Assembly: GCA_949295645.1 (NCBI GenBank)
Contig: CASFLY010000153.1
Coordinates: forward strand, 1-54,931
Direction: 5' to 3'
DNA length: 54,931 bases
DNA from: an uncultured Bacteroidales bacterium
GTDB taxonomy: Bacteria; Bacteroidota; Bacteroidia; Bacteroidales; UBA932
Shown one piece after another: positions 1 through 54,931 of this stretch; position 1 is the stretch's first letter, and each line of letters begins with the position of its first letter. The notes beneath the pieces were generated by a model. It saw nothing but the letters and a program-made list of their open reading frames with translations, did no database searches and had not been told where the DNA came from. The position numbers and the translations under genes were made by a program.

Positions 1-200
1 ACAACGGCGTATGTCTCCGGAGCGGAAAAGACCGTGCGGATTACCACAAGACTGTCTTCGACCGATGTGTGGGGAGGCCAGCCTGCGGCCGGGCCTATTT
101 CAGGATCTTTAGCATATTTATACAATATCCCTGCGTCCGATTCCCGCCAAGGACGCAGGATAAGTCGATCGGTAGTCAGTTGACATGCAGTTTTTTTCAT
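1..200 (-). CDS. GNAT family N-acetyltransferase (RimJ/RimL type), N-terminal part only
   Basis: The minus strand reads from an ATG at 200 down to the window edge with no stop, giving 66 codons. The peptide begins [18 protein letters not shown] and continues with [17 protein letters not shown] and AGWPPHTS, the usual N-terminus of RimJ/RimL-like GNAT acetyltransferases, which transfer acetyl from acetyl-CoA to an amine on a protein N-terminus or small molecule. The acetyl-CoA binding motif lies beyond the edge, so the substrate cannot be judged. A TAnnTTTG box at 225-232 on the same strand is 24 bases upstream of the ATG. The plus-strand reading of the same bases (60 codons, no start in view) matches nothing I recognise and is taken as a shadow. 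Confidence 0.85.
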
Positions 201-224
201 ATCAATTTCCAATAATACTTCGCA

Positions 225-232
225 CAAATGTA
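225..232 (-). promoter_or_regulatory. Putative -7 box of the GNAT gene
   Basis: The minus strand reads TACATTTG, matching the Bacteroidetes -7 consensus TAnnTTTG, 24 bases upstream of the acetyltransferase ATG. No TTTG -33 element is visible at the expected 19-21 base spacing, so it rests on the -7 box and position alone. Confidence 0.45.
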
Positions 233-268
233 GTGTTTTTCCGGATGACAGGAGTAGAAATCCGGAGC

Positions 269-1324
269 TTAGTCCGGCACCCCGTCGCGGAAGATGCGCA
301 GGCAGTAGTCTTTGGGGACGCAGTCCAGGGAGGAGGCGTCGCGGAGGAGGGTGCGGATGAAGCCGGCTATGCGGGTGAGGGGCATGCGGAAGGCCTTGTG
401 CAGGTACATGGCGAGGGTCGCGCAGAGAACGGCTTTGTAGAAAGGGTATGAGATGCGGCCCATATGGTCTCTGACGTCTATAAGGCGGTTGAGGTAATGG
501 ATGTAGACCGGGCCGGTTTCGGAGGGGTGCCTGCTGACGGAAGCCCCGACCTTGTGATAGATGACGGAGCCGGTGACGCAGGCCATTCCGGTTTTCTGAC
601 GCTTCAGCCTGAGAGCCAGTTCGAAATCCTCCTCTCCGTAGAAGAACTTTTCGGTGAATATCCGCCCGTCTTCTGTAAGCACGTCCGGGGTAAAAAGCAT
701 GCAGCATCCGGTGATGAAAGAACAGGGGATGAAGTCTTGTTCCCTGACCTGCGAGATGTCCTGATCCTTATAGTGGTATTTTCTGAATCCCCACCTGATT
801 CTTCCTCCGCCGTTCCAGACGGTTTTCCTGTCCCGGAAGTAGAGGATGAGCGGGGTCAATACCTTGTATTCCGGGTACAGCGCCCCGAACCGGACGAGTT
901 TCTCTAAGAAATCCGACTCTGCGACCGTATCGTTGTTCAGCAGCAGGAAGCAGTCCGGGCGGTAGTGCGCCCCGAACCTGACCATAAGGTTGTTGGCCTT
1001 GCTGAACCCGTTGTTTTCCTTCAGATCATAAAGGATGATGTCTTTTGCGTGTACTTCCGGATATGTCTCTTCCCCGAGTTTTGTCCGGTGTATCCTTGTC
1101 TTCTGTCCGCATCTATCTCGTACATAGGCAGTTATGGCCTTGTTGCCTGACATTCCAGTCTCCTCATTGCCGAATGCGGCATAAAGCCTGTCAAGCGACC
1201 CGTCCTCCGAGCCATTGTCTCCCACGATGATGAAATAATCCCCGTATGTCCCCTTCAGCAGGGACTCAAGGCAGGCTGACGTGTCGTCACAGCCGTTCCA
1301 GTTCAGTATCGCTATGCAGACCAT
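269..1324 (-). CDS. Glycosyltransferase family 2 (rhamnosyltransferase-like)
   Basis: This 351-residue protein would transfer a sugar from a nucleotide donor to a cell-envelope acceptor. It opens with [11 protein letters not shown], the first beta strand of the GT-A fold, followed by DNGSEDGS (nucleotide binding), LLNNDT (the metal-binding DxD-like region) and a late GEEDFEL motif typical of GT2 enzymes. There is no signal peptide. I chose the ATG at 1324 because the family starts directly at this strand; a TTG at 1351 would add nine unsupported residues. It lies 58 bases downstream of the S41 protease gene on the same strand and may be cotranscribed. The acceptor is unknown. Confidence 0.88.
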
Positions 1325-1382
1325 ATTTCGGAACAGGTTTCCCGGATTCAAAGTATATCCCGACCGTGCAGATATACTCCGG

Positions 1383-3005
1383 TCAGCGGAGGAGTGCGAA
1401 AGCCTCAGGGACGGAGGCGAGGGCGTTTTCCAGCTGGGTGTCGTATCTCAGACGGATTTCGATGCCGGCTTCCTGACCATAGTACCTGACGGCGATTTCC
1501 TCTTCTATGAACGGTATGATTTCGTCCTTTTTCAGACGGATGAACTGCTCCTTGTCTATTTTGATGGCATTTTCCAAAGCTTTGAGTTCTCCGGACATAT
1601 TGTCGGCCAGCCCGTCTTTCTCTAATTCCTTTTTCATCTGGTCGAAAAGGGTTTCGGCACTGCTGCGGCAGTCGAAATCCTGCTCCCTGGCGAAAGTCAC
1701 GAAGTCCTCGAAATCCTCATCCGAGAAATGGAAATCCCCGACAGGGGCTATGCTTTCGTGCTGTTTCGCGTACTGTATGACATACCTGTCTATGACTCCG
1801 CCGAGTACCAATGAATACACAAGCCGGCTGTATGACGGGGAATCGACTTCCACATCCGGGGTGATACCGCCTCCGTCACGCACCGTGCGTCCTTTCGCGG
1901 TCTTGAATTCGTGCGTCAGGGAATCAGGAATATGCCCTACGCTGCCGTCCTCGTTCCTGTGGCTGTAGTCGATAGCCTGGACGCAGCGTCCGCTCGGAGT
2001 ATAATACTTGGCGGTGGTCACTTTCAGCTGTCCGTTGTAGACCACCGGCCTCACTGTCTGCACGAGGCCTTTCCCGAATGTCCGTTTCCCCATAATGACT
2101 CCGCGGTCGAGGTCCTGGATGGCTCCAGCCACGATTTCCGAGGAAGAAGCGGAGCCTGAATCCACCATTATCACAAGAGGCATAAGCGTGTCCACGGGTT
2201 CTGCCGTCGTGCGGTATTCCCTGTAGGATGCCGGGTCGCTGCCCTTTGACGTCACCACCAGCGAACCTTTCGGGACGAAGAGCGACACTATGTTTATCGC
2301 CTCGTTCATCAGTCCGCCGCCGTTCCCGCGCAGGTCGAGGACAAGCCGTTTCATTCCCTGTGCCTTGAGTCTGTGATATCCTTCCCTTATCGCTTCGGAC
2401 ACCTTGTCGGTAAAGCCGCTCTGGCTGATGTAGCCGGTCGAGTCGTCGAGCATGCCGACATATTCCACATCCGGAATATGAATCCTCTCGCGGACGATGG
2501 CCACATCCACCGTATCCCCTGTCAGGCCTTTCAGCACCTTGAAATTCACCGTAGTCCCTGGCTTTCCCTTCATCCTGTCGCTGCTTTCCTTCGCATCGAG
2601 GCCCTTGGTCGGCTGTCCGTCTATCAGGATGATCTCGTCCCCGCACCTCAGCCCGTTTTCCGCTGCCGGCGACCCCGTGTACGGTTCGTTTATGATGACA
2701 TTGGCCTCCTTGTCTTTCAGGATGATGGCCCCGATTCCCCCGTATGTCTTGGACAGCATCATCTGCAGGTCCTCATTCTCCTCCTCCGGGATGTAAATCG
2801 TGTACGGATCGAGATTCTCCAGCATCGCATCGATTCCCGCCCGCATTATCCTGTCCACGGGCAGACTGTCCACGTATGACCTGTTCAGTTCCTTGAGGAT
2901 CGAACTGTGGATTTCCGTCCATTGCCCCAATCTGAAACTTTTGCTCTGCCCGAAAACCGGAAGGACCGCAAGCAAGGCCGCTGCCGCAATAAATATCTTT
3001 CTCAT
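1383..3005 (-). CDS. S41 family C-terminal processing peptidase with PDZ domain
   Basis: The 540-residue product is an exported tail-specific serine protease. An N-terminal signal peptide (MRKIFIAAAALLAVLPVFG) is followed by a PDZ domain (roughly residues 85-165) and the S41 catalytic domain. The motif GSASSSEIVAGAIQD places the catalytic serine near residue 287, and KRTFGKG supplies the lysine 25 residues later, the same spacing as in E. coli Prc. Such enzymes cleave envelope proteins from their C-termini in the periplasm. I start at the ATG at 3005, which begins the signal peptide; a TTG at 3059 lies inside the promoter. Substrates are unknown. Confidence 0.93.
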   Translation of the reverse strand: MRKIFIAAAALLAVLPVFGQSKSFRLGQWTEIHSSILKELNRSYVDSLPVDRIMRAGIDAMLENLDPYTIYIPEEENEDLQMMLSKTYGGIGAIILKDKEANVIINEPYTGSPAAENGLRCGDEIILIDGQPTKGLDAKESSDRMKGKPGTTVNFKVLKGLTGDTVDVAIVRERIHIPDVEYVGMLDDSTGYISQSGFTDKVSEAIREGYHRLKAQGMKRLVLDLRGNGGGLMNEAINIVSLFVPKGSLVVTSKGSDPASYREYRTTAEPVDTLMPLVIMVDSGSASSSEIVAGAIQDLDRGVIMGKRTFGKGLVQTVRPVVYNGQLKVTTAKYYTPSGRCVQAIDYSHRNEDGSVGHIPDSLTHEFKTAKGRTVRDGGGITPDVEVDSPSYSRLVYSLVLGGVIDRYVIQYAKQHESIAPVGDFHFSDEDFEDFVTFAREQDFDCRSSAETLFDQMKKELEKDGLADNMSGELKALENAIKIDKEQFIRLKKDEIIPFIEEEIAVRYYGQEAGIEIRLRYDTQLENALASVPEAFALLR

Positions 3006-3023
3006 AATTCTGCCGATAAAATA

Positions 3024-3054
3024 GGATTGCACCGGCACCACGCCGGCGCAATCC
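3024..3054 (-). promoter_or_regulatory. Strong hairpin in the 5' leader of the S41 protease gene
   Basis: Between the -7 box and the ATG the DNA contains GGATTGC at 3024-3030 and its exact complement GCAATCC at 3048-3054, with a further CCGGC/GCCGG pair inside. The transcript would fold into a stem of about 12 pairs with one mismatch. There is no U run, so it is not an ordinary intrinsic terminator; it may stabilise the mRNA or control translation. Confidence 0.55.
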
Positions 3055-3056
3055 TG

Positions 3057-3064
3057 CAAAGATA
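3057..3064 (-). promoter_or_regulatory. -7 box of the S41 protease gene
   Basis: The minus strand reads TATCTTTG, a perfect TAnnTTTG box, 51 bases upstream of the chosen ATG. The -33 region is T-rich without a clear TTTG. The promoter faces away from the malQ promoter at 3106-3136. Confidence 0.6.
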
Positions 3065-3105
3065 TACCATTTATCCTGAAAAACCGACTGTCCGTCAGGG
3101 AAATG

Positions 3106-3136
3106 TTTGCAGGCGGGGAGAGAATGATTAAATTTG
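3106..3136 (+). promoter_or_regulatory. malQ promoter (TTTG, 19-base spacer, TAAATTTG)
   Basis: TTTG at 3106-3109 is followed after exactly 19 bases by TAAATTTG at 3129-3136, matching both elements of the Bacteroidetes housekeeping consensus. The implied leader to the malQ ATG at 3222 is about 80 bases. Confidence 0.7.
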
Positions 3137-3221
3137 CAGGGAAAGGATATGTTTACAGGACGTGCGGGCCGAAACCGACAATCTGCCGGCCGGACCGACG
3201 ATAACCGCGAAATGATTTATT

Positions 3222-5426
3222 ATGAAACTGATAACTTCCGTAGAATACAGAACCCGCTGGGGAGAGGAACTCTTCCTCAGGAAAAACGGTTCGCTGATCC
3301 CGATGAAATACTGTCCTGGAGATGTCTGGAGAGCTGAAATCGACGGCTTGGAGGCCGGACAGAAAGTCGAATACAGATACGAACTTCACGTCGGAGGACT
3401 GTGCCGGCGGTGCGAATGGAAGTCGCATGCCGTGACCCTGCCGGAGATGGTTTCAGAAAGGGCTGCGGCAGGACAGGCTTCGGAAAATGCGGCGGAAACC
3501 GTGACTGTGGCGGACAGCTGGAACGATGTCCCGTGCGAGCTGCCTCTGCACTCCGCACCTTTTGCCGACGGGGTGTTCTCAAGAGAGCCCGGCCGCAAAT
3601 GGAAAGCGGCGGGAACTGCCATCCCGGTGTTTTCGCTGAGGTCGGAAACCAGTTTCGGAGTGGGGGACTTCCATGACCTGAAACTTATGGCTGACTGGGC
3701 TGCGATGACCGGACAGAAAATCATACAGCTGCTGCCCGTGAACGACACCACGATGACGGGAACGCCCGATGACTCCTACCCGTACAGTGCGAATTCCAGC
3801 TTCGCCCTTCATCCGCAGTTCCTTTATCTGCCCGAGGCCGGAGTGGAGGAAAACGAGGAGTATGTCAGGCTGCGTTCCGAACTGAATTCACTCCCGACGG
3901 TGGACTATGTGAGGGTGAACAGGGAAAAGCACAGGCTTCTGCGGGAGACATTCGGCAAGGTGCGTTCCAAGGTGCTGAGAACGAAGGCTTACAAGGCTTT
4001 TGTGGCGGAAAACGCGCAGTGGCTGCTGCCTTATGCGGTTTTCTGTGTGCTGCGAGACGAGTTCGGAACCGCCGACTTTACTAAATGGAAGAAGGAAAAT
4101 GCGGATTTTTCGGTATATGATGACGCCTTGGCAGCGGATTATGCCGCAAGACACAGGAAAGAGACGGACTATTACTGTTTCCTGCAGTACCACCTCGACA
4201 GACAGCTGTCCGAGGCCCGCGACTATGCGCGTGCCAAGGGGGTGATATTCAAGGGCGACCTCCCGATAGGGGTGAGCCGGACGAGTGCCGATGCCTGGGT
4301 GAACAGGGCTCTATTCAACCTGGACTCTTCCGCCGGAGCTCCGCCTGATGCGTTTTCCGCTGACGGGCAGAACTGGAAAGACCTGCCTACATACAACTGG
4401 GACGAGATGTCCAAGGACAACTATGCCTGGTGGAGAGCCCGTCTCAGGACGATGGCACGGTACTTCGACGCATTCAGGATAGACCACCTTCTGGGTTTTT
4501 TCAGGATATGGGAGATCCCGATATGTGAGGACAGCGGGATTATGGGGCATTTCAGCCCGGCGCTGCCGTATTCTTCCGACGAACTGCGGAACATGGGATT
4601 CGAACTGCCAGTATCCGGCCAGAACAGCCCCGCCCGGGATTCCCGCCAGGGGGATGTTTCCGACAGGAATGCCTGCCCGGGAAATCAGAACGTGCTTTTC
4701 GTGGAAGACCCGCGCCGCAAGGGCTGGTGGCATCCGAGAATCGCTTCCCGCTCCACATCTGCCTACGCCCGTCTGAGCGACTGGATGAAGTCGGTCTACG
4801 ACAGGCTCTACGATGATTTCTTCTACAGGAGGCACAACGCTTTCTGGAAAGAATCCGCGATGAAGAAGCTCTCCGTGCTGCTCTCGGAGACGGGTATGCT
4901 TGTCTGCGGGGAAGACCTCGGGATGATACCCGCCTGTGTCCCGGAGGTGATGTCGGAGTACCAGATCCTTTCTCTCGAAATACAGAGGATGCCCAAGGCC
5001 GACTGGCAGACCTTTGCGGATCCGGCCCAGTACCCTTACTATTCGGTGTGCACGACTTCTACCCACGATATGAATCCGATACGAGCCTGGTGGAACGAAG
5101 ACAGGCAGCTCACTAACCGTTTCTGGCACGAAGTGCTGTGGGGCGGAGGCGAGGCGCCGCAGGACTGTACTCCGGAAATCTGCGACAGAATCGTCCGCAT
5201 GCACCTGGACTCTCCGGCCATGCTTACGGTTCTCCCGCTTCAGGACTGGCTGTCCGTCGACGGCGACCTGCGCTTTGACGACCCGTCGCAGGAGCGTATC
5301 AATGTCCCTTCCATCCCGCGTTACTACTGGCGTTACCGTATGCACCTTACCCTCGAGAACCTGATTTCGCAGACAGGGTTCAATTCCAGGCTGAAAACCA
5401 TGATCGAAGCCTCGGGCAGGCTTTAA
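3222..5426 (+). CDS. malQ: 4-alpha-glucanotransferase (GH77)
   Basis: The 734-residue enzyme transfers alpha-1,4-glucan segments between maltooligosaccharides in cytoplasmic glycogen and starch metabolism. Residues 1 to about 100 look like a CBM20-type starch-binding module (for example YRTRWGEELFL and VEYRYELH); the rest is the GH77 barrel. The catalytic residues are visible: the nucleophile Asp near 421 in FRIDHLLGF, the acid/base Glu near 564 in CGEDLGM, and Asp near 616 in STHDMNPIR. Bacteroidetes homologues are often longer, around 890 residues with more N-terminal binding modules, so this is a short version. It stands alone between a divergent protease gene and rdgB. Confidence 0.94.
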   Translation: MKLITSVEYRTRWGEELFLRKNGSLIPMKYCPGDVWRAEIDGLEAGQKVEYRYELHVGGLCRRCEWKSHAVTLPEMVSERAAAGQASENAAETVTVADSWNDVPCELPLHSAPFADGVFSREPGRKWKAAGTAIPVFSLRSETSFGVGDFHDLKLMADWAAMTGQKIIQLLPVNDTTMTGTPDDSYPYSANSSFALHPQFLYLPEAGVEENEEYVRLRSELNSLPTVDYVRVNREKHRLLRETFGKVRSKVLRTKAYKAFVAENAQWLLPYAVFCVLRDEFGTADFTKWKKENADFSVYDDALAADYAARHRKETDYYCFLQYHLDRQLSEARDYARAKGVIFKGDLPIGVSRTSADAWVNRALFNLDSSAGAPPDAFSADGQNWKDLPTYNWDEMSKDNYAWWRARLRTMARYFDAFRIDHLLGFFRIWEIPICEDSGIMGHFSPALPYSSDELRNMGFELPVSGQNSPARDSRQGDVSDRNACPGNQNVLFVEDPRRKGWWHPRIASRSTSAYARLSDWMKSVYDRLYDDFFYRRHNAFWKESAMKKLSVLLSETGMLVCGEDLGMIPACVPEVMSEYQILSLEIQRMPKADWQTFADPAQYPYYSVCTTSTHDMNPIRAWWNEDRQLTNRFWHEVLWGGGEAPQDCTPEICDRIVRMHLDSPAMLTVLPLQDWLSVDGDLRFDDPSQERINVPSIPRYYWRYRMHLTLENLISQTGFNSRLKTMIEASGRL

Positions 5427-5447
5427 GGCCAGCATTTTTAATATACG

Positions 5448-5486
5448 GATTTCTCCACTTCGCCTGTGGCTCCGGTCGAAATGACG
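5448..5486 (-). repeat. Dispersed intergenic repeat, GTCATTTCGA half
   Basis: On the minus strand this reads GTCATTTCGACCGGAG, a variable octamer, then GAAGTGGAGAAATC. The same flanks with a different centre occur at 35511-35552 and 39335-39376. The two arms are partly complementary. It lies just after malQ and before the rdgB promoter and is non-coding. Confidence 0.65.
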
Positions 5487-5511
5487 CTTTAGGTGCTTCA
5501 GGAGGAGCGAA

Positions 5512-5542
5512 TTTGCGAATAATCAAAAATTTTTTACCTTTG
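5512..5542 (+). promoter_or_regulatory. rdgB-recO promoter
   Basis: TTTG at 5512-5515 and TACCTTTG at 5535-5542 are 19 bases apart, matching both consensus elements. The ATG of rdgB follows 30 bases after the -7 box, giving a short leader. Confidence 0.72.
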
Positions 5543-5572
5543 CCCCGATTTTAGACGAAAATAAAAGCAGTT

Positions 5573-6211
5573 ATGAAAATGGTTTTTGCAACGGGCAATA
5601 GCGGAAAACTGCGAGAGGCATCGGAAATTTTAGGCAAGGGATTTGAGCTCGTTACCCCTGCACAGATGGGAATCGATGAAGATATTCCCGAAACAGGTAC
5701 TACCCTGAAAGCTAATTCACAGCAGAAGGCGGATTTTATCTGGCAGAACTGCCGCACGGACTGTTTTGCCGACGATACAGGCCTTGAAGTGGATGCACTC
5801 GGAGGTGCTCCGGGAGTACATACGGCACGTTATGCCGGCGACGACAGGGATTTCAACAAAAATATGGACAAGCTCCTCTATGAGCTGGAGCGCAAGGAAA
5901 TGGAGGCTTCTCTGATGGCATCGGCCGGAATAGCGCCTAAAAAATCATTGCGCAGCGCACGTTTCAAGAGTGTCGTCACCCTCATTCTCGACGGACAGCA
6001 TTATTTTTTCCAGGGCGTACTCGAAGGCCGCATAGCACGAAGAAAGGCCGGTAAAGGCGGGTTCGGCTATGATCCTGTGTTCATCGCAGACGACTACCCG
6101 GGCGTTACGCTCGCTGAAATCACGGAGGAACAGAAAAATTCCGTTTCGCACAGAGGTAAGGCCCTCCGGGCAATGGCCGAGTTCCTTTCCGGAACCGTCA
6201 ATCCGCGATGA
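5573..6211 (+). CDS. rdgB: Non-canonical purine NTP pyrophosphatase (RdgB/HAM1)
   Basis: This 212-residue cytosolic enzyme hydrolyses dITP, XTP and ITP to monophosphates so that deaminated purines are not built into DNA. The N-terminal MVFATGNSGKLREA is the family signature for the nucleotide pocket; FADDTGLEVDALGGAPGVHTARYAG and GFGYDPVF, both characteristic, follow, as does the C-terminal SHRGKAL. Length is slightly above the usual 195-200 because of an insertion around residues 105-125. Its stop codon overlaps the ATG of recO (ATGA), so the two repair-related genes are probably translationally coupled. Confidence 0.95.
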   Translation: MKMVFATGNSGKLREASEILGKGFELVTPAQMGIDEDIPETGTTLKANSQQKADFIWQNCRTDCFADDTGLEVDALGGAPGVHTARYAGDDRDFNKNMDKLLYELERKEMEASLMASAGIAPKKSLRSARFKSVVTLILDGQHYFFQGVLEGRIARRKAGKGGFGYDPVFIADDYPGVTLAEITEEQKNSVSHRGKALRAMAEFLSGTVNPR

Positions 6212-6858
6212 ACAATTCCGAATTCATCCTGCTCCATACGACAAGGTACGGTGAGAATTCCATCATTCTCCATACTTTGTCGAGAGAGTACGGGAGGAGG
6301 GGACTTTTCATAAAAAACATATCCCGGCGTGTGTCTACGTCGCTTTTCTTCCCGCTCAGTATTTTGGAGGCGGATGTTTCCGAAACCGACAAATCCAGGC
6401 TCCTTACGGCACGTGGCATCGTGTCGAGGTATCCTCTTGCCGGCCTGAGAAACAGTCATGGCAAGAGCGCCATATCGATGTTTGTCAGCGAAGTCCTCTA
6501 CCGCGTCGTCAAGGAAGGGATGCAGGACGTGGCGCTGTATGATATGTGCGTGAAAAATATCCTGCTGCTGGATGCGTTAGAGTCGGATTACAGCAATTTC
6601 CACCTTTATTTCCTCCTGGAGTTCATCATCGGCCTGGGTTTCAGCCCGGAGCCGGAAGACCTCGCCCCCTTCGTAGGGGAGAGACTTCCGATAGTGTCGG
6701 AATTCATCGCAAAGCCTTTTTCAGAGGCCATGCTTGTCCCCATGTCCGGGGACATACGGAATGACATCGCAGGGAAACTCCTGAAATACATAGAATTCCA
6801 CACGGAATCGGCCGTCAATGTCAACTCTCTGAGAGTCCTGCACGAGATTTTCCGCTGA
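6208..6858 (+). CDS. recO: DNA repair protein RecO
   Basis: The 216-residue product resembles Bacteroidetes RecO, the mediator that helps load RecA onto SSB-coated single-stranded DNA. It begins with the OB-fold stretch FILLHTTRYGENSIILHTLSREYGRRG and continues with a helical domain containing FLLEFIIGLGFSPE. It is a little shorter than most RecO proteins (about 240) and shows no C-terminal zinc cysteines. The start overlaps the stop of rdgB by four bases. It converges on the U32 gene, and the 163-base gap between them holds the 121-bp repeat. Confidence 0.88.
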   Translation: MNNSEFILLHTTRYGENSIILHTLSREYGRRGLFIKNISRRVSTSLFFPLSILEADVSETDKSRLLTARGIVSRYPLAGLRNSHGKSAISMFVSEVLYRVVKEGMQDVALYDMCVKNILLLDALESDYSNFHLYFLLEFIIGLGFSPEPEDLAPFVGERLPIVSEFIAKPFSEAMLVPMSGDIRNDIAGKLLKYIEFHTESAVNVNSLRVLHEIFR

Positions 6859-6885
6859 CCGGATTTCAGACATCCTGATGGGGAT

Positions 6886-7006
6886 GAGGGCGACCCAAAA
6901 GGAGGAATTTCAAGGCTTGCGAAGATGAGAAAACCGCAGTGTACTGGCGTACATGAGGATTTTCGAATCAAGCGTAACGCAGAAAGTACCCTTTTGGGGC
7001 GCCCTC
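6886..7006 (+). repeat. 121-bp imperfect palindrome, copy 1
   Basis: The ends are inverted repeats: GAGGGCGACCCAAAAGG at the left and CCTTTTGGGGCGCCCTC at the right. Inside are further complementary pairs (GCTTG with CAAGC; GAAAA with TTTTC), so either strand could form a long hairpin. A second copy of the same length, inverted and nearly identical in its inner 100 bases, lies at 10465-10585. Both copies fill gaps between convergent genes. A short reading frame beginning MRKPQCTGVHEDF crosses both copies but looks fortuitous. Confidence 0.85.
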
Positions 7007-7021
7007 ACCGTCATCGGCAGG

Positions 7022-8275
7022 TCAGGCCGGAGCCCAGATGTAGACCTTGTCGGAGCGGCGGAGTTTGTCCGTCTGTCCCCCGAGGTCCACCGGGATGGAG
7101 CAGAAGACCCCTTTGCCGGCTTCCCTTACAGTTTTCAGGTCTACCCGGATTTCGCTGGCTTTCGTCTCGATGACTCCTGTGGACGGGCCGATGATGAGGA
7201 TGTCGTCCCCTGTTTTCAGGGGAGCGGATTCTATGAGTATTTCAGCCACTCCCGATTTCGCGAACCAGTTCGTGACCTTGCCGCTGTAGACTTTTTTGCG
7301 CGTGGCCTTGCTGCCGTAGACCTCGCTCCACTGTCCGAGCCGTGCGCCCTGATAGTAGCCGTCCCAGAAGCCTCGGTTGAAGACTTCTTCCAGTTCCTTT
7401 TTCAGACCGGCCGCCAGTTCCGGCGTGTATTTCCCTTCGCAGACGGCATCTGCCGCCCTCCTGTAGCAGGAAGCGGTTCGTCTGACATATTCCGCCGAGC
7501 GTGCCCTGCCTTCTATTTTGAACACTGTGACGCCGGCATCTGTGATTTTGTCCATAAATTCTATGGTACACAGGTCTTTGGGCGACATTATGTATTTGTT
7601 GTCTATCACGAGCCGGTTTCCCGTTTCGAGGTCAGTCACTTCATAGCCCCGCCTGCATATCTGGTAGCAGGCTCCCCTGTTGGCCGAGGCCCCGTATTCG
7701 TGCAGGCTCAGGTAGCATTTCCCGGAAACGGCCATGCACAGGGCGCCGTGGGCGAACATCTCGATTTCCACCCGTCTTCCGGAAGGGCCCTTGATGTCTT
7801 CGGCATCGATGATGGATTTTATTTCCTTGACCTGATGCAGGTTCAGTTCGCGGGCGAGCACGATGACATCCGCGTACCGGGCGTAGAACCTGAGGGATTC
7901 CGAGTTGGAGATGCTGAGCTGGGTGGAGATATGCACCTCGATGCCGATTTCCCGGGCGTAGGCGATGGCGGCCATATCCGAGGCGATGACGGCAGTTATT
8001 CCGGCCGATTTGGCGGCGTCGAGGGTCCTGCGCATGTCCGCGAGGTCTTCCTGGTACAGGACGATGTTCAGGGTAAGGTATGACTTTATCCCGTTGTCCC
8101 TGCATATCCTGCATATTTCGGGAAGGTCTTCCATCCTGAAATTGTTAGCCGAGTGCGACCGCATATTCAGCCTTTCCACACCGAAGTACACGGAATCGGC
8201 CCCTCCCTGTATGGCGGCTTGCAGGCATTCGAAGTTGCCTGCGGGAGCCATTATTTCTATCTCTTTTTTGTCCAT
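7022..8275 (-). CDS. U32 family protein (TrhP/RlhA-type RNA hydroxylation enzyme)
   Basis: The 417-residue protein belongs to the 'peptidase U32' family. Members such as E. coli TrhP and RlhA are now linked to prephenate-dependent hydroxylation of tRNA U34 or 23S rRNA rather than proteolysis. It starts IEIMAPAGNFECLQAAIQGGADSVYFG, the family signature, and has HISTQLSISNSE and the cysteine group C-x-A-V-S-G-K-C with NRGACYQICR, the expected iron-sulfur ligands. Length matches TrhP better than RlhA, but sequence alone does not settle the substrate. It starts three bases after the polyprenyl synthase gene ends, so the two are cotranscribed. Confidence 0.88.
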   Translation of the reverse strand: MDKKEIEIMAPAGNFECLQAAIQGGADSVYFGVERLNMRSHSANNFRMEDLPEICRICRDNGIKSYLTLNIVLYQEDLADMRRTLDAAKSAGITAVIASDMAAIAYAREIGIEVHISTQLSISNSESLRFYARYADVIVLARELNLHQVKEIKSIIDAEDIKGPSGRRVEIEMFAHGALCMAVSGKCYLSLHEYGASANRGACYQICRRGYEVTDLETGNRLVIDNKYIMSPKDLCTIEFMDKITDAGVTVFKIEGRARSAEYVRRTASCYRRAADAVCEGKYTPELAAGLKKELEEVFNRGFWDGYYQGARLGQWSEVYGSKATRKKVYSGKVTNWFAKSGVAEILIESAPLKTGDDILIIGPSTGVIETKASEIRVDLKTVREAGKGVFCSIPVDLGGQTDKLRRSDKVYIWAPA

Positions 8276-8278
8276 CGT

Positions 8279-9295
8279 TTATCTGTTGCGGCCGAGGAGC
8301 CTGTCGGCGTACCTGTGCAGCATCTCGTACCGCACCTTGCTCAATCCGATCATTCCTGCGTAGTTCATCGCCTGCGCATGCAGCTTGATGATTTCGTACT
8401 TCACGTCTTCATCTATGCCGAGGGTTTCGTATATTTCCCTGACCTTCGCTATCTTGGCCGTTTTTTCGGCTTCGTTGGCCGCAGGCATTTCCATTGCCCG
8501 CAGAAGGGCCGCCTTGCCGTATGCCGGATCTATTGCCCCGGATTTTTCCATTTCCCCTCCCTTTTCGAGAGCCCTTGTCAGAAGCCAGGTCTTCTTGTTG
8601 TTTATGATGTCTCCGCCGGTCTTTTTCCCGAAGACGGCAGTGTCCCCGTACAGATCCAGGTAGTCGTCGGTGATCTGGAAAGCCAGTCCGAGGTCATAGC
8701 CGAACCGGTAGAGAAGGTCGCAGGCCCTTGCGTCCGCACCTCCGATCAGCGCCCCCAATTTTGCGGAGCAGGCTATGAGTACGGCCGTTTTCAGCCCTAT
8801 CATTTTCATATACGCCTCCATCGGGACGTCTTTTTCGTTTTCGAAATCCATGTCGTACTGCTGTCCCTCGCATACCTGTGCCGCTGTCGTCGAGAACAGT
8901 TCCAGAACCTGAGGCAGGACTTCGGCCGGGGCTTTGGCTATCCTTCTGTAGCTGTCGATGGACATCACGTCGCCGGAAATGATGGCTGTGTTGCCTCCCC
9001 ATTTGCGGCAGACCGTCGGCACTCCGCGGCGCATGTCGGAATTGTCCATTATGTCGTCGTGGATCAGAGTGAAACTGTGGAAAACTTCAATGGCAGCGGC
9101 CGGCTCGAGGATCCTGTCATCGAAACTGTCCTTGAAAAGGGAGTAGGCCATAAGGCAGAGACGGGGCCGGACGCGCTTTCCTCCGATGCCTATCATGTAT
9201 CTCAGCGGGTCGTACAGCCCGGCCGGTTCCTTGCTGAATTCTATGTCGTCGAAAAGTTTTCCGAGGGTTTCTTCGATCTGGTTTTCGCTTATCAT
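8279..9295 (-). CDS. Polyprenyl synthetase (trans-isoprenyl diphosphate synthase)
   Basis: The 338-residue enzyme condenses isopentenyl diphosphate with allylic diphosphates. Both aspartate-rich motifs are present: DDIMD (within LIHDDIMDNSDMRRG, first motif) and DDYLD (within QITDDYLDLYGD, second motif), with GGKRVRPRL upstream for diphosphate binding. The residues ahead of the first motif that set chain length cannot be read reliably by eye, so farnesyl, geranylgeranyl and longer products remain open. It is the first gene of a two-gene unit with the U32 gene and is driven by a promoter whose -7 box is at 9377-9384. Confidence 0.92.
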   Translation of the reverse strand: MISENQIEETLGKLFDDIEFSKEPAGLYDPLRYMIGIGGKRVRPRLCLMAYSLFKDSFDDRILEPAAAIEVFHSFTLIHDDIMDNSDMRRGVPTVCRKWGGNTAIISGDVMSIDSYRRIAKAPAEVLPQVLELFSTTAAQVCEGQQYDMDFENEKDVPMEAYMKMIGLKTAVLIACSAKLGALIGGADARACDLLYRFGYDLGLAFQITDDYLDLYGDTAVFGKKTGGDIINNKKTWLLTRALEKGGEMEKSGAIDPAYGKAALLRAMEMPAANEAEKTAKIAKVREIYETLGIDEDVKYEIIKLHAQAMNYAGMIGLSKVRYEMLHRYADRLLGRNR

Positions 9296-9376
9296 GGCAA
9301 TGTCCGTTTAATGGGTTATGGACGGCGGCCCGAAAGAGCATTCCTGAAATTCCGTCTTTCGGGTCATCCCCGAACA

Positions 9377-9404
9377 CAAAGATAACGAAATTTTTCTATC
9401 TTTG
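9377..9404. promoter_or_regulatory. Overlapping divergent promoters: polyprenyl synthase (-) and eamA (+)
   Basis: The minus strand has TATCTTTG at 9377-9384 and the plus strand has TATCTTTG at 9397-9404, separated by 12 bases, so the pair forms a palindrome. Each promoter's -33 region would fall on the other's -7 box. No TTTG -33 element is seen for either. Confidence 0.5.
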
Positions 9405-9435
9405 CCGCCCTTGAAAAGTCGTGAACGGTTTACGA

Positions 9436-9529
9436 GAATGTCCGGTGGACATTCGAAAGCGGGCAGCAAGGAGGGTGGAGCCCATAGAATAAGGGGCTGT
9501 CGCCACAGAGACTGGAGTTTAAGAAAATA
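9436..9529 (+). repeat. Structured leader repeat, copy A (upstream of eamA)
   Basis: The segment begins with a perfect hairpin, GAATGTCC-GGT-GGACATTC (9436-9454), and ends with GGGGCTGTCGCCACAGAGAC and GTTTAAGAAAAT up to 9529, eight bases before the eamA ATG. The end matches copies B (31078-31257) and C (37214-37330, minus). In copy B the first hairpin has a different sequence (GCAGAAC-GGA-GTTCTGC) but the same form. Confidence 0.6.
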
Positions 9530-9536
9530 TCGGATT

Positions 9537-10472
9537 ATGACAAAACAGCAGAGGCTGGGGCATGTTTCCATGCTGGCGGCGAGTGTGATGTGGGGGCTGA
9601 TGGCCCCGATTTCCAAGGCGGCTATGAATTCGGACGCCGTGTCGGCGATGCTTGTAGCCGACGTGCGGATATTCGGGGCGGCGGCTCTGTTCTGGATTTT
9701 TTCCCTTTTCACGAAAGGGGAGAAGATAGAGGACAGGACAGACTATGTGAAATTCTTCTTTGCCGGCCTTTTCGCCATTCTGTTGAACCAGTGTGTCTAT
9801 GTGACGGGAGTGTCGATGACTTCTCCGGTGGACGCATCCATCATCACGACCACCCTGCCGATAGTGACGATGATATTCGCCGCCATATTCATCAGGGAAC
9901 CGATTACCGGTAGGAAAGCCGGCGGCGTGCTGCTCGGGGCCTGCGGCGCCCTGCTTCTGGTGTTCGGGAACAGGCTGCTTCCGGGTGCGGCCCCTGAAGC
10001 CGTTTCGGGGAGATCTTCCAGTCTGACCGGTGACCTCCTTTGCTTTCTGGCTCAGTGCTCCTATGCAACCTATCTGGTGCTTTTCAGAAACCTTATCAAG
10101 AAATATTCTCCGGTCACGATGATGAAATGGATGTTTACGTTCGCTTCCATCGTGCTGATTCCCGTATCTGCCAGAACTTTGGCCGCGACAGGCTGGGGAG
10201 CTATCTCGGCCATGGAATATGCGGAACTGGCATACGTGCTGGTTTTCGGTACTTTCCTGTGCTATCTGGTAGTGCCTGTCGGGCAAAAGCATCTGAGGCC
10301 GACCCTTGTGGCCATGTACAACTATGTACAGCCGGTGGTCGCGACCATAGCCGCCATCATCTGGGGTATGGACACGTTCAACGTTTTGAAAATCGTAGCT
10401 GTGGTGCTGATTTTCGCGGGTGTCGTACTCGTGAACCGGAGCAAGGCCAGGTTGCCTGAAGACAGAGGGTGA
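9537..10472 (+). CDS. EamA/DMT family transporter
   Basis: The 311-residue inner-membrane protein has about ten hydrophobic helices arranged as two EamA repeats: the first from SMLAASVMWGLMAPISKAAM to GACGALLLVFG, the second from LTGDLLCFLAQCSYATYLVLF to VAVVLIFAGVVLVN. Family members export metabolites or amino acids; the substrate cannot be inferred here. I start at the ATG at 9537, which gives MTKQQRLGHVSML before the first helix; a TTG at 9402 would translate the leader repeat. Its last two codons and stop fall inside the second copy of the 121-bp repeat. Confidence 0.88.
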   Translation: MTKQQRLGHVSMLAASVMWGLMAPISKAAMNSDAVSAMLVADVRIFGAAALFWIFSLFTKGEKIEDRTDYVKFFFAGLFAILLNQCVYVTGVSMTSPVDASIITTTLPIVTMIFAAIFIREPITGRKAGGVLLGACGALLLVFGNRLLPGAAPEAVSGRSSSLTGDLLCFLAQCSYATYLVLFRNLIKKYSPVTMMKWMFTFASIVLIPVSARTLAATGWGAISAMEYAELAYVLVFGTFLCYLVVPVGQKHLRPTLVAMYNYVQPVVATIAAIIWGMDTFNVLKIVAVVLIFAGVVLVNRSKARLPEDRG

Positions 10473-10585
10473 CCCCAAAGGGTACTTTCTGCGTTACGCT
10501 TGATTCGAAAATCCTCATGTACGCCAGTACACTGCGGTTTTCTCATCTTCGCAAGCCTTGAAATTCCTCCTTTTGGGTCGCCCTC
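10465..10585 (-). repeat. 121-bp imperfect palindrome, copy 2
   Basis: On the minus strand this repeats 6886-7006 almost base for base, with ends GAGGGCGACCCAAAAGG and CCTTTGGGGTCACCCTC. It covers the last two codons and stop of eamA and ends 18 bases from the gltX stop, so it fills the convergent gap between these genes as copy 1 does between recO and the U32 gene. Confidence 0.85.
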
Positions 10586-10602
10586 CTTTCATCGACTGCG
10601 GG

Positions 10603-12246
10603 CTAAGCCTGGCAGCCGAGAGCGGACTTGATGTTGTCGATGCGGCGTGCGAATTCGGCCTTTCCGATAAGCGTGACTATGTCTGCTATGCCTAATCCGC
10701 TCGACGCTCCGACCAATGCGAGCCGCAGGCAGTTCATCACCTTGCCCATCGGCCATCCGTTGCTGCGGATGTATTCCTCGAGAGGGCCTTCGAGACTCTC
10801 TTTGGTGAATTCTCCGTCGAAGTCCAAGATGAATCCGGCCGCCTTGAAAGCCAGGGAATAGTTCTCCTCTTTCCAGAATTTGGTGACATCCTTTTCCACG
10901 TATGATTCCGGAGCCGTGAACAGGTACGATGCTATGTCCCAGAAGTCCGCGGTGAACGTGGCCCGTTCCTTTATAAGGGATACGATTTTACGGACATACC
11001 CTTTGGTGAAGATGCGGTTTTTGAAGTCGGCTCCCTGCACTGTCACCTCCGCTCCTGCCGTCAGGGCGCATTTCGGGCATTCCACTATCTGCATCCCGTG
11101 ATTTTCGAGCACTGGGATGAACAGTTCCGTCAGTTCCCCGTCGGATTTCATCCGGAGATATTCCTTGTTGTACCATTTTGCCTTTTCGGGATTGAATTTC
11201 GCCCCCGATTTGATGACCCTTTCCAATGAGAATGCACTGATGAGTTCAGGCATCGTGAAGAGTTCCCTGTCATCGCCCGGATTCCAGCCGAGCATCGCAA
11301 GCATATTCACGAATGCCTCAGGGAAGTAGCCGTCCTCGCGGTAGCCGCGCGACACTTCGCCTTCCGCATTTGTCCATTGCAGGGGGAAGACAGGGAAGCC
11401 GAGCCTGTCCCCGTCCCTCTTGCTCAGCTTGCCTTTCCCGTCAGGCTTGAGCAGCAGGGAAAGGTGGGCGAAACGCGGCATGGTGTCCTGCCATCCGAAT
11501 GCTTCGTAAAGCAGATAGTGCAGGGGAAGCGACGGCAGCCATTCCTCGCCGCGGATTACTTCGGTGATTTCCATCAGGTGGTCATCCACTATGTTGGCCA
11601 GATGGTAGGTAGGCAGTTCGTCGGCCCTTTTCCAGAGCACCTTGTCGTCGAGGGTGTCGGTGTTTACCTCGATGTGCCCGCGGATGAGGTCGTCCATTTT
11701 TACGATGCGGTTTTCCGGCATTTTGAAACGGATGGTCCAGTCCGTGTGCGTTTCCAAAAGCGGTCTCCATTCGCTTTCGGGCATCGAAAGGGAGTTCCTC
11801 AGGTGCCGGCGGGTGATGTGGTTGTAGATGAAGGTCTCCTTTTTCGCCTCCATCTCCGCACGCTTGGCCGAGAGTTCTTCGGCAGTGTCGAAAGCATAGT
11901 AGGCAAAGCCTTTCTCCACGAGTTCTTCGGCGTATTTCCTGTAGATGCCGCGCCTCTGCGACTGCCTGTACGGGGCGTGCGGGTGCTTTTCGGACGGGGT
12001 CTCTACGACATTGTCGGAGGCATCCACGCCTTCGTCGGGAATGATCCCGCACCAGTTGAGGGCTTCTATGATGTATTTTTCGGCTCCCGGGACAAATCTC
12101 TGGGAGTCGGTGTCCTCTATCCTTATGATGAAGTCTCCGCCGTGCTGTCTGGCGTAAAGGTAGTTATAGAGCGCAGTCCTGACCCCGCCCATATGCAGCG
12201 GGCCTGTAGGGGAGGGCGCAAATCTTACTCTTGTTCTTCTTTCCAT
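10603..12246 (-). CDS. gltX: Glutamyl-tRNA synthetase
   Basis: The 547-residue class I synthetase charges tRNA-Glu in the cytoplasm. It begins RVRFAPSPTGPLHMGGVRTALYNYL, which contains the HIGH-like motif (PLHMG), and carries KLSKRDGDRLGFP as the KMSKS-like motif. It is about 40 residues longer than the common 505-510 of the phylum. The zinc cysteines of the proteobacterial enzyme are not evident. It follows ftsZ on the same strand with 31 bases between, and has its own -7 box in that gap, so transcription may be both read-through and independent. Confidence 0.95.
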   Translation of the reverse strand: MERRTRVRFAPSPTGPLHMGGVRTALYNYLYARQHGGDFIIRIEDTDSQRFVPGAEKYIIEALNWCGIIPDEGVDASDNVVETPSEKHPHAPYRQSQRRGIYRKYAEELVEKGFAYYAFDTAEELSAKRAEMEAKKETFIYNHITRRHLRNSLSMPESEWRPLLETHTDWTIRFKMPENRIVKMDDLIRGHIEVNTDTLDDKVLWKRADELPTYHLANIVDDHLMEITEVIRGEEWLPSLPLHYLLYEAFGWQDTMPRFAHLSLLLKPDGKGKLSKRDGDRLGFPVFPLQWTNAEGEVSRGYREDGYFPEAFVNMLAMLGWNPGDDRELFTMPELISAFSLERVIKSGAKFNPEKAKWYNKEYLRMKSDGELTELFIPVLENHGMQIVECPKCALTAGAEVTVQGADFKNRIFTKGYVRKIVSLIKERATFTADFWDIASYLFTAPESYVEKDVTKFWKEENYSLAFKAAGFILDFDGEFTKESLEGPLEEYIRSNGWPMGKVMNCLRLALVGASSGLGIADIVTLIGKAEFARRIDNIKSALGCQA

Positions 12247-12269
12247 ATTCAGTTTTGTCTTGCTCCGCG

Positions 12270-12277
12270 CAAAGATA
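12270..12277 (-). promoter_or_regulatory. -7 box of gltX, directly after the ftsZ stop
   Basis: The minus strand reads TATCTTTG at 12270-12277, immediately next to the ftsZ stop codon at 12278-12280 and 23 bases upstream of the gltX ATG. The -33 region would lie in the last codons of ftsZ and shows no clear TTTG. Confidence 0.5.
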
Positions 12278-13528
12278 TTAATTTTCTTTCTTCAATCCCC
12301 GCCTTATGGCAGCCACCGACTCGAGCGAACTGATGTTCTGCCCTTCTTCCACTATCAGCACGGGTACCCGCCCGTCTTCGAAATGGAATTTCCTGACATT
12401 GCTCGTGTCATTGAAGCCGATTTTGATGCTTTCCTGGCTGTCCGGGAGTTCGATTTCCCCGTTCATTCTCGAAGCCGCCCTGTCGTAGACGAAATCCTGG
12501 TCTATCATGATGATGTTCCCGAGATTCACATTCGTGATGCTGCTGAGCTTGTTCATCTTGAAGCCGGTGGCTATCACGGTGATGCTTATCTTGTCCCCCA
12601 CCTCTGGATTTTCGTCGAAGATGATTCCGCGCTTGAAATTGTTCGCGTTGCCGGTGTATTCGTTGATTTTGTTGTTTATCAGGTCCAGTTCTTTCATCGA
12701 CAGGCCCTTTTCATTCTTTCCGACGGTGATGTTCACCAGGACGTTCTTTGCGGTCTTCAGGTCGAAGTCATTGAGCAGAGGTGATTCCAGGGCTTCTTTT
12801 ATGGCATCCTCTATCCTGTTTTCGCCGCTTCCGTGTCCGCACCCCATCAGAGCCATTCCGCTGCCGCGCATCATCGTGCTTACATCCTGGAAGTCCACAT
12901 TGATGTATCCCGGCTTGGCTATGATTTCTATTACTCCGCGGACTGCGGTGGCTAAAATTTCGTCCGCTTTCGGAAAAGCATCCTGCAGGAGCAGGCTTCC
13001 GTAGTATTCGTAGAGCTTTTCGTTGTTTATGATGAGGAGGCTGTCCACGCATTTTTCAAGTTCGTGGATGCCGTCGATGGCCCGCGAAAGGGATTCGTTC
13101 CCTTCATTCAGGAAAGGAAGCGTCACCACGGCCACGGTCAGGATGCCGCGTTCCTTTGCCATGGCGGCAATGATAGGGGAGGCGCCTGTCCCTGTGCCCC
13201 CTCCCATGCCTGCCGTGATGAAAAGCATTTTGGTGCCCGAGTCGAGCAGGGTGGAGGCTATGTTGTCCTGTGCTTCGAGAGCTGCGTTGCGTCCCTTTAC
13301 CGGGTCGCAGCCGGCCCCGAGGCCCTGTCCGAGCTGCAGTTTGTTCGGTACGCTGCTTTTCTGGAGAGCCTGGGCGTCGGTGTTGCAGACTATGAAGTCG
13401 CAGCCTTCGATTTTCTGGTCGTACATATAGGTGACGGCATTGCATCCTCCGCCACCCACTCCGATGACCTTTATGATGGAACTTTTCGGAGTCCAGTCAG
13501 TTGGCAAAATGTCGTTCATGGCAGTCAT
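12278..13528 (-). CDS. ftsZ: Cell division GTPase FtsZ
   Basis: The 416-residue tubulin homologue polymerises into the Z ring at mid-cell. It has GVGGGGCNAV near the N-terminus, the GTP-binding GGGTGTG loop (about residue 110) and a globular domain ending near ISITVIATGFK. A linker of roughly 80 residues follows, ending in ESVAAIRRGLKKEN, the position of the peptide that binds FtsA. The ATG at 13528 overlaps the ftsA stop (ATGA); an ATG at 13519 would give MNDILPTDW and is equally plausible. It is the last gene of the dcw cluster. Confidence 0.95.
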   Translation of the reverse strand: MTAMNDILPTDWTPKSSIIKVIGVGGGGCNAVTYMYDQKIEGCDFIVCNTDAQALQKSSVPNKLQLGQGLGAGCDPVKGRNAALEAQDNIASTLLDSGTKMLFITAGMGGGTGTGASPIIAAMAKERGILTVAVVTLPFLNEGNESLSRAIDGIHELEKCVDSLLIINNEKLYEYYGSLLLQDAFPKADEILATAVRGVIEIIAKPGYINVDFQDVSTMMRGSGMALMGCGHGSGENRIEDAIKEALESPLLNDFDLKTAKNVLVNITVGKNEKGLSMKELDLINNKINEYTGNANNFKRGIIFDENPEVGDKISITVIATGFKMNKLSSITNVNLGNIIMIDQDFVYDRAASRMNGEIELPDSQESIKIGFNDTSNVRKFHFEDGRVPVLIVEEGQNISSLESVAAIRRGLKKEN

Positions 13529-14976
13529 ACGTTTTCGTTGGAAATATCCTCGAACAGATTCTTCATCTTGTCCAGCCACTTGATTTTCGGTTTTTTAGGA
13601 GCCTTAGGCCCTTGCTGCTTCTCCGGAGGCCGGACTTCTTCCATCTCTTCGGGACGGAAAAGCGTGTCGCGGATTTCTTCTGCGGTCTCTCCGGTGCCCG
13701 CGTCTTCTCCGGCACCGCCGTTGCCGCCGTCAGGGACGTCCCCGTCTCCGAAAGTCACCGTAGTCCCGACCTTTACCGTGTCTTCGCCGCAGATGCAGTC
13801 TCCGATCCTGTCCGCCTTTGCCGCGAGGATAAGGCCTATGCTGACGGCAGCTTCCGTCTCCAGGATGCCGTCGCAGCCGTTCTCGGAGAAAAGTTCCTGG
13901 CGCGGGTATCCTTTCCTGACATTGTATCCGGACAGTTCCTTGATATAGTTGGCGCAGTTCGTCAGGTTGGCAACCCCTCCGGTCAGCACGATGCCGCTCC
14001 TGAGGTTGTCCGCAAAGCCGCTCTTTTCGATTTCGTACAGTACGGCTTCGACGATTTCCCTGACCCTGCACGTGATGATTTCCGACAGGTATTTGACAGT
14101 CAGCTGTTTGTTGGCGGAAGCGTCTCCGCTGTTGATCTGGATGATTTTCTCGCTGAGGTTCTGCAGCCGGTCAGGCATACAGGCCCCGAACGCGAGTTTT
14201 ATGTTCTCGGCCAGTGCGGTGGAAATCATCGCTTCAGTCCTGATGTCCGAAGTGATGGTAGCACCCCCGAAAGGTATCGAGGCGTAATGCCTCATAATCC
14301 CGCGGTAGTAGATGGACACGGATGTGCTGCCTCCCCCGAAATCGATAAGGGCCACGCCGTTGTCTATCTCGGAAGGGGTCAGGACGGCTTTCGCCAGGAC
14401 GTCCGGGGTGAAATATTTCCTTGCTATGGCGATCCTTAGATTGTTGAAAGTCACGTTCGTGGCTCTCAGGGCGCTTTTCTTTCCTATGAATATCTTGAAG
14501 TTCCCCTCCAAGATGTCGCTCGGCATCCCGATGATGTCGTTTTCCACAAGCTGGAATTCCTCCCCGTTGGAAAAGGACTGTGCCACCGCTCCGAAAATCT
14601 CTTCGTTCCTGGCATCGTCGAGCGGATAGGTGTCCAGCGCCTCGTTTTTCAGGATGTCCACTTCTTCTCCCGTAATGCAGGCTTCCGGATTCTCCCTGAT
14701 CATCCTCGCAGGGCGGGTCTCCTGCCTCACCCTGTATTTAGGCATACCTACGACTGCCTGTATTATCTTGATGTTCAGCTCTTTCTCGGCATCGACGACC
14801 AGCTTTTCGAGAGGTTTCGTGACCTGCATAGAGTTGATCACATAGTTGTTCCTGACTCCTGCCGACGGAGCCGTGCCGTAGTAGATCACCTGTATGTCGT
14901 CGCCTGTGACCTTGGCCACAGTCAGGGCCACTTTCGACGACCCTATGTCGACCGCGACTATGTGTTTGTCTTCCAT
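13525..14976 (-). CDS. ftsA: Cell division protein FtsA
   Basis: The 483-residue actin-fold ATPase tethers FtsZ to the membrane. It begins HIVAVDIGSSKVALTVAK (phosphate 1 motif), has VALIDFGGGSTSVSIY (phosphate 2) and GIVLTGGVANL (adenosine motif). The C-terminus PKIKWLDKMKNLFEDI is a plausible amphipathic membrane-targeting helix, reached through a variable acidic and proline-rich linker. It overlaps ftsZ by four bases. The 309 bases upstream, between it and ftsQ, hold a 25-bp tandem array rather than a gene. Confidence 0.95.
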   Translation of the reverse strand: MEDKHIVAVDIGSSKVALTVAKVTGDDIQVIYYGTAPSAGVRNNYVINSMQVTKPLEKLVVDAEKELNIKIIQAVVGMPKYRVRQETRPARMIRENPEACITGEEVDILKNEALDTYPLDDARNEEIFGAVAQSFSNGEEFQLVENDIIGMPSDILEGNFKIFIGKKSALRATNVTFNNLRIAIARKYFTPDVLAKAVLTPSEIDNGVALIDFGGGSTSVSIYYRGIMRHYASIPFGGATITSDIRTEAMISTALAENIKLAFGACMPDRLQNLSEKIIQINSGDASANKQLTVKYLSEIITCRVREIVEAVLYEIEKSGFADNLRSGIVLTGGVANLTNCANYIKELSGYNVRKGYPRQELFSENGCDGILETEAAVSIGLILAAKADRIGDCICGEDTVKVGTTVTFGDGDVPDGGNGGAGEDAGTGETAEEIRDTLFRPEEMEEVRPPEKQQGPKAPKKPKIKWLDKMKNLFEDISNENV

Positions 14977-15026
14977 AATAAATTATCCTTTTCTTCCGTT
15001 TGTCCTTACTGGCGTTCCCCGGCACC

Positions 15027-15275
15027 GTCATCCCATACGTCCCTTCCCACCGTCATTCAGCGCTCCCCCTGTATCGTCATCCCGGGCATCCCTCCGCATT
15101 GTCATCCCGGGCATCCCTCCGCACCGTCATCCCGAGCATTCCTCCGTACCGTCATCCTGCACATCCCTCCGTATCGTCATCCCGAGCATCCCTCCGTACC
15201 GTCACCCTGTACATCCCTCCGCATTGTCGTCCCGGGCATCCCTCCGTACCGTCATCCCGAGCGCAGTCGAGGGAT
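15027..15275 (-). repeat. Tandem array of ten 25-bp units between ftsQ and ftsA
   Basis: The motif GTCAT or a one-base variant recurs at 15027, 15052, 15076, 15101, 15126, 15151, 15176, 15201, 15226 and 15251, a spacing of 25 bases (24 once). Each unit resembles GTCATCCCGGGCATCCCTCC plus five variable bases. The last unit passes into GTCATCCCGAGCGCAGTCG and AGGGATCT, the end of the dispersed repeat also seen near 24386 and 39390. The units abut without spacers, so it is not a CRISPR array. The array fills the 14977-15285 gap, in which I find no gene. Confidence 0.88.
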
Positions 15276-15285
15276 CTGCCCTCTC

Positions 15286-16074
15286 CTATTTGCAGACAAT
15301 CTGGTTCCTGTACCTTACGTCCACCGTCCTGTACCTGTCTTTCCCCTTTGCCGGCACTATCGCGGTATAGTATTTTTCCATCAGCGCGAATTTCTCCCCG
15401 ATATTGCAAGGTTTCCCGAAGATAAACCTTTCCTTTCCCTCCCTCGGAACGAGGACCAGGTCTCCGTTGTCCGAGACATGTATCTGCACTATATTCCTGT
15501 CCCACACCTTGTGCCTTTCCATATAAAGCACCGTTTCCGTAACACGGCCGAGCCACTCCCTCTCGCGTCCCGTCACTTCTTTCCCCTTGCCGGCTGCATC
15601 CGTTTTCAAAGGGATATTGCCGTCTATTACTATCACGTAGCCCGCTTTCCCGTCCTTTATCGGGAAGACATAGCCGTTCGCGTCGGCGTAGAAACTCTGA
15701 CCGTTTTTCTGGAACCGCATTATCGGCTTCCGCTGGGTGATTTCTATGTGCAGGACTCCGTCCTTGGTGCAGTATGCCTCGCTTTTCAGGACCGCGCTCT
15801 GCGAATCCAGGATGCTTTCCAGTTTCTTCAGGTCTATCTCACCAATCGGGATTCCGACGGTCTTCCCGTACTCTTTCGTGACGTATCCTGCGACGTCCTC
15901 TGCCGTCACGAACCGGTTTTCAGTACTGTCCCTTATCCCGATTTCCATTCCGGAACACAGTGTCGCGGAGCGGTTTGCACTGCTTATCCCGGCAGATACG
16001 CAGAGGCAGACCAGTATGACCGCCGCCACGCATGCCCCGAGCACCGTCCCCGTTATGTTCCTTCCGGTTTTCAT
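15286..16074 (-). CDS. ftsQ: Cell division protein FtsQ/DivIB-like
   Basis: The 262-residue bitopic inner-membrane protein links the early division ring to FtsL, FtsB and septal synthesis. A short cytoplasmic N-terminus is followed by one membrane helix (about residues 8-30) and a periplasmic part with a POTRA-like segment (FVTAEDVAGYV) and the FtsQ beta domain (LHIEITQRKPIMRFQ and FYADANGYVFP). Its ATG overlaps the murC stop by four bases. The conserved position in the cluster supports the call as much as the sequence does, since FtsQ diverges quickly. Confidence 0.88.
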   Translation of the reverse strand: MKTGRNITGTVLGACVAAVILVCLCVSAGISSANRSATLCSGMEIGIRDSTENRFVTAEDVAGYVTKEYGKTVGIPIGEIDLKKLESILDSQSAVLKSEAYCTKDGVLHIEITQRKPIMRFQKNGQSFYADANGYVFPIKDGKAGYVIVIDGNIPLKTDAAGKGKEVTGREREWLGRVTETVLYMERHKVWDRNIVQIHVSDNGDLVLVPREGKERFIFGKPCNIGEKFALMEKYYTAIVPAKGKDRYRTVDVRYRNQIVCK

Positions 16075-17435
16075 TTTCCGTATCGCCTTTGCATCATTTC
16101 CGTTATCTCTCCGACGTATCTGTCTATGTTCCCGGCACCGAAAGTCACCAACGTGTCGATATCTTCCCTTTCGAGAGTCTCCATAAGCTCCTCTTTCCGG
16201 ATGAGCACCTTGTCGGACAAGCCGGCCCTGTCGAAGATGATTTCAGACGTCACCCCCGGAATAGGTTCTTCACGTGCAGGGTATATGTCGAGCAGTATCA
16301 GCCTGTCGACCTTCGAAAGCGCATCGGCAAAGTCCGGAGCGAAGTCTCTGGTGCGCGTGTACAGGTGCGGCTGGAACACCGCGGTAAGTTTCCGTCCCTG
16401 GAAAATGTCCCGGATAGAACTGACGGCTGCCGCAATTTCTGCCGGATGGTGTGCGTAGTCGTCGATGTAGGCGTGGCCCGGACGGTTGAAATGGATGTCG
16501 AAACGGCGTCTGACACCGGAGAATTTCGCCAGGGCTTCTTTTATTTTTTCCGGGGCAATGCCGAAGTCTAAGGCAATGGATGCTGCCGCAATGCCGTTTT
16601 CGACGTTGACCCAGCCCGGGACGCCGACACGGCAGTCCCTGACGGCTCCGCCGGGGTGTACGAGGTCGAATGTGAAATACCCGCATTCGTCTTTCCTGAG
16701 ATTCTCTGCATGGAAATCGGCCCGCAGGTCATCGTAGGCGTATCTCAGAATTTTGGCTCCCGTGTCTTCCGGCCTTATTTCGAGGCCGTATTTGGCGATG
16801 AGAGTGCCGCTGACCTGCGAAGCGAAGGCCCTGAAGGCTTCCTTGACGTGAGCCTGGTCCGAGTAGATGTCCAGATGGTCGGCGTCCATAGCCGTAATGA
16901 CGGCCGTTTCAGGGTGAAGCTGCAGGAACGAACGGTCGAACTCGTCGGCTTCTGCCACTACTATGTCGTTCTCCGACATGAGGAGGTTGCTGCCGTAGTT
17001 TTTGGATATGCCGCCGAGAAACGCCGAACAGCCTTCCCCGCTGCTTTCGAAAATGTGGGCGAGAAGGGTGCTCGTGGTGGTTTTCCCATGAGTCCCGGCT
17101 ACGGCAAGGCATCTCTGGCCCTCTGCGATTTCTCCGAGGACACGCGAGCGTTTCAGGACCTTGTAGCCATGCTCCGTCGCATAGACGAGTTCTCTCATGT
17201 CTTTCGGTATGGCAGGGGTGTAGACTACGAGGGTGTCCTCCGGAGTCCCTGGAACGAAATCCGGATTGTCTTCATAGTGTACGGAGATGCCTTCGCTTTC
17301 AAGTTCGCCTGTCAGTCCGGAAGGGGTCCTGTCGTATCCCGAAACATTGCAGCCCTTGAATTTGAAGTACCGGGCCAGGGCACTCATTCCGATGCCGCCG
17401 ATACCTATAAAATATATGTTGCCGTATTTTTTCAT
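16071..17435 (-). CDS. murC: UDP-N-acetylmuramate--L-alanine ligase
   Basis: The 454-residue Mur ligase adds the first amino acid, L-alanine, to UDP-MurNAc in the cytoplasm. It starts with a dinucleotide-like fold (FIGIGGIGMSALARYF), has the ATP-binding loop AGTHGKTTT (about residues 115-123), DEFDRSFL, and DDYAHHPAEI in the C-terminal domain, all typical of MurC. The length fits the family. It follows murG after 56 bases that include a 7-bp hairpin. Confidence 0.96.
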   Translation of the reverse strand: MKKYGNIYFIGIGGIGMSALARYFKFKGCNVSGYDRTPSGLTGELESEGISVHYEDNPDFVPGTPEDTLVVYTPAIPKDMRELVYATEHGYKVLKRSRVLGEIAEGQRCLAVAGTHGKTTTSTLLAHIFESSGEGCSAFLGGISKNYGSNLLMSENDIVVAEADEFDRSFLQLHPETAVITAMDADHLDIYSDQAHVKEAFRAFASQVSGTLIAKYGLEIRPEDTGAKILRYAYDDLRADFHAENLRKDECGYFTFDLVHPGGAVRDCRVGVPGWVNVENGIAAASIALDFGIAPEKIKEALAKFSGVRRRFDIHFNRPGHAYIDDYAHHPAEIAAAVSSIRDIFQGRKLTAVFQPHLYTRTRDFAPDFADALSKVDRLILLDIYPAREEPIPGVTSEIIFDRAGLSDKVLIRKEELMETLEREDIDTLVTFGAGNIDRYVGEITEMMQRRYGK

Positions 17436-17458
17436 ATTCTCTTTTCCTTTGTCGTCCC

Positions 17459-17482
17459 GGACGCCCCTTTATGCAGGCGTCC
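17459..17482 (-). promoter_or_regulatory. Hairpin in the murG-murC gap
   Basis: GGACGCC at 17459-17465 pairs with GGCGTCC at 17476-17482 around a 10-base loop. On the coding (minus) strand no U run follows, so it is more likely an mRNA-processing or stability element than a terminator. Confidence 0.3.
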
Positions 17483-17491
17483 TCTTTTTTG

Positions 17492-18616
17492 TCAGCCTTT
17501 TTTCCCTGTCAGCCCGTATATCTCCTCCACAATCCTCTCCGCCGCATCCCTCCGCGCCATTTCCGATATGTTCTTTTCCATCATTTCCATCTTCCGGCCG
17601 TCATGCACCAGTCTGCAGGCCTGCTCCATAAGTACCTGCGGTGCATCCTCATCCCGGACCAGCATCGCGGCGTCCTTGCGGACCAGAGCCATGGCATTGT
17701 GCGTCTGGTGATCCTCCGCCACGTTGGGCGAAGGTACAAAGATAACAGCTTTTCCTGCAGCGCACAACTCCGACACCGAACTTGCCCCCGAACGTGAAAC
17801 TACGGCGTCTGCCGCCGCGTATGCCAGATCCATCCTCTTTATGAAAGCGTAGTGGCGGATTCCCGGCCTCCCGTGTCCTGCCATAAACTCATCCGTCTTT
17901 GCCTTGTAGTACTGGCCGCACTGCCAGATGATTTCCACATCCTCACCTCCGGGACATCCCCGGGAAATCCATCCCATGACCGATTCGTTCAGCGTCCTGC
18001 TCCCGAGGCTTCCCCCGACTATGAATATGTGCTTTTTCTCCGGGTCAAGTCCGTAGAAAGCAATGGCTTCGGCTTTCATTTCCGGCGTGGCAGGGACTAT
18101 CTCTTTTCTGATGGGATTTCCCGTGACCGTTATCCTGTCTGCCGGGAAGAACCGTTCCATTCCCTCGTAGGCCACGCAGATTTTCCCGGCCTTTTTCCCG
18201 AGTATCCTGTTCGTGAGTCCGGCAAAGCCGTTCTGTTCCTGGATCAGGGTCGGGATTCTTTTGCGCTGTGCAGCCCAAAGCACCGGAGCGCTGGCATAGC
18301 CTCCCACGCCCACTGCTATGTCCGGCTTGAATCCGTCGATGATTTTCCCGGCCATTTCTATGCTTTTGAGTATCTTGAAAGGGAGCTTCAGGTTCGACAC
18401 GCTCAGGCTCCGCTGCAGTCCGGCCACAGGCAGACCGACGATCCTGTAGCCAGCCGCCGGGACTTTTTCCATTTCCATACGGCCTTCCGCCCCCACGAAA
18501 AGGATTTCCGTGCCGGGGTTGACGTCCTTCAGTCTGCCTGCGATAGAAAGGGCCGGGAAGATGTGTCCTCCTGTCCCGCCTCCGCTGATTATTACCCTCA
18601 ATGCCTTGTCATTCAT
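17492..18616 (-). CDS. murG: UDP-GlcNAc:lipid I GlcNAc transferase MurG
   Basis: The 374-residue GT28 enzyme converts lipid I to lipid II on the inner face of the membrane. ISGGGTGGHIFPALSIA marks the N-terminal glycine-rich loop, VGVGGYASAPVLWAA and IQEQNGFAGLTNRILG follow, and SRSGASSVSELCAAGKA is the donor-binding part. I start at the ATG at 18616 (MNDKALRV), which overlaps the ftsW stop by eight bases; starts further upstream would add an unrelated N-terminus read from the ftsW C-terminus in another frame. Confidence 0.95.
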   Translation of the reverse strand: MNDKALRVIISGGGTGGHIFPALSIAGRLKDVNPGTEILFVGAEGRMEMEKVPAAGYRIVGLPVAGLQRSLSVSNLKLPFKILKSIEMAGKIIDGFKPDIAVGVGGYASAPVLWAAQRKRIPTLIQEQNGFAGLTNRILGKKAGKICVAYEGMERFFPADRITVTGNPIRKEIVPATPEMKAEAIAFYGLDPEKKHIFIVGGSLGSRTLNESVMGWISRGCPGGEDVEIIWQCGQYYKAKTDEFMAGHGRPGIRHYAFIKRMDLAYAAADAVVSRSGASSVSELCAAGKAVIFVPSPNVAEDHQTHNAMALVRKDAAMLVRDEDAPQVLMEQACRLVHDGRKMEMMEKNISEMARRDAAERIVEEIYGLTGKKG

Positions 18617-20078
18617 AGTACAGTCCCTGTTTTGATTCGTATTTCCCGGAGTTTGCGTATTCTCCGGCTTCCTCATTTCTTCCGGCTTCGTCTGCATCGT
18701 CTTCCCGCCGGTATTCTTCAGTCTGGGAATCCTCCTCTTCGCGTGCTCCGGCCATCTCCAATGCCGCTTTAGTCTCATCCATGTTCTTTTTCGCCAGCCG
18801 GCTTATCGACAGCAGCACCCCGAACGCCACGCTGAAACTCAGGAAAGAACTGCTTCCGTGGCTTATCATCGGCAGGGTCTGTCCCGTCAGCGGCCCGATA
18901 TTCACGTTGACCAGCATATGCATGAATGCCTGGCCGGTAATCAGTACCACGAGCCCGGCCACGGCGATTTTCGCGAACCACGAATTGCAGAATTTCACTA
19001 TCAGCGAACCCCGGGCCAACAGGCTCACGTACAGTATCATAATGATTATCCCGCCCAACAGACCGTATTCTTCTATGATGAACGAATAGATGTAGTCGCT
19101 GAAAATCGCGTAAACGGAGTATTTTTGTGTGCTGTTCCCGGGCCCTTTCCCTATCAGCCCGCCCTCCTTGATGGCGAGTTTGGCGCTTTCCGGCTGTCTG
19201 ATCTTGTCGATTGCCTCGCGGTAGTCATCGCTCCAGATGTGCTTCTCCCCGCGTGCCTCCTCTATTTCGGCTACCCTGTTTTCATTCTCTATCACCTTGT
19301 ATTCCTGGTACAGGGTCAGCCTGTTTATCGCGACTCCGATGCGCGGGAACAGTTTTCCGTCGGAAACGAAATACATCCCGACGAACATCCCTATCATCAG
19401 GCACCCTGCCGCAAGCGCCCCGAAAATCTCTTTCTTCGGCATCCCGCCTATCAGGATGACTATGAACATAGCGAGCCCTGTAAGTATGGTGCTGGAAATT
19501 CCTCCCTTGAACATTCCGCCGATGACGATGATGATGGGCAGATAGATGTATATCACGCGTTTGGCCAAGAGACTGTCGAGGAATTCAAGTTTCGGGGACA
19601 GTACTGCCAGCGCCTTCGGGAGCCTGAAAGAGTCTCTCTTGTAGGCATCGATGGCCCAGGCAAGGTACATGATCATAGCCACCTTGATGACTTCGAAGAT
19701 GTATATCTGCATGCCGAACAGTTCCAATGACCGCTCGGCCCCGTTGATGTTGATGGTGCCGATGCCGACGATCAGGCAGCCGAGAAGCAGGAATGACACA
19801 AGAAAGCCTAAGGACGAAAACAGACGGATGAAACCGATGCCGGGGATGTTGTAGCACAGGATAATGATGGCAAGGCCCGCGCAGGCGAGCTGGAACTGGG
19901 AAAAAAAGATGTCCAGCCTCGATGTATCCCCCTTGGCGAGTCCGGACGACGAGGCGAAAATGGTGACAAGCGATATGAGGATGAGCAGCAGGACTATCAT
20001 CCATATCACCTTGTCTCCCTTGAAATTCTCAATGAAATTCCAGAAACTCTTTTCCCTTTTTTCTTCTACTTCCATCAT
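18609..20078 (-). CDS. ftsW: FtsW/RodA/SpoVE family septal glycosyltransferase
   Basis: The 489-residue integral membrane protein polymerises lipid II at the septum together with FtsI. About ten hydrophobic helices are visible, starting with VIWMIVLLLILISLVTIFA. Family landmarks include NINGAERSLELFG, GLIGKGPGNSTQKY, YSFIIEEYGLLGG and LPMISHGSSSFL. It is longer than the usual 380-430 residues because of a charged cytoplasmic C-terminal tail of about 70 residues rich in Glu, Asp and Arg. It sits between murD and murG, the normal dcw order. Confidence 0.95.
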   Translation of the reverse strand: MMEVEEKREKSFWNFIENFKGDKVIWMIVLLLILISLVTIFASSSGLAKGDTSRLDIFFSQFQLACAGLAIIILCYNIPGIGFIRLFSSLGFLVSFLLLGCLIVGIGTININGAERSLELFGMQIYIFEVIKVAMIMYLAWAIDAYKRDSFRLPKALAVLSPKLEFLDSLLAKRVIYIYLPIIIVIGGMFKGGISSTILTGLAMFIVILIGGMPKKEIFGALAAGCLMIGMFVGMYFVSDGKLFPRIGVAINRLTLYQEYKVIENENRVAEIEEARGEKHIWSDDYREAIDKIRQPESAKLAIKEGGLIGKGPGNSTQKYSVYAIFSDYIYSFIIEEYGLLGGIIIMILYVSLLARGSLIVKFCNSWFAKIAVAGLVVLITGQAFMHMLVNVNIGPLTGQTLPMISHGSSSFLSFSVAFGVLLSISRLAKKNMDETKAALEMAGAREEEDSQTEEYRREDDADEAGRNEEAGEYANSGKYESKQGLYYE

Positions 20079-20108
20079 CTTTCCTTTATGTCATCACGGG
20101 CGCAGCCC

Positions 20109-21443
20109 TTACAGCCTTCTTACAGCCTCCTTGAACTGCCTCCCCCTGTCCTCATAGTTCCTGAACAGGTCGAAACTTGCACAGCACGGCGACAGCAGCA
20201 CCACATCCCCGGCCACAGCGATCCTGTGTGCCGTTTTCACCGCGTCTTCGGCCGAAGTCACATCGTACATTTCGGGTACGGTCTTTCCGAAAGCCTCGTG
20301 TATCTTCCCGTTGTCCACTCCGAGACAGATTATGGCCTTGACCTTTTCCCTTGCCAGAGGCAGCAGCGGCGTATAGTCATTGCCCTTGTCCGTACCTCCG
20401 ACTATCCATACCACCGGCCTGGTCTGGCACTCCAGAGCATACCAGGCTGCATCTACGTTCGTAGCCTTGGAGTCGTTGATATAGAGCACGTCTCCGATGC
20501 TCAGCACCTTTTCGAGCCTGTGCTCCACGGCCTGGAAAGAGGACAGGGCCTCTCGGATGGTGTCGTTGTCGATATCCATCACTTTTCCGGCAATCGCCGC
20601 CGCCATCGAATTGTAGACGTTGTGCTTCCCGCCAAGGGCCAGCTCCTGGAGAAATATGTCGCATTCGCTGTCGTTGTAGCGTACTATCATCCTGTCGTCC
20701 CGGACGAAAGCCCCTTCCCGGACTTCGGTTTTCTGCGAGAACGGCAGCATCCTGGCACGCACCACGATTTTGTTCAGGTGGTTTATGGTGATTTCGTCAT
20801 CCGAACAGAAGATGAAACAGTCGTCGCTGTCCATATTCCTGGTAATGCGGAATTTCGCTTTGACATAGTTCTCGAGATTGTGGTCGTATCTGTCGAGATG
20901 GTCCGGGGTGATGTTCGTGATAATGGCGATGTCGGCCTTGAAGTCGTACATGTTGTCGAGCTGGAAACTGCTGAGTTCCAGGACATAGATGTCGAAGTCT
21001 TCCGTGGCCACCTGCAGGGCGTAGCTTTTGCCGATATTTCCTCCGAGTCCGACGTTGAGGCCGGCGTTCTTGAGCAGATAATAGATCAGCGACGTGGTCG
21101 TGGTCTTGCCGTTGCTCCCGGTGATGCAGATTTTCCTTGCCCTGTCGTATCTGCCGGCAAATTCGATTTCGGAGATTATCCGGATTCCCTTTTCCATGAT
21201 TTTGCAGACCATCGGGGCCGTGGACGGAATCCCGGGGCTCTTGATGACCTCGTCGGCGTTGAGAATCAGCTCTTCGGTATGCTGGCCGCTTTCATACGGG
21301 ATGCCCCGCCTTTCGAGTTCGGCCACATACTTGTCGGCTATTTTCCCTTTGTCCGAGAGGAACACGTCGAATCCTTTCACCTTTGCCAGAACGGCGGCTC
21401 CGACTCCGCTTTCGCCACCTCCCAATACTACTATCCGTTTCAT
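20109..21443 (-). CDS. murD: UDP-N-acetylmuramoylalanine--D-glutamate ligase
   Basis: The 444-residue Mur ligase adds D-glutamate as the second residue of the stem peptide. The N-terminal VLGGGESGVGAAVLAK is the nucleotide-binding strand, GSNGKTTTTSL the ATP loop, and LYINDSKATNVDAAWYALE the characteristic C-terminal segment. Length is typical. It follows mraY after 16 bases, so the two are surely cotranscribed. Confidence 0.96.
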   Translation of the reverse strand: MKRIVVLGGGESGVGAAVLAKVKGFDVFLSDKGKIADKYVAELERRGIPYESGQHTEELILNADEVIKSPGIPSTAPMVCKIMEKGIRIISEIEFAGRYDRARKICITGSNGKTTTTSLIYYLLKNAGLNVGLGGNIGKSYALQVATEDFDIYVLELSSFQLDNMYDFKADIAIITNITPDHLDRYDHNLENYVKAKFRITRNMDSDDCFIFCSDDEITINHLNKIVVRARMLPFSQKTEVREGAFVRDDRMIVRYNDSECDIFLQELALGGKHNVYNSMAAAIAGKVMDIDNDTIREALSSFQAVEHRLEKVLSIGDVLYINDSKATNVDAAWYALECQTRPVVWIVGGTDKGNDYTPLLPLAREKVKAIICLGVDNGKIHEAFGKTVPEMYDVTSAEDAVKTAHRIAVAGDVVLLSPCCASFDLFRNYEDRGRQFKEAVRRL

Positions 21444-21459
21444 CTTATGATTTTTTTCG

Positions 21460-22773
21460 TTACCTTACTTTCAGAAGGGCTACGGTCAGAACGGCCAGGA
21501 TAACCTCGATAATCCAGAATCTGACCACAATCTTTGCCTCGGGCAGCGCCCTCGCCGGCCTTGAAACCAGAGCCTCGACCCCCTCCTTCTGAAAATGATG
21601 ATGGAGCGGGGTCATCTTGAACACCCTTCTGCCTGTACCGTATTTCCGCTTGGTGTACTTGAAATATGTCCGCTGTATCATCACCGACAGGGTCTCTACC
21701 AGGAACACGCCGCACAGGACGGGAAGCAGGAGCTCTTTCCTGATGAGAATCGCGCACACTCCGATCACCCCGCCTATCATCAGGCTGCCGGTATCTCCCA
21801 TAAACACCTGGGCAGGGTAGGAATTGTGCCACAGGAATCCTATCAGTGCGCCGGCAAAAGCCGCCATGAACACCGCGATCTCGCCTGTCCCCGGGATATA
21901 CATGATATTAAGGTATTCCGCATTGATGATATTTCCCGACAGGTAGGCAAAGATCCCGAGTACGCCGACCACTATGGTGGAAGTCCCCGTCGTCAGCCCG
22001 TCCATCCCGTCCGTCAGGTTCGTCCCGTTCGAGCAGGCAGTTATCACGAGTACTATCATCAGTACGTAAATCGCCCATTTGCAATACCATCCGAACGCCC
22101 CTTTGAACGGCGACAGCCATTTGTAGTCGAATTCATGGTTCTTGACGAACGGGATCGTAGTCTTCGTGCTCTTTACCACATCCTCCTCTTTCCAGTTTCC
22201 GGAGTTTACCTTGAATTCCGTGTCGATGTCGAGGGTCTGCGATGCCGTAGCCCTGACCTCTGCCGTTTCTGCCGCCCCTTCGGCCACCTGGACCTTTTCC
22301 CTGACCACGATGTCCGGGCTGAAACATACCGTCAGTCCGAGTCCGAGCCCGAAAAGGATCTGGCTGACGAGCTTGCCCCGTTCGCTCAGCCCTTCCTTGT
22401 TGTGCCTGAACACCTTTATATAGTCATCGGTAAATCCGAGTCCGGCAAACCACAGGGTGGTGACAAGCAGTATGACAGTGTATATGTTCGTCAGGTCGGC
22501 GAAAAGCAGGACTGCGGCCGTCACGGCGATGAAAATGATGATTCCGCCCATAGTCGGCGTGCCTTTTTTCTGCAGCTGCCCCTCGAGACCGAGATCCCTG
22601 ATCTCTTCCCCTATCTGTTTCCTCTGAAGCCAGCGGATGATTTTCTTCCCGATGACAAGGGATATGAGCATGGCCGTCACGCTTGCCATTATGGCGCGGA
22701 ACGAAAGGTAGCCCATCAGTCCCTGTCCGGGGATGTCGAAGTCTTTTAATGCTTCAAATAAATGGTATATCAT
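21460..22773 (-). CDS. mraY: Phospho-N-acetylmuramoyl-pentapeptide transferase
   Basis: The 437-residue polytopic enzyme makes lipid I from UDP-MurNAc-pentapeptide and undecaprenyl phosphate. Visible motifs are GTPTMGGIIIF, GFTDDYIKV (the paired aspartates), NGTNLTDGMDGL (with the catalytic Asp) and MTPLHHHFQKEG near the end. It is about 75 residues longer than E. coli MraY; the extra stretch, about residues 165-235 (rich in Glu, Val and Thr), interrupts the segment after SQILFGLGLGLTVCF. Such enlargement is known in Bacteroidetes. Confidence 0.96.
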   Translation of the reverse strand: MIYHLFEALKDFDIPGQGLMGYLSFRAIMASVTAMLISLVIGKKIIRWLQRKQIGEEIRDLGLEGQLQKKGTPTMGGIIIFIAVTAAVLLFADLTNIYTVILLVTTLWFAGLGFTDDYIKVFRHNKEGLSERGKLVSQILFGLGLGLTVCFSPDIVVREKVQVAEGAAETAEVRATASQTLDIDTEFKVNSGNWKEEDVVKSTKTTIPFVKNHEFDYKWLSPFKGAFGWYCKWAIYVLMIVLVITACSNGTNLTDGMDGLTTGTSTIVVGVLGIFAYLSGNIINAEYLNIMYIPGTGEIAVFMAAFAGALIGFLWHNSYPAQVFMGDTGSLMIGGVIGVCAILIRKELLLPVLCGVFLVETLSVMIQRTYFKYTKRKYGTGRRVFKMTPLHHHFQKEGVEALVSRPARALPEAKIVVRFWIIEVILAVLTVALLKVR

Positions 22774-22896
22774 TTCTTACAGTCGTTTCAGATTCGTCTT
22801 GTTCCGGGCATTTTCCCGGGTCATTCCGGATGTTCCTTTCCGCACTGTCCGGATGCAGCTTCCCGTGTCATTCCGGACACGGCCGGAAATCCGTTT
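22774..22896. other. mraY-murE gap with degenerate GTCATTCCGGA copies
   Basis: This 123-base gap has no gene. GTCATTCCGGA occurs at 22820 and 22867 with a weaker copy near 22846, resembling the repeats that fill the ftsA-ftsQ and murE-ftsI gaps. No promoter box or terminator is evident. Confidence 0.4.
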
Positions 22897-24366
22897 TCAC
22901 TGCATTTCTCCGAACATCTCCGCCACTATCTCATGCTCGTCGAAATGGTGTTTTTCGGTTCCGAGAATCTGGTAAGTTTCGTGCCCCTTGCCTGCCAGCA
23001 GTATGGTCGCACCGTCCGGAGCCGTCATTATCGCCGTCCGTATCGCCTCTTTCCTGTCTGCTATGGACAGCGACTTTGACAGCCCTATCCTGTCCATGCC
23101 GGCCTTTATGTCGGCAATGATGTCTTCTGTCCGCTCGGTACGGCTGTTGTCGGAAGTGATGATGATCCTGTCCGCCATCCTTTGCGCCACGGCCGCCATT
23201 TCCGGTCGCTTCGTCCTGTCCCTGTCGCCCCCGCATCCGAACAGGCAGATGAGTTCCCGCTCGGGAGCTATTTCCCGCAGGGTCTTCAGCACGTTTTCCA
23301 TCGCATCGGGCGTATGGGCATAGTCTATCACCACGGAAATGTCCCTCGGCCCCCTCAGCGTTTCGAGCCGGCCGCAGGCCGATTTCAGTTTGCTGATTCC
23401 GATCAGCGCCTCCTCCTGCCCGGCCCCGAGGCTCACTGCTGCGGAATATATCGCGAGGATGTTGTAGGCGTTGTGCTGCCCTATGAGGTTTGTCCAGCAT
23501 TCCTTTCCGTCGATGTTGAGCTGCATCCCGTCGAAACTTTCCTCGAGAATCCTGCAGGTGTGGTCCGCCATGGTCCGGCAGGAATAGGTGATGACCCTTG
23601 CCTTTGTGTTCTGCACCATCACAAGGCCGTTTTTGTCATCGATATTGGTAATTGCGAACGCATCTGCCGGCAGGTTGTCGAAAAACAGTTTCTTGCACCT
23701 GAGGTATTCCGCGAAAGTCTTGTGATAGTCGAGATGGTCGTGCGTAAGGTTTGAAAATATCCCGGCCTTGAACTTCAACCCGGCGACCCTTTCCTGCTCG
23801 ACTCCTATGGAACTGACCTCCATAAAACAGTAGCTGCATCCGGCCTTCACCATCTCTGCAAGCAGGGAGTTTATCGTAATCGGATCCGAAGTCGTATTGA
23901 CGGCTTCGCTGCATTTTGTCCCGACGTAGTTCGCTATGGTAGAGAGGAGCCCGCACTCGTATCCGAGGTCTCTGAACAGGTGGTAGAGCAGTGTAGCCGT
24001 AGTGGTCTTGCCGTTTGTGCCCGTGATCCCGACGAGAGTCAGCTTTTCCGACGGCCTGCCGTAAAAATTCGATGCGATGACAGCAAGGGCGTGGCGCGAA
24101 GAGCCGGTGCGGATGAATGCAATGCCGTCCTGCTGTCCGTCTGCGCCGGACAATGCCTGCGGATCTTCATAGACAATGGCGGAGGCTCCGTTTTCGATGG
24201 CGGATGCGATGTATTTGTGGCCGTCCGATGCAAAGCCTTTCACTGCAATGAACATACTTCCCTTGCCGACCTTTCTCGAGTCGGCGGTGACCGCCTTTAT
24301 TTCAGTGTCCAGACAGCCGGCAGTCTCCACTGCCCCGCAGCCTTCGATTATTTCCCGTACTTCCAT
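22897..24366 (-). CDS. murE: UDP-MurNAc-L-Ala-D-Glu--2,6-diaminopimelate ligase
   Basis: The 489-residue Mur ligase adds the third stem-peptide residue. GITGTNGKTTTATL is the ATP loop and NTTSDPITI and IDYAHTPDAMENVL are conserved. The substrate motif reads SDNSRTERTEDI, where meso-DAP ligases usually have DNPR; the Asn and Arg that contact meso-DAP are kept and only Pro is Ser. With a meso-DAP dehydrogenase gene in the same window, meso-DAP is the likely substrate. Confidence 0.94.
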   Translation of the reverse strand: MEVREIIEGCGAVETAGCLDTEIKAVTADSRKVGKGSMFIAVKGFASDGHKYIASAIENGASAIVYEDPQALSGADGQQDGIAFIRTGSSRHALAVIASNFYGRPSEKLTLVGITGTNGKTTTATLLYHLFRDLGYECGLLSTIANYVGTKCSEAVNTTSDPITINSLLAEMVKAGCSYCFMEVSSIGVEQERVAGLKFKAGIFSNLTHDHLDYHKTFAEYLRCKKLFFDNLPADAFAITNIDDKNGLVMVQNTKARVITYSCRTMADHTCRILEESFDGMQLNIDGKECWTNLIGQHNAYNILAIYSAAVSLGAGQEEALIGISKLKSACGRLETLRGPRDISVVIDYAHTPDAMENVLKTLREIAPERELICLFGCGGDRDRTKRPEMAAVAQRMADRIIITSDNSRTERTEDIIADIKAGMDRIGLSKSLSIADRKEAIRTAIMTAPDGATILLAGKGHETYQILGTEKHHFDEHEIVAEMFGEMQ

Positions 24367-24385
24367 ATATCTTCTTTTCCTTTAT

Positions 24386-24424
24386 TGTCATCCCGAGCGC
24401 AGCGCAGCGAAGTCGAGGGATCTG
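24386..24424 (+). repeat. Dispersed intergenic repeat, GTCATCCCGAG half, between murE and ftsI
   Basis: TGTCATCCCGAGCGCAGCG is followed by AAGTCGAGGGATCT, with an internal short duplication of GCGCA. It matches the right half of the 39335-39418 element and the end of the 25-bp array. The rest of the 157-base gap (to 24523) has short CATCCTCC and CGCCGGCC repeats and no gene. Confidence 0.6.
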
Positions 24425-24523
24425 CCCCCATCATCGTCCTCCCGTTTCCATCCTCCTCCAGCGCATCCGCCGGCCCCGCCCTCTCATTTCCATCCTCCGC
24501 CGGCCCTGCCGCCCTCATTGTTT

Positions 24524-26644
24524 TTATTCCAATACAAACCTTACCTTCGTCCCCCTTTCCGCCCTCGTCCCTGCCTTCGGACTCTGCCGCGCCACGTGTC
24601 CGTATCCTTCGTATTCATACCTGTAGCCGCAGTTTTCAAGCGAATACAGCGCATCCTTCAGTCCGAGCCCGCTGATATCGGGCACCTGCTCCAGCATATC
24701 CGCTCCGGTTTCGATTCTTTCCGCAGCCATGTCCGGTATCCTCCCGATTTCCCTGATTTCCCCGTTCCAGCCCGGTGTCAGGCAGTATATGCTGTTCACT
24801 ATTTCCTTGAATACGTTGGCAGGAATGGCGCCTCCGTAAAAATTCATCCTCGACAGCTTGGAATACACTACCACTATCGCGGTGTATTGCGGCTCTCCGG
24901 CAGGGAAGAATCCTACGAACGTACCCTGGTGCTGCTTCCTTCCCTGGTCGTCCTGATATGCGGATACCGGCCTGCCGTTTCTTGTGAAATTCACGAGCAG
25001 ACGCGCCGTCCCTGTCTTCCCGGCTACAGGGCATTCCGCATTCTTCAGCCGGCTTCCGGTCCCGTCCGTCACTACCGACCTCAATGCGCTTGCAAGGCTG
25101 TCGGCCACATTCCGGGAACAGATGGAACCGTTCAGTATTTCCGGTTTTATCCGCCGCTCCACCTTACCGTCCTTTTCGATGCTTTCCACGAGGTACGGCT
25201 TCATCAGTTTTCCCTTGTTGGCTATCGCATTGTAAAACATGACGATATGCAGCGGGGTCTCCTTTATGCTGTACCCGTAGGAGATGGTCGGCAGGGTCGT
25301 CCCGCTCCAGTTCCCCGCCCCGGGCATAGGGATTTCCGGCGCAGCGAGACCTGTCAGGTCGAACTCGAACGCGCTGCCCAGGCCGTATTCGTACAGCTTG
25401 TTTATGTATCTCTCGGGGTTCCCGTCGTAGTTCGTGCAGGTCAGGTACCTGAATACCTGGTTGGAGGATATTTCCAGACCTTCCCTTACCGAGATCTTGT
25501 CCGATTTCCAGTCCTTGAGATACGGGTCGTCGGGCAGCCTTACTCCGCGGTACGACCATTTTCCCCTGAATGTCGGGACAGTGGATGACAAAGTCGTTTT
25601 CCCGTCCTCGAGCAGCGTCATCAGGGTAGCCGTCTTGAACACCGAGCCCGGGGCTTCCGCCCGCCCGATGGCGTAGTTGAACCGCTCGTAAGCCTTGCCG
25701 TCCCCCTCCAATGTCAGGTTTACCATCGCCTTAATGGCCCCTGTCTTCACGTCCATCACTACCGCGCAGCCGCCTTCTATGTTTTCCTGCCCTTCGATTC
25801 CTTTCTTCAGAGCCTTTTCTGCAATGTCCTGGATGTCGATATCCAGCGTTGTCCGCACGTCCTTTCCGTTCTCGACCTCCACGAAAGTGCTGTCGTAGTC
25901 GCGGATGTATTCCCGGTTGTCAGCCTTTTTGAGCCACTCGACACCCTCTTTCCCATGCAGGGCATAGTCGTATTTCCCTTCGATGCCCACGGCGTCGTTG
26001 TTCGGGTTGTTGTCGTCCAGATGTCCGAGGGCCCTTCTTGCGAGAGAGCCGTAGGGATATATCCTCTTGTCGGTCTTCTCTTCGATGAACCCACCCTTGT
26101 ACGGGCCTTCGTTGAAAAGCGGCAATGCCTTGACCTGTTTGTATGTGTCGTAGTCGATCAGCCCTCCTATCCTGACATACTGCCTTCCGCTCTTGCGTGC
26201 ACCGGCTATCATCCGGTAATATTCGTCGGGGGATTTGTCCCCGTATATCCTTGAAAGCCCCTCGGCCAGCTTCCTGGCTTTCCCCATCCATTCCTTCTCG
26301 GCCTTTTCACCTTTTTCCCGGTCAGACATCCCGTCGAACTCCTCCTTGCGCACAGTGCAGTCCATGGCTATCTGGTACTTCGGAGTGGATGCCGCCAGTA
26401 TCCTTCCGTCATGCGAAAGTATCGCGCCGCGTTCCGGCTCCACGACGACTTTCCTGCTGCTCGGCGTGAACTTTTCGACATAAACGTTTTCAGGCCTGTA
26501 TATGAGCTGGATATAGATTATCCTGCCGGTTATCACCACTACGAGGAGCAGGAAAATGATATAGATCCCGAACAGAACCATTCCGATTCCGTCGGTCGTC
26601 TTTTCTTCATTTCCGGTAGTGTTGTTCAGTTCCCCGTCCGCCAT
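24524..26644 (-). CDS. ftsI: Septal penicillin-binding protein (FtsI class) with PASTA domain
   Basis: The 706-residue transpeptidase cross-links septal peptidoglycan. A short cytoplasmic tail is followed by one membrane anchor (MVLFGIYIIFLLLVVVITG), the PBP dimerisation region (RGAILSHDGRILA), and the transpeptidase with SVFK (catalytic Ser), SSN and KTGTA. A single PASTA domain ends the protein (VPDISGLGLKDALYSLEN). I prefer the ATG at 26644; an ATG at 26695 would add 17 residues and overlap ftsL by 29 bases. Confidence 0.94.
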   Translation of the reverse strand: MADGELNNTTGNEEKTTDGIGMVLFGIYIIFLLLVVVITGRIIYIQLIYRPENVYVEKFTPSSRKVVVEPERGAILSHDGRILAASTPKYQIAMDCTVRKEEFDGMSDREKGEKAEKEWMGKARKLAEGLSRIYGDKSPDEYYRMIAGARKSGRQYVRIGGLIDYDTYKQVKALPLFNEGPYKGGFIEEKTDKRIYPYGSLARRALGHLDDNNPNNDAVGIEGKYDYALHGKEGVEWLKKADNREYIRDYDSTFVEVENGKDVRTTLDIDIQDIAEKALKKGIEGQENIEGGCAVVMDVKTGAIKAMVNLTLEGDGKAYERFNYAIGRAEAPGSVFKTATLMTLLEDGKTTLSSTVPTFRGKWSYRGVRLPDDPYLKDWKSDKISVREGLEISSNQVFRYLTCTNYDGNPERYINKLYEYGLGSAFEFDLTGLAAPEIPMPGAGNWSGTTLPTISYGYSIKETPLHIVMFYNAIANKGKLMKPYLVESIEKDGKVERRIKPEILNGSICSRNVADSLASALRSVVTDGTGSRLKNAECPVAGKTGTARLLVNFTRNGRPVSAYQDDQGRKQHQGTFVGFFPAGEPQYTAIVVVYSKLSRMNFYGGAIPANVFKEIVNSIYCLTPGWNGEIREIGRIPDMAAERIETGADMLEQVPDISGLGLKDALYSLENCGYRYEYEGYGHVARQSPKAGTRAERGTKVRFVLE

Positions 26645-26666
26645 ATTGCCTGTCCCCCGAAAGGTT

Positions 26667-27071
26667 TCATTTTCTGATATATACCGCCGGCTCATCCGGA
26701 ATCGTCAGCTCCGATCCGGCCTCCTCCAGCATTTCCTGTACGGTGCTGAGCTTTTCTATCCCTATCAGTTCCGTATTCTTGTGGGTCAACGCTATTTTCA
26801 GGTCGTACAGGGTCTGCTTGTTCTCCTCCACTTCGACCAGGGTCTTTTCTATCATCAGGTTCAGCAGGAGCACCGAGAAAATCAGCAGGAATCCGTACAG
26901 GATATGCGGGAAAAACTTGTCGCACTTCAGCGTAAACAGCATTTCCCCGCGCCCGATCATCCGGATGAACTTCCATCCCGATTTCCCGGACTTTGTCCCT
27001 TCGTCCGCCGTACGGCCTCCGGCCTCCGTATCCCCGGCCATCCCTGTCGTATTTTCATCCGCGTCCGTCAT
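26667..27071 (-). CDS. ftsL: FtsL-like cell division protein
   Basis: This 134-residue bitopic protein sits where FtsL always sits, between rsmH and ftsI. It has a polar N-terminus of about 55 residues, one membrane helix (ILYGFLLIFSVLLLNLMI) and a periplasmic segment with heptad-like leucines (KQTLYDLKIALTHKNTELIGIEKLSTVQEML) fit for the coiled coil with a DivIC/FtsB partner. Sequence similarity to FtsL of other phyla is weak by eye; topology, size and position carry the call. Its ATG overlaps the rsmH stop (ATGA). Confidence 0.8.
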   Translation of the reverse strand: MTDADENTTGMAGDTEAGGRTADEGTKSGKSGWKFIRMIGRGEMLFTLKCDKFFPHILYGFLLIFSVLLLNLMIEKTLVEVEENKQTLYDLKIALTHKNTELIGIEKLSTVQEMLEEAGSELTIPDEPAVYIRK

Positions 27072-27988
27072 ATCTCCTCCTCCTTTTTTTCGGCGATTCT
27101 GAGCTTCGCGCTCCTCGCCCTCGTGTTGGAAGCTATTTCCTCCTCGGCAGGCAGTATCGGTTTGCGGTTCACCGCCCGCAGGGGTGCATTCACCCGCCCG
27201 TACAGGTCTTTTTCCTGCTCGCCGGAGACATTTCCAGTCCTGATGAAATTCTTTACCATCCTGTCCTCGAGCGAGTGATAGGTGATCACTACCAGCCGCC
27301 CTCCCGGTTTCAGCACCGCTGCGGCCCCTTCGAGGAATTTTTCCAGCGACTTCATCTCCTGGTTCACCTCTATCCGCAGGGCCTGGTAGATCTTTGCCAG
27401 GAATTTGTGTTCGGATTGCTTCGGCAGCGCCTGTGAGACGGCCTCGTACAGATCTCCCGTGGTCTTTATCTCCTTTTTTGCCCTGTAGCCGCAGATCAGC
27501 CCCGCTATTTTCCTGCTTCCCTCCACTTCTCCGTACAGCCTGAGTATCTTCTCTATGTCTTCTTCGGATCTCCCGTTTACGATGTCGGCCGCCGAAATCT
27601 CCGCCTCCCTGTTCATCCTCATATCGAGCGGCGCATCGAACCTGAACGAGAACCCCCTTTCAGCCGTGTCGAACTGATGCGAAGACACTCCCAGGTCGGC
27701 CAGCACTCCGTCGATTCCGTCGGTAAAGCCTTCGTAGATGACGAAATTCCTGATGAACCTGAAATTGTTCCTTACGAGGGTCAGCCGGCTGTCGCCGATG
27801 CTGCTGTTGTTTATGGCGTCCTCGTCCCTGTCGAAGGATATGAGGCGGCCGTTTCCGGCCAATGCGGACAGGATCGCCGCGGAATGCCCGCCGCCGCCGA
27901 ATGTGGCATCCACATAGACACCTGCCCTGTCCGTGACAAGGGCATCGACGCTTTCGTGAAGCAATACCGGTGTGTGGTACTCAGACAT
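27068..27988 (-). CDS. rsmH: 16S rRNA (cytosine(1402)-N(4))-methyltransferase
   Basis: The 306-residue SAM-dependent enzyme methylates N4 of C1402 in the ribosomal decoding centre. The start, EYHTPVLLHESVDAL, is the family hallmark, followed by the SAM motif DATFGGGGHSAAIL, DGVLADLGVSSHQ and GGRLVVITYHSLEDRMVK. Length is typical. It follows mraZ after 11 bases and overlaps ftsL by four. Confidence 0.96.
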   Translation of the reverse strand: MSEYHTPVLLHESVDALVTDRAGVYVDATFGGGGHSAAILSALAGNGRLISFDRDEDAINNSSIGDSRLTLVRNNFRFIRNFVIYEGFTDGIDGVLADLGVSSHQFDTAERGFSFRFDAPLDMRMNREAEISAADIVNGRSEEDIEKILRLYGEVEGSRKIAGLICGYRAKKEIKTTGDLYEAVSQALPKQSEHKFLAKIYQALRIEVNQEMKSLEKFLEGAAAVLKPGGRLVVITYHSLEDRMVKNFIRTGNVSGEQEKDLYGRVNAPLRAVNRKPILPAEEEIASNTRARSAKLRIAEKKEEEI

Positions 27989-27999
27989 ACTCCTCCCTC

Positions 28000-28452
28000 C
28001 TATCTGTTTTCGGGGAGTGAGGCGGCAAGGGCAGAGAATTCCTCTTCCGAAATGAGCGGGTCCGCATATTTTTCTTTTGCCCAGATTTCTATCTTGAAAT
28101 CGTTGCCCGCGAACACCACTTCCTTTTCCACCCCGATGGATTTGAGAAGCTTTTTCGGGACAGAGATTCTGCCGGCTTTGGAATCCGGCTCAACAAGGGC
28201 CCTGTTGCGCATATATTCACGCCAGAAAATAGCGTGTCTGCGGTTGAAGAAATTCAGCCTCGATTTGACTTCCTCGGACTGCCTTTCCCATTCTGCATAG
28301 GTGTACATTTCAAGGCAGTCCTCGAAAATGTCCTTTTTCACGACAAAACGCAGGTCTTCTCCGGCAGGAACGGCATTCTTGAAGGCCGATGGCAGAACCA
28401 GCCTTCCCTTGTCGTCGATTTTAACCGTGTATTCACCAACGAATTTGACCAT
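28000..28452 (-). CDS. mraZ: Transcriptional regulator MraZ
   Basis: The 150-residue protein carries two AbrB-like MraZ repeats: FVGEYTVKIDDKGRLVLPSAF at the N-terminus and ALVEPDSKAGRISVPKKLL in the second half; DxKGR and DSKAGR are the paired signatures. MraZ rings bind direct repeats upstream of the dcw operon and usually repress it. I start at the ATG at 28452; a TTG at 28479 would add nine residues before the conserved start. Four operator boxes lie at 28489-28528. Confidence 0.95.
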   Translation of the reverse strand: MVKFVGEYTVKIDDKGRLVLPSAFKNAVPAGEDLRFVVKKDIFEDCLEMYTYAEWERQSEEVKSRLNFFNRRHAIFWREYMRNRALVEPDSKAGRISVPKKLLKSIGVEKEVVFAGNDFKIEIWAKEKYADPLISEEEFSALAASLPENR

Positions 28453-28488
28453 TTTCCTATAGCAGCTGTTTGCCCGCAAAAATAGGAA

Positions 28489-28528
28489 TTATTTTCCACT
28501 TTTTCCCACTATTTCCCAAAATTTTCCA
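28489..28528 (-). promoter_or_regulatory. MraZ operator: four TGG(G/A)A boxes at 10-bp period
   Basis: On the minus strand four consecutive 10-mers read TGGAAAATTT, TGGGAAATAG, TGGGAAAAAG and TGGAAAATAA, the TGGGA-N5 arrangement known for MraZ boxes. They begin right after the -7 box and end 36 bases before the mraZ ATG, so bound MraZ would cover the transcription start. This supports autoregulation of the whole dcw cluster. Confidence 0.85.
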
Positions 28529-28536
28529 CAAATTTA
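28529..28536 (-). promoter_or_regulatory. -7 box of the mraZ/dcw promoter
   Basis: TAAATTTG on the minus strand fits TAnnTTTG and abuts the first MraZ box. About 21 bases upstream is TTTTCG, a weak -33 candidate. Confidence 0.6.
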
Positions 28537-28605
28537 TAAACGCCCTTTCCTTTCGGGCGAAAAGGGAAATCCGGCTTGTGGAAATAAGGGTGTCCTGGCG
28601 TTTTT

Positions 28606-28650
28606 ATATAAAAAACCGCCCTGCCCGGGATTTCCGGAACATGGGCGGTG
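28606..28650 (-). terminator. Intrinsic terminator after ddh
   Basis: In the minus-strand direction CCGCCC (28643-28648) pairs with GGGCGG (28616-28621) and is followed by TTTTTTATAT. A smaller CCGG-based pairing is possible in the long loop. It lies 55 bases after the ddh stop and shields the dcw promoter region from read-through. Confidence 0.65.
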
Positions 28651-28702
28651 CGACGTCGGGCGCCGGTCGTCCTTTACAGGATTCCGGTCGGGATCCCCCG
28701 TA

Positions 28703-29602
28703 TCAAACCAGTCTGCCGATCCATTCGTCCCGTCCGCCGGGGAGCAGGTCGATGACCGGGATTTCAATAAGGGTGTAGCATCCGCTTTTCTGCCGGAAGG
28801 AGGCACGGGCGGAGCATACGAGAATCTGGGCCGTCAGGGCCGGGTTGTTTATCTTCATATCGAATTCGAAAAGCTGGTTCTGGGTCTGGCCGGAGACGCC
28901 TTTCCTTGTAAGATTCACCCCGTGTCCCATATCTATGAGGGCGTCCACATCGTCCACCTCGATGACGTGGGTTTCGTCATGCACGAAATAAGGGTCGGCC
29001 TTGATGGCAGCGGCTACCTTGTCGAAATCGTAGCCGTCTTTCACCTCTATGTACACCATTCTCCTGTGGACTCCGGTCCCAGTAGGTATGGTCATGGACA
29101 GGGCCGCCTTTACTCCGTCGACCGCTTTTACGGCTACGGTATGCCCCATACTCATTCCCGGGCCGAAATTGGTGTAGGTGATGCCTTTGGGAGCAATGGC
29201 CTCAAGCAGTGTCCTTACGACGGAATCGCTGCCTGGATCCCAGCCTGCCGAGATGACAGCCACGGCCCCGTGTTTTACAGCGACCTCGTTCAGGCTCTTC
29301 CTGAGCGCAGGGATTCCGGTGTGGATGTCGAAACTGTCCACGGTGTTTATTCCCATTTCGAGAAGGGGCCTGGCGTATTCCTCCACTTTCCTGGTAGGGG
29401 TGCAGAGTATCGCCACATCCACCTTGCCGAGCTCCTTCACGTCTTTTACCACCTTGAGGTCTTTCAGTTCTGTCGGACAGTCCACGCTGCCGTTTCTCCG
29501 GACGACCCCGGCTATCTCGAAGTCCGGCGAAACCCTCAGGGTCTCCACTACGTATTTGCCGATATTCCCATATCCGACAACTGCTGCTTTGATTTTTTCC
29601 AT
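28703..29602 (-). CDS. ddh: meso-diaminopimelate D-dehydrogenase
   Basis: The 299-residue NADP-dependent enzyme interconverts meso-diaminopimelate with tetrahydrodipicolinate in the lysine and peptidoglycan pathway. It begins MEKIKAAVVGYGNIGKYV (Rossmann fold) and contains DSFDIH, SAGWDPGSDS and GPGMSMGHTVAVK, which are typical of this family. The ATG at 29602 begins the conserved fold; upstream in-frame codons run through the promoter region of the neighbouring gene and are not credible. It supplies or recycles the residue that MurE uses. Confidence 0.94.
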   Translation of the reverse strand: MEKIKAAVVGYGNIGKYVVETLRVSPDFEIAGVVRRNGSVDCPTELKDLKVVKDVKELGKVDVAILCTPTRKVEEYARPLLEMGINTVDSFDIHTGIPALRKSLNEVAVKHGAVAVISAGWDPGSDSVVRTLLEAIAPKGITYTNFGPGMSMGHTVAVKAVDGVKAALSMTIPTGTGVHRRMVYIEVKDGYDFDKVAAAIKADPYFVHDETHVIEVDDVDALIDMGHGVNLTRKGVSGQTQNQLFEFDMKINNPALTAQILVCSARASFRQKSGCYTLIEIPVIDLLPGGRDEWIGRLV

Positions 29603-29635
29603 ATCTATTTGTTTAAGTACTGTTTTGAAATTTTT

Positions 29636-29643
29636 CAAAAATA
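29636..29643 (-). promoter_or_regulatory. -7 box of ddh
   Basis: The minus strand reads TATTTTTG, matching TAnnTTTG, 33 bases before the ddh ATG. The -33 region is T-rich but not TTTG. Confidence 0.45.
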
Positions 29644-29771
29644 CTTCATAAAATCGATAATGAAAAATTTCGGGACAGTTTCTTGTCGGCCGGCCCGGAA
29701 AAAATAAAAACCATTTCAAAAACTTTCCTAAATTCGCGGGGAAACAGGGAGTTTGTCTGATTTTGCCGGAT

Positions 29772-31073
29772 ATGAAAGTTCTTATGGTCTCCGATGCAGG
29801 GAGCATACATACGAAAAGGTGGGCGGTTTCGCTGAAAGAGGTGGGGACGGAGGTCGTGTTGTTTTCCATCACTCCGTCCGAAGACGGTTTCTATGAGGAA
29901 AGAGGCGTCAGGACATACGTTTTCGATTTGTTCGCCTATAAAAGGAATGCCGGGGGAGCGTTCGGCAGGCTGGCCGCGCACTGCAAGGCGGTAAAGGCTC
30001 TGAAAAAAGCCATCTCCGCCGAGAGACCCGACATCCTCCACGCGCACTATGCGACAAGCTACGGCCTTGTGGCGGCATTGGCGGGATTCCATCCGCTCGT
30101 TGTCTCTGTCTGGGGCAGCGATGTCTATGAATTCCCGAGACAGTCGGGACTGAACCGCCTGGCAGTGAAGTATATATTGAAAAAAGCCGACAGGGTGCTG
30201 TCTACAAGCCGGGCAATGGCTGCGGAGACTTCCCGTTACTGTCGCAAAGATATAGGAGTGACGCCGTTCGGGGTGGATACGACAGTGTTCCGGCCTGAGC
30301 CTGCAGTTCCGGGGAACGTGTCCGGGCAGGGCGGTGCGGACGGCAGGGAACCTGAAGCCCGTTGCGGGGCCGAAGATAGGGAGCTTCTCCGCAATATGGA
30401 AGATACAGTCGTGTTCGGAACGGTTAAAACCCTCTCGGGCAAGTACGGCATCGATTTGCTGCTCAAGGCTTTTGCCTTGGCAAGGACGAAACTGGCGGAG
30501 AGGTCGTCTTCCGGTGCCGGTGCCTTGTCGGAAGGACCGGACGGGTGTCCGCGAGAGGATGTTGCTGCGAAAATTCCCGGAATAAAATTGGTCATAGCCG
30601 GGAAAGGCCCTGACAGGGACGCACTGGAGAGGATGGCTGAGAATCTCGGAATCGGGGATGCGGTCGTGTTTGCCGGGGAAGTCAGGCATGAAGATGTTCC
30701 GCAGGTGTATGCGGGCATGGATGCCGCGGTGTTCCTGTCGCGGGAAGAGAGTTTCGGAGTGTCAGCCGTGGAGGCGATGGCCTGCGGGGTTCCTGTCATA
30801 GCTTCCGATGCCGACGGTTTCAGGGAAGTCCTGTCGGGAGACGCCGGTATCATCGTCCCCCGGGAGAATCCGGAGGCTGCATCGGAGGAGATGGTGAGAC
30901 TTGCCATGGATCCGGCTCTTCGGGAGCTGTACGGGAAAGCTGGCAGGGAAAAGGTCTTGAAATGCTATGAGTGGAAGCGGAACGTGCAGACTATGACAGA
31001 CGAATACTCCCGGCTCCTGAAATCCTCCCCCGCAAATTCCCCGGTCCTGAACAACATAAATTCGTCGAACTGA
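29772..31073 (+). CDS. Glycosyltransferase family 4 (GT-B fold)
   Basis: The 433-residue protein is a retaining GT4-type enzyme of envelope glycan synthesis. It begins MKVLMVSDAGSIHTKRWAVSL, has HAHYATSYGLVAAL, GVDTTVFRPE at the domain junction, KLVIAGKGPDRDALE, and the donor-binding SREESFGVSAVEAMACGVPVIASDADGF. Two low-conservation inserts (about residues 180-205 and 240-275) are rich in Gly, Ala and charged residues. I use the ATG at 29772 rather than a TTG at 29763. The last 13 codons lie in a 41-bp direct repeat, so the C-terminal tail is probably repeat-derived. Confidence 0.9.
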   Translation: MKVLMVSDAGSIHTKRWAVSLKEVGTEVVLFSITPSEDGFYEERGVRTYVFDLFAYKRNAGGAFGRLAAHCKAVKALKKAISAERPDILHAHYATSYGLVAALAGFHPLVVSVWGSDVYEFPRQSGLNRLAVKYILKKADRVLSTSRAMAAETSRYCRKDIGVTPFGVDTTVFRPEPAVPGNVSGQGGADGREPEARCGAEDRELLRNMEDTVVFGTVKTLSGKYGIDLLLKAFALARTKLAERSSSGAGALSEGPDGCPREDVAAKIPGIKLVIAGKGPDRDALERMAENLGIGDAVVFAGEVRHEDVPQVYAGMDAAVFLSREESFGVSAVEAMACGVPVIASDADGFREVLSGDAGIIVPRENPEAASEEMVRLAMDPALRELYGKAGREKVLKCYEWKRNVQTMTDEYSRLLKSSPANSPVLNNINSSN

Positions 31074-31075
31074 CG
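31035..31075 (+). repeat. 41-bp direct repeat, first copy (over the GT4 stop codon)
   Basis: This stretch (AATTCCCCGGTCCTGAAC and the following 23 bases, to 31075) is identical to 31213-31253, 178 bases downstream. It encodes the end of the glycosyltransferase and its TGA. Confidence 0.85.
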
Positions 31076-31077
31076 GA

Positions 31078-31257
31078 GCAGAACGGAGTTCTGCGACGAG
31101 CCCCCAGCGAGGGGGCGAATGGGGGTGGCGCCCCTTGGAAAGGGGCTGGCGCTACAGCGACTGGGGTTTAAGATAGTTGGATTTCGAAGAAATCCGTAAC
31201 GACGGTTCGACGAATTCCCCGGTCCTGAACAACATAAATTCGTCGAACTGACGTTAC
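31078..31257 (+). repeat. Structured leader repeat, copy B (upstream of the flippase)
   Basis: Successive perfect or near-perfect hairpins are visible: GCAGAAC-GGA-GTTCTGC, GCCCCC-AGCGA-GGGGGC, GTCGC/GCGAC, GGATTTC-GAA-GAAATCC, and a long final stem in which TTCGACGAATT pairs with AATTCGTCGAA, extended outward to TAACG/CGTTA with two mismatches. It fills the 186-base gap between the glycosyltransferase and flippase genes and ends three bases before the flippase ATG. Confidence 0.75.
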
Positions 31258-31259
31258 AT

Positions 31260-32711
31260 ATGGAAAACAACCTGAAGGAAAAGACGGCCCGCGGCATCAA
31301 ATGGGGCTTTATCGACAATGTAGCCGGAGTCGGGATCATCGCGATAGCGAACCTGATTCTGGCGAGGATACTTTCTCCTCAGGACTTCGGGATCATCGGG
31401 ATGACAGCCATTTTCATCACATTGTCCAATTCCCTGATCGACAGCGGCTTTTCTTCTGCCCTGATCCGTCTGAAGTCAGTCACGGAAAAAGACCTGAACA
31501 CCGTTTTCCATTTCAACTTCCTGACATCTCTCCTTCTGTATGCCATCCTGTATTTCACAGCCCCGCTTATCGCCGGGTTTTTCGGCCAGCCGGTGTTGAC
31601 GGATATTGTCCGGGTGCTGAGCCTGTCGATGATAGTCAATGCACTGTGCATAGTCCAGAAAGTCATTCTCATCCGACGGATCGACTTCCGGACCCAGGCG
31701 ATAGCTTCGACGGTTTCATCTGTCCTGAGCAGCGGAGTGGCGATATGGATGGCGCTTTACGGCTTCGGGGTGTGGAGTCTGGTCGCGCTGCAGGTGCTGA
31801 AATCGGTCTTTACGGCCGTTATTCTGTGGCTTTGTTCCAAATGGTTCCCGTCTTTCCTGTTTTCGGTAAAATCATTGAAGGAAATGTTTTCTTTCGGGGG
31901 ACGGATGCTTCTGACGGCGATTGTAAGCACTCTGTGGTCCGAAATCTATTCCTTTATCATCGGAAAAACATACGCGCCTTCGGTGCTCGGGCAATATTCG
32001 CGTGCGGACAAGTTCAGGAACATGGTGACATCGAATATCAGTACCGTGATGCAGAGGGTGACCTATCCCGTCCTGTCGATGATAAATGACGAGAAGGACA
32101 GACAGGCCCGGGCCTACAGGAAAATCCTGCGCACCGCTGTCCTTATCATGTTCCCGGCGGTACTCGGCCTGGCCGCAGTCTCGGAACCCCTTGTGCTGAC
32201 ACTCATCGGAGACCAGTGGGTTCCCGCCGTCGGCTATCTAAGGATACTTTGCCTCTCGGGGCTTTTTACACCTCTGATGTTCTGCAGTGTAAGCATCCTC
32301 AATGCCGACGGCCGCTCGGATCTCACCCTTTACCTTGAAATTTTCAAGACAGCCATGGCGGTATTCCCCGTACTTGCAGGGATATTCTTCAGCATCGAGG
32401 CCCTGCTCTGGACTGCCGTAGCTGCTTCCGCGGTGTCGTACCTGGCTTATGCTGCCGCAGTGTCCCGGATAGCAGGCTATTCCGTGTGGCGGCAGCTGAA
32501 GGACGTCGCACCGTTTTTCGCCGTTTCCGCCGTCATGGCCGCAGCCGTCTTCTGCATTTCGTTCATAACGGCCCCGCAATGGCTTGTCTTGCTCATCCAG
32601 ATAGTCCTCGGAGTGGCGATTGTGGTTTTCGCCTACGAATTTGTCTACAGAAACGAAGAATACCGGGAGGTCAGGACGGCGGTATTGAAATTTTTGCATA
32701 TCTTTGCTTGA
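31260..32711 (+). CDS. Lipopolysaccharide/oligosaccharide flippase (MOP superfamily)
   Basis: The 483-residue integral membrane protein has about 14 hydrophobic helices and the start KTARGIKWGFIDNVAGVGI with ARILSPQDFGIIGMT, typical of polysaccharide_synt flippases that move undecaprenyl-linked oligosaccharides across the inner membrane. It follows a GT4 gene, which fits envelope glycan assembly. The ATG is three bases from the end of leader repeat B. No other glycan-synthesis genes are adjacent, so the exported glycan is unknown. Confidence 0.9.
   Translation: MENNLKEKTARGIKWGFIDNVAGVGIIAIANLILARILSPQDFGIIGMTAIFITLSNSLIDSGFSSALIRLKSVTEKDLNTVFHFNFLTSLLLYAILYFTAPLIAGFFGQPVLTDIVRVLSLSMIVNALCIVQKVILIRRIDFRTQAIASTVSSVLSSGVAIWMALYGFGVWSLVALQVLKSVFTAVILWLCSKWFPSFLFSVKSLKEMFSFGGRMLLTAIVSTLWSEIYSFIIGKTYAPSVLGQYSRADKFRNMVTSNISTVMQRVTYPVLSMINDEKDRQARAYRKILRTAVLIMFPAVLGLAAVSEPLVLTLIGDQWVPAVGYLRILCLSGLFTPLMFCSVSILNADGRSDLTLYLEIFKTAMAVFPVLAGIFFSIEALLWTAVAASAVSYLAYAAAVSRIAGYSVWRQLKDVAPFFAVSAVMAAAVFCISFITAPQWLVLLIQIVLGVAIVVFAYEFVYRNEEYREVRTAVLKFLHIFA
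32699..32706 (+). promoter_or_regulatory. -7 box for the lipoprotein-SPOR-rpoN unit
   Basis: TATCTTTG at 32699-32706 lies over the last codons of the flippase gene, 32 bases before the lipoprotein ATG. No TTTG -33 element is found at the usual distance. Confidence 0.45.
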
Positions 32712-32738
32712 TTGGATTCCATAGAAGAATATTTTCCG

Positions 32739-33233
32739 ATGTTGGGTTTTAATAAGAAAACAGTATTACCGTTGCTTGCCGTTCTGCTGGCGGCAGTCCT
32801 TTTATCGGGTTGCAGCAGCTACAGGGACATCACTGTGGGGACCTGCCGGCTCGAAAGCATTTCGCCTAAAGGCCTGAAAGCGGTGGATGCGGGCATTTCG
32901 GCGGAAGTCGACAATCCCGCAAACGAGATAACCATATCCGGCATATCGGGGACGGTCTACTACGAGGATGATGAAATAGGCTTTTTCGAAGCTCCCGAAG
33001 TGACGGTTCCGGGGAGGACTTCCTCGAAAGTGGACATCCTTATCCGTGCCACTCTCAGCGATTCGCTCAGCCTGATGCAGATAATGTCCATGGCTTCCGG
33101 GTTCAAGACCGAGAGACTGACGCTGGACATATCCATGACCGTAAAGGTCAAAGGAGGGCTGAAAAGGAAAATCGAACTGAAAGGTCTGCCGGTGGATAAT
33201 TTTATAGGAAAAGTAAGCTATGAAAGCGTTTAG
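32739..33233 (+). CDS. Lipoprotein with LEA14/WHy-like domain
   Basis: The 164-residue product has a lipoprotein signal (MLGFNKKTVLPLLAVLLAAVLLSGC, lipobox LSGC) and one domain with the alternating pattern of LEA-type beta sandwiches: ISPKGLKAVDAGISAEVDNPAN, then ITISGISGTVYYEDDEIGFF and a strand-rich C-terminus. Function is unknown; such proteins lie in the envelope. I start at the ATG at 32739, because a TTG at 32712 would place extra charged residues before the signal. It overlaps the next gene by 14 bases. Confidence 0.78.
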   Translation: MLGFNKKTVLPLLAVLLAAVLLSGCSSYRDITVGTCRLESISPKGLKAVDAGISAEVDNPANEITISGISGTVYYEDDEIGFFEAPEVTVPGRTSSKVDILIRATLSDSLSLMQIMSMASGFKTERLTLDISMTVKVKGGLKRKIELKGLPVDNFIGKVSYESV

Positions 33234-33915
33234 ACTTCTGTTCTCCATAGCAGCCGCCCTGGTTTGCCTGTCGGCGGCGGCACAGACGACGGGCGGAAAG
33301 ACCGTCGCGCCTCTCTTTACGACCGCACCGGAGGATTCGCTGTCGGCGGATATTTCCGTCCCCGATTCCCTCGGCGTGCCGGAAGGCTATGAACTTGTGG
33401 ACACGGTGGTTCTTGTCCCGGTGCCCAGGATAGACACCACTCTGGCAGGCAAGAATATCTTCTACCTGATGCCGTCGAAGTCGAAAGGCGATGTCTCGGA
33501 TGTGCATATCTACCAGTCCGCATCGATAGTCTCGGCCATGAACAGAAGTTTCGAGTCCAACATTTCCCGTCCATATACGGGCTACCGCGTTCGTATCTTC
33601 TTTGACAACAGACAGTCGGCGCGTCAGGATTCCGAGCGGATGGTCGAGGATTTCGAGAAGATGTATCCCGGGATTCCGGCTTACAGGAGCTATGTAAATC
33701 CGTATTTCAAGATCACCGTCGGCGATTTCCGTACCAAGTCCGAGGCTATGGGTTTCCTTCAGCAGATTATCGGCGCTTTTCCGAAAGCATTTATAGTCAA
33801 GGAAAACATAGAGTTCCCCGTAATAGACAAGGATTCTTTGGTGCGGGCGGATACGGTGCAGATGCTCGTAAAGAAGGCCGGAGCTGAGGAGCCGGTCGGG
33901 GAAATCATCTTATAA
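33220..33915 (+). CDS. Exported SPOR domain protein
   Basis: The 231-residue product has a signal peptide (MKAFRLLFSIAAALVCLSAAAQ) and, in its second half, a SPOR-like domain: YTGYRVRIFFDNRQSARQDSERMVEDFEKMYPGI followed by NPYFKITVGDFRTKSEAMGFLQQI. SPOR domains bind denuded peptidoglycan glycan strands at the septum. The first half is low-complexity and rich in Ser, Asp and Val. It sits between an envelope lipoprotein and rpoN. Role in division is possible but not shown. Confidence 0.85.
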   Translation: MKAFRLLFSIAAALVCLSAAAQTTGGKTVAPLFTTAPEDSLSADISVPDSLGVPEGYELVDTVVLVPVPRIDTTLAGKNIFYLMPSKSKGDVSDVHIYQSASIVSAMNRSFESNISRPYTGYRVRIFFDNRQSARQDSERMVEDFEKMYPGIPAYRSYVNPYFKITVGDFRTKSEAMGFLQQIIGAFPKAFIVKENIEFPVIDKDSLVRADTVQMLVKKAGAEEPVGEIIL

Positions 33916-33927
33916 CACTGACGGACT

Positions 33928-35340
33928 ATGCTGAAACAAGGATTGGAACTGAAGCAGACGCAGAAGCTCTCGCCACTGCAGATTCAGACGATAAAGCTGA
34001 TAGAGCTCCCGACCCAGGAGCTGGAGCAGCGTATCCGCAAGGAGCTCGAAGAGAACCCCGTGCTTGAGGAAAACACGTCGAAGGACGACGAGGACGAGGA
34101 CAATGCTCCGAGAGAAGTGTCTCTGTCCGAGTACAAGGACGATGATCCGATCCCGAGCTATAAGCTGAAGGTCAACAATTACGGCAAGGACGAGCGCCCG
34201 CAATACAATACCTTTTCGGTAAAGGAGAGTTTTACGCAAAGCCTGATGGAGCAGCTGGGTTTCAGGAATCTGACCGAACACCAGCATGCCGTGGCTGCGT
34301 TCATCATCGGGAGCCTCGATGACGACGGCTACCTGAGACGCGACACGGACAGCCTTATCGATGATCTGGCTTTCCGAGCCGGAATAGAATCGGACGAGAA
34401 GGAAGTCGACGACATGCTTCACGTGATCCAGGAGTTCGACCCGCCGGGAGTAGGCGCACGTGATTTGCGGGAATGCCTCCTCCTTCAGATCAACGGGATG
34501 AAGCAGACTCCTGACGTGGTGAATGCGAAGAAGATTCTGACGAACTATTTTACCGAGTTTACCAGCAAGCACTACAACAAGATAATCGCCAGGATGGGGA
34601 TTTCCGAGGCGGATATGAAGGCTGCCATAGCCAGGATACTGAAACTGAATCCTGCACCGGGCGGACAGATAGACGATTCCTATAGCGAACAGGCCCAGCA
34701 GATAGTGCCCGATTTTGTCCTGACCTACGAGAACGGCGAACTGAAACTGACCATGCCGCGGTTCTCTATCCCCGAACTGAAAGTGAACCGGAAATATGCC
34801 GACATCCTTATGGACGCGGCCAATTCTTCCGAAAGGGACAAAAAGGAGGCGGCGGCTTTCGTAAAGAAGAAGCTGGATTCTGCAAAATGGTTCGTCGAGG
34901 CTATCAAGCAGCGCCACAACACTCTGCAGAGTACCATGCAGGCTATCATAGACTATCAGCACGACTATTTTGTCGACGGCGACGAATCCCATCTGAAACC
35001 GATGGTGCTCAAGGATATAGCCGAGCGTACCGGCTTCGACATCTCTACCATATCCCGGGTCGTGAACAGCAAATACATCGAGACCCATTTCGGCATATAT
35101 TCCCTTAAATATTTCTTCTCTGAAGGAATGGAAAATGCCGAAGGCGAAGAAGTTTCCACCCGTGAACTCAAAAAAGCCCTGCAGGAATGCGTGGATTCCG
35201 AAGACAAACGGAATCCTCTGACCGATGACCAGCTCGTGACCGAATTGGGCAGGAAAGGGTATAAGGTCGCACGACGTACTATTGCAAAATATCGCGATCA
35301 GCTTAATATACCCAAGGCCCGCATGCGCCGCGAACTATAG
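33928..35340 (+). CDS. rpoN: RNA polymerase sigma-54 factor
   Basis: The 470-residue factor directs RNA polymerase to -24/-12 promoters and needs AAA+ activators. The N-terminal activator-interacting region LKQTQKLSPLQIQTIKLIELPTQELEQRI is followed by an acidic linker, the core-binding domain, a helix-turn-helix (TGFDISTISRVVNSKYIET) and the RpoN box ARRTIAKYRDQL near the end. Length and order are normal. Its stop codon is one base from the first element of the palindromic pair at 35342-35760. Confidence 0.96.
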   Translation: MLKQGLELKQTQKLSPLQIQTIKLIELPTQELEQRIRKELEENPVLEENTSKDDEDEDNAPREVSLSEYKDDDPIPSYKLKVNNYGKDERPQYNTFSVKESFTQSLMEQLGFRNLTEHQHAVAAFIIGSLDDDGYLRRDTDSLIDDLAFRAGIESDEKEVDDMLHVIQEFDPPGVGARDLRECLLLQINGMKQTPDVVNAKKILTNYFTEFTSKHYNKIIARMGISEADMKAAIARILKLNPAPGGQIDDSYSEQAQQIVPDFVLTYENGELKLTMPRFSIPELKVNRKYADILMDAANSSERDKKEAAAFVKKKLDSAKWFVEAIKQRHNTLQSTMQAIIDYQHDYFVDGDESHLKPMVLKDIAERTGFDISTISRVVNSKYIETHFGIYSLKYFFSEGMENAEGEEVSTRELKKALQECVDSEDKRNPLTDDQLVTELGRKGYKVARRTIAKYRDQLNIPKARMRREL

Positions 35341-35341
35341 T

Positions 35342-35464
35342 CCGGTGCGTGATAACGGGCGGTCTGCTTCGTTATTTTCGGGACGGGGCTCAGTCATTTA
35401 CTACGGTAAACTCCTGTCGCCCTGTCCCTCAATGCCTCGCATCTCACCCGTCCTGACGCACCGG
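35342..35464 (+). repeat. Palindromic element 1 in the rpoN-upp gap
   Basis: The ends are CCGGTGCGTGATAACGGG and its imperfect complement ending GACGCACCGG at 35464. Inside is GTCATTTACTACGGTAAACT, which matches the complement of the corresponding part of element 2, so the two elements are inverted relatives. It begins one base after the rpoN stop. Its 123 bases contain no credible gene. Confidence 0.75.
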
Positions 35465-35510
35465 TCGGGTCTGCAGAAGATAAAGGGGATCTGCGGCGGG
35501 ATTCGGATAA

Positions 35511-35552
35511 TGTCATTTCGACTGGAGGACGAAGTCCGGAATGGAGAAATCT
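35511..35552 (+). repeat. Dispersed intergenic repeat, GTCATTTCGA half
   Basis: TGTCATTTCGACTGGAG, a variable centre, and GGAATGGAGAAATCT match the copies at 5448-5486 and 39335-39376. It lies between palindromic elements 1 and 2; a partial third end (CCGGTGCGAGATAA) follows at 35589-35602. Confidence 0.65.
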
Positions 35553-35635
35553 GTATTGGAACAAACTTCCGGCGTCTCATTTTTTTTGCCGGTGCGAGAT
35601 AAAGAATTTGCTTCGTTATTTATGTACAGACCCGA

Positions 35636-35760
35636 CCGGTGCGAGATAAGGGGTACAATGCAAGGCCGCCAAGGGTGAGGACGCCGGGAGTTTACTGTAG
35701 TAAATGACCAAGTCCGAATCCCGCCGGCAACGCCGCAGTGTGCCCCTTATCTCGCACCGG
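35636..35760 (+). repeat. Palindromic element 2 with perfect 18-bp inverted ends
   Basis: CCGGTGCGAGATAAGGGG at 35636-35653 is exactly complementary to CCCCTTATCTCGCACCGG at 35743-35760. The 125-base element ends one base from the upp stop codon (35762-35764). The 18-bp inverted ends and small size are those of a miniature non-autonomous element; no transposase gene with such ends is in the window. Confidence 0.85.
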
Positions 35761-35761
35761 A

Positions 35762-36412
35762 TCAGATTTTGTCGCCATATGCAAGATCCCCCGCATCCCC
35801 CAACCCCGGCACTATGTAAGAATGCGTGGTGAGTTCCTCATCGATGGCCGCAGCCCAGAGCGTGATGTCCTCAGGCAGGTGCTTCTGCAGGTATTCCACG
35901 GCGTAAATGCTTGAAATAGGGCAGACAAGATGGGTCGCGGCTGGCTCTCCGTCTTCGAGAAGGCGGTTGTATGCGATTTCAAGCGAGGCTCCGGTGGCCA
36001 GCATGGTGTCGGCGAGAATGAGGGTCTTGCCGTTGAGGTCCGGGGCGCTGGCATATTCGATGTTTATGTGGAAATCGTCTCCTTTGTCGTACTTGCGGTA
36101 TGCGGCCACGAACGCATTCTGAGCATCATCGAAAACGTTCAGAATGCCTTGATGCAGAGGCAGTCCGGCTCTCAGTATCGTAGCGGCCACTATTTCATTG
36201 TCCGGAGTATATATGCTTGCGATGCCGAGCGGAGTGTATACCTTTTTCTCCGAGTAGTTCAGGGTCTTGCTGATTTCGTATGCAAAGATTTCCCCGATAC
36301 GCTCCAGATTTGTCCTGAAACGCATACGGTCTTTCTGAATGTTGATGTCCCGCAGTTGGGCCACGAATTTGTTTAGAACGGTGTTGTTCTCTCCCAGGTT
36401 GATGATTTGCAT
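35762..36412 (-). CDS. upp: Uracil phosphoribosyltransferase
   Basis: The 216-residue enzyme salvages uracil to UMP with PRPP. The PRPP loop reads ILADTMLATGASLEIAYNRL, preceded by TILRAGLPLHQGILNVFDDA and followed by CPISSIYAVEYLQKHLP and the C-terminal YIVPGLGDAGDLAYG that binds uracil. The N-terminus LGENNTVLNKFVAQLRD is typical. It has a strong promoter of its own and converges on rpoN. Confidence 0.96.
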   Translation of the reverse strand: MQIINLGENNTVLNKFVAQLRDINIQKDRMRFRTNLERIGEIFAYEISKTLNYSEKKVYTPLGIASIYTPDNEIVAATILRAGLPLHQGILNVFDDAQNAFVAAYRKYDKGDDFHINIEYASAPDLNGKTLILADTMLATGASLEIAYNRLLEDGEPAATHLVCPISSIYAVEYLQKHLPEDITLWAAAIDEELTTHSYIVPGLGDAGDLAYGDKI

Positions 36413-36428
36413 AATACCGGTATTTCCA

Positions 36429-36459
36429 CAAATATACCTTAAATTTTCTCTCTTTCAAA
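36429..36459 (-). promoter_or_regulatory. upp promoter
   Basis: On the minus strand TTTG (36456-36459) and TATATTTG (36429-36436) are separated by exactly 19 bases, matching both consensus elements; the upp ATG is 16 bases further on, so the leader is about ten bases. Confidence 0.78.
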
Positions 36460-36510
36460 ATCTGCTGCGGTATCCCTGGCCTGTCGCCGCAGAACCGGCT
36501 TCCGGACGTG

Positions 36511-37197
36511 TCAGGCTATGCGCACTTCCTCGTTAGCGAAACTGTAATACCTGTCGTCGGCAATGATGACGTGGTCTACGAGTGATATTTCGAAGGTTTC
36601 TGCCGCTTTTTTCAGATTTGCGGTCTGTCTTATGTCGGCGGAGCCCGGTACAGGACTGCCCGAAGGGTGATTGTGGACGAGGATGATGCCGTGGGCTTTC
36701 TTTTCGAGGGCTTTCCTGATTATGATTTTTATATCGAGCACGGTAGCGGACATTCCTCCCGAACTGAGCTGTTCCTTGCCTATTATGAAATTGGCCCTGT
36801 TGAGGAATATTAGCCAGCATTCCTCGTGGGAGAGGCCTTTCATTACGGGCAGCATGATTTCGTATATCTGCTTGGGGTCCGTGATGGACACTTTTTTGCC
36901 GGAACTCTTCTCGTAGACGAACCGTTTGCCGAGTTCCATGGCGGCAGTCACGGTAGCTGCCTTGTAGGCGCCGATTCCCGGTGTCTCCATCATCCTCTCC
37001 AATGAAAAGTCCGACAGCTCCGACAGCCTGTTGCCGGCTGCGGCCAGGATGTCTTCTGCCATCTCCATGGCATTTTTCCCTCCTGTCCCGGTTCTGAGCA
37101 GGATTGCCAGCAATTCCGCATTGCTCAATGATTTCGCCCCTTTTTCCAGCATTTTCTCCCGCGGCCTTTTCTCAGGCTCGATTTCCTTCATTTTCAT
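36511..37197 (-). CDS. radC: RadC family JAB/MPN domain protein
   Basis: The 228-residue protein has an N-terminal helix-hairpin-helix-like part (LSNAELLAILLRTGTGGKNAMEMAEDIL and FSLERMMETPGIGAYKAATV) and the RadC JAMM metalloprotease-like core with HNHPSGSPVPGSADIRQT. Despite the name, a role in DNA repair is not established. It stands alone, and leader repeat C lies directly upstream. Start at the ATG at 37197 (MKMKEIEPEKR); an ATG two codons later is equally possible. Confidence 0.93.
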   Translation of the reverse strand: MKMKEIEPEKRPREKMLEKGAKSLSNAELLAILLRTGTGGKNAMEMAEDILAAAGNRLSELSDFSLERMMETPGIGAYKAATVTAAMELGKRFVYEKSSGKKVSITDPKQIYEIMLPVMKGLSHEECWLIFLNRANFIIGKEQLSSGGMSATVLDIKIIIRKALEKKAHGIILVHNHPSGSPVPGSADIRQTANLKKAAETFEISLVDHVIIADDRYYSFANEEVRIA

Positions 37198-37213
37198 AGA
37201 TTGTTGTCTTATT

Positions 37214-37330
37214 GTAACGTCTTTTCGACGATTTTATGTTGTTAAGGACCGGGAAATTCGTCGAACCGTCGTTACGGATTTCTTCGGAATCCAATTTTCT
37301 TAAACCCCAGTCGCTGTAGCGACAGCCCCG
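37214..37330 (-). repeat. Structured leader repeat, copy C (upstream of radC)
   Basis: Read on the minus strand it goes from GGGGCTGTCGCTACAGCGAC through GGGTTTAAGAAAATTGGATT to a final segment pairing TTCGACGA with TCGTCGAA, ending CGTTAC at 37214, 17 bases before the radC ATG. It matches copy B over its length with scattered changes. The 5' hairpins present in copies A and B are absent, replaced by the pycB terminator region. Confidence 0.75.
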
Positions 37331-37353
37331 AAAGCTAAGCAAAAAGGACAAAT

Positions 37354-37390
37354 AAAAATTCCGGAAAGAGAAAAACTTTCCGGAATTTTC
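37354..37390 (-). terminator. Intrinsic terminator after the PycB/OadA-like gene
   Basis: AAAATTCCGGAAAG and CTTTCCGGAATTTT form a perfect stem around a seven-base loop (37355-37389), with a T-rich tail on the minus strand. It lies 27 bases after the stop codon at 37417. Confidence 0.8.
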
Positions 37391-37416
37391 TTTTTCGATA
37401 TGTTTTTTTCTTTTTT

Positions 37417-39198
37417 TTACTCGACAAATGCCAGGATTTCGCCTTTTGCCACGAAATCACCCTGCTTGCAGCAGACCGCCACTATCTTTCCGTCGCATAC
37501 AGGCACTACCTCCTCCATTCCATAGAATGTCTGGATATAGCTCATTGCCTTGCCTTCCTTTACTTCCGTGCCGACAACAGGTGCGGTAGAAGCGTCGTCC
37601 ACGTCGATCTGCCACAGCAGCTGGCCCTTGACCGGAGCCTGTACCGCCTTTGCATTCGGGAATTTTTCCGCGATTTTCCCGACGTCGTACTTAGGCACTT
37701 CCACCACCGGTCTTGTGATGATGATCGGGGCTCCGGCCTTTTCCTTCATGGCTTCGAGGTCTTTTCTGAACCGTTCTTTGGCTATGCCGCTCTTGTAGTC
37801 CCTGTACTGTCTTTCGTGCATTGCGAATTCGAAGAGCTCCTCGTCGTCCTCGCCATAGTCCCAGCCCTCTTCATCCATCATCTTGCGGAACTTGTCGAGC
37901 TCGTCAGGGAACGCATCCTGAGGGTTTCCGGTGTAGAATTCCAGACCCTTGTCCTTGGCCAGCTGCACGATTTCAGGAGCCAGTTCCCCTGGGAGCTTGC
38001 CCATCTTGCCGAGGATCATATTCCAGGTGTCCTTGTCGATGGTAGTCCACCTCGGCTGGCCTTTCAGGATGTTCATCAGATTCATCAGGGCAGTGTTCTT
38101 GACGTACTGGCTGAACGGTGTCACGAGAGGCGGATACCCGAGACGCGGCCATACATACTCCACTTCCTGGAACAGCATCACCATCAGGTTGTCGAGAGTC
38201 AGTTCCTCCTTGCCCTGGTTTCTGAGCGACGCGTTTATCGCTCCGTGGAAGCCTTTCAGGTCGGCCATCATAGAGCCCATCATCCCTCCTGGCAGGCCGC
38301 AGCCGACCAAAAGCGAACTCATGTGGGAGTTGTTCGGATCGATCCAGTACCCGAGGAATTCATCTATGAACTTCTGCGTCAGACGGCGCACTTCCATATA
38401 GGCATCCATATTCAGATCCTTGACTATGAAGCCGTCAGCCTTCATCATTTCCCGGATGGTGATGACATCCGGATGAACCTTTCCCCAGGACAGCGGTTCT
38501 ACTGCCACATCCAGATAGTCGGCTCCGGCGCGTGCCACTTCAAGCATGGAAGCCGGCGAGAACCCTGGTCCGCAATGACCGTGGTACTGGACCTTGATGT
38601 GCGGGTATTTCGTCTTGATCGACCTGGTCAGCTGCCCGAGCATGGTCGGACGGCCGATGCCGGCCATATCCTTGAGACAGATTTCGTCGCAGCCGTATCC
38701 TACCACCTTGTCCACTATGTCCATATAATATTCTACCGTATGGATAGGGGAGTTCGTGATCGACAGGGCCACCTGCGAAATCATTCCGCCTTTCTTGGCA
38801 TATTCTACCGAAAGCCTGAGGTTCCTGTGGTCGTTCAGCCCGCAGAAAGACCTGGAGATATTCGTGCCCTGCTTGCATTTCACCTTATACATAAGCTCCC
38901 TTACGTCAGCAGGTACAGGATTCATCCTCAAGGCATTGAGCCCTCTTTCGAGCATGTGCGTCCGGATGCCGGCCTTGTTGAACGGAGCCGTCCATTCGCG
39001 TACCGCCCTGTTGGGATTTTCACCGAAAAGCAGATTTACCTGTTCGAATGCGCCGCCATTGGTCTCTACCCTGTCGAAGCATCCCATACCGATGATGGCA
39101 GGAGCCACTTCCTTGAGCTGGCTTACCGTCGGGACATATTTCCCGGACGACTGCCACATATCCCTGTAAACTAAAGAAAACTTGATTTCTCTTTTCAT
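37417..39198 (-). CDS. Pyruvate carboxylase subunit B / oxaloacetate decarboxylase alpha-like carboxyltransferase
   Basis: The 593-residue cytoplasmic protein has the HMGL-like carboxyltransferase barrel: FSLVYRDMWQSSGK with the metal Asp at 13, ICLKDMAGIGRP with the conserved Lys, and VQYHGHCGPGFSPA with the two metal His. A PYC/OADA domain follows and a biotinyl/lipoyl-like domain ends the protein. Where biotin carriers have EAMKM the sequence is IQTFYGMEEV, so no lysine is available for biotin; a separate carrier protein is implied. Which reaction it performs (carboxylation or decarboxylation) is not settled, as no partner subunits are adjacent. Confidence 0.87.
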   Translation of the reverse strand: MKREIKFSLVYRDMWQSSGKYVPTVSQLKEVAPAIIGMGCFDRVETNGGAFEQVNLLFGENPNRAVREWTAPFNKAGIRTHMLERGLNALRMNPVPADVRELMYKVKCKQGTNISRSFCGLNDHRNLRLSVEYAKKGGMISQVALSITNSPIHTVEYYMDIVDKVVGYGCDEICLKDMAGIGRPTMLGQLTRSIKTKYPHIKVQYHGHCGPGFSPASMLEVARAGADYLDVAVEPLSWGKVHPDVITIREMMKADGFIVKDLNMDAYMEVRRLTQKFIDEFLGYWIDPNNSHMSSLLVGCGLPGGMMGSMMADLKGFHGAINASLRNQGKEELTLDNLMVMLFQEVEYVWPRLGYPPLVTPFSQYVKNTALMNLMNILKGQPRWTTIDKDTWNMILGKMGKLPGELAPEIVQLAKDKGLEFYTGNPQDAFPDELDKFRKMMDEEGWDYGEDDEELFEFAMHERQYRDYKSGIAKERFRKDLEAMKEKAGAPIIITRPVVEVPKYDVGKIAEKFPNAKAVQAPVKGQLLWQIDVDDASTAPVVGTEVKEGKAMSYIQTFYGMEEVVPVCDGKIVAVCCKQGDFVAKGEILAFVE

Positions 39199-39286
39199 AT
39201 CAAAATGTTTTGTTCATTTCTGCCGCCGGCCGTTTTGCCGGCCATACATACTTGATATGGCCGGTCCATCCGGCCGTTGAATCCTG

Positions 39287-39294
39287 CAAAGATA
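39287..39294 (-). promoter_or_regulatory. -7 box of the carboxyltransferase gene
   Basis: TATCTTTG on the minus strand, 88 bases before the ATG. The nearest TTTG upstream is 23 bases away, slightly beyond the usual spacing. The leader contains two GC-rich hairpins. Confidence 0.5.
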
Positions 39295-39334
39295 CGTAAA
39301 AATTTTATGACTATCCGCAAAAATACCCCTATAC

Positions 39335-39418
39335 TGTCATTTCGACCGGAGGGCATAGCCCGGAGTGGAGAAATCTGTATTTGAGATAACAGATCCCTCG
39401 ACTACGCTCGGGATGACA
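39335..39418 (+). repeat. Dispersed repeat, full two-part copy (84 bp)
   Basis: The left part is TGTCATTTCGACCGGAG with GGAGTGGAGAAATCT; the right part is AGATCCCTCGACTACGCTCG followed by GGATGACA. The outer ends TGTCAT and ATGACA are inverted. Halves of this unit occur at 5448, 15251, 24386 and 35511. Confidence 0.7.
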
Positions 39419-39718
39419 TTAAGGATGACATCAAGGGATACTTTTGCAGATAGACGCAGATAGACAATTTATATTTAGATACGGAATATGGATAGATGCT
39501 GATAAAGGTCAAAAAAACAAGGTGTTTGCGCAAAAAATTCAGAAAGTTGTGCACAAATGTCGCATATTTTCAGAAATTTCTTTTGCATTTCTGAGGTTTT
39601 GCCGGATTTTAATGAATACCTTTATCGAATATCCGCGTCTTACGGACGGAAACAACACTGAAAAGAAACCGGAACTTATAACATAATTATATTATAACCA
39701 ACAGCTAATCAAAGTTTT

Positions 39719-42700
39719 ATGAAAAAGACGCTTGTATTTGTCCTGCTGTTGTTCTGTGTCGCCGCAGCTGCTTCGGCCCAGAATACCGTGACAGGTACGG
39801 TGACAGACCGGAACGGGGAGCCGCTTGTAGGCGTAGCCGTGACCCTGGTCGGAAGCCGGACGCCGGTAGGAACAACGACAGATCTGGACGGGCACTACAC
39901 CTTGAGTGTCCCTGAAAATGCCGTGCTGGAGTATTCTTCGCTCGGTTACCATTCCGTCTCGGTAAATACGACGGGGGGGGGGTGGAGTCTATAATGTAAC
40001 CCTTGAAGAAGACAACGAGCTGCTCGAAGAAGTAGTCGTAGTCGGATTCGCCACTCAAAAGAAAGTCAATCTGACGGGAGCCGTCAGCACTCTCGACAAC
40101 GAAGCTCTCGAATCGGTTCCGGTCCACAATCCCGTATTGGCCCTCCAGGGCCAGATCCCGGGCCTTACCATTACCCAGAACAGCGGCCAGCTCTACAATA
40201 ACGGCCCTTCCGTGCAGCTCAGGGGTCTTGCTACCATCGGCGAAGGCTCTTCCGGCTCGGTTCTCGTCCTGATAGACGGGATGGAAGGGGATCTGACCAA
40301 TATCAATGCCCAGGACATCGAGAGCATTTCCGTCCTGAAAGACGCGGCAGCATCGTCCATCTACGGATCCCGGGCTCCGTTCGGAGTCATCCTCGTCACC
40401 ACGAAATCCGGCAAAAAGGGCAAGGCCCAGGTCAACTACAACAACAATTTCCGGTTCAAGTCCCCTATCAACATGCCTGAAATGGCGGACTCGTATTCTT
40501 GGGCCCTCTATTTCAACGAGGCTTCCCACAATTCGGGAGATGGCGACATTGTCACCCCCGAGCGTCTCCAGAGGATAAGGGACTATATGGACGGAAAAAT
40601 TTCCTACACTACGGTTCCCGGCAGCAACGGGATGTGGATGTCGGCCTATGATTCAAACGGTTCCAATGACAATGTCGACTATTACGACGTTTTCTACAAC
40701 GACCTGACCACCGCACAGGAGCACAACCTGAGCATAAACGGGGGAACGGATACCGTTAACTACTATGTCTCTGCCAACTACATGGACGAGAAAGGTGTCC
40801 TGAACTGGGATCTGGACGGCCTGCAGAGGCTCAATATTTTCGGAAAGGTCAATGCGACTCCGTTCAAGTTCCTGAAAATAGGCTACAGCGCCCGTTATAT
40901 GAGGGAATGGTATCACCAGCCTACCTATATGACGGATAATATTTTCCAGAACATAGGCCGCTGGACCTGGCCCGTGTATCCTCTCTATGATCCTAACGGG
41001 AATCTGTTCAATGACCAGGTCCTCCAGATGGTGGAAGGAGGCCAGAGTACGGTGAACAACACCACATTCGTCCAGCAGTTCAATCTGGAGCTCACGCCTC
41101 TGCCTGGCTGGAGAATCGTGGGAGACATAAATTTCCGGCACAGGAACTACTTCAACAAGACCGTACAGCTCCCTGTCCATCAGGTGAGAGTGGACGGAGT
41201 CACCAAGGGGCAGGAATGGCCGACCGCCTCCCCGCGTTCGTATGTGGCCGAAGATGCCGGCAAGAACGAATTCCTGACGGTGAATGCCTACTCCGACTAC
41301 GAAAGGACATTTGCCGACGCCCATTATCTGAAGGTCATGGCGGGTTTCCAGATGGAAATGTACAACGACAATGACGTCTGGGCGAAAAAGGCAGGCATCA
41401 TCGTCCCGGACCTCCCGACCATCAACACTTCTTCCGGACTGGAAAACGGTGTCGCCATAACTCCCGAAGTGTCGGGCGGCGGCGGTTCCTGGAGAACGGT
41501 GGGTTTCTTCGGACGTATAAACTATAACTTCAAGGAAAGGTACCTTGCGGAGGTGAATCTCAGGTACGACGGCTCGTCCCGGTTCCGGATGGCCGACAGG
41601 TGGGGATTCTTCCCGTCATTCTCATTGGGATGGAACATAGCCAACGAACCTTTCTTCAAACCGGCAAAACAGTGGGTGGACATGCTCAAGGTCAGGGCTT
41701 CGTACGGTTCGCTCGGGAATCAGAATACTACTTCGTGGTATCCGACCTACCAGACCATGGGCTTTTCCAATGCGTCGGGAGACTGGCTTATCGACGGACA
41801 GAAACCGAACACAGCCTGGGCTCCGTCTCTCATAAGCATGCTGCTGACCTGGGAAAAGGTCCGTTCGTGGAATGCCGGTTTCGATTTTTCCGCATTCAAC
41901 GGCAGGCTGGCAGGCTCTTTCGAATATTTCGTAAGACAGACCATAGATATGGTAGGACCTGCGGACGAGCTTCCCGCCATTCTGGGGACATCCGTACCGT
42001 CTACGAACAATACCGACCTCCAGACGCAGGGTTGGGAACTCGAACTTTCCTGGAGGGATGTGGCCTTCGGTCAGTTGGACTACGGTATCCGTTTCGTCCT
42101 CTCGGATGCACAGGCCACCATCCTGAAGTATTCCAATCCTTCACGGACTTTAGACAAGAACTACGCAGGAAAGAAGGTCGGGGAAATATGGGGCTATGAG
42201 ACCGTCGGAATAGCCAAGTCGGACATCGAGATGCGTAACTATCTCGCAACCCTGCCGTATGGAGGGCAGAGTGCCATAGGAAGCGACTGGGGTGCAGGCG
42301 ATATCATGTACAGGGATGTGAACGGCGACGGGGCAGTGGACAGCGGGTCGAATACGATAGACGACCATGGAGACCTGAAGGTGATAGGAAACACTACGCC
42401 GAGATATAATTTCGGTATCGACCTGACCGCCGGATGGAAAGGCATAGACCTGAGGATATTCCTTCAGGGTGTCGGAAAACGGGACTATTATCAGGGCAGT
42501 ATGTATTTCTATGGTTCGACAGGAGGCAAGGACGAATACCAGTCGATGGTGCTGACCGGGCATCTTGACTATTTCAGGGCCGATGCGGACAACCCTCTCG
42601 GACAAAACCTCGACGCTTACTACCCGAAGCCGTATTTCAACACGGACAAGAACACCCGGTGCCAGACCAGATACCTCCAGAATGCAGCCTATTGCAGGCT

Positions 42701-42911
42701 CAAAAATGTCCAGATAGGCTATACCATCCCTCAGAAATATACTTCGAAAATCGGCATTTCGAACTTCAGGATATATCTCTCGGGTGAAAATCTGGCCACT
42801 TTCACGCAGATGACCGATCTGTTCGACCCGGAGACCATCGGCGCCAACTCCTCCGGTAACGTATATCCGTTGACCAGAACTTATTCGGTCGGCCTAAGTG
42901 TAACATTTTAA
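39719..42911 (+). pseudogene. susC: SusC-type TonB-dependent outer-membrane transporter, interrupted by a frameshift at a G10 run
   Basis: The gene would encode a 1063-residue outer-membrane barrel importing oligosaccharides with energy from TonB. Visible are a signal peptide (MKKTLVFVLLLFCVAAAASA), a carboxypeptidase-D-like N-terminal domain (VTGTVTDRNGEPLVGVAVTL), EEVVVVGFATQKK, the plug (LALQGQIPGLTI, VLVLIDGMEGDL, SVLKDAAASSIYGSRAPFGV) and a full barrel ending in VGLSVTF. Frame 1 runs from 39719 to a TAA at 39994; the rest is open in the next frame from at least 39984 to 42911. The switch is at a run of ten G (39973-39982). Nine G would give TTGGGGVYNVTLEED, the normal joint. I label it a pseudogene only for the sequenced state. 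Confidence 0.9.
39973..39982 (+). repeat. Poly-G tract (10 G) inside susC
   Basis: Ten consecutive G follow TACGAC in codons 85-88 of susC. No other homopolymer of this length lies in a coding sequence of the window. A change to nine or twelve G restores the reading frame. Confidence 0.9.
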
Positions 42912-42922
42912 TCGGATTCCTT

Positions 42923-44899
42923 ATGAAAAACAGAATATTGATCCTGTCGCTGGCGGCCGTGCTGATGTTTCCGTCCTGCAACGCTTTTCTGAATCTGGAG
43001 CCGGAAGCCGCCCTGTCTCCGGAGCAGTACCTGACCACGGAGGAGAATATCGGAGCGTATGCCACGAACCTGTACGGCATGCTTCCCAAACATGAACGCA
43101 GCACCTGGGGATACTGGAGGACGGATGCCAATACCGATGACATGGTAGCGCCCAATCCCAGCAATATCTATGCTCCTGGATACTGGAGGGTGGAACAGAC
43201 AGGCGGCTCCTACTCGTTTACGGACATCTATAACTGCAATTATTTCCTGGACTTCGTGATTCCTCTTTATGAGGCCGGAGAGATTACGGGAAATGACTCC
43301 AACATCCGCCATTACATCGGCGAAGTCTATTTCTTCAGGGCCTGGGCCTATTTCGAGAAACTGAAAGCGCTCGGGGACTTCCCGATAGTGGAAGAGCCGA
43401 TAGCCGATGACCTCGACCGGCTCGTGGCCGCAAGCAAACGTGCCCCGCGCAATGAAGTGGCCCGGTTCATCCTTGCTGACCTGGACAGGGCGCTGGAGTA
43501 CATGTCCGACACACCTCCTGTGGGCGGAACGAACAGGCTTGCCGATGACTGCGCACATCTTATGAAATCCCGTGTGGCTCTGTACGAAGGTACATGGGAG
43601 AAATATTTCAAAGGTACGGCCTTCGTTCCGAACGGCCCGGACTGGCCAGGTGCCGGGAAGGACTACAACTCGGGATACCAGTTCCCTTCCGGCAGTATCG
43701 AAGGGGAGATAGACTTTTTCCTGAAGACCTCTATGGAAGAGTCGAAAATCGTGGCGGACAAGTACAGCCTGACGACAAACACGGGTGTCTTCCAGAGCAG
43801 TGAGACTGCCGACTCGAACCCGTACTTCGACATGTTCGGCGCTACGGACATGAGCCTGTATCCGGAAGTCCTGCTCTGGAGAGACTATAACGTCTCTCTC
43901 GGAGTCTACAACTCCGTAGGGGAGTGGGCTTCGTCGTCCAACAACGGCTATGGGATCACCAAAAGCATGGTGGATGCCTTCGTGATGAGCAACGGCCAGC
44001 CATGGTATGCTTCCGGGAGCGGATATGCAGGTGACACCGATCTTATGAAAGTCACCCAAAACAGGGATACCCGGGCCGTGATATTCATAAAGAAGCCAGG
44101 CGACCTCAATCTTCATTCTCCCGGAGGACAGAATTCTGAGGAAGTGGAACCCTGGCCGGAGATAACTTCTTCCGGAGCCCAGAAATACATTACCGGCTAC
44201 GTTATCCGCAAGGGGCTGAACTTCAACGGTGCCTATGCGAGCGACAATTCCAGCGAGACCGGCCTGATCATCTTCAGGGCGGCAGAGGCCTATCTGAACT
44301 ACATCGAGGCCTGCTATGAACGCACCGAGGGATTGGATGCGGATGCGCAGAGGTACTGGAAAGCCATCCGTGACCGGGCTAAGGCCGGTGACTACAATAC
44401 CACCATCCGTGACACGGAAGTGGCTACGGAAGGCAAGACGGACTGGGGAGCCTACTCTGCCGGCCGGCTCGTGGACGCGACCCTGTACAACATCCGGAGA
44501 GAACGGCGTTGCGAACTGATGGCAGAAGGCTTCAGGGCTGCGGACATACACCGCTGGAGGGCCCTCGACCAGCTCATCGATGCGGACGAACCATACCACG
44601 TCCTGGGCGTGAACCTCTGGAGCGAACTCTACAGGAACGAGGAATTCCTCGAAGGCAACCCTGCCGGGCTCATCGAGGGTGAAAACGTATCTCCGCGGAG
44701 TTTCAGCAATTACCTGGCCCCGTACCACATCATGACCAACAACCGTGTCTACAACGGCTACAACTGGAGGATGGCGCATTATCTCGACCCTATTGCGGTG
44801 CAGCACTTCCTTATCACGGGAGACGGAGACGTAAACGCCTCGCCTCTCTATCAGAATCCGGGCTGGCCGGTACAGGCGGGCCTCGGCGCACAGAACTGA
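42923..44899 (+). CDS. susD: SusD-like glycan-binding lipoprotein
   Basis: The 658-residue lipoprotein (signal with PSC lipobox, Cys about residue 19) starts CNAFLNLEPEAALSPEQYLTTEEN, the usual SusD opening, and has TPR-like helices, for example IGEVYFFRAWAYFEKLKALGDFPIVEEP, and a C-terminal IRRERRCELMAEGFRAADIHRW. It forms the lid of the SusC barrel at the cell surface and binds the glycan. It begins 12 bases after susC. It is longer than SusD of starch (551), in keeping with a different ligand. Confidence 0.95.
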   Translation: MKNRILILSLAAVLMFPSCNAFLNLEPEAALSPEQYLTTEENIGAYATNLYGMLPKHERSTWGYWRTDANTDDMVAPNPSNIYAPGYWRVEQTGGSYSFTDIYNCNYFLDFVIPLYEAGEITGNDSNIRHYIGEVYFFRAWAYFEKLKALGDFPIVEEPIADDLDRLVAASKRAPRNEVARFILADLDRALEYMSDTPPVGGTNRLADDCAHLMKSRVALYEGTWEKYFKGTAFVPNGPDWPGAGKDYNSGYQFPSGSIEGEIDFFLKTSMEESKIVADKYSLTTNTGVFQSSETADSNPYFDMFGATDMSLYPEVLLWRDYNVSLGVYNSVGEWASSSNNGYGITKSMVDAFVMSNGQPWYASGSGYAGDTDLMKVTQNRDTRAVIFIKKPGDLNLHSPGGQNSEEVEPWPEITSSGAQKYITGYVIRKGLNFNGAYASDNSSETGLIIFRAAEAYLNYIEACYERTEGLDADAQRYWKAIRDRAKAGDYNTTIRDTEVATEGKTDWGAYSAGRLVDATLYNIRRERRCELMAEGFRAADIHRWRALDQLIDADEPYHVLGVNLWSELYRNEEFLEGNPAGLIEGENVSPRSFSNYLAPYHIMTNNRVYNGYNWRMAHYLDPIAVQHFLITGDGDVNASPLYQNPGWPVQAGLGAQN

Positions 44900-44912
44900 T
44901 AAAACCAAGATT

Positions 44913-46223
44913 ATGAAAAACAAGACATATCATACACTGCTGGCTCTGGCCGCAGTCTTTGCAGCTTCGTGCTCCAAGACCGGAGAGCCTTACATAAATG
45001 TCCCTCAGGACAGGTATAATGTGGAGGCCGTGTACACGGAACTGAACATTCCCGTGGAATGCAATATGAACTCCACCGCCTGTGTCAGATACGACGGCGA
45101 CGTGTCCGGCTGGATCCAGCTTCTCCCGTCGCTTCTGTCGGGAAACGGGGTTTATTCACTGTGGATAAGCGAAAATCCGGACGAAGAGGCATCCCGTTCC
45201 GCCACTCTCGTGATTACTGCCGGCTCCGCTGTCAGGGAAGTGGAGATAGAGCAGAACCTGCTCACTTCCATACGCATCTCGCCTTCATCGCTGGCCACCA
45301 CGACTTCGTCGGGAACTTATCCGGTGAGGGTGGTCTCGAATGGAGAATGGACCCTGAAGCAGGATTCCGATACGGAAGGCTGGCTGACCGTAGACAAGGT
45401 TTCCGGCACCGGAAATGCGACTGTGAATTTCACCTTTGCCGCTTTGGCCGATGACAGCGAAATGTATTCCGGAACGGTGAAGTTCGTAACCGGTTCCGAC
45501 GAGGTGGAGCTGCCGGTGCAGCACGGCTATGCCCAGCAGATAGGAGACTATGTCTGGGCCAAGGCCAACGTAGGGGAGCCGGGGATGTTCGCGGACGCTC
45601 CCGACGATCCGGGAATGCTCTACCAGTACGATTCGAAGGTAGCCTGGACAAATGCCTATCCTGCTGCGACAGCACCGGCTCCGGAAGGCATGCCTTTAGG
45701 AGCAGCCACAGGACCTGAGCAGTGGACGGACGAGAACAACCCTTGTCCGGACGGCTGGCGTGTGCCGACAAAGGACGAACTGGATGCCCTCGTAGGAACA
45801 AGGGCCGATGGTGTGAAGATAGGCTGGGCAGAGCCGGAGACGAGCGGTTTCAGCATACCGGGCGCCGTCCTGGGCCTGTCCCGCGAAACCGGCAGGACTG
45901 CCACCGCTGCAGATATGAAAGGCGGTATTTTCCTGCCATGTTCGGGGAACCGCAAGTGGGACACCGGTGCATACCAGAACCCGCAGAATGCAACGATGAC
46001 TACGGCGACAAGCCTGATGTCCGGTTCTGAGCAGTGCAGATACCTTATGTATTGCTCTACGGATGAGACGGATGATCTTAGCAAACTCCGTCTTCCTTCC
46101 GACAACTGGGGTTGGGAACGTCTCCGCGGAGCCTGGCCGGTAAGGTGCATAAAGGATGACAGGGTTTCATACGGCCCGGTGGATCTGCCGATCCCGGACT
46201 ATGATGAAGGCCAGTCGTATTAA
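44913..46223 (+). CDS. Surface lipoprotein with BACON-like and FISUMP-like domains
   Basis: The 436-residue product has a lipoprotein signal (AASCSK), two BACON-like Ig domains (about residues 25-115 and 120-205, e.g. ISPSSLATTTSSGTYPVRVVSNGEWTLKQD) and a C-terminal module starting DYVWAKANVGEPGMF and containing CPDGWRVPTKDELDALVGT, PCSGNRKW and WPVRCIKD, features of the Fibrobacter succinogenes major paralogous (FISUMP) domain. A tail PIPDYDEGQSY follows. Position after susD suggests a surface glycan-binding role. Binding is inferred, not shown. Confidence 0.8.
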   Translation: MKNKTYHTLLALAAVFAASCSKTGEPYINVPQDRYNVEAVYTELNIPVECNMNSTACVRYDGDVSGWIQLLPSLLSGNGVYSLWISENPDEEASRSATLVITAGSAVREVEIEQNLLTSIRISPSSLATTTSSGTYPVRVVSNGEWTLKQDSDTEGWLTVDKVSGTGNATVNFTFAALADDSEMYSGTVKFVTGSDEVELPVQHGYAQQIGDYVWAKANVGEPGMFADAPDDPGMLYQYDSKVAWTNAYPAATAPAPEGMPLGAATGPEQWTDENNPCPDGWRVPTKDELDALVGTRADGVKIGWAEPETSGFSIPGAVLGLSRETGRTATAADMKGGIFLPCSGNRKWDTGAYQNPQNATMTTATSLMSGSEQCRYLMYCSTDETDDLSKLRLPSDNWGWERLRGAWPVRCIKDDRVSYGPVDLPIPDYDEGQSY

Positions 46224-46238
46224 AAGGAGGAACAGAAT

Positions 46239-48029
46239 ATGAAAAAGACAATATTTTTAATGGCAGCCGCCGCTGCAGTCTCAGCGGCCTGCTCCGTAGA
46301 AAATATCGGATCGCCCGCAGTACAGGAAGGGGAACCGTTTTCCATTCGGGCTTCCCTCCTTTCCACAAGGACGACCCTCGACACCGACGGGTACAAGGTT
46401 ACCTGGGATGAAGACGACGTCCTGTCCGTCATCGCCAGATATGATGACGGTACCGTACGGCACTACAAGTTCGAAAAGGAGGACGGAAACGCTTTCTCCT
46501 GCCGGAAAGTGCTGGAGCCGGAGCGGATTACGGTCTTGAATGTCTTCTATCCGTACGATGAGAACAATTATGCTTTGGACGGAGACTATGGCCGGGCGGG
46601 GCTGGCTTTCGGAATGGGACAGAATCAGTCGCTTGCGGATGATGCGGCCCATATCGACGGCCCTCTTTACGGCTATGCCGAGGTTTCCGGAGGCAGCGTG
46701 CCGGACATAAGCATTCATCATGCATCCGCACTGATGGATGTGCAGGTCGTGAACTCGGCTCCTGCGGACATTACCGTGACGGAAGTCCGGCTTTCCACTT
46801 CCGCTCCGGATCTGTACCTGCAGGGCTGGGCGAAGATAAACCCCCGGACCGGGGAGTTGCAGACTACCGGAGGTTATACGGAAGTGGCGCTGACGGTTGA
46901 CAAGGCGACGGTAGGGGCCGGTCAGACAGGGCATTTCTACATTACCTCGCTTCCGTTCAGTCTGAATGCAGGAGACACTTTCACGGTGACGGTCACGGCA
47001 AACGGCAGGAAGTATGATTTCGAGAAGACAGTGGAATCGGCGGAGAAGGGAATATTCGCCGCCGGCAAGGTGCATCATCTGACTGCGCAGTTCAACGAAG
47101 TCGAAGAGGTCGACCCGGACCTGAAGGTGGAAATCTCCACTTCATACATCGCCCCGACGGCAGCGACAGGGGAATACGATGTGGAAGTGACATCCACGGG
47201 GGAATGGAGCGTGATTCAGGACGAGGCCACGAAGGACTGGCTCACGGTAGAACCCGCTTCCGGTACGGGAAACGGTACGGTCAAGGTAAGTCTTGGCGCC
47301 CTTGGCGGGGACAGCGACGTTCGGACTGCTTCCCTTACATTCAGGGCAGGCCTGAGTGAGGCTGTCCTGACCGTACAGCACGGCTATGCGCAGCGGATAG
47401 GGGATCTCGTCTGGGCCAAGGCCAATGTGGCGGAGCCCGGAATGTTCGCAGAGTCTCCGGACGAGACGGGACTTCTGTACCAGTATGCTTCCAGGACAGG
47501 ATGGCCGAACGGATACCCTGATGCCGAACAGTCCGGCTCGGGGCCTGCAGGTTACCCGACAGGAGAGAGAAACACGCCTTCTGTCTGGTCTTCTGAAAAT
47601 GACCCTTGCCCTGAAGGGTGGAGGGTGCCTTTTGCAGACGAGATGACGGCTTTGGTCGGAACGGACTTGCAGACTAAATTCTCCTGGAAAGAGCCTGCGG
47701 CAAGCGGGTTCGGAATCCCGGGAGTGATGTGCGGACCTGATAAAAGCACCGCCTCCTCTGCGTCCAGGACCGATATGGCCGGCTGCGTCTTCGTACCATG
47801 TTCCGGAAACCGCAGCTGGAAAAACGGCCTGTACCAGAATCCCGGTCATGTGACGATGACGACAGCCACTTACAAGAGCAGCAATGGCGGGAACGCCTAC
47901 GCCTATGTAGTGAAAATCATAGGCAGCGACACCAATTTTGCCCTGCCTTCGTCCCCTGAGGACAAATGGGGCTACGGGGAACTGAATATGGCCTATTCGG
48001 TCCGCTGCGTAGCCGATGTGACAGAATAA
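46239..48029 (+). CDS. Lipoprotein with fimbrillin-like, BACON-like and FISUMP-like domains
   Basis: The 596-residue paralogue has a lipoprotein signal (VSAACS), an N-terminal fimbrillin-like part of about 280 residues (TTLDTDGYKVTWDEDDVLSVIA, VFYPYD, GQTGHFYITSLPF), one BACON-like domain (ISTSYIAPTAATGEYDVEVTSTGEWSV) and a FISUMP-like C-terminus (DLVWAKANVAEPGMF, CPEGWRVPFADEMTALVGT, SVRCVAD). The C-terminal half repeats that of the preceding gene. A clear AGGAGG precedes the ATG by 9 bases, unusual for this phylum. Probable surface exposure is inferred from the lipobox and the PUL context. Confidence 0.8.
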   Translation: MKKTIFLMAAAAAVSAACSVENIGSPAVQEGEPFSIRASLLSTRTTLDTDGYKVTWDEDDVLSVIARYDDGTVRHYKFEKEDGNAFSCRKVLEPERITVLNVFYPYDENNYALDGDYGRAGLAFGMGQNQSLADDAAHIDGPLYGYAEVSGGSVPDISIHHASALMDVQVVNSAPADITVTEVRLSTSAPDLYLQGWAKINPRTGELQTTGGYTEVALTVDKATVGAGQTGHFYITSLPFSLNAGDTFTVTVTANGRKYDFEKTVESAEKGIFAAGKVHHLTAQFNEVEEVDPDLKVEISTSYIAPTAATGEYDVEVTSTGEWSVIQDEATKDWLTVEPASGTGNGTVKVSLGALGGDSDVRTASLTFRAGLSEAVLTVQHGYAQRIGDLVWAKANVAEPGMFAESPDETGLLYQYASRTGWPNGYPDAEQSGSGPAGYPTGERNTPSVWSSENDPCPEGWRVPFADEMTALVGTDLQTKFSWKEPAASGFGIPGVMCGPDKSTASSASRTDMAGCVFVPCSGNRSWKNGLYQNPGHVTMTTATYKSSNGGNAYAYVVKIIGSDTNFALPSSPEDKWGYGELNMAYSVRCVADVTE

Positions 48030-48048
48030 CCTTTAATACTATATCGCA

Positions 48049-48210
48049 ATGAAACAGAATGAAACCCGGAATCCGGCCGCCGGATATGCCGCGCCGGAAA
48101 TGTCGATGACGGAAATCATCGTTGAAAACGGCTTCGCAGGAAGCCCGGAAGACATCACCGATGGATTTGAATTGAATGCTCCAGGATATGGAGAAGGTGA
48201 AACAATCTAA
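48049..48210 (+). CDS. Small 53-residue protein of the PUL
   Basis: An ATG at 48049 opens 53 codons between two fimbrillin-like genes. The peptide starts MKQNETRNPAAGYAAPEMSM and ends GFELNAPGYGEGETI, a Gly/Glu-rich tail reminiscent of PIPDYDEGQSY at the end of the first FISUMP protein. There is no signal peptide. Spacing (19 bases before, 12 after) fits a real gene of the operon. Similar short acidic peptides are often found beside Bacteroidales surface lipoprotein genes; their function is unknown. Confidence 0.65.
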   Translation: MKQNETRNPAAGYAAPEMSMTEIIVENGFAGSPEDITDGFELNAPGYGEGETI

Positions 48211-48222
48211 AATGAAAACGAA

Positions 48223-49155
48223 ATGAAAAAAATAATTTTTATATTGGCAGCCGTCGCTGCAATATCAGCCTCATGTTCATCCATAGAGGATAACGGAAAG
48301 CCGGACAGCACTCCCGATGAAGGTATTTTCACGATTTCTGCCGTGATTCCGCAGGAGGATCTTTCAGGAGTTCCGGGCAAAACGACTGTGGACGCAGAAA
48401 ACGGTTACAAGGTGTCCTGGGATGACGAAGACGCCCTGAGCGTCATCGCGGAATATTCCGACGGCACCTACAAGGCATACAGGTTCGTAAGACAGGAAGG
48501 CGATACTTTCGTATGCGATAACGGGAATATCGACACACAGGACATTACTGCTGTCAATGTGGTCTATCCGTATGACAGCAAGAACCAGACTATGGGAGCG
48601 CCGGTTAACGCACAGGAAGATTATAATGGAGTCCTGTACTGCAATGCAGGGCTTCCCGTGAATACGGGAGACTTGTCTAAGCAGGCCGCGACAGACGACA
48701 TCTCCCACATTGACGGCCTCCTTTGCGGATATTCTGCCGTGAGCGGGAATGCTGCCGCAGTGACGATGAAGCATGCGACTACGCTGTTCGATGTCGCGGT
48801 GGAAAACGCAGGAGCGACGGACGTAACCATTACCGAGGTCAGAATGGTTCTCAATACGGGCTTCAATCTGGTAGGCTGGTTCCAGATAGCGCCTGAAACT
48901 GCCTCTCTTTGGGGCACGTCCGGCTACAAGGAACCGTCCATAACCGTTACTGACGGCACTCTCGCGGCAGGGGAGACCGGACATTTCTATATGTCTTCCA
49001 TCCCTTTCAAGATGTCCGCGAATCTGCCGCTGAGCATCAAGGTGACGACTTCTGACGGCCAGGCCTATACGGTGGACAAAACCCAGGCTGCCGACAAGGA
49101 TTTCCTGGCAGGAAATGTGAACCATATCACGGGAATAGTGATAAATAACGAATAA
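48223..49155 (+). CDS. Fimbrillin-like lipoprotein
   Basis: The 310-residue lipoprotein (signal ending ISASCS) aligns by eye along its length with the N-terminal half of the preceding large paralogue: TTVDAENGYKVSWDDEDALSVIAEYSDGT, NVVYPYDSKN, DISHIDGLLCGYSAVSG, GETGHFYMSSIPFK and GNVNHITGI. It lacks BACON and FISUMP parts. It may be a surface adhesin or glycan-binding protein. A four-codon frame (ATGAAAACGAAATGA) overlaps its start, which could couple translation. Confidence 0.8.
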   Translation: MKKIIFILAAVAAISASCSSIEDNGKPDSTPDEGIFTISAVIPQEDLSGVPGKTTVDAENGYKVSWDDEDALSVIAEYSDGTYKAYRFVRQEGDTFVCDNGNIDTQDITAVNVVYPYDSKNQTMGAPVNAQEDYNGVLYCNAGLPVNTGDLSKQAATDDISHIDGLLCGYSAVSGNAAAVTMKHATTLFDVAVENAGATDVTITEVRMVLNTGFNLVGWFQIAPETASLWGTSGYKEPSITVTDGTLAAGETGHFYMSSIPFKMSANLPLSIKVTTSDGQAYTVDKTQAADKDFLAGNVNHITGIVINNE

Positions 49156-49176
49156 CATTTGCATAAATAACCGATA

Positions 49177-50685
49177 ATGAGACATCCGATACTTTTTACA
49201 GCCGTTTCAGCCCTCGCCTTATGGGCCTGCTCCCAATCGGGTGCGGACGTGAAGCCGCAGGAGCCTGTGCTTCCGCAGATCACGGTCAGCGAGCTGAAGA
49301 CTGAAAACGGAAAGACATACGTGGAAGTGGACGGGACTCCGTTTCCGTTCATGGGTGCGCAGATCAGGCTCGACGCCCTGATAAACTGCGAGAACAAACC
49401 TGTTTCCGCAATCGAGCCGTATTTTCAGAAAGCAGTGGAGCTCGGCGTGAACTGTGTGCAAGTGCCGGTCTGCTGGAGATGGATAGAGCCGACAGAGGGA
49501 AACTATGACTGGAGCATAGTGGACGCCCTGCTCGGGTACTGCATCGAATATGACCTGAAAATGGAACTTCTATGGTTCAGTACCAATATGATAGGTGATT
49601 CGTTCACTTATTTCCTTCCAAGACATATCATTTCCGAACCGTCTATCCGTCTGTGGAGAAGCAATGAAGGCTATTCCCGCCCCGAATACGGCTACACATA
49701 CGCCCTCATCCTCGATGCCGACTGGCTTCTCGAACGCGAGACGGCTGCTGTCACGGCACTGTTCAACCATATCCGTTACTGGGATTCGAACCACGGCGAC
49801 AGCCATCCGGTGATTACCTGTCAGATTCACAACGAGCCTGACGGCTTCGTCCGCTGGAGGTATGAGCAGGACGGCTTTACCTGGCGTGACGGCTCCAGTC
49901 TGTCCCGGGAAAGGGCCTGGGAAATGGTGCTCAACTCTTTAGATGCAGTGGGCAAGGCCGTGCAGAACAGTTCCTACAAGGTGCTGACCAGGACAAACCA
50001 TATCAAGGCGGACAATGTCTCGTCACCTTTGGACTGGGGCGAGGAGACGGTTTCTCCCAGGACCGTTTTCGATCTTGAAGGCATAGACTTCGTGTCCGTC
50101 GATGCTTACAGACAGACCGTGTCCGACATCCGTAAAGAGGTGGAGGCCTATGCTTCCATCGAGGGCAACTATGCTTTGGTCGGAGAAAACAAGGGCAATT
50201 ACACCCACACTCCGAGCCTTATCCTTGCAGCCTTTGCCGCCGGAGGCGGCTATGACATCTACGACCTGGCTACCAGCAGTGTTTTCATAACCAATTCCGG
50301 AGGTACGGATGATCCGGACCATGGCGTCTATACGTCAGATCTTCAGGAAAGGCCCGGATTTACCGAAGAGGTAAGGAAGATAGTCAAGGGCCTGACGGCG
50401 GCCGGAGCGGATCTTGCAGCGACCCGCAGTGCAGATTTCGCCGCTTTCAATATCTCACAGGACTCGCCGCAGGAGAATGTGACCTGGGAGCAGGCCTCTA
50501 CTGTCAGATGCAGGATCCGTTTCAGCACTGATGCCGGAGCCATCGGCTTTGTCCTGGACAGGGGCGACTATGTTCTGGTCTACGCTACTGATGCCGCTAC
50601 CTTTGAGTTGAAAACATCCGATAACCTTCACGAAGTCGTCACTATCGAGACCGAAGGCGGAAAACTTGAAAGAAGGGATATATGA
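49177..50685 (+). CDS. Putative glycoside hydrolase, clan GH-A type lipoprotein
   Basis: The 502-residue product has a lipoprotein signal (LALWACS) and a TIM-barrel hydrolase pattern like GH5/GH35/GH42: GAQIRLDAL, ELGVNCVQVPVCWRWIEPTEGNYDWS, then HNEPDG with the likely acid/base Glu near 220, and VGENKG with a likely nucleophile Glu near 337. A beta-rich C-terminal domain of about 110 residues follows; the overall form recalls DUF4978 proteins of Bacteroides. I cannot assign a GH family or substrate. Its stop overlaps the start of the lyase-GH3 gene (ATGA), so the two are coupled. Confidence 0.75.
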   Translation: MRHPILFTAVSALALWACSQSGADVKPQEPVLPQITVSELKTENGKTYVEVDGTPFPFMGAQIRLDALINCENKPVSAIEPYFQKAVELGVNCVQVPVCWRWIEPTEGNYDWSIVDALLGYCIEYDLKMELLWFSTNMIGDSFTYFLPRHIISEPSIRLWRSNEGYSRPEYGYTYALILDADWLLERETAAVTALFNHIRYWDSNHGDSHPVITCQIHNEPDGFVRWRYEQDGFTWRDGSSLSRERAWEMVLNSLDAVGKAVQNSSYKVLTRTNHIKADNVSSPLDWGEETVSPRTVFDLEGIDFVSVDAYRQTVSDIRKEVEAYASIEGNYALVGENKGNYTHTPSLILAAFAAGGGYDIYDLATSSVFITNSGGTDDPDHGVYTSDLQERPGFTEEVRKIVKGLTAAGADLAATRSADFAAFNISQDSPQENVTWEQASTVRCRIRFSTDAGAIGFVLDRGDYVLVYATDAATFELKTSDNLHEVVTIETEGGKLERRDI

Positions 50686-53600
50686 AACAGTGCTTTCTGA
50701 CAGCAATTATGCTGATTGCCGCATTGCTCCTGCCGTCAAAGACAGGGGCAATGTCTTTTGACATGATATCCGGCAACGCTCATCCGAGGCTTTTCCTGAA
50801 AGACGGCGACGTACAGGCGGTGCGTGAGGCCGTGAAAGAATATCCGGCTGTCGCACGCATGCATGAGACTGTGATGGAATGCGCGGATGCACTTTTTGAA
50901 AAAGCGCCTGTAACTAAGGAAATGGTCGGGATCAGGCTGCTCGAAACGAGCCGCGAGTCGCTGAAAAGGGTCTTTGCCCTGTCATACGCCTATAAGGTGA
51001 CCGGTGATACGCGCTATGCAGTGCGTGCCGAGAAAGAGATGCTTGCATGCTGCGCTTTCAGCGACTGGAATCCTTCGCATTTTCTGGACGTGGCGGAGAT
51101 GTCGATGTCTATGGCCATAGGTTACGACTGGCTTTACGACGTGCTTTCCGTGCAGACCCGGAGCATAGTCGGGGATGCGGTCTTCGAAAAGGCGTTCAAA
51201 CCCCTTGTCGGGGAGAACCAGCCCTGGTATGACTGGACATCCAACTGGAATTCCGTGTGCAATGCCGGCATGACTGCCGCAGCCGTCGCCTTTTATGACC
51301 TTGACCCGGAACTGTGCAGCGATATCATTTCCAGATCCCTGTCTTCCAACCCCAAGGCCCTGGATGTCTTTGCTCCGGACGGAGGCTACCCGGAGGGATA
51401 TATGTACTGGGGCTATGGTTCCGCATTTGAAATCCTGCTCATAGCTGCGCTGGAAAGCGCCTGCGGGACGGACTACGGCCTTTCCGCATATCCAGGCTTC
51501 CTGCAGTCCGGACGTTTCATGCAGGCCATGCTTACTCCGGGCGGAGGGTGCTACAATTTCAGCGACGCCTCTTACGGCTCGTCCATCGACCCTGCTCTCT
51601 TCTGGATTGCCGGACGTATTGACGACCCGTCCCTGCTGTACACTGACATCAGGAGTCTGGAAAGCGGCGGGACTCCGGAGTTTTCCCAGGAGCGGCTGCT
51701 CCCGTTCGCCATTATCTGCGCTTCGAGGATGGAGCTGGACGATGTCCCTCCTCCGGACAGCAACATCTGGTTCAGCAGGGGAGTAACGCCGGTCTTTACC
51801 TGGCGCTCAGGATGGGATTCGCCGGATGACGCATTTTTCGGAATCAAGGGCGGCACCCCTTCTTCCGGGCATTCCCACATGGACGGAGGTTCGTTCATAT
51901 ATGAAAGATACGGTGTCCGCTGGGCATTGGACCCGGGCATGCAGGATTACCATTCATTGGAAAAGCATGGGCTCGGCATCTGGAATACCGGGCAGGACAG
52001 CGACAGATGGAAAGTGTTCAGATATAACAATATGAGCCATAACACCCTGTCCATAAAGGATTCACTCCACAGGGCCTCCGCACGGGCGGAGATTATCGAC
52101 ACCTTCGCTTCCACGGACAGGACAGGAGCCGTCGTGGATATGTCTGCGCTGCTGCCTGCTTTCCGGAAAGTCGTCAGGACGGCCTGGACAGACCGGTGCT
52201 GCGACCTGCATATCCGGGATGTCTTGGAAACCGGAAATTCTTCAGAGCAGATAGTATGGATAATGAATACCGGGGCTGTGCCGGAAATCATGTCGGAGGA
52301 CACGGTCCTGCTTTCGTCCCGCGGGCATGAAATGTACCTTTCATTCGCCGCGTCATCTCCGTTCGAGTTGAAAATCCTGTCCAACGATCCCGTTACGGAG
52401 TACGATGCCCCGAATCCCGGCACCTGCAGGATCTGTCTCGAAATGACGGTGAATGCAGGAAGACAGGAAACGATAGAAGTGTCTCTGAAATCCGCAGAGG
52501 AATCCGGCAATGGCGGTATGTGCGGAAATGAAGCTGTATTCGGAAATGCTTTTGTGCCGCTGTACAAGAATGCTTCGGCACCCGTCGAGGACAGGGTGGA
52601 AGACCTCCTGTCGAGGATGACTCTCGAGGAAAAAGTCGGCCAGATGAACCAGTTCGTCGGGTTGGAGCATATCCGGAAAAACGAAGCTTCCCTGAGCGAG
52701 GAAGACCTGAAAAACAATACTGCCAATGCCTTTTATCCCGGGTTCAATGCGGATTCGGTGGCAGAATGGACCCGGCATGGACTCGTCGGTTCGTTCCTTC
52801 ACGTCCTGACGATAGAGGAGGCGAACTATCTCCAGTCTCTGGCTCTCGGAAGCCGTCTTGGGATTCCGATTCTTTTCGGGATAGATGCCATCCATGGCAA
52901 TGCCAATGCTCCGGACAACACTGTCTATCCGACCAATATCGGGCTTGCAAGCTCATTCGACACGGATCTTGCATACAGGATAGCCCGGGAGACCGCTGCG
53001 GAAATGCGAGCCATGAACATGCACTGGACCTTCAACCCGAACGTCGAGGTGGCGCGAGACCCTCGCTGGGGCAGGGTAGGCGAAACGTTCGGAGAAGATC
53101 CGTATTTGGTGTCCCGGATGGGGGTCGAGACCGTAAAGGGCTATCAGGGAGACTTTTCATCCGATGACGTCCTGGCCTGCATAAAGCATTTCGCGGGAGG
53201 AAGCCAGCCGGTAAACGGCACCAACGGTTCCCCTACCGACCTGTCCGAGAGGACGATAAGAGAGGTCTTCTTCCCTCCTTTCGAGGCCGGGGTTGAGGCC
53301 GGGGCGATGTCCCTGATGACTGCCCACAACGAACTGAACGGCATCCCGTGTCACTCCAACGAGTGGCTGATGCAGGATGTGGCCCGAGGAGAATGGGGTT
53401 TCAAGGGCTTCATCGTGAGCGACTGGATGGACATCGAGCATCTGTATGACCTCCACGCCACGGCGGAAAACCTGAAAGAGGCTTTTTACCAGAGCATTAT
53501 GGCCGGAATGGATATGCACATGCACGGAGTCTACTGGAACGAGTATGTATGCGGGCTCGTCCGTGAAGGGCGCATCCCGGAAAGCCGTATAGACGAATCG

Positions 53601-54785
53601 GTGCGCAGAATCCTTGACGTCAAGTTCCGTCTCGGCCTGTTCGAGCGGCCGTATGCCGACCCTGAAAAGACAATGGATGTCCGGCTTTGCGACGTCCACA
53701 GGCAGACTGCCCTGGAAGCCGCCCGGAAATCGATAGTTCTTCTGAAAAATGACGGTCTGCTTCCACTGTCTCCGGAAAAATACCGCAGGGTGCTTGTGAC
53801 GGGAATCAATGCCGATGACCACAATATCCTCGGGGACTGGAGCGCCGAGCAGAAACCGGAGAATGTCACGACGGTTCTCGAAGGTCTGAGACAGGTGTCG
53901 CCGGAGACGGATTTCGTTTTTGTCGACCAGGGCTGGAATCCTCAGACTATGTCCCGGCAGCAGGTGGACAAGGCTGCGCGTCTTGCACGCCGCTGCGACC
54001 TGAATATAGTAGTGGCAGGTGAGTATATGTTCCGGGGCCGGTGGAACGAGAAGACTTCCGGAGAGGATACCGACCGCTCGGACATAGATCTTGTCGGCCT
54101 TCAGAACGAGTTGATAGAGAAGGTCGCGGCATCCGGAAAGCCTACCGTACTCATCCTTATTTCAGGACGCCCTCTCGGCACGGAATGGGCGGCAGAACAT
54201 CTTCCTGCATTGTTGAATGCCTGGGAACCAGGGATGTACGGCGGCCAGGCAATAGCCGAAATCCTGTACGGAAAGGTGAACCCGTCCGCGAAACTCGCCG
54301 TGACGATCCCCCGTTCGGCCGGACAGATCCAGATGATCTACAACCATAAGCCGTCGCAGTATTTCCATCCTTATGTCGTGACCCCGAGTACTCCTCTGTA
54401 CCCGTTCGGCTACGGACTTTCCTATACCGACTACGAGTATTCCGACCTCAGTATGGACAAGACCGAAATCCCGGCGGACGGTTCCGTGAAAGTGACGATA
54501 AAGGTGAAGAATACAGGTGCCGTGGCCGGAGAAGAAATCGTCCAGCTGTATATCAGGGACCGCTTTTCCTCGGTGACACGCCCTGTGAAGGAACTGAAAG
54601 ACTTCGCAAGGGTGGCGCTGGCACCAGGCGAGACCAGGACCGTGGAATTCACCCTCACTCCGGACAAACTCATGTTCCTGGACAAGGACCTTGAACCAGT
54701 GGTCGAGCCAGGCGAGTTTGTCGTGATGGTCGGCAGCTCCTCCGCAGACGGGAACTTGCTGAAAGCCTCATTTTTTGTCCGGTGA
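50682..54785 (+). CDS. Fusion of heparinase II/III-like lyase and GH3 glycosidase
   Basis: The 1367-residue exported protein has a signal peptide (MKQCFLTAIMLIAALLLP). Residues about 25-615 form a heparinase II/III-like unit: HPRLFLKDGDVQAVREAV, an alpha-helical toroid with NWNSVCNAGM and GYPEGYMYWGYGSAFE, then GHSHMDGGSFIYE (His 397 and 399) and a beta-sandwich. From about 620 it is a complete GH3: PVEDRVEDLLSRMTLEEKVGQM, RWGRVGETFGEDPYLV, KHFAGGS, nucleophile Asp 914 in IVSDWMD, GEDTDRSDID with likely acid/base Glu 1128, and a C-terminal FnIII-like domain. No signal or stop lies at the junction, so the fusion is genuine. One chain would cleave by elimination and hydrolysis; the glycan is unknown. 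Confidence 0.88.
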   Translation: MKQCFLTAIMLIAALLLPSKTGAMSFDMISGNAHPRLFLKDGDVQAVREAVKEYPAVARMHETVMECADALFEKAPVTKEMVGIRLLETSRESLKRVFALSYAYKVTGDTRYAVRAEKEMLACCAFSDWNPSHFLDVAEMSMSMAIGYDWLYDVLSVQTRSIVGDAVFEKAFKPLVGENQPWYDWTSNWNSVCNAGMTAAAVAFYDLDPELCSDIISRSLSSNPKALDVFAPDGGYPEGYMYWGYGSAFEILLIAALESACGTDYGLSAYPGFLQSGRFMQAMLTPGGGCYNFSDASYGSSIDPALFWIAGRIDDPSLLYTDIRSLESGGTPEFSQERLLPFAIICASRMELDDVPPPDSNIWFSRGVTPVFTWRSGWDSPDDAFFGIKGGTPSSGHSHMDGGSFIYERYGVRWALDPGMQDYHSLEKHGLGIWNTGQDSDRWKVFRYNNMSHNTLSIKDSLHRASARAEIIDTFASTDRTGAVVDMSALLPAFRKVVRTAWTDRCCDLHIRDVLETGNSSEQIVWIMNTGAVPEIMSEDTVLLSSRGHEMYLSFAASSPFELKILSNDPVTEYDAPNPGTCRICLEMTVNAGRQETIEVSLKSAEESGNGGMCGNEAVFGNAFVPLYKNASAPVEDRVEDLLSRMTLEEKVGQMNQFVGLEHIRKNEASLSEEDLKNNTANAFYPGFNADSVAEWTRHGLVGSFLHVLTIEEANYLQSLALGSRLGIPILFGIDAIHGNANAPDNTVYPTNIGLASSFDTDLAYRIARETAAEMRAMNMHWTFNPNVEVARDPRWGRVGETFGEDPYLVSRMGVETVKGYQGDFSSDDVLACIKHFAGGSQPVNGTNGSPTDLSERTIREVFFPPFEAGVEAGAMSLMTAHNELNGIPCHSNEWLMQDVARGEWGFKGFIVSDWMDIEHLYDLHATAENLKEAFYQSIMAGMDMHMHGVYWNEYVCGLVREGRIPESRIDESVRRILDVKFRLGLFERPYADPEKTMDVRLCDVHRQTALEAARKSIVLLKNDGLLPLSPEKYRRVLVTGINADDHNILGDWSAEQKPENVTTVLEGLRQVSPETDFVFVDQGWNPQTMSRQQVDKAARLARRCDLNIVVAGEYMFRGRWNEKTSGEDTDRSDIDLVGLQNELIEKVAASGKPTVLILISGRPLGTEWAAEHLPALLNAWEPGMYGGQAIAEILYGKVNPSAKLAVTIPRSAGQIQMIYNHKPSQYFHPYVVTPSTPLYPFGYGLSYTDYEYSDLSMDKTEIPADGSVKVTIKVKNTGAVAGEEIVQLYIRDRFSSVTRPVKELKDFARVALAPGETRTVEFTLTPDKLMFLDKDLEPVVEPGEFVVMVGSSSADGNLLKASFFVR

Positions 54786-54806
54786 TTGCAGATTCTTCCG
54801 GCAGGA

Positions 54807-54837
54807 CTTGGCGATTCAATTATTTTTCTTATCTTTG
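54807..54837 (+). promoter_or_regulatory. tRNA-His promoter
   Basis: CTTG at 54807-54810 and TATCTTTG at 54830-54837 are 19 bases apart. The mature tRNA begins 18 bases after the -7 box. Confidence 0.6.
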
Positions 54838-54855
54838 CAGTCCCAAATCAAAATG

Positions 54856-54929
54856 GTGCCCATAGTTCAGTTGGTTAGAGCGTCAGATTGTGGTTCTGAA
54901 TGTCGTCGGTTCGAATCCGACTGGGCACC
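54856..54929 (+). tRNA. tRNA-His (anticodon GTG)
   Basis: The cloverleaf is complete: acceptor GTGCCCA pairs with TGGGCAC, the D arm has AGTTCAGTTGGTTAGAGC, the anticodon loop is TTGTGGT with anticodon GTG, and the T arm has GTTCGAATC. The preceding base 54855 is G and the discriminator base 54929 is C, so the extra G-1 required by histidyl-tRNA synthetase is encoded. The CCA end is not encoded. Confidence 0.95.
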
Positions 54930-54931
54930 CT

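Follow-up and report, generated by a model that had tools for sequence, protein, structure and literature searches.

Slipped-strand mispairing is known to cause the poly-G phase variation of other systems. The haemoglobin receptors HmbR and HpuAB of Neisseria meningitidis are TonB-dependent. Glycan importers are surface-exposed and help set which substrates are open to a gut Bacteroidales cell. In Bacteroides fragilis, phase variation of SusC/SusD is reported to be driven by an invertase (Nakayama-Imaohji 2009). Passages of a study of Bifidobacterium breve report several lengths of a sortase-dependent pilus G-tract within one population, which shifted in mice (PMC9187656). Slippage-type switching of SusC would, judging from the comparisons below, be new for Bacteroidales, where known SusC switching is DNA inversion. 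No paper on it was found among the best-ranked literature matches of a search for which subscription papers and preprints lay mostly outside the scope, and mainly open-access searches for Cryptobacteroides with phase variation, and for polysaccharide utilization with slipped-strand, gave nothing. The words "slipped" and "homopolymer" are absent from a 2025 review of Bacteroidales (PMC12632263), and the Bacteroides passages of a 2025 review of phase variation (PMC11868660) give inversion or no mechanism; a paper on homopolymer tracts (PMC2831843) has no word beginning "Bacteroid", and one on frame transitions (PMC3711429) has neither SusC nor TonB. Slippage switching may already be known elsewhere in the phylum, because an Ornithobacterium paper (PMC13183296) mentions a putative phase-variation mechanism, of unstated kind, for surface genes.

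The window analysed here is a stretch of 54,931 nucleotides, the whole of contig C153 in a genome of 2,313,303 bases and 161 contigs (83.55% complete), whose SusC matches in other genomes place the host in or near Candidatus Cryptobacteroides (Bacteroidales). An earlier note on this DNA had proposed that its susC is put out of frame by a coding tract of ten G and is thereby a candidate phase-variable importer. Inspection of the sequence bore out the ten G at 39973-39982 on the + strand, in codons 85-88 counted from the ATG at 39719; this is the sole G/C run of at least six in the whole window. The intact SusC portions that the note had placed on both sides of the tract in adjacent frames were recovered as CarbopepD_reg_2 (PF13715, E 1.7e-11) before it and Plug (PF07715) with TIGR04056 after it. 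The post-tract part scores 804.5 bits against a TIGR04056 cut-off of 368.25, which, together with Plug and the adjoining susD (SusD_RagB at 42923), identifies the gene as a SusC/RagA TonB-linked outer-membrane transporter. In the assembled state the frame from the ATG meets a stop 9 nt past the tract and encodes a 91-aa stub. The features of the locus are as follows.

39719..39994, + strand: 5' part of susC, with start, signal-peptide-like stretch and CarboxypepD_reg-like domain, running via the G run to the stop (91-aa stub)
39973..39982, + strand: G10 homopolymer (proposed switch), located in the linker that connects the CarboxypepD_reg-like domain to the Plug/TonB-box part (where it stands with respect to the TonB box was assessed by eye)
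39966..42911, + strand: remainder of susC in the adjacent frame, 981 codons open, with Plug and TIGR04056 SusC
42923..44899, + strand: susD (SusD_RagB, E 2.5e-34)
44913..46223, + strand: BACON-domain PUL protein (Pfam)
46239..48029, + strand: second BACON-domain PUL protein (Pfam)
48223..49155, + strand: 310-aa PUL protein with no Pfam match
49177..50685, + strand: DUF4978/DUF4969 protein with a weak Glyco_hydro_42 match
50682..54785, + strand: heparinase II/III-like C-terminal and GH3 domains in a single frame

The remaining PUL genes, described as intact in the earlier note, are indeed each a single open frame; in the last of them, 1367 codons fuse a heparinase II/III-like C-terminal domain with a complete GH3 enzyme. 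Switching of the whole PUL by the susC tract can be put only conditionally, because SusC alone is truncated and the later genes retain their own open frames; without SusC the cell might be unable to use the glycan, and the PUL might perhaps not be induced either.

DNA inversion was considered as the susC switch and rejected on a search for inverted repeats: none fit for invertible-DNA switching were found around susC. The interval 38900-43400 holds seven weak pairs; just one of them lies entirely before susC, and it is a palindrome (39533-39570) that is imperfect and overlapping. A sigma-70-type scan of 39200-40100 returned four sites against 1.2 expected; it was set aside because promoters of Bacteroidetes differ from this consensus. 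The pattern TTTG-N19-22-TAnnTTTG has three matches in the window, none close to susC.

We consider it very probable that the G10 of the window is a contingency locus, at which slipped-strand mispairing would produce phase variation of the SusC importer as one of a set. During replication, mispairing would add a G to the run or remove one. One run length would give a continuous susC frame and thus the TonB-dependent importer; at other lengths translation would stop no more than a few codons from the run, leaving the 91-aa stub. A population would accordingly mix cells that make this importer (ON) with cells that do not (OFF), and the run would be one unit of a poly-G set spread over SusC genes and certain other surface or PUL-regulator genes; in one SusC family, where the run lies beside a promoter element, it would act on transcription. 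We infer slippage because the pattern matches what slipped-strand mispairing predicts; reversibility, switching within a clone, and any consequence for the uptake of glycans or for evasion of phages or antibodies are likewise putative.

A search of genome contigs with the post-tract part of SusC, which may have excluded the window's own record, gave 13 orthologue loci (L070-L082), with susD adjoining susC in all 13. Their hosts are Candidatus Cryptobacteroides merdigallinarum (L074), Candidatus Cryptobacteroides intestinipullorum (L079), a Capnocytophaga (L081, 46% identity) and, for the other ten, uncultured Bacteroidales; comparisons between species used one genome per species. Among the 14 copies made up by the window and these loci, two carry G10 and are out of frame, namely the window and L072, which comes from a separate MAG, and three carry G9 and are open (L070, L073, L080). 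The frame thus tracks tract length (G10 out of frame 2/2, G9 open 3/3). Two further open copies (L071, L079) have GGGAGGGGG at the tract site, about 37 nt before the start of the match, where it substitutes for a nine-G run with no change in length and would lock susC on. The run is cut to five or seven G in three open copies (L076, L077, L078) and absent from the site in four more, likewise open (L074, L075, L081, L082). Two pairs are not independent because of their DNA identity (98.8% for L073/L080, 99.1% for L071/L079). The post-tract proteins of L072 and L073 are 99.4% identical and the states differ, L072 being out of frame and L073 open.

In its own genome the tract belongs to 32 G runs of at least nine (23 G9 and 9 G10; none longer). 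From base composition alone, 20.9 runs of this size would be expected per genome, so that the number found (1.5-fold) is by itself weak evidence; we dropped it as the main argument, and the case is carried instead by where the runs lie, by their strand, by their lengths in orthologues and by how run lengths are distributed. Within 218,681 bases of this genome (the window plus L009-L039), G/C runs of length 5, 6, 7 and 8 number 112, 2, 0 and 0 against 301, 79, 21 and 5.5 predicted; these bases were picked around tracts, which inflates lengths 9-10 and does not affect the gap. A/T runs of length 6, 7 and 8 in the same bases number 108, 26 and 5. When the decay seen in these counts is extrapolated, the expected number of runs of at least nine in a genome is between 0.0001 and 5.7, according to which lengths enter the fit. 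Genome-wide there are 128 G7 windows, 105 of which stem from G9 or G10, leaving 23; shorter runs amount to about three G7 and ten G8, with ten G8 and two G7 among the matches listed. The drop at 7-8 followed by a second mode at 9-10 is not a chance-like distribution, and the run thereby exceeds the run-length distribution of the genome, as runs at contingency loci do. The codon GGG is not avoided, since it makes up 25% of Gly codons in 23 genes of the window. Poly-A9 runs in the genome number seven. In another genome (G018), G17 and G37 runs at the start of contig C57 (1-55) inflate the run count and are probably a sequencing artefact.

The placement of these runs is biased towards SusC genes. 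The genome has 48 TIGR04056 matches, 38 of them above the cut-off, and 12 of the 32 runs fall within one of the 48 matches or fewer than 300 nt upstream of it; in each of the 12 the G are on the coding strand. The expectation, taken for the SusC match plus 500 nt before it under a uniform background model, is 1.8 (P 8e-8); without the two runs on contigs C79 and C109 that are tied solely to sub-cut-off matches, the count is 10/32 (P 6.5e-6). The other 20 runs are not linked to SusC, and several are intergenic with no clear role. Four further genomes, chosen for run richness or orthologues so that their P values are not those of a random sample, gave 8/16 runs linked to SusC, all sense (G029, P 1e-6, assuming 40 SusC genes of 3,050 nt), 9/30 with eight sense (G063, P 2e-6), 6/32, all sense (G071, P 0.003), and 3/17, all sense (G067, P 0.03). 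The placement test covered three of the 12 orthologue-bearing genomes (G063, G067, G071); the run-rich G061, G064 and G072, which lie outside it, have 46, 21 and 86 run windows. Pooled over the five genomes, 38 of 127 runs are SusC-linked, 37 of the 38 on the coding strand. The bias is a property of some genomes and is not genus-wide, because in six further members of the genus 2/33 runs were near SusC among the matches listed, and 8 of 36 genomes of the genus have no G9 run at all. Genomes of other families, scored by eye, have SusC-linked runs in 1/10 (G043), 1/8 (G057) and 2/9 (G060). As a separate observation, a SusC match on contig C69 of G000 (22118-25309) has a TAG in its reading frame and lacks a G9 run; none of the other own matches above the cut-off (38 in all) has a stop of this kind.

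The coding SusC tracts occur in both states, 16 of 31 in frame and 15 out of frame, and each of the five genomes holds both. The states, called by eye from translations, are distributed as follows.

In frame (16): own genome L013, L016, L032, L033, L039; G071 L083, L084, L088; G063 L090, L093, L094, L095; G067 L099; G029 L100, L103, L104
Out of frame (15): own genome, the window, L011, L015, L021, L037; G071 L085, L087; G063 L091, L092, L096; G067 L097, L098; G029 L101, L105, L107

This count started from 38 loci, made up of the TonB receptor L030 and the 37 SusC-linked runs in sense orientation, the antisense run of G063 (contig C46) lying outside them. Seven were dropped: L022, which misses the SusC N-terminal part; L030, which is out of frame and below the SusC cut-off; and L029, L086, L089, L102 and L106, where the run is upstream of the gene. 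Two entries are loci of the orthologue set (L083 is L080; L096 is L072). As expected of placement that alters expression, 27 of the 31 tracts are in the 5' part of the gene and four are deeper (L021, L093, L104, L105); on visual inspection, the majority fall in the signal peptide or near the CarboxypepD_reg-like and STN-like parts, regions in which whole added residues should be tolerated. For runs in a signal peptide, an internal start could still yield protein without the export signal.

The same tract was also met at different lengths in related genomes, with frames to match, as the window susC and its orthologues also show. Identical 36-nt flanks on both sides and 86% identity over 749 nt link L013 (G9, in frame) with L092 (G10, out of frame); L095 (G9, in frame) and L087 (G10, out of frame) are 95.3% identical over 759 nt; and L016 (G10, in frame) and L091 (G11, out of frame) are 68% identical over 649 nt. 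These comparisons bear on an assembly or sequencing error, in which the true run length would differ and the gene would always be intact, the alternative that the earlier note itself had raised. The MAG is fragmented and homopolymers are error-prone; yet the run stands at the same position in other assemblies, a second MAG has an out-of-frame G10, and out-of-frame tracts sit beside in-frame ones in all five genomes. Error would not account for runs in the 5' regions of SusC genes on the coding strand, and a count wrong by one would still leave the run. On these comparisons we now regard error as unlikely.

Selection on the part of susC beyond the tract was estimated from dN/dS, computed for 12 orthologues (L081 was not computable). 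Values for the window copy are 0.048-0.078 against L070-L080 and 0.092 against L082, and they are rough, as dS exceeds 1 in 11 of the 12 comparisons; despite this, they show constraint, and the post-tract part is under purifying selection. A decaying gene, in which a one-off frameshift struck a susC already under loss, would explain why the assembled gene is out of frame. Such decay is slightly less probable even than an assembly error: these rough dN/dS values and 981 codons open with no other stop do not fit a pseudogene, the rest of the PUL is open, and a second species (L072) has lost the frame at this very site, whereas its near relative L073 is open. Among the findings that would tell against phase variation, the earlier note had named a fixed non-G sequence in all relatives and further disabling mutations in susC. 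Neither of these was seen; four of the 13 loci lack the run, and five more have it interrupted or shortened. Its candidate phase-variable susC is strongly supported by same-position runs that fit the frame, by the second out-of-frame G10 copy, by purifying selection, and by the bias of runs to the 5' part and coding strand of SusC genes.

In one SusC family the run precedes the gene and comprises 10 G in L029, 12 in L086, 11 in L089 and 9 in L102. In all four, TATATTTG follows 1-4 nt after the run and fits TAnnTTTG, which passages of PMC7366714 describe as the Bacteroides -7 element, with TTTG near -33. An exact TTTG stands 20-22 nt before TATATTTG in L086 and L102 and a CTTG in L089, with nothing clear in L029. 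By this arrangement the run would tune promoter spacing and so act on transcription. TAnnTTTG was absent just after the upstream runs L106, L108 and L109 and the intergenic runs of the own genome.

Long homopolymers can cause slippage of RNA polymerase or of the ribosome. Recoding of this kind, which would give some full-length SusC from the run and make DNA length matter little, is the least probable account: slippery runs are mentioned in parts of the paper on frame transitions (PMC3711429), but 12 of the 14 copies have a single frame, orthologues being open with G9 and four lacking the run, so that no conserved frame change of a programmed frameshift is kept, four upstream runs lie outside the coding frame, and recoding would add to a length change without replacing it.

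The reading as a slippage-switched set extends to other genes of the own genome, and the set of runs leans to surface and PUL functions without being pure. Three hybrid two-component regulators (L024, tract 3015-3023; L025, 3048-3056; L034, 3040-3048), with Reg_prop, HisKA, HATPase, receiver and AraC HTH domains, carry an in-frame G9, as does a CpsB/CapC-like capsule phosphatase gene (L023, 3001-3009); in the TonB receptor L030 the run is out of frame. In an ECF sigma factor (L036, contig C147), a G9 at 2996-3004 interrupts the frame where region 4 begins, after Sigma70_r2; the remainder of region 4, as judged by eye, likely lies in another frame, in a downstream piece with no Pfam match. An LRR protein (L018) has its likely lipoprotein start out of frame, as judged by eye, and three lipoprotein-like genes with runs have no Pfam match (L010, L020, L038). 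Intergenic runs stand beside ordinary genes, for example L012, L019, L026 and L027.

Two smaller observations concern individual loci. L009 (G tract, 2979-2987) and L017 (C tract, 2982-2991) contain small frames for similar peptides of about 60 aa, with the run on the coding strand, that precede a fimbrillin-like or SusE/F-like gene. L022 (contig C79) is a SusC-like gene without its N-terminal part, in which a G9 at 3008-3016 marks the junction with unrelated upstream sequence and a further stop lies inside the gene; the junction is either a genuine rearrangement or an assembly chimera.

Taken together, the runs suggest that G9 and G10 tracts in many sugar-importer genes probably switch these importers randomly between on and off. 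A wider reading, to which we give an even chance, is that the Candidatus Cryptobacteroides clade has a poly-G phasome over glycan uptake that replaces the Bacteroides invertase systems: about ten SusC per genome would switch independently by frame and one further family by promoter spacing, with runs also in PUL regulators (the three hybrid two-component systems and the ECF sigma factor), a TonB receptor and a capsule phosphatase. Were this so, ten independent two-state importers would allow about a thousand combinations per population, which would serve bet-hedging on diet and escape from phages or antibodies. Populations in which many importers switch by slippage in G runs would be mixtures of uptake states that are now annotated as broken genes. 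Run lengths can be read from existing metagenome reads, which would make switching, and its response to diet, phage and host, testable without culture.

Among known systems, the closest by gene and order is the inversion-driven SusC/SusD switching of B. fragilis: there the same protein family and order reportedly show on/off variation of the importer, by site-specific DNA inversion (Nakayama-Imaohji 2009), whereas here the G run is the variable element and no fitting inverted repeats were found around susC. By mechanism, the closest is the poly-G switch of meningococcal HmbR/HpuAB, which, as described in PMC3786947, are likewise outer-membrane nutrient receptors switched by the length of a coding poly-G; they serve iron acquisition in a pathogen, with switching measured in isolates, whereas the present genes are SusC glycan importers of uncultured gut Bacteroidales for which comparison suggests it. 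The promoter poly-G of N. meningitidis PorA, which alters expression according to passages of PMC3639595, is comparable to the class of L029, L086, L089 and L102, where the neighbouring element is a Bacteroides-type -7 motif and the effect on expression is putative. In scale, the set of runs resembles the poly-G phasome of Campylobacter, for which parts of PMC6321876 and PMC8355987 describe many coding and intergenic G runs per genome in surface genes; phylum and gene content differ, and switching is established there and deduced here. The closest system in a gut commensal is the sortase-dependent pilus G-tract of B. breve: as set out in part of PMC9187656, an intragenic G run joins two frames there as it does here, at few loci per genome, in pilus genes of an actinomycetote, whereas the runs described here lie in many importer genes.
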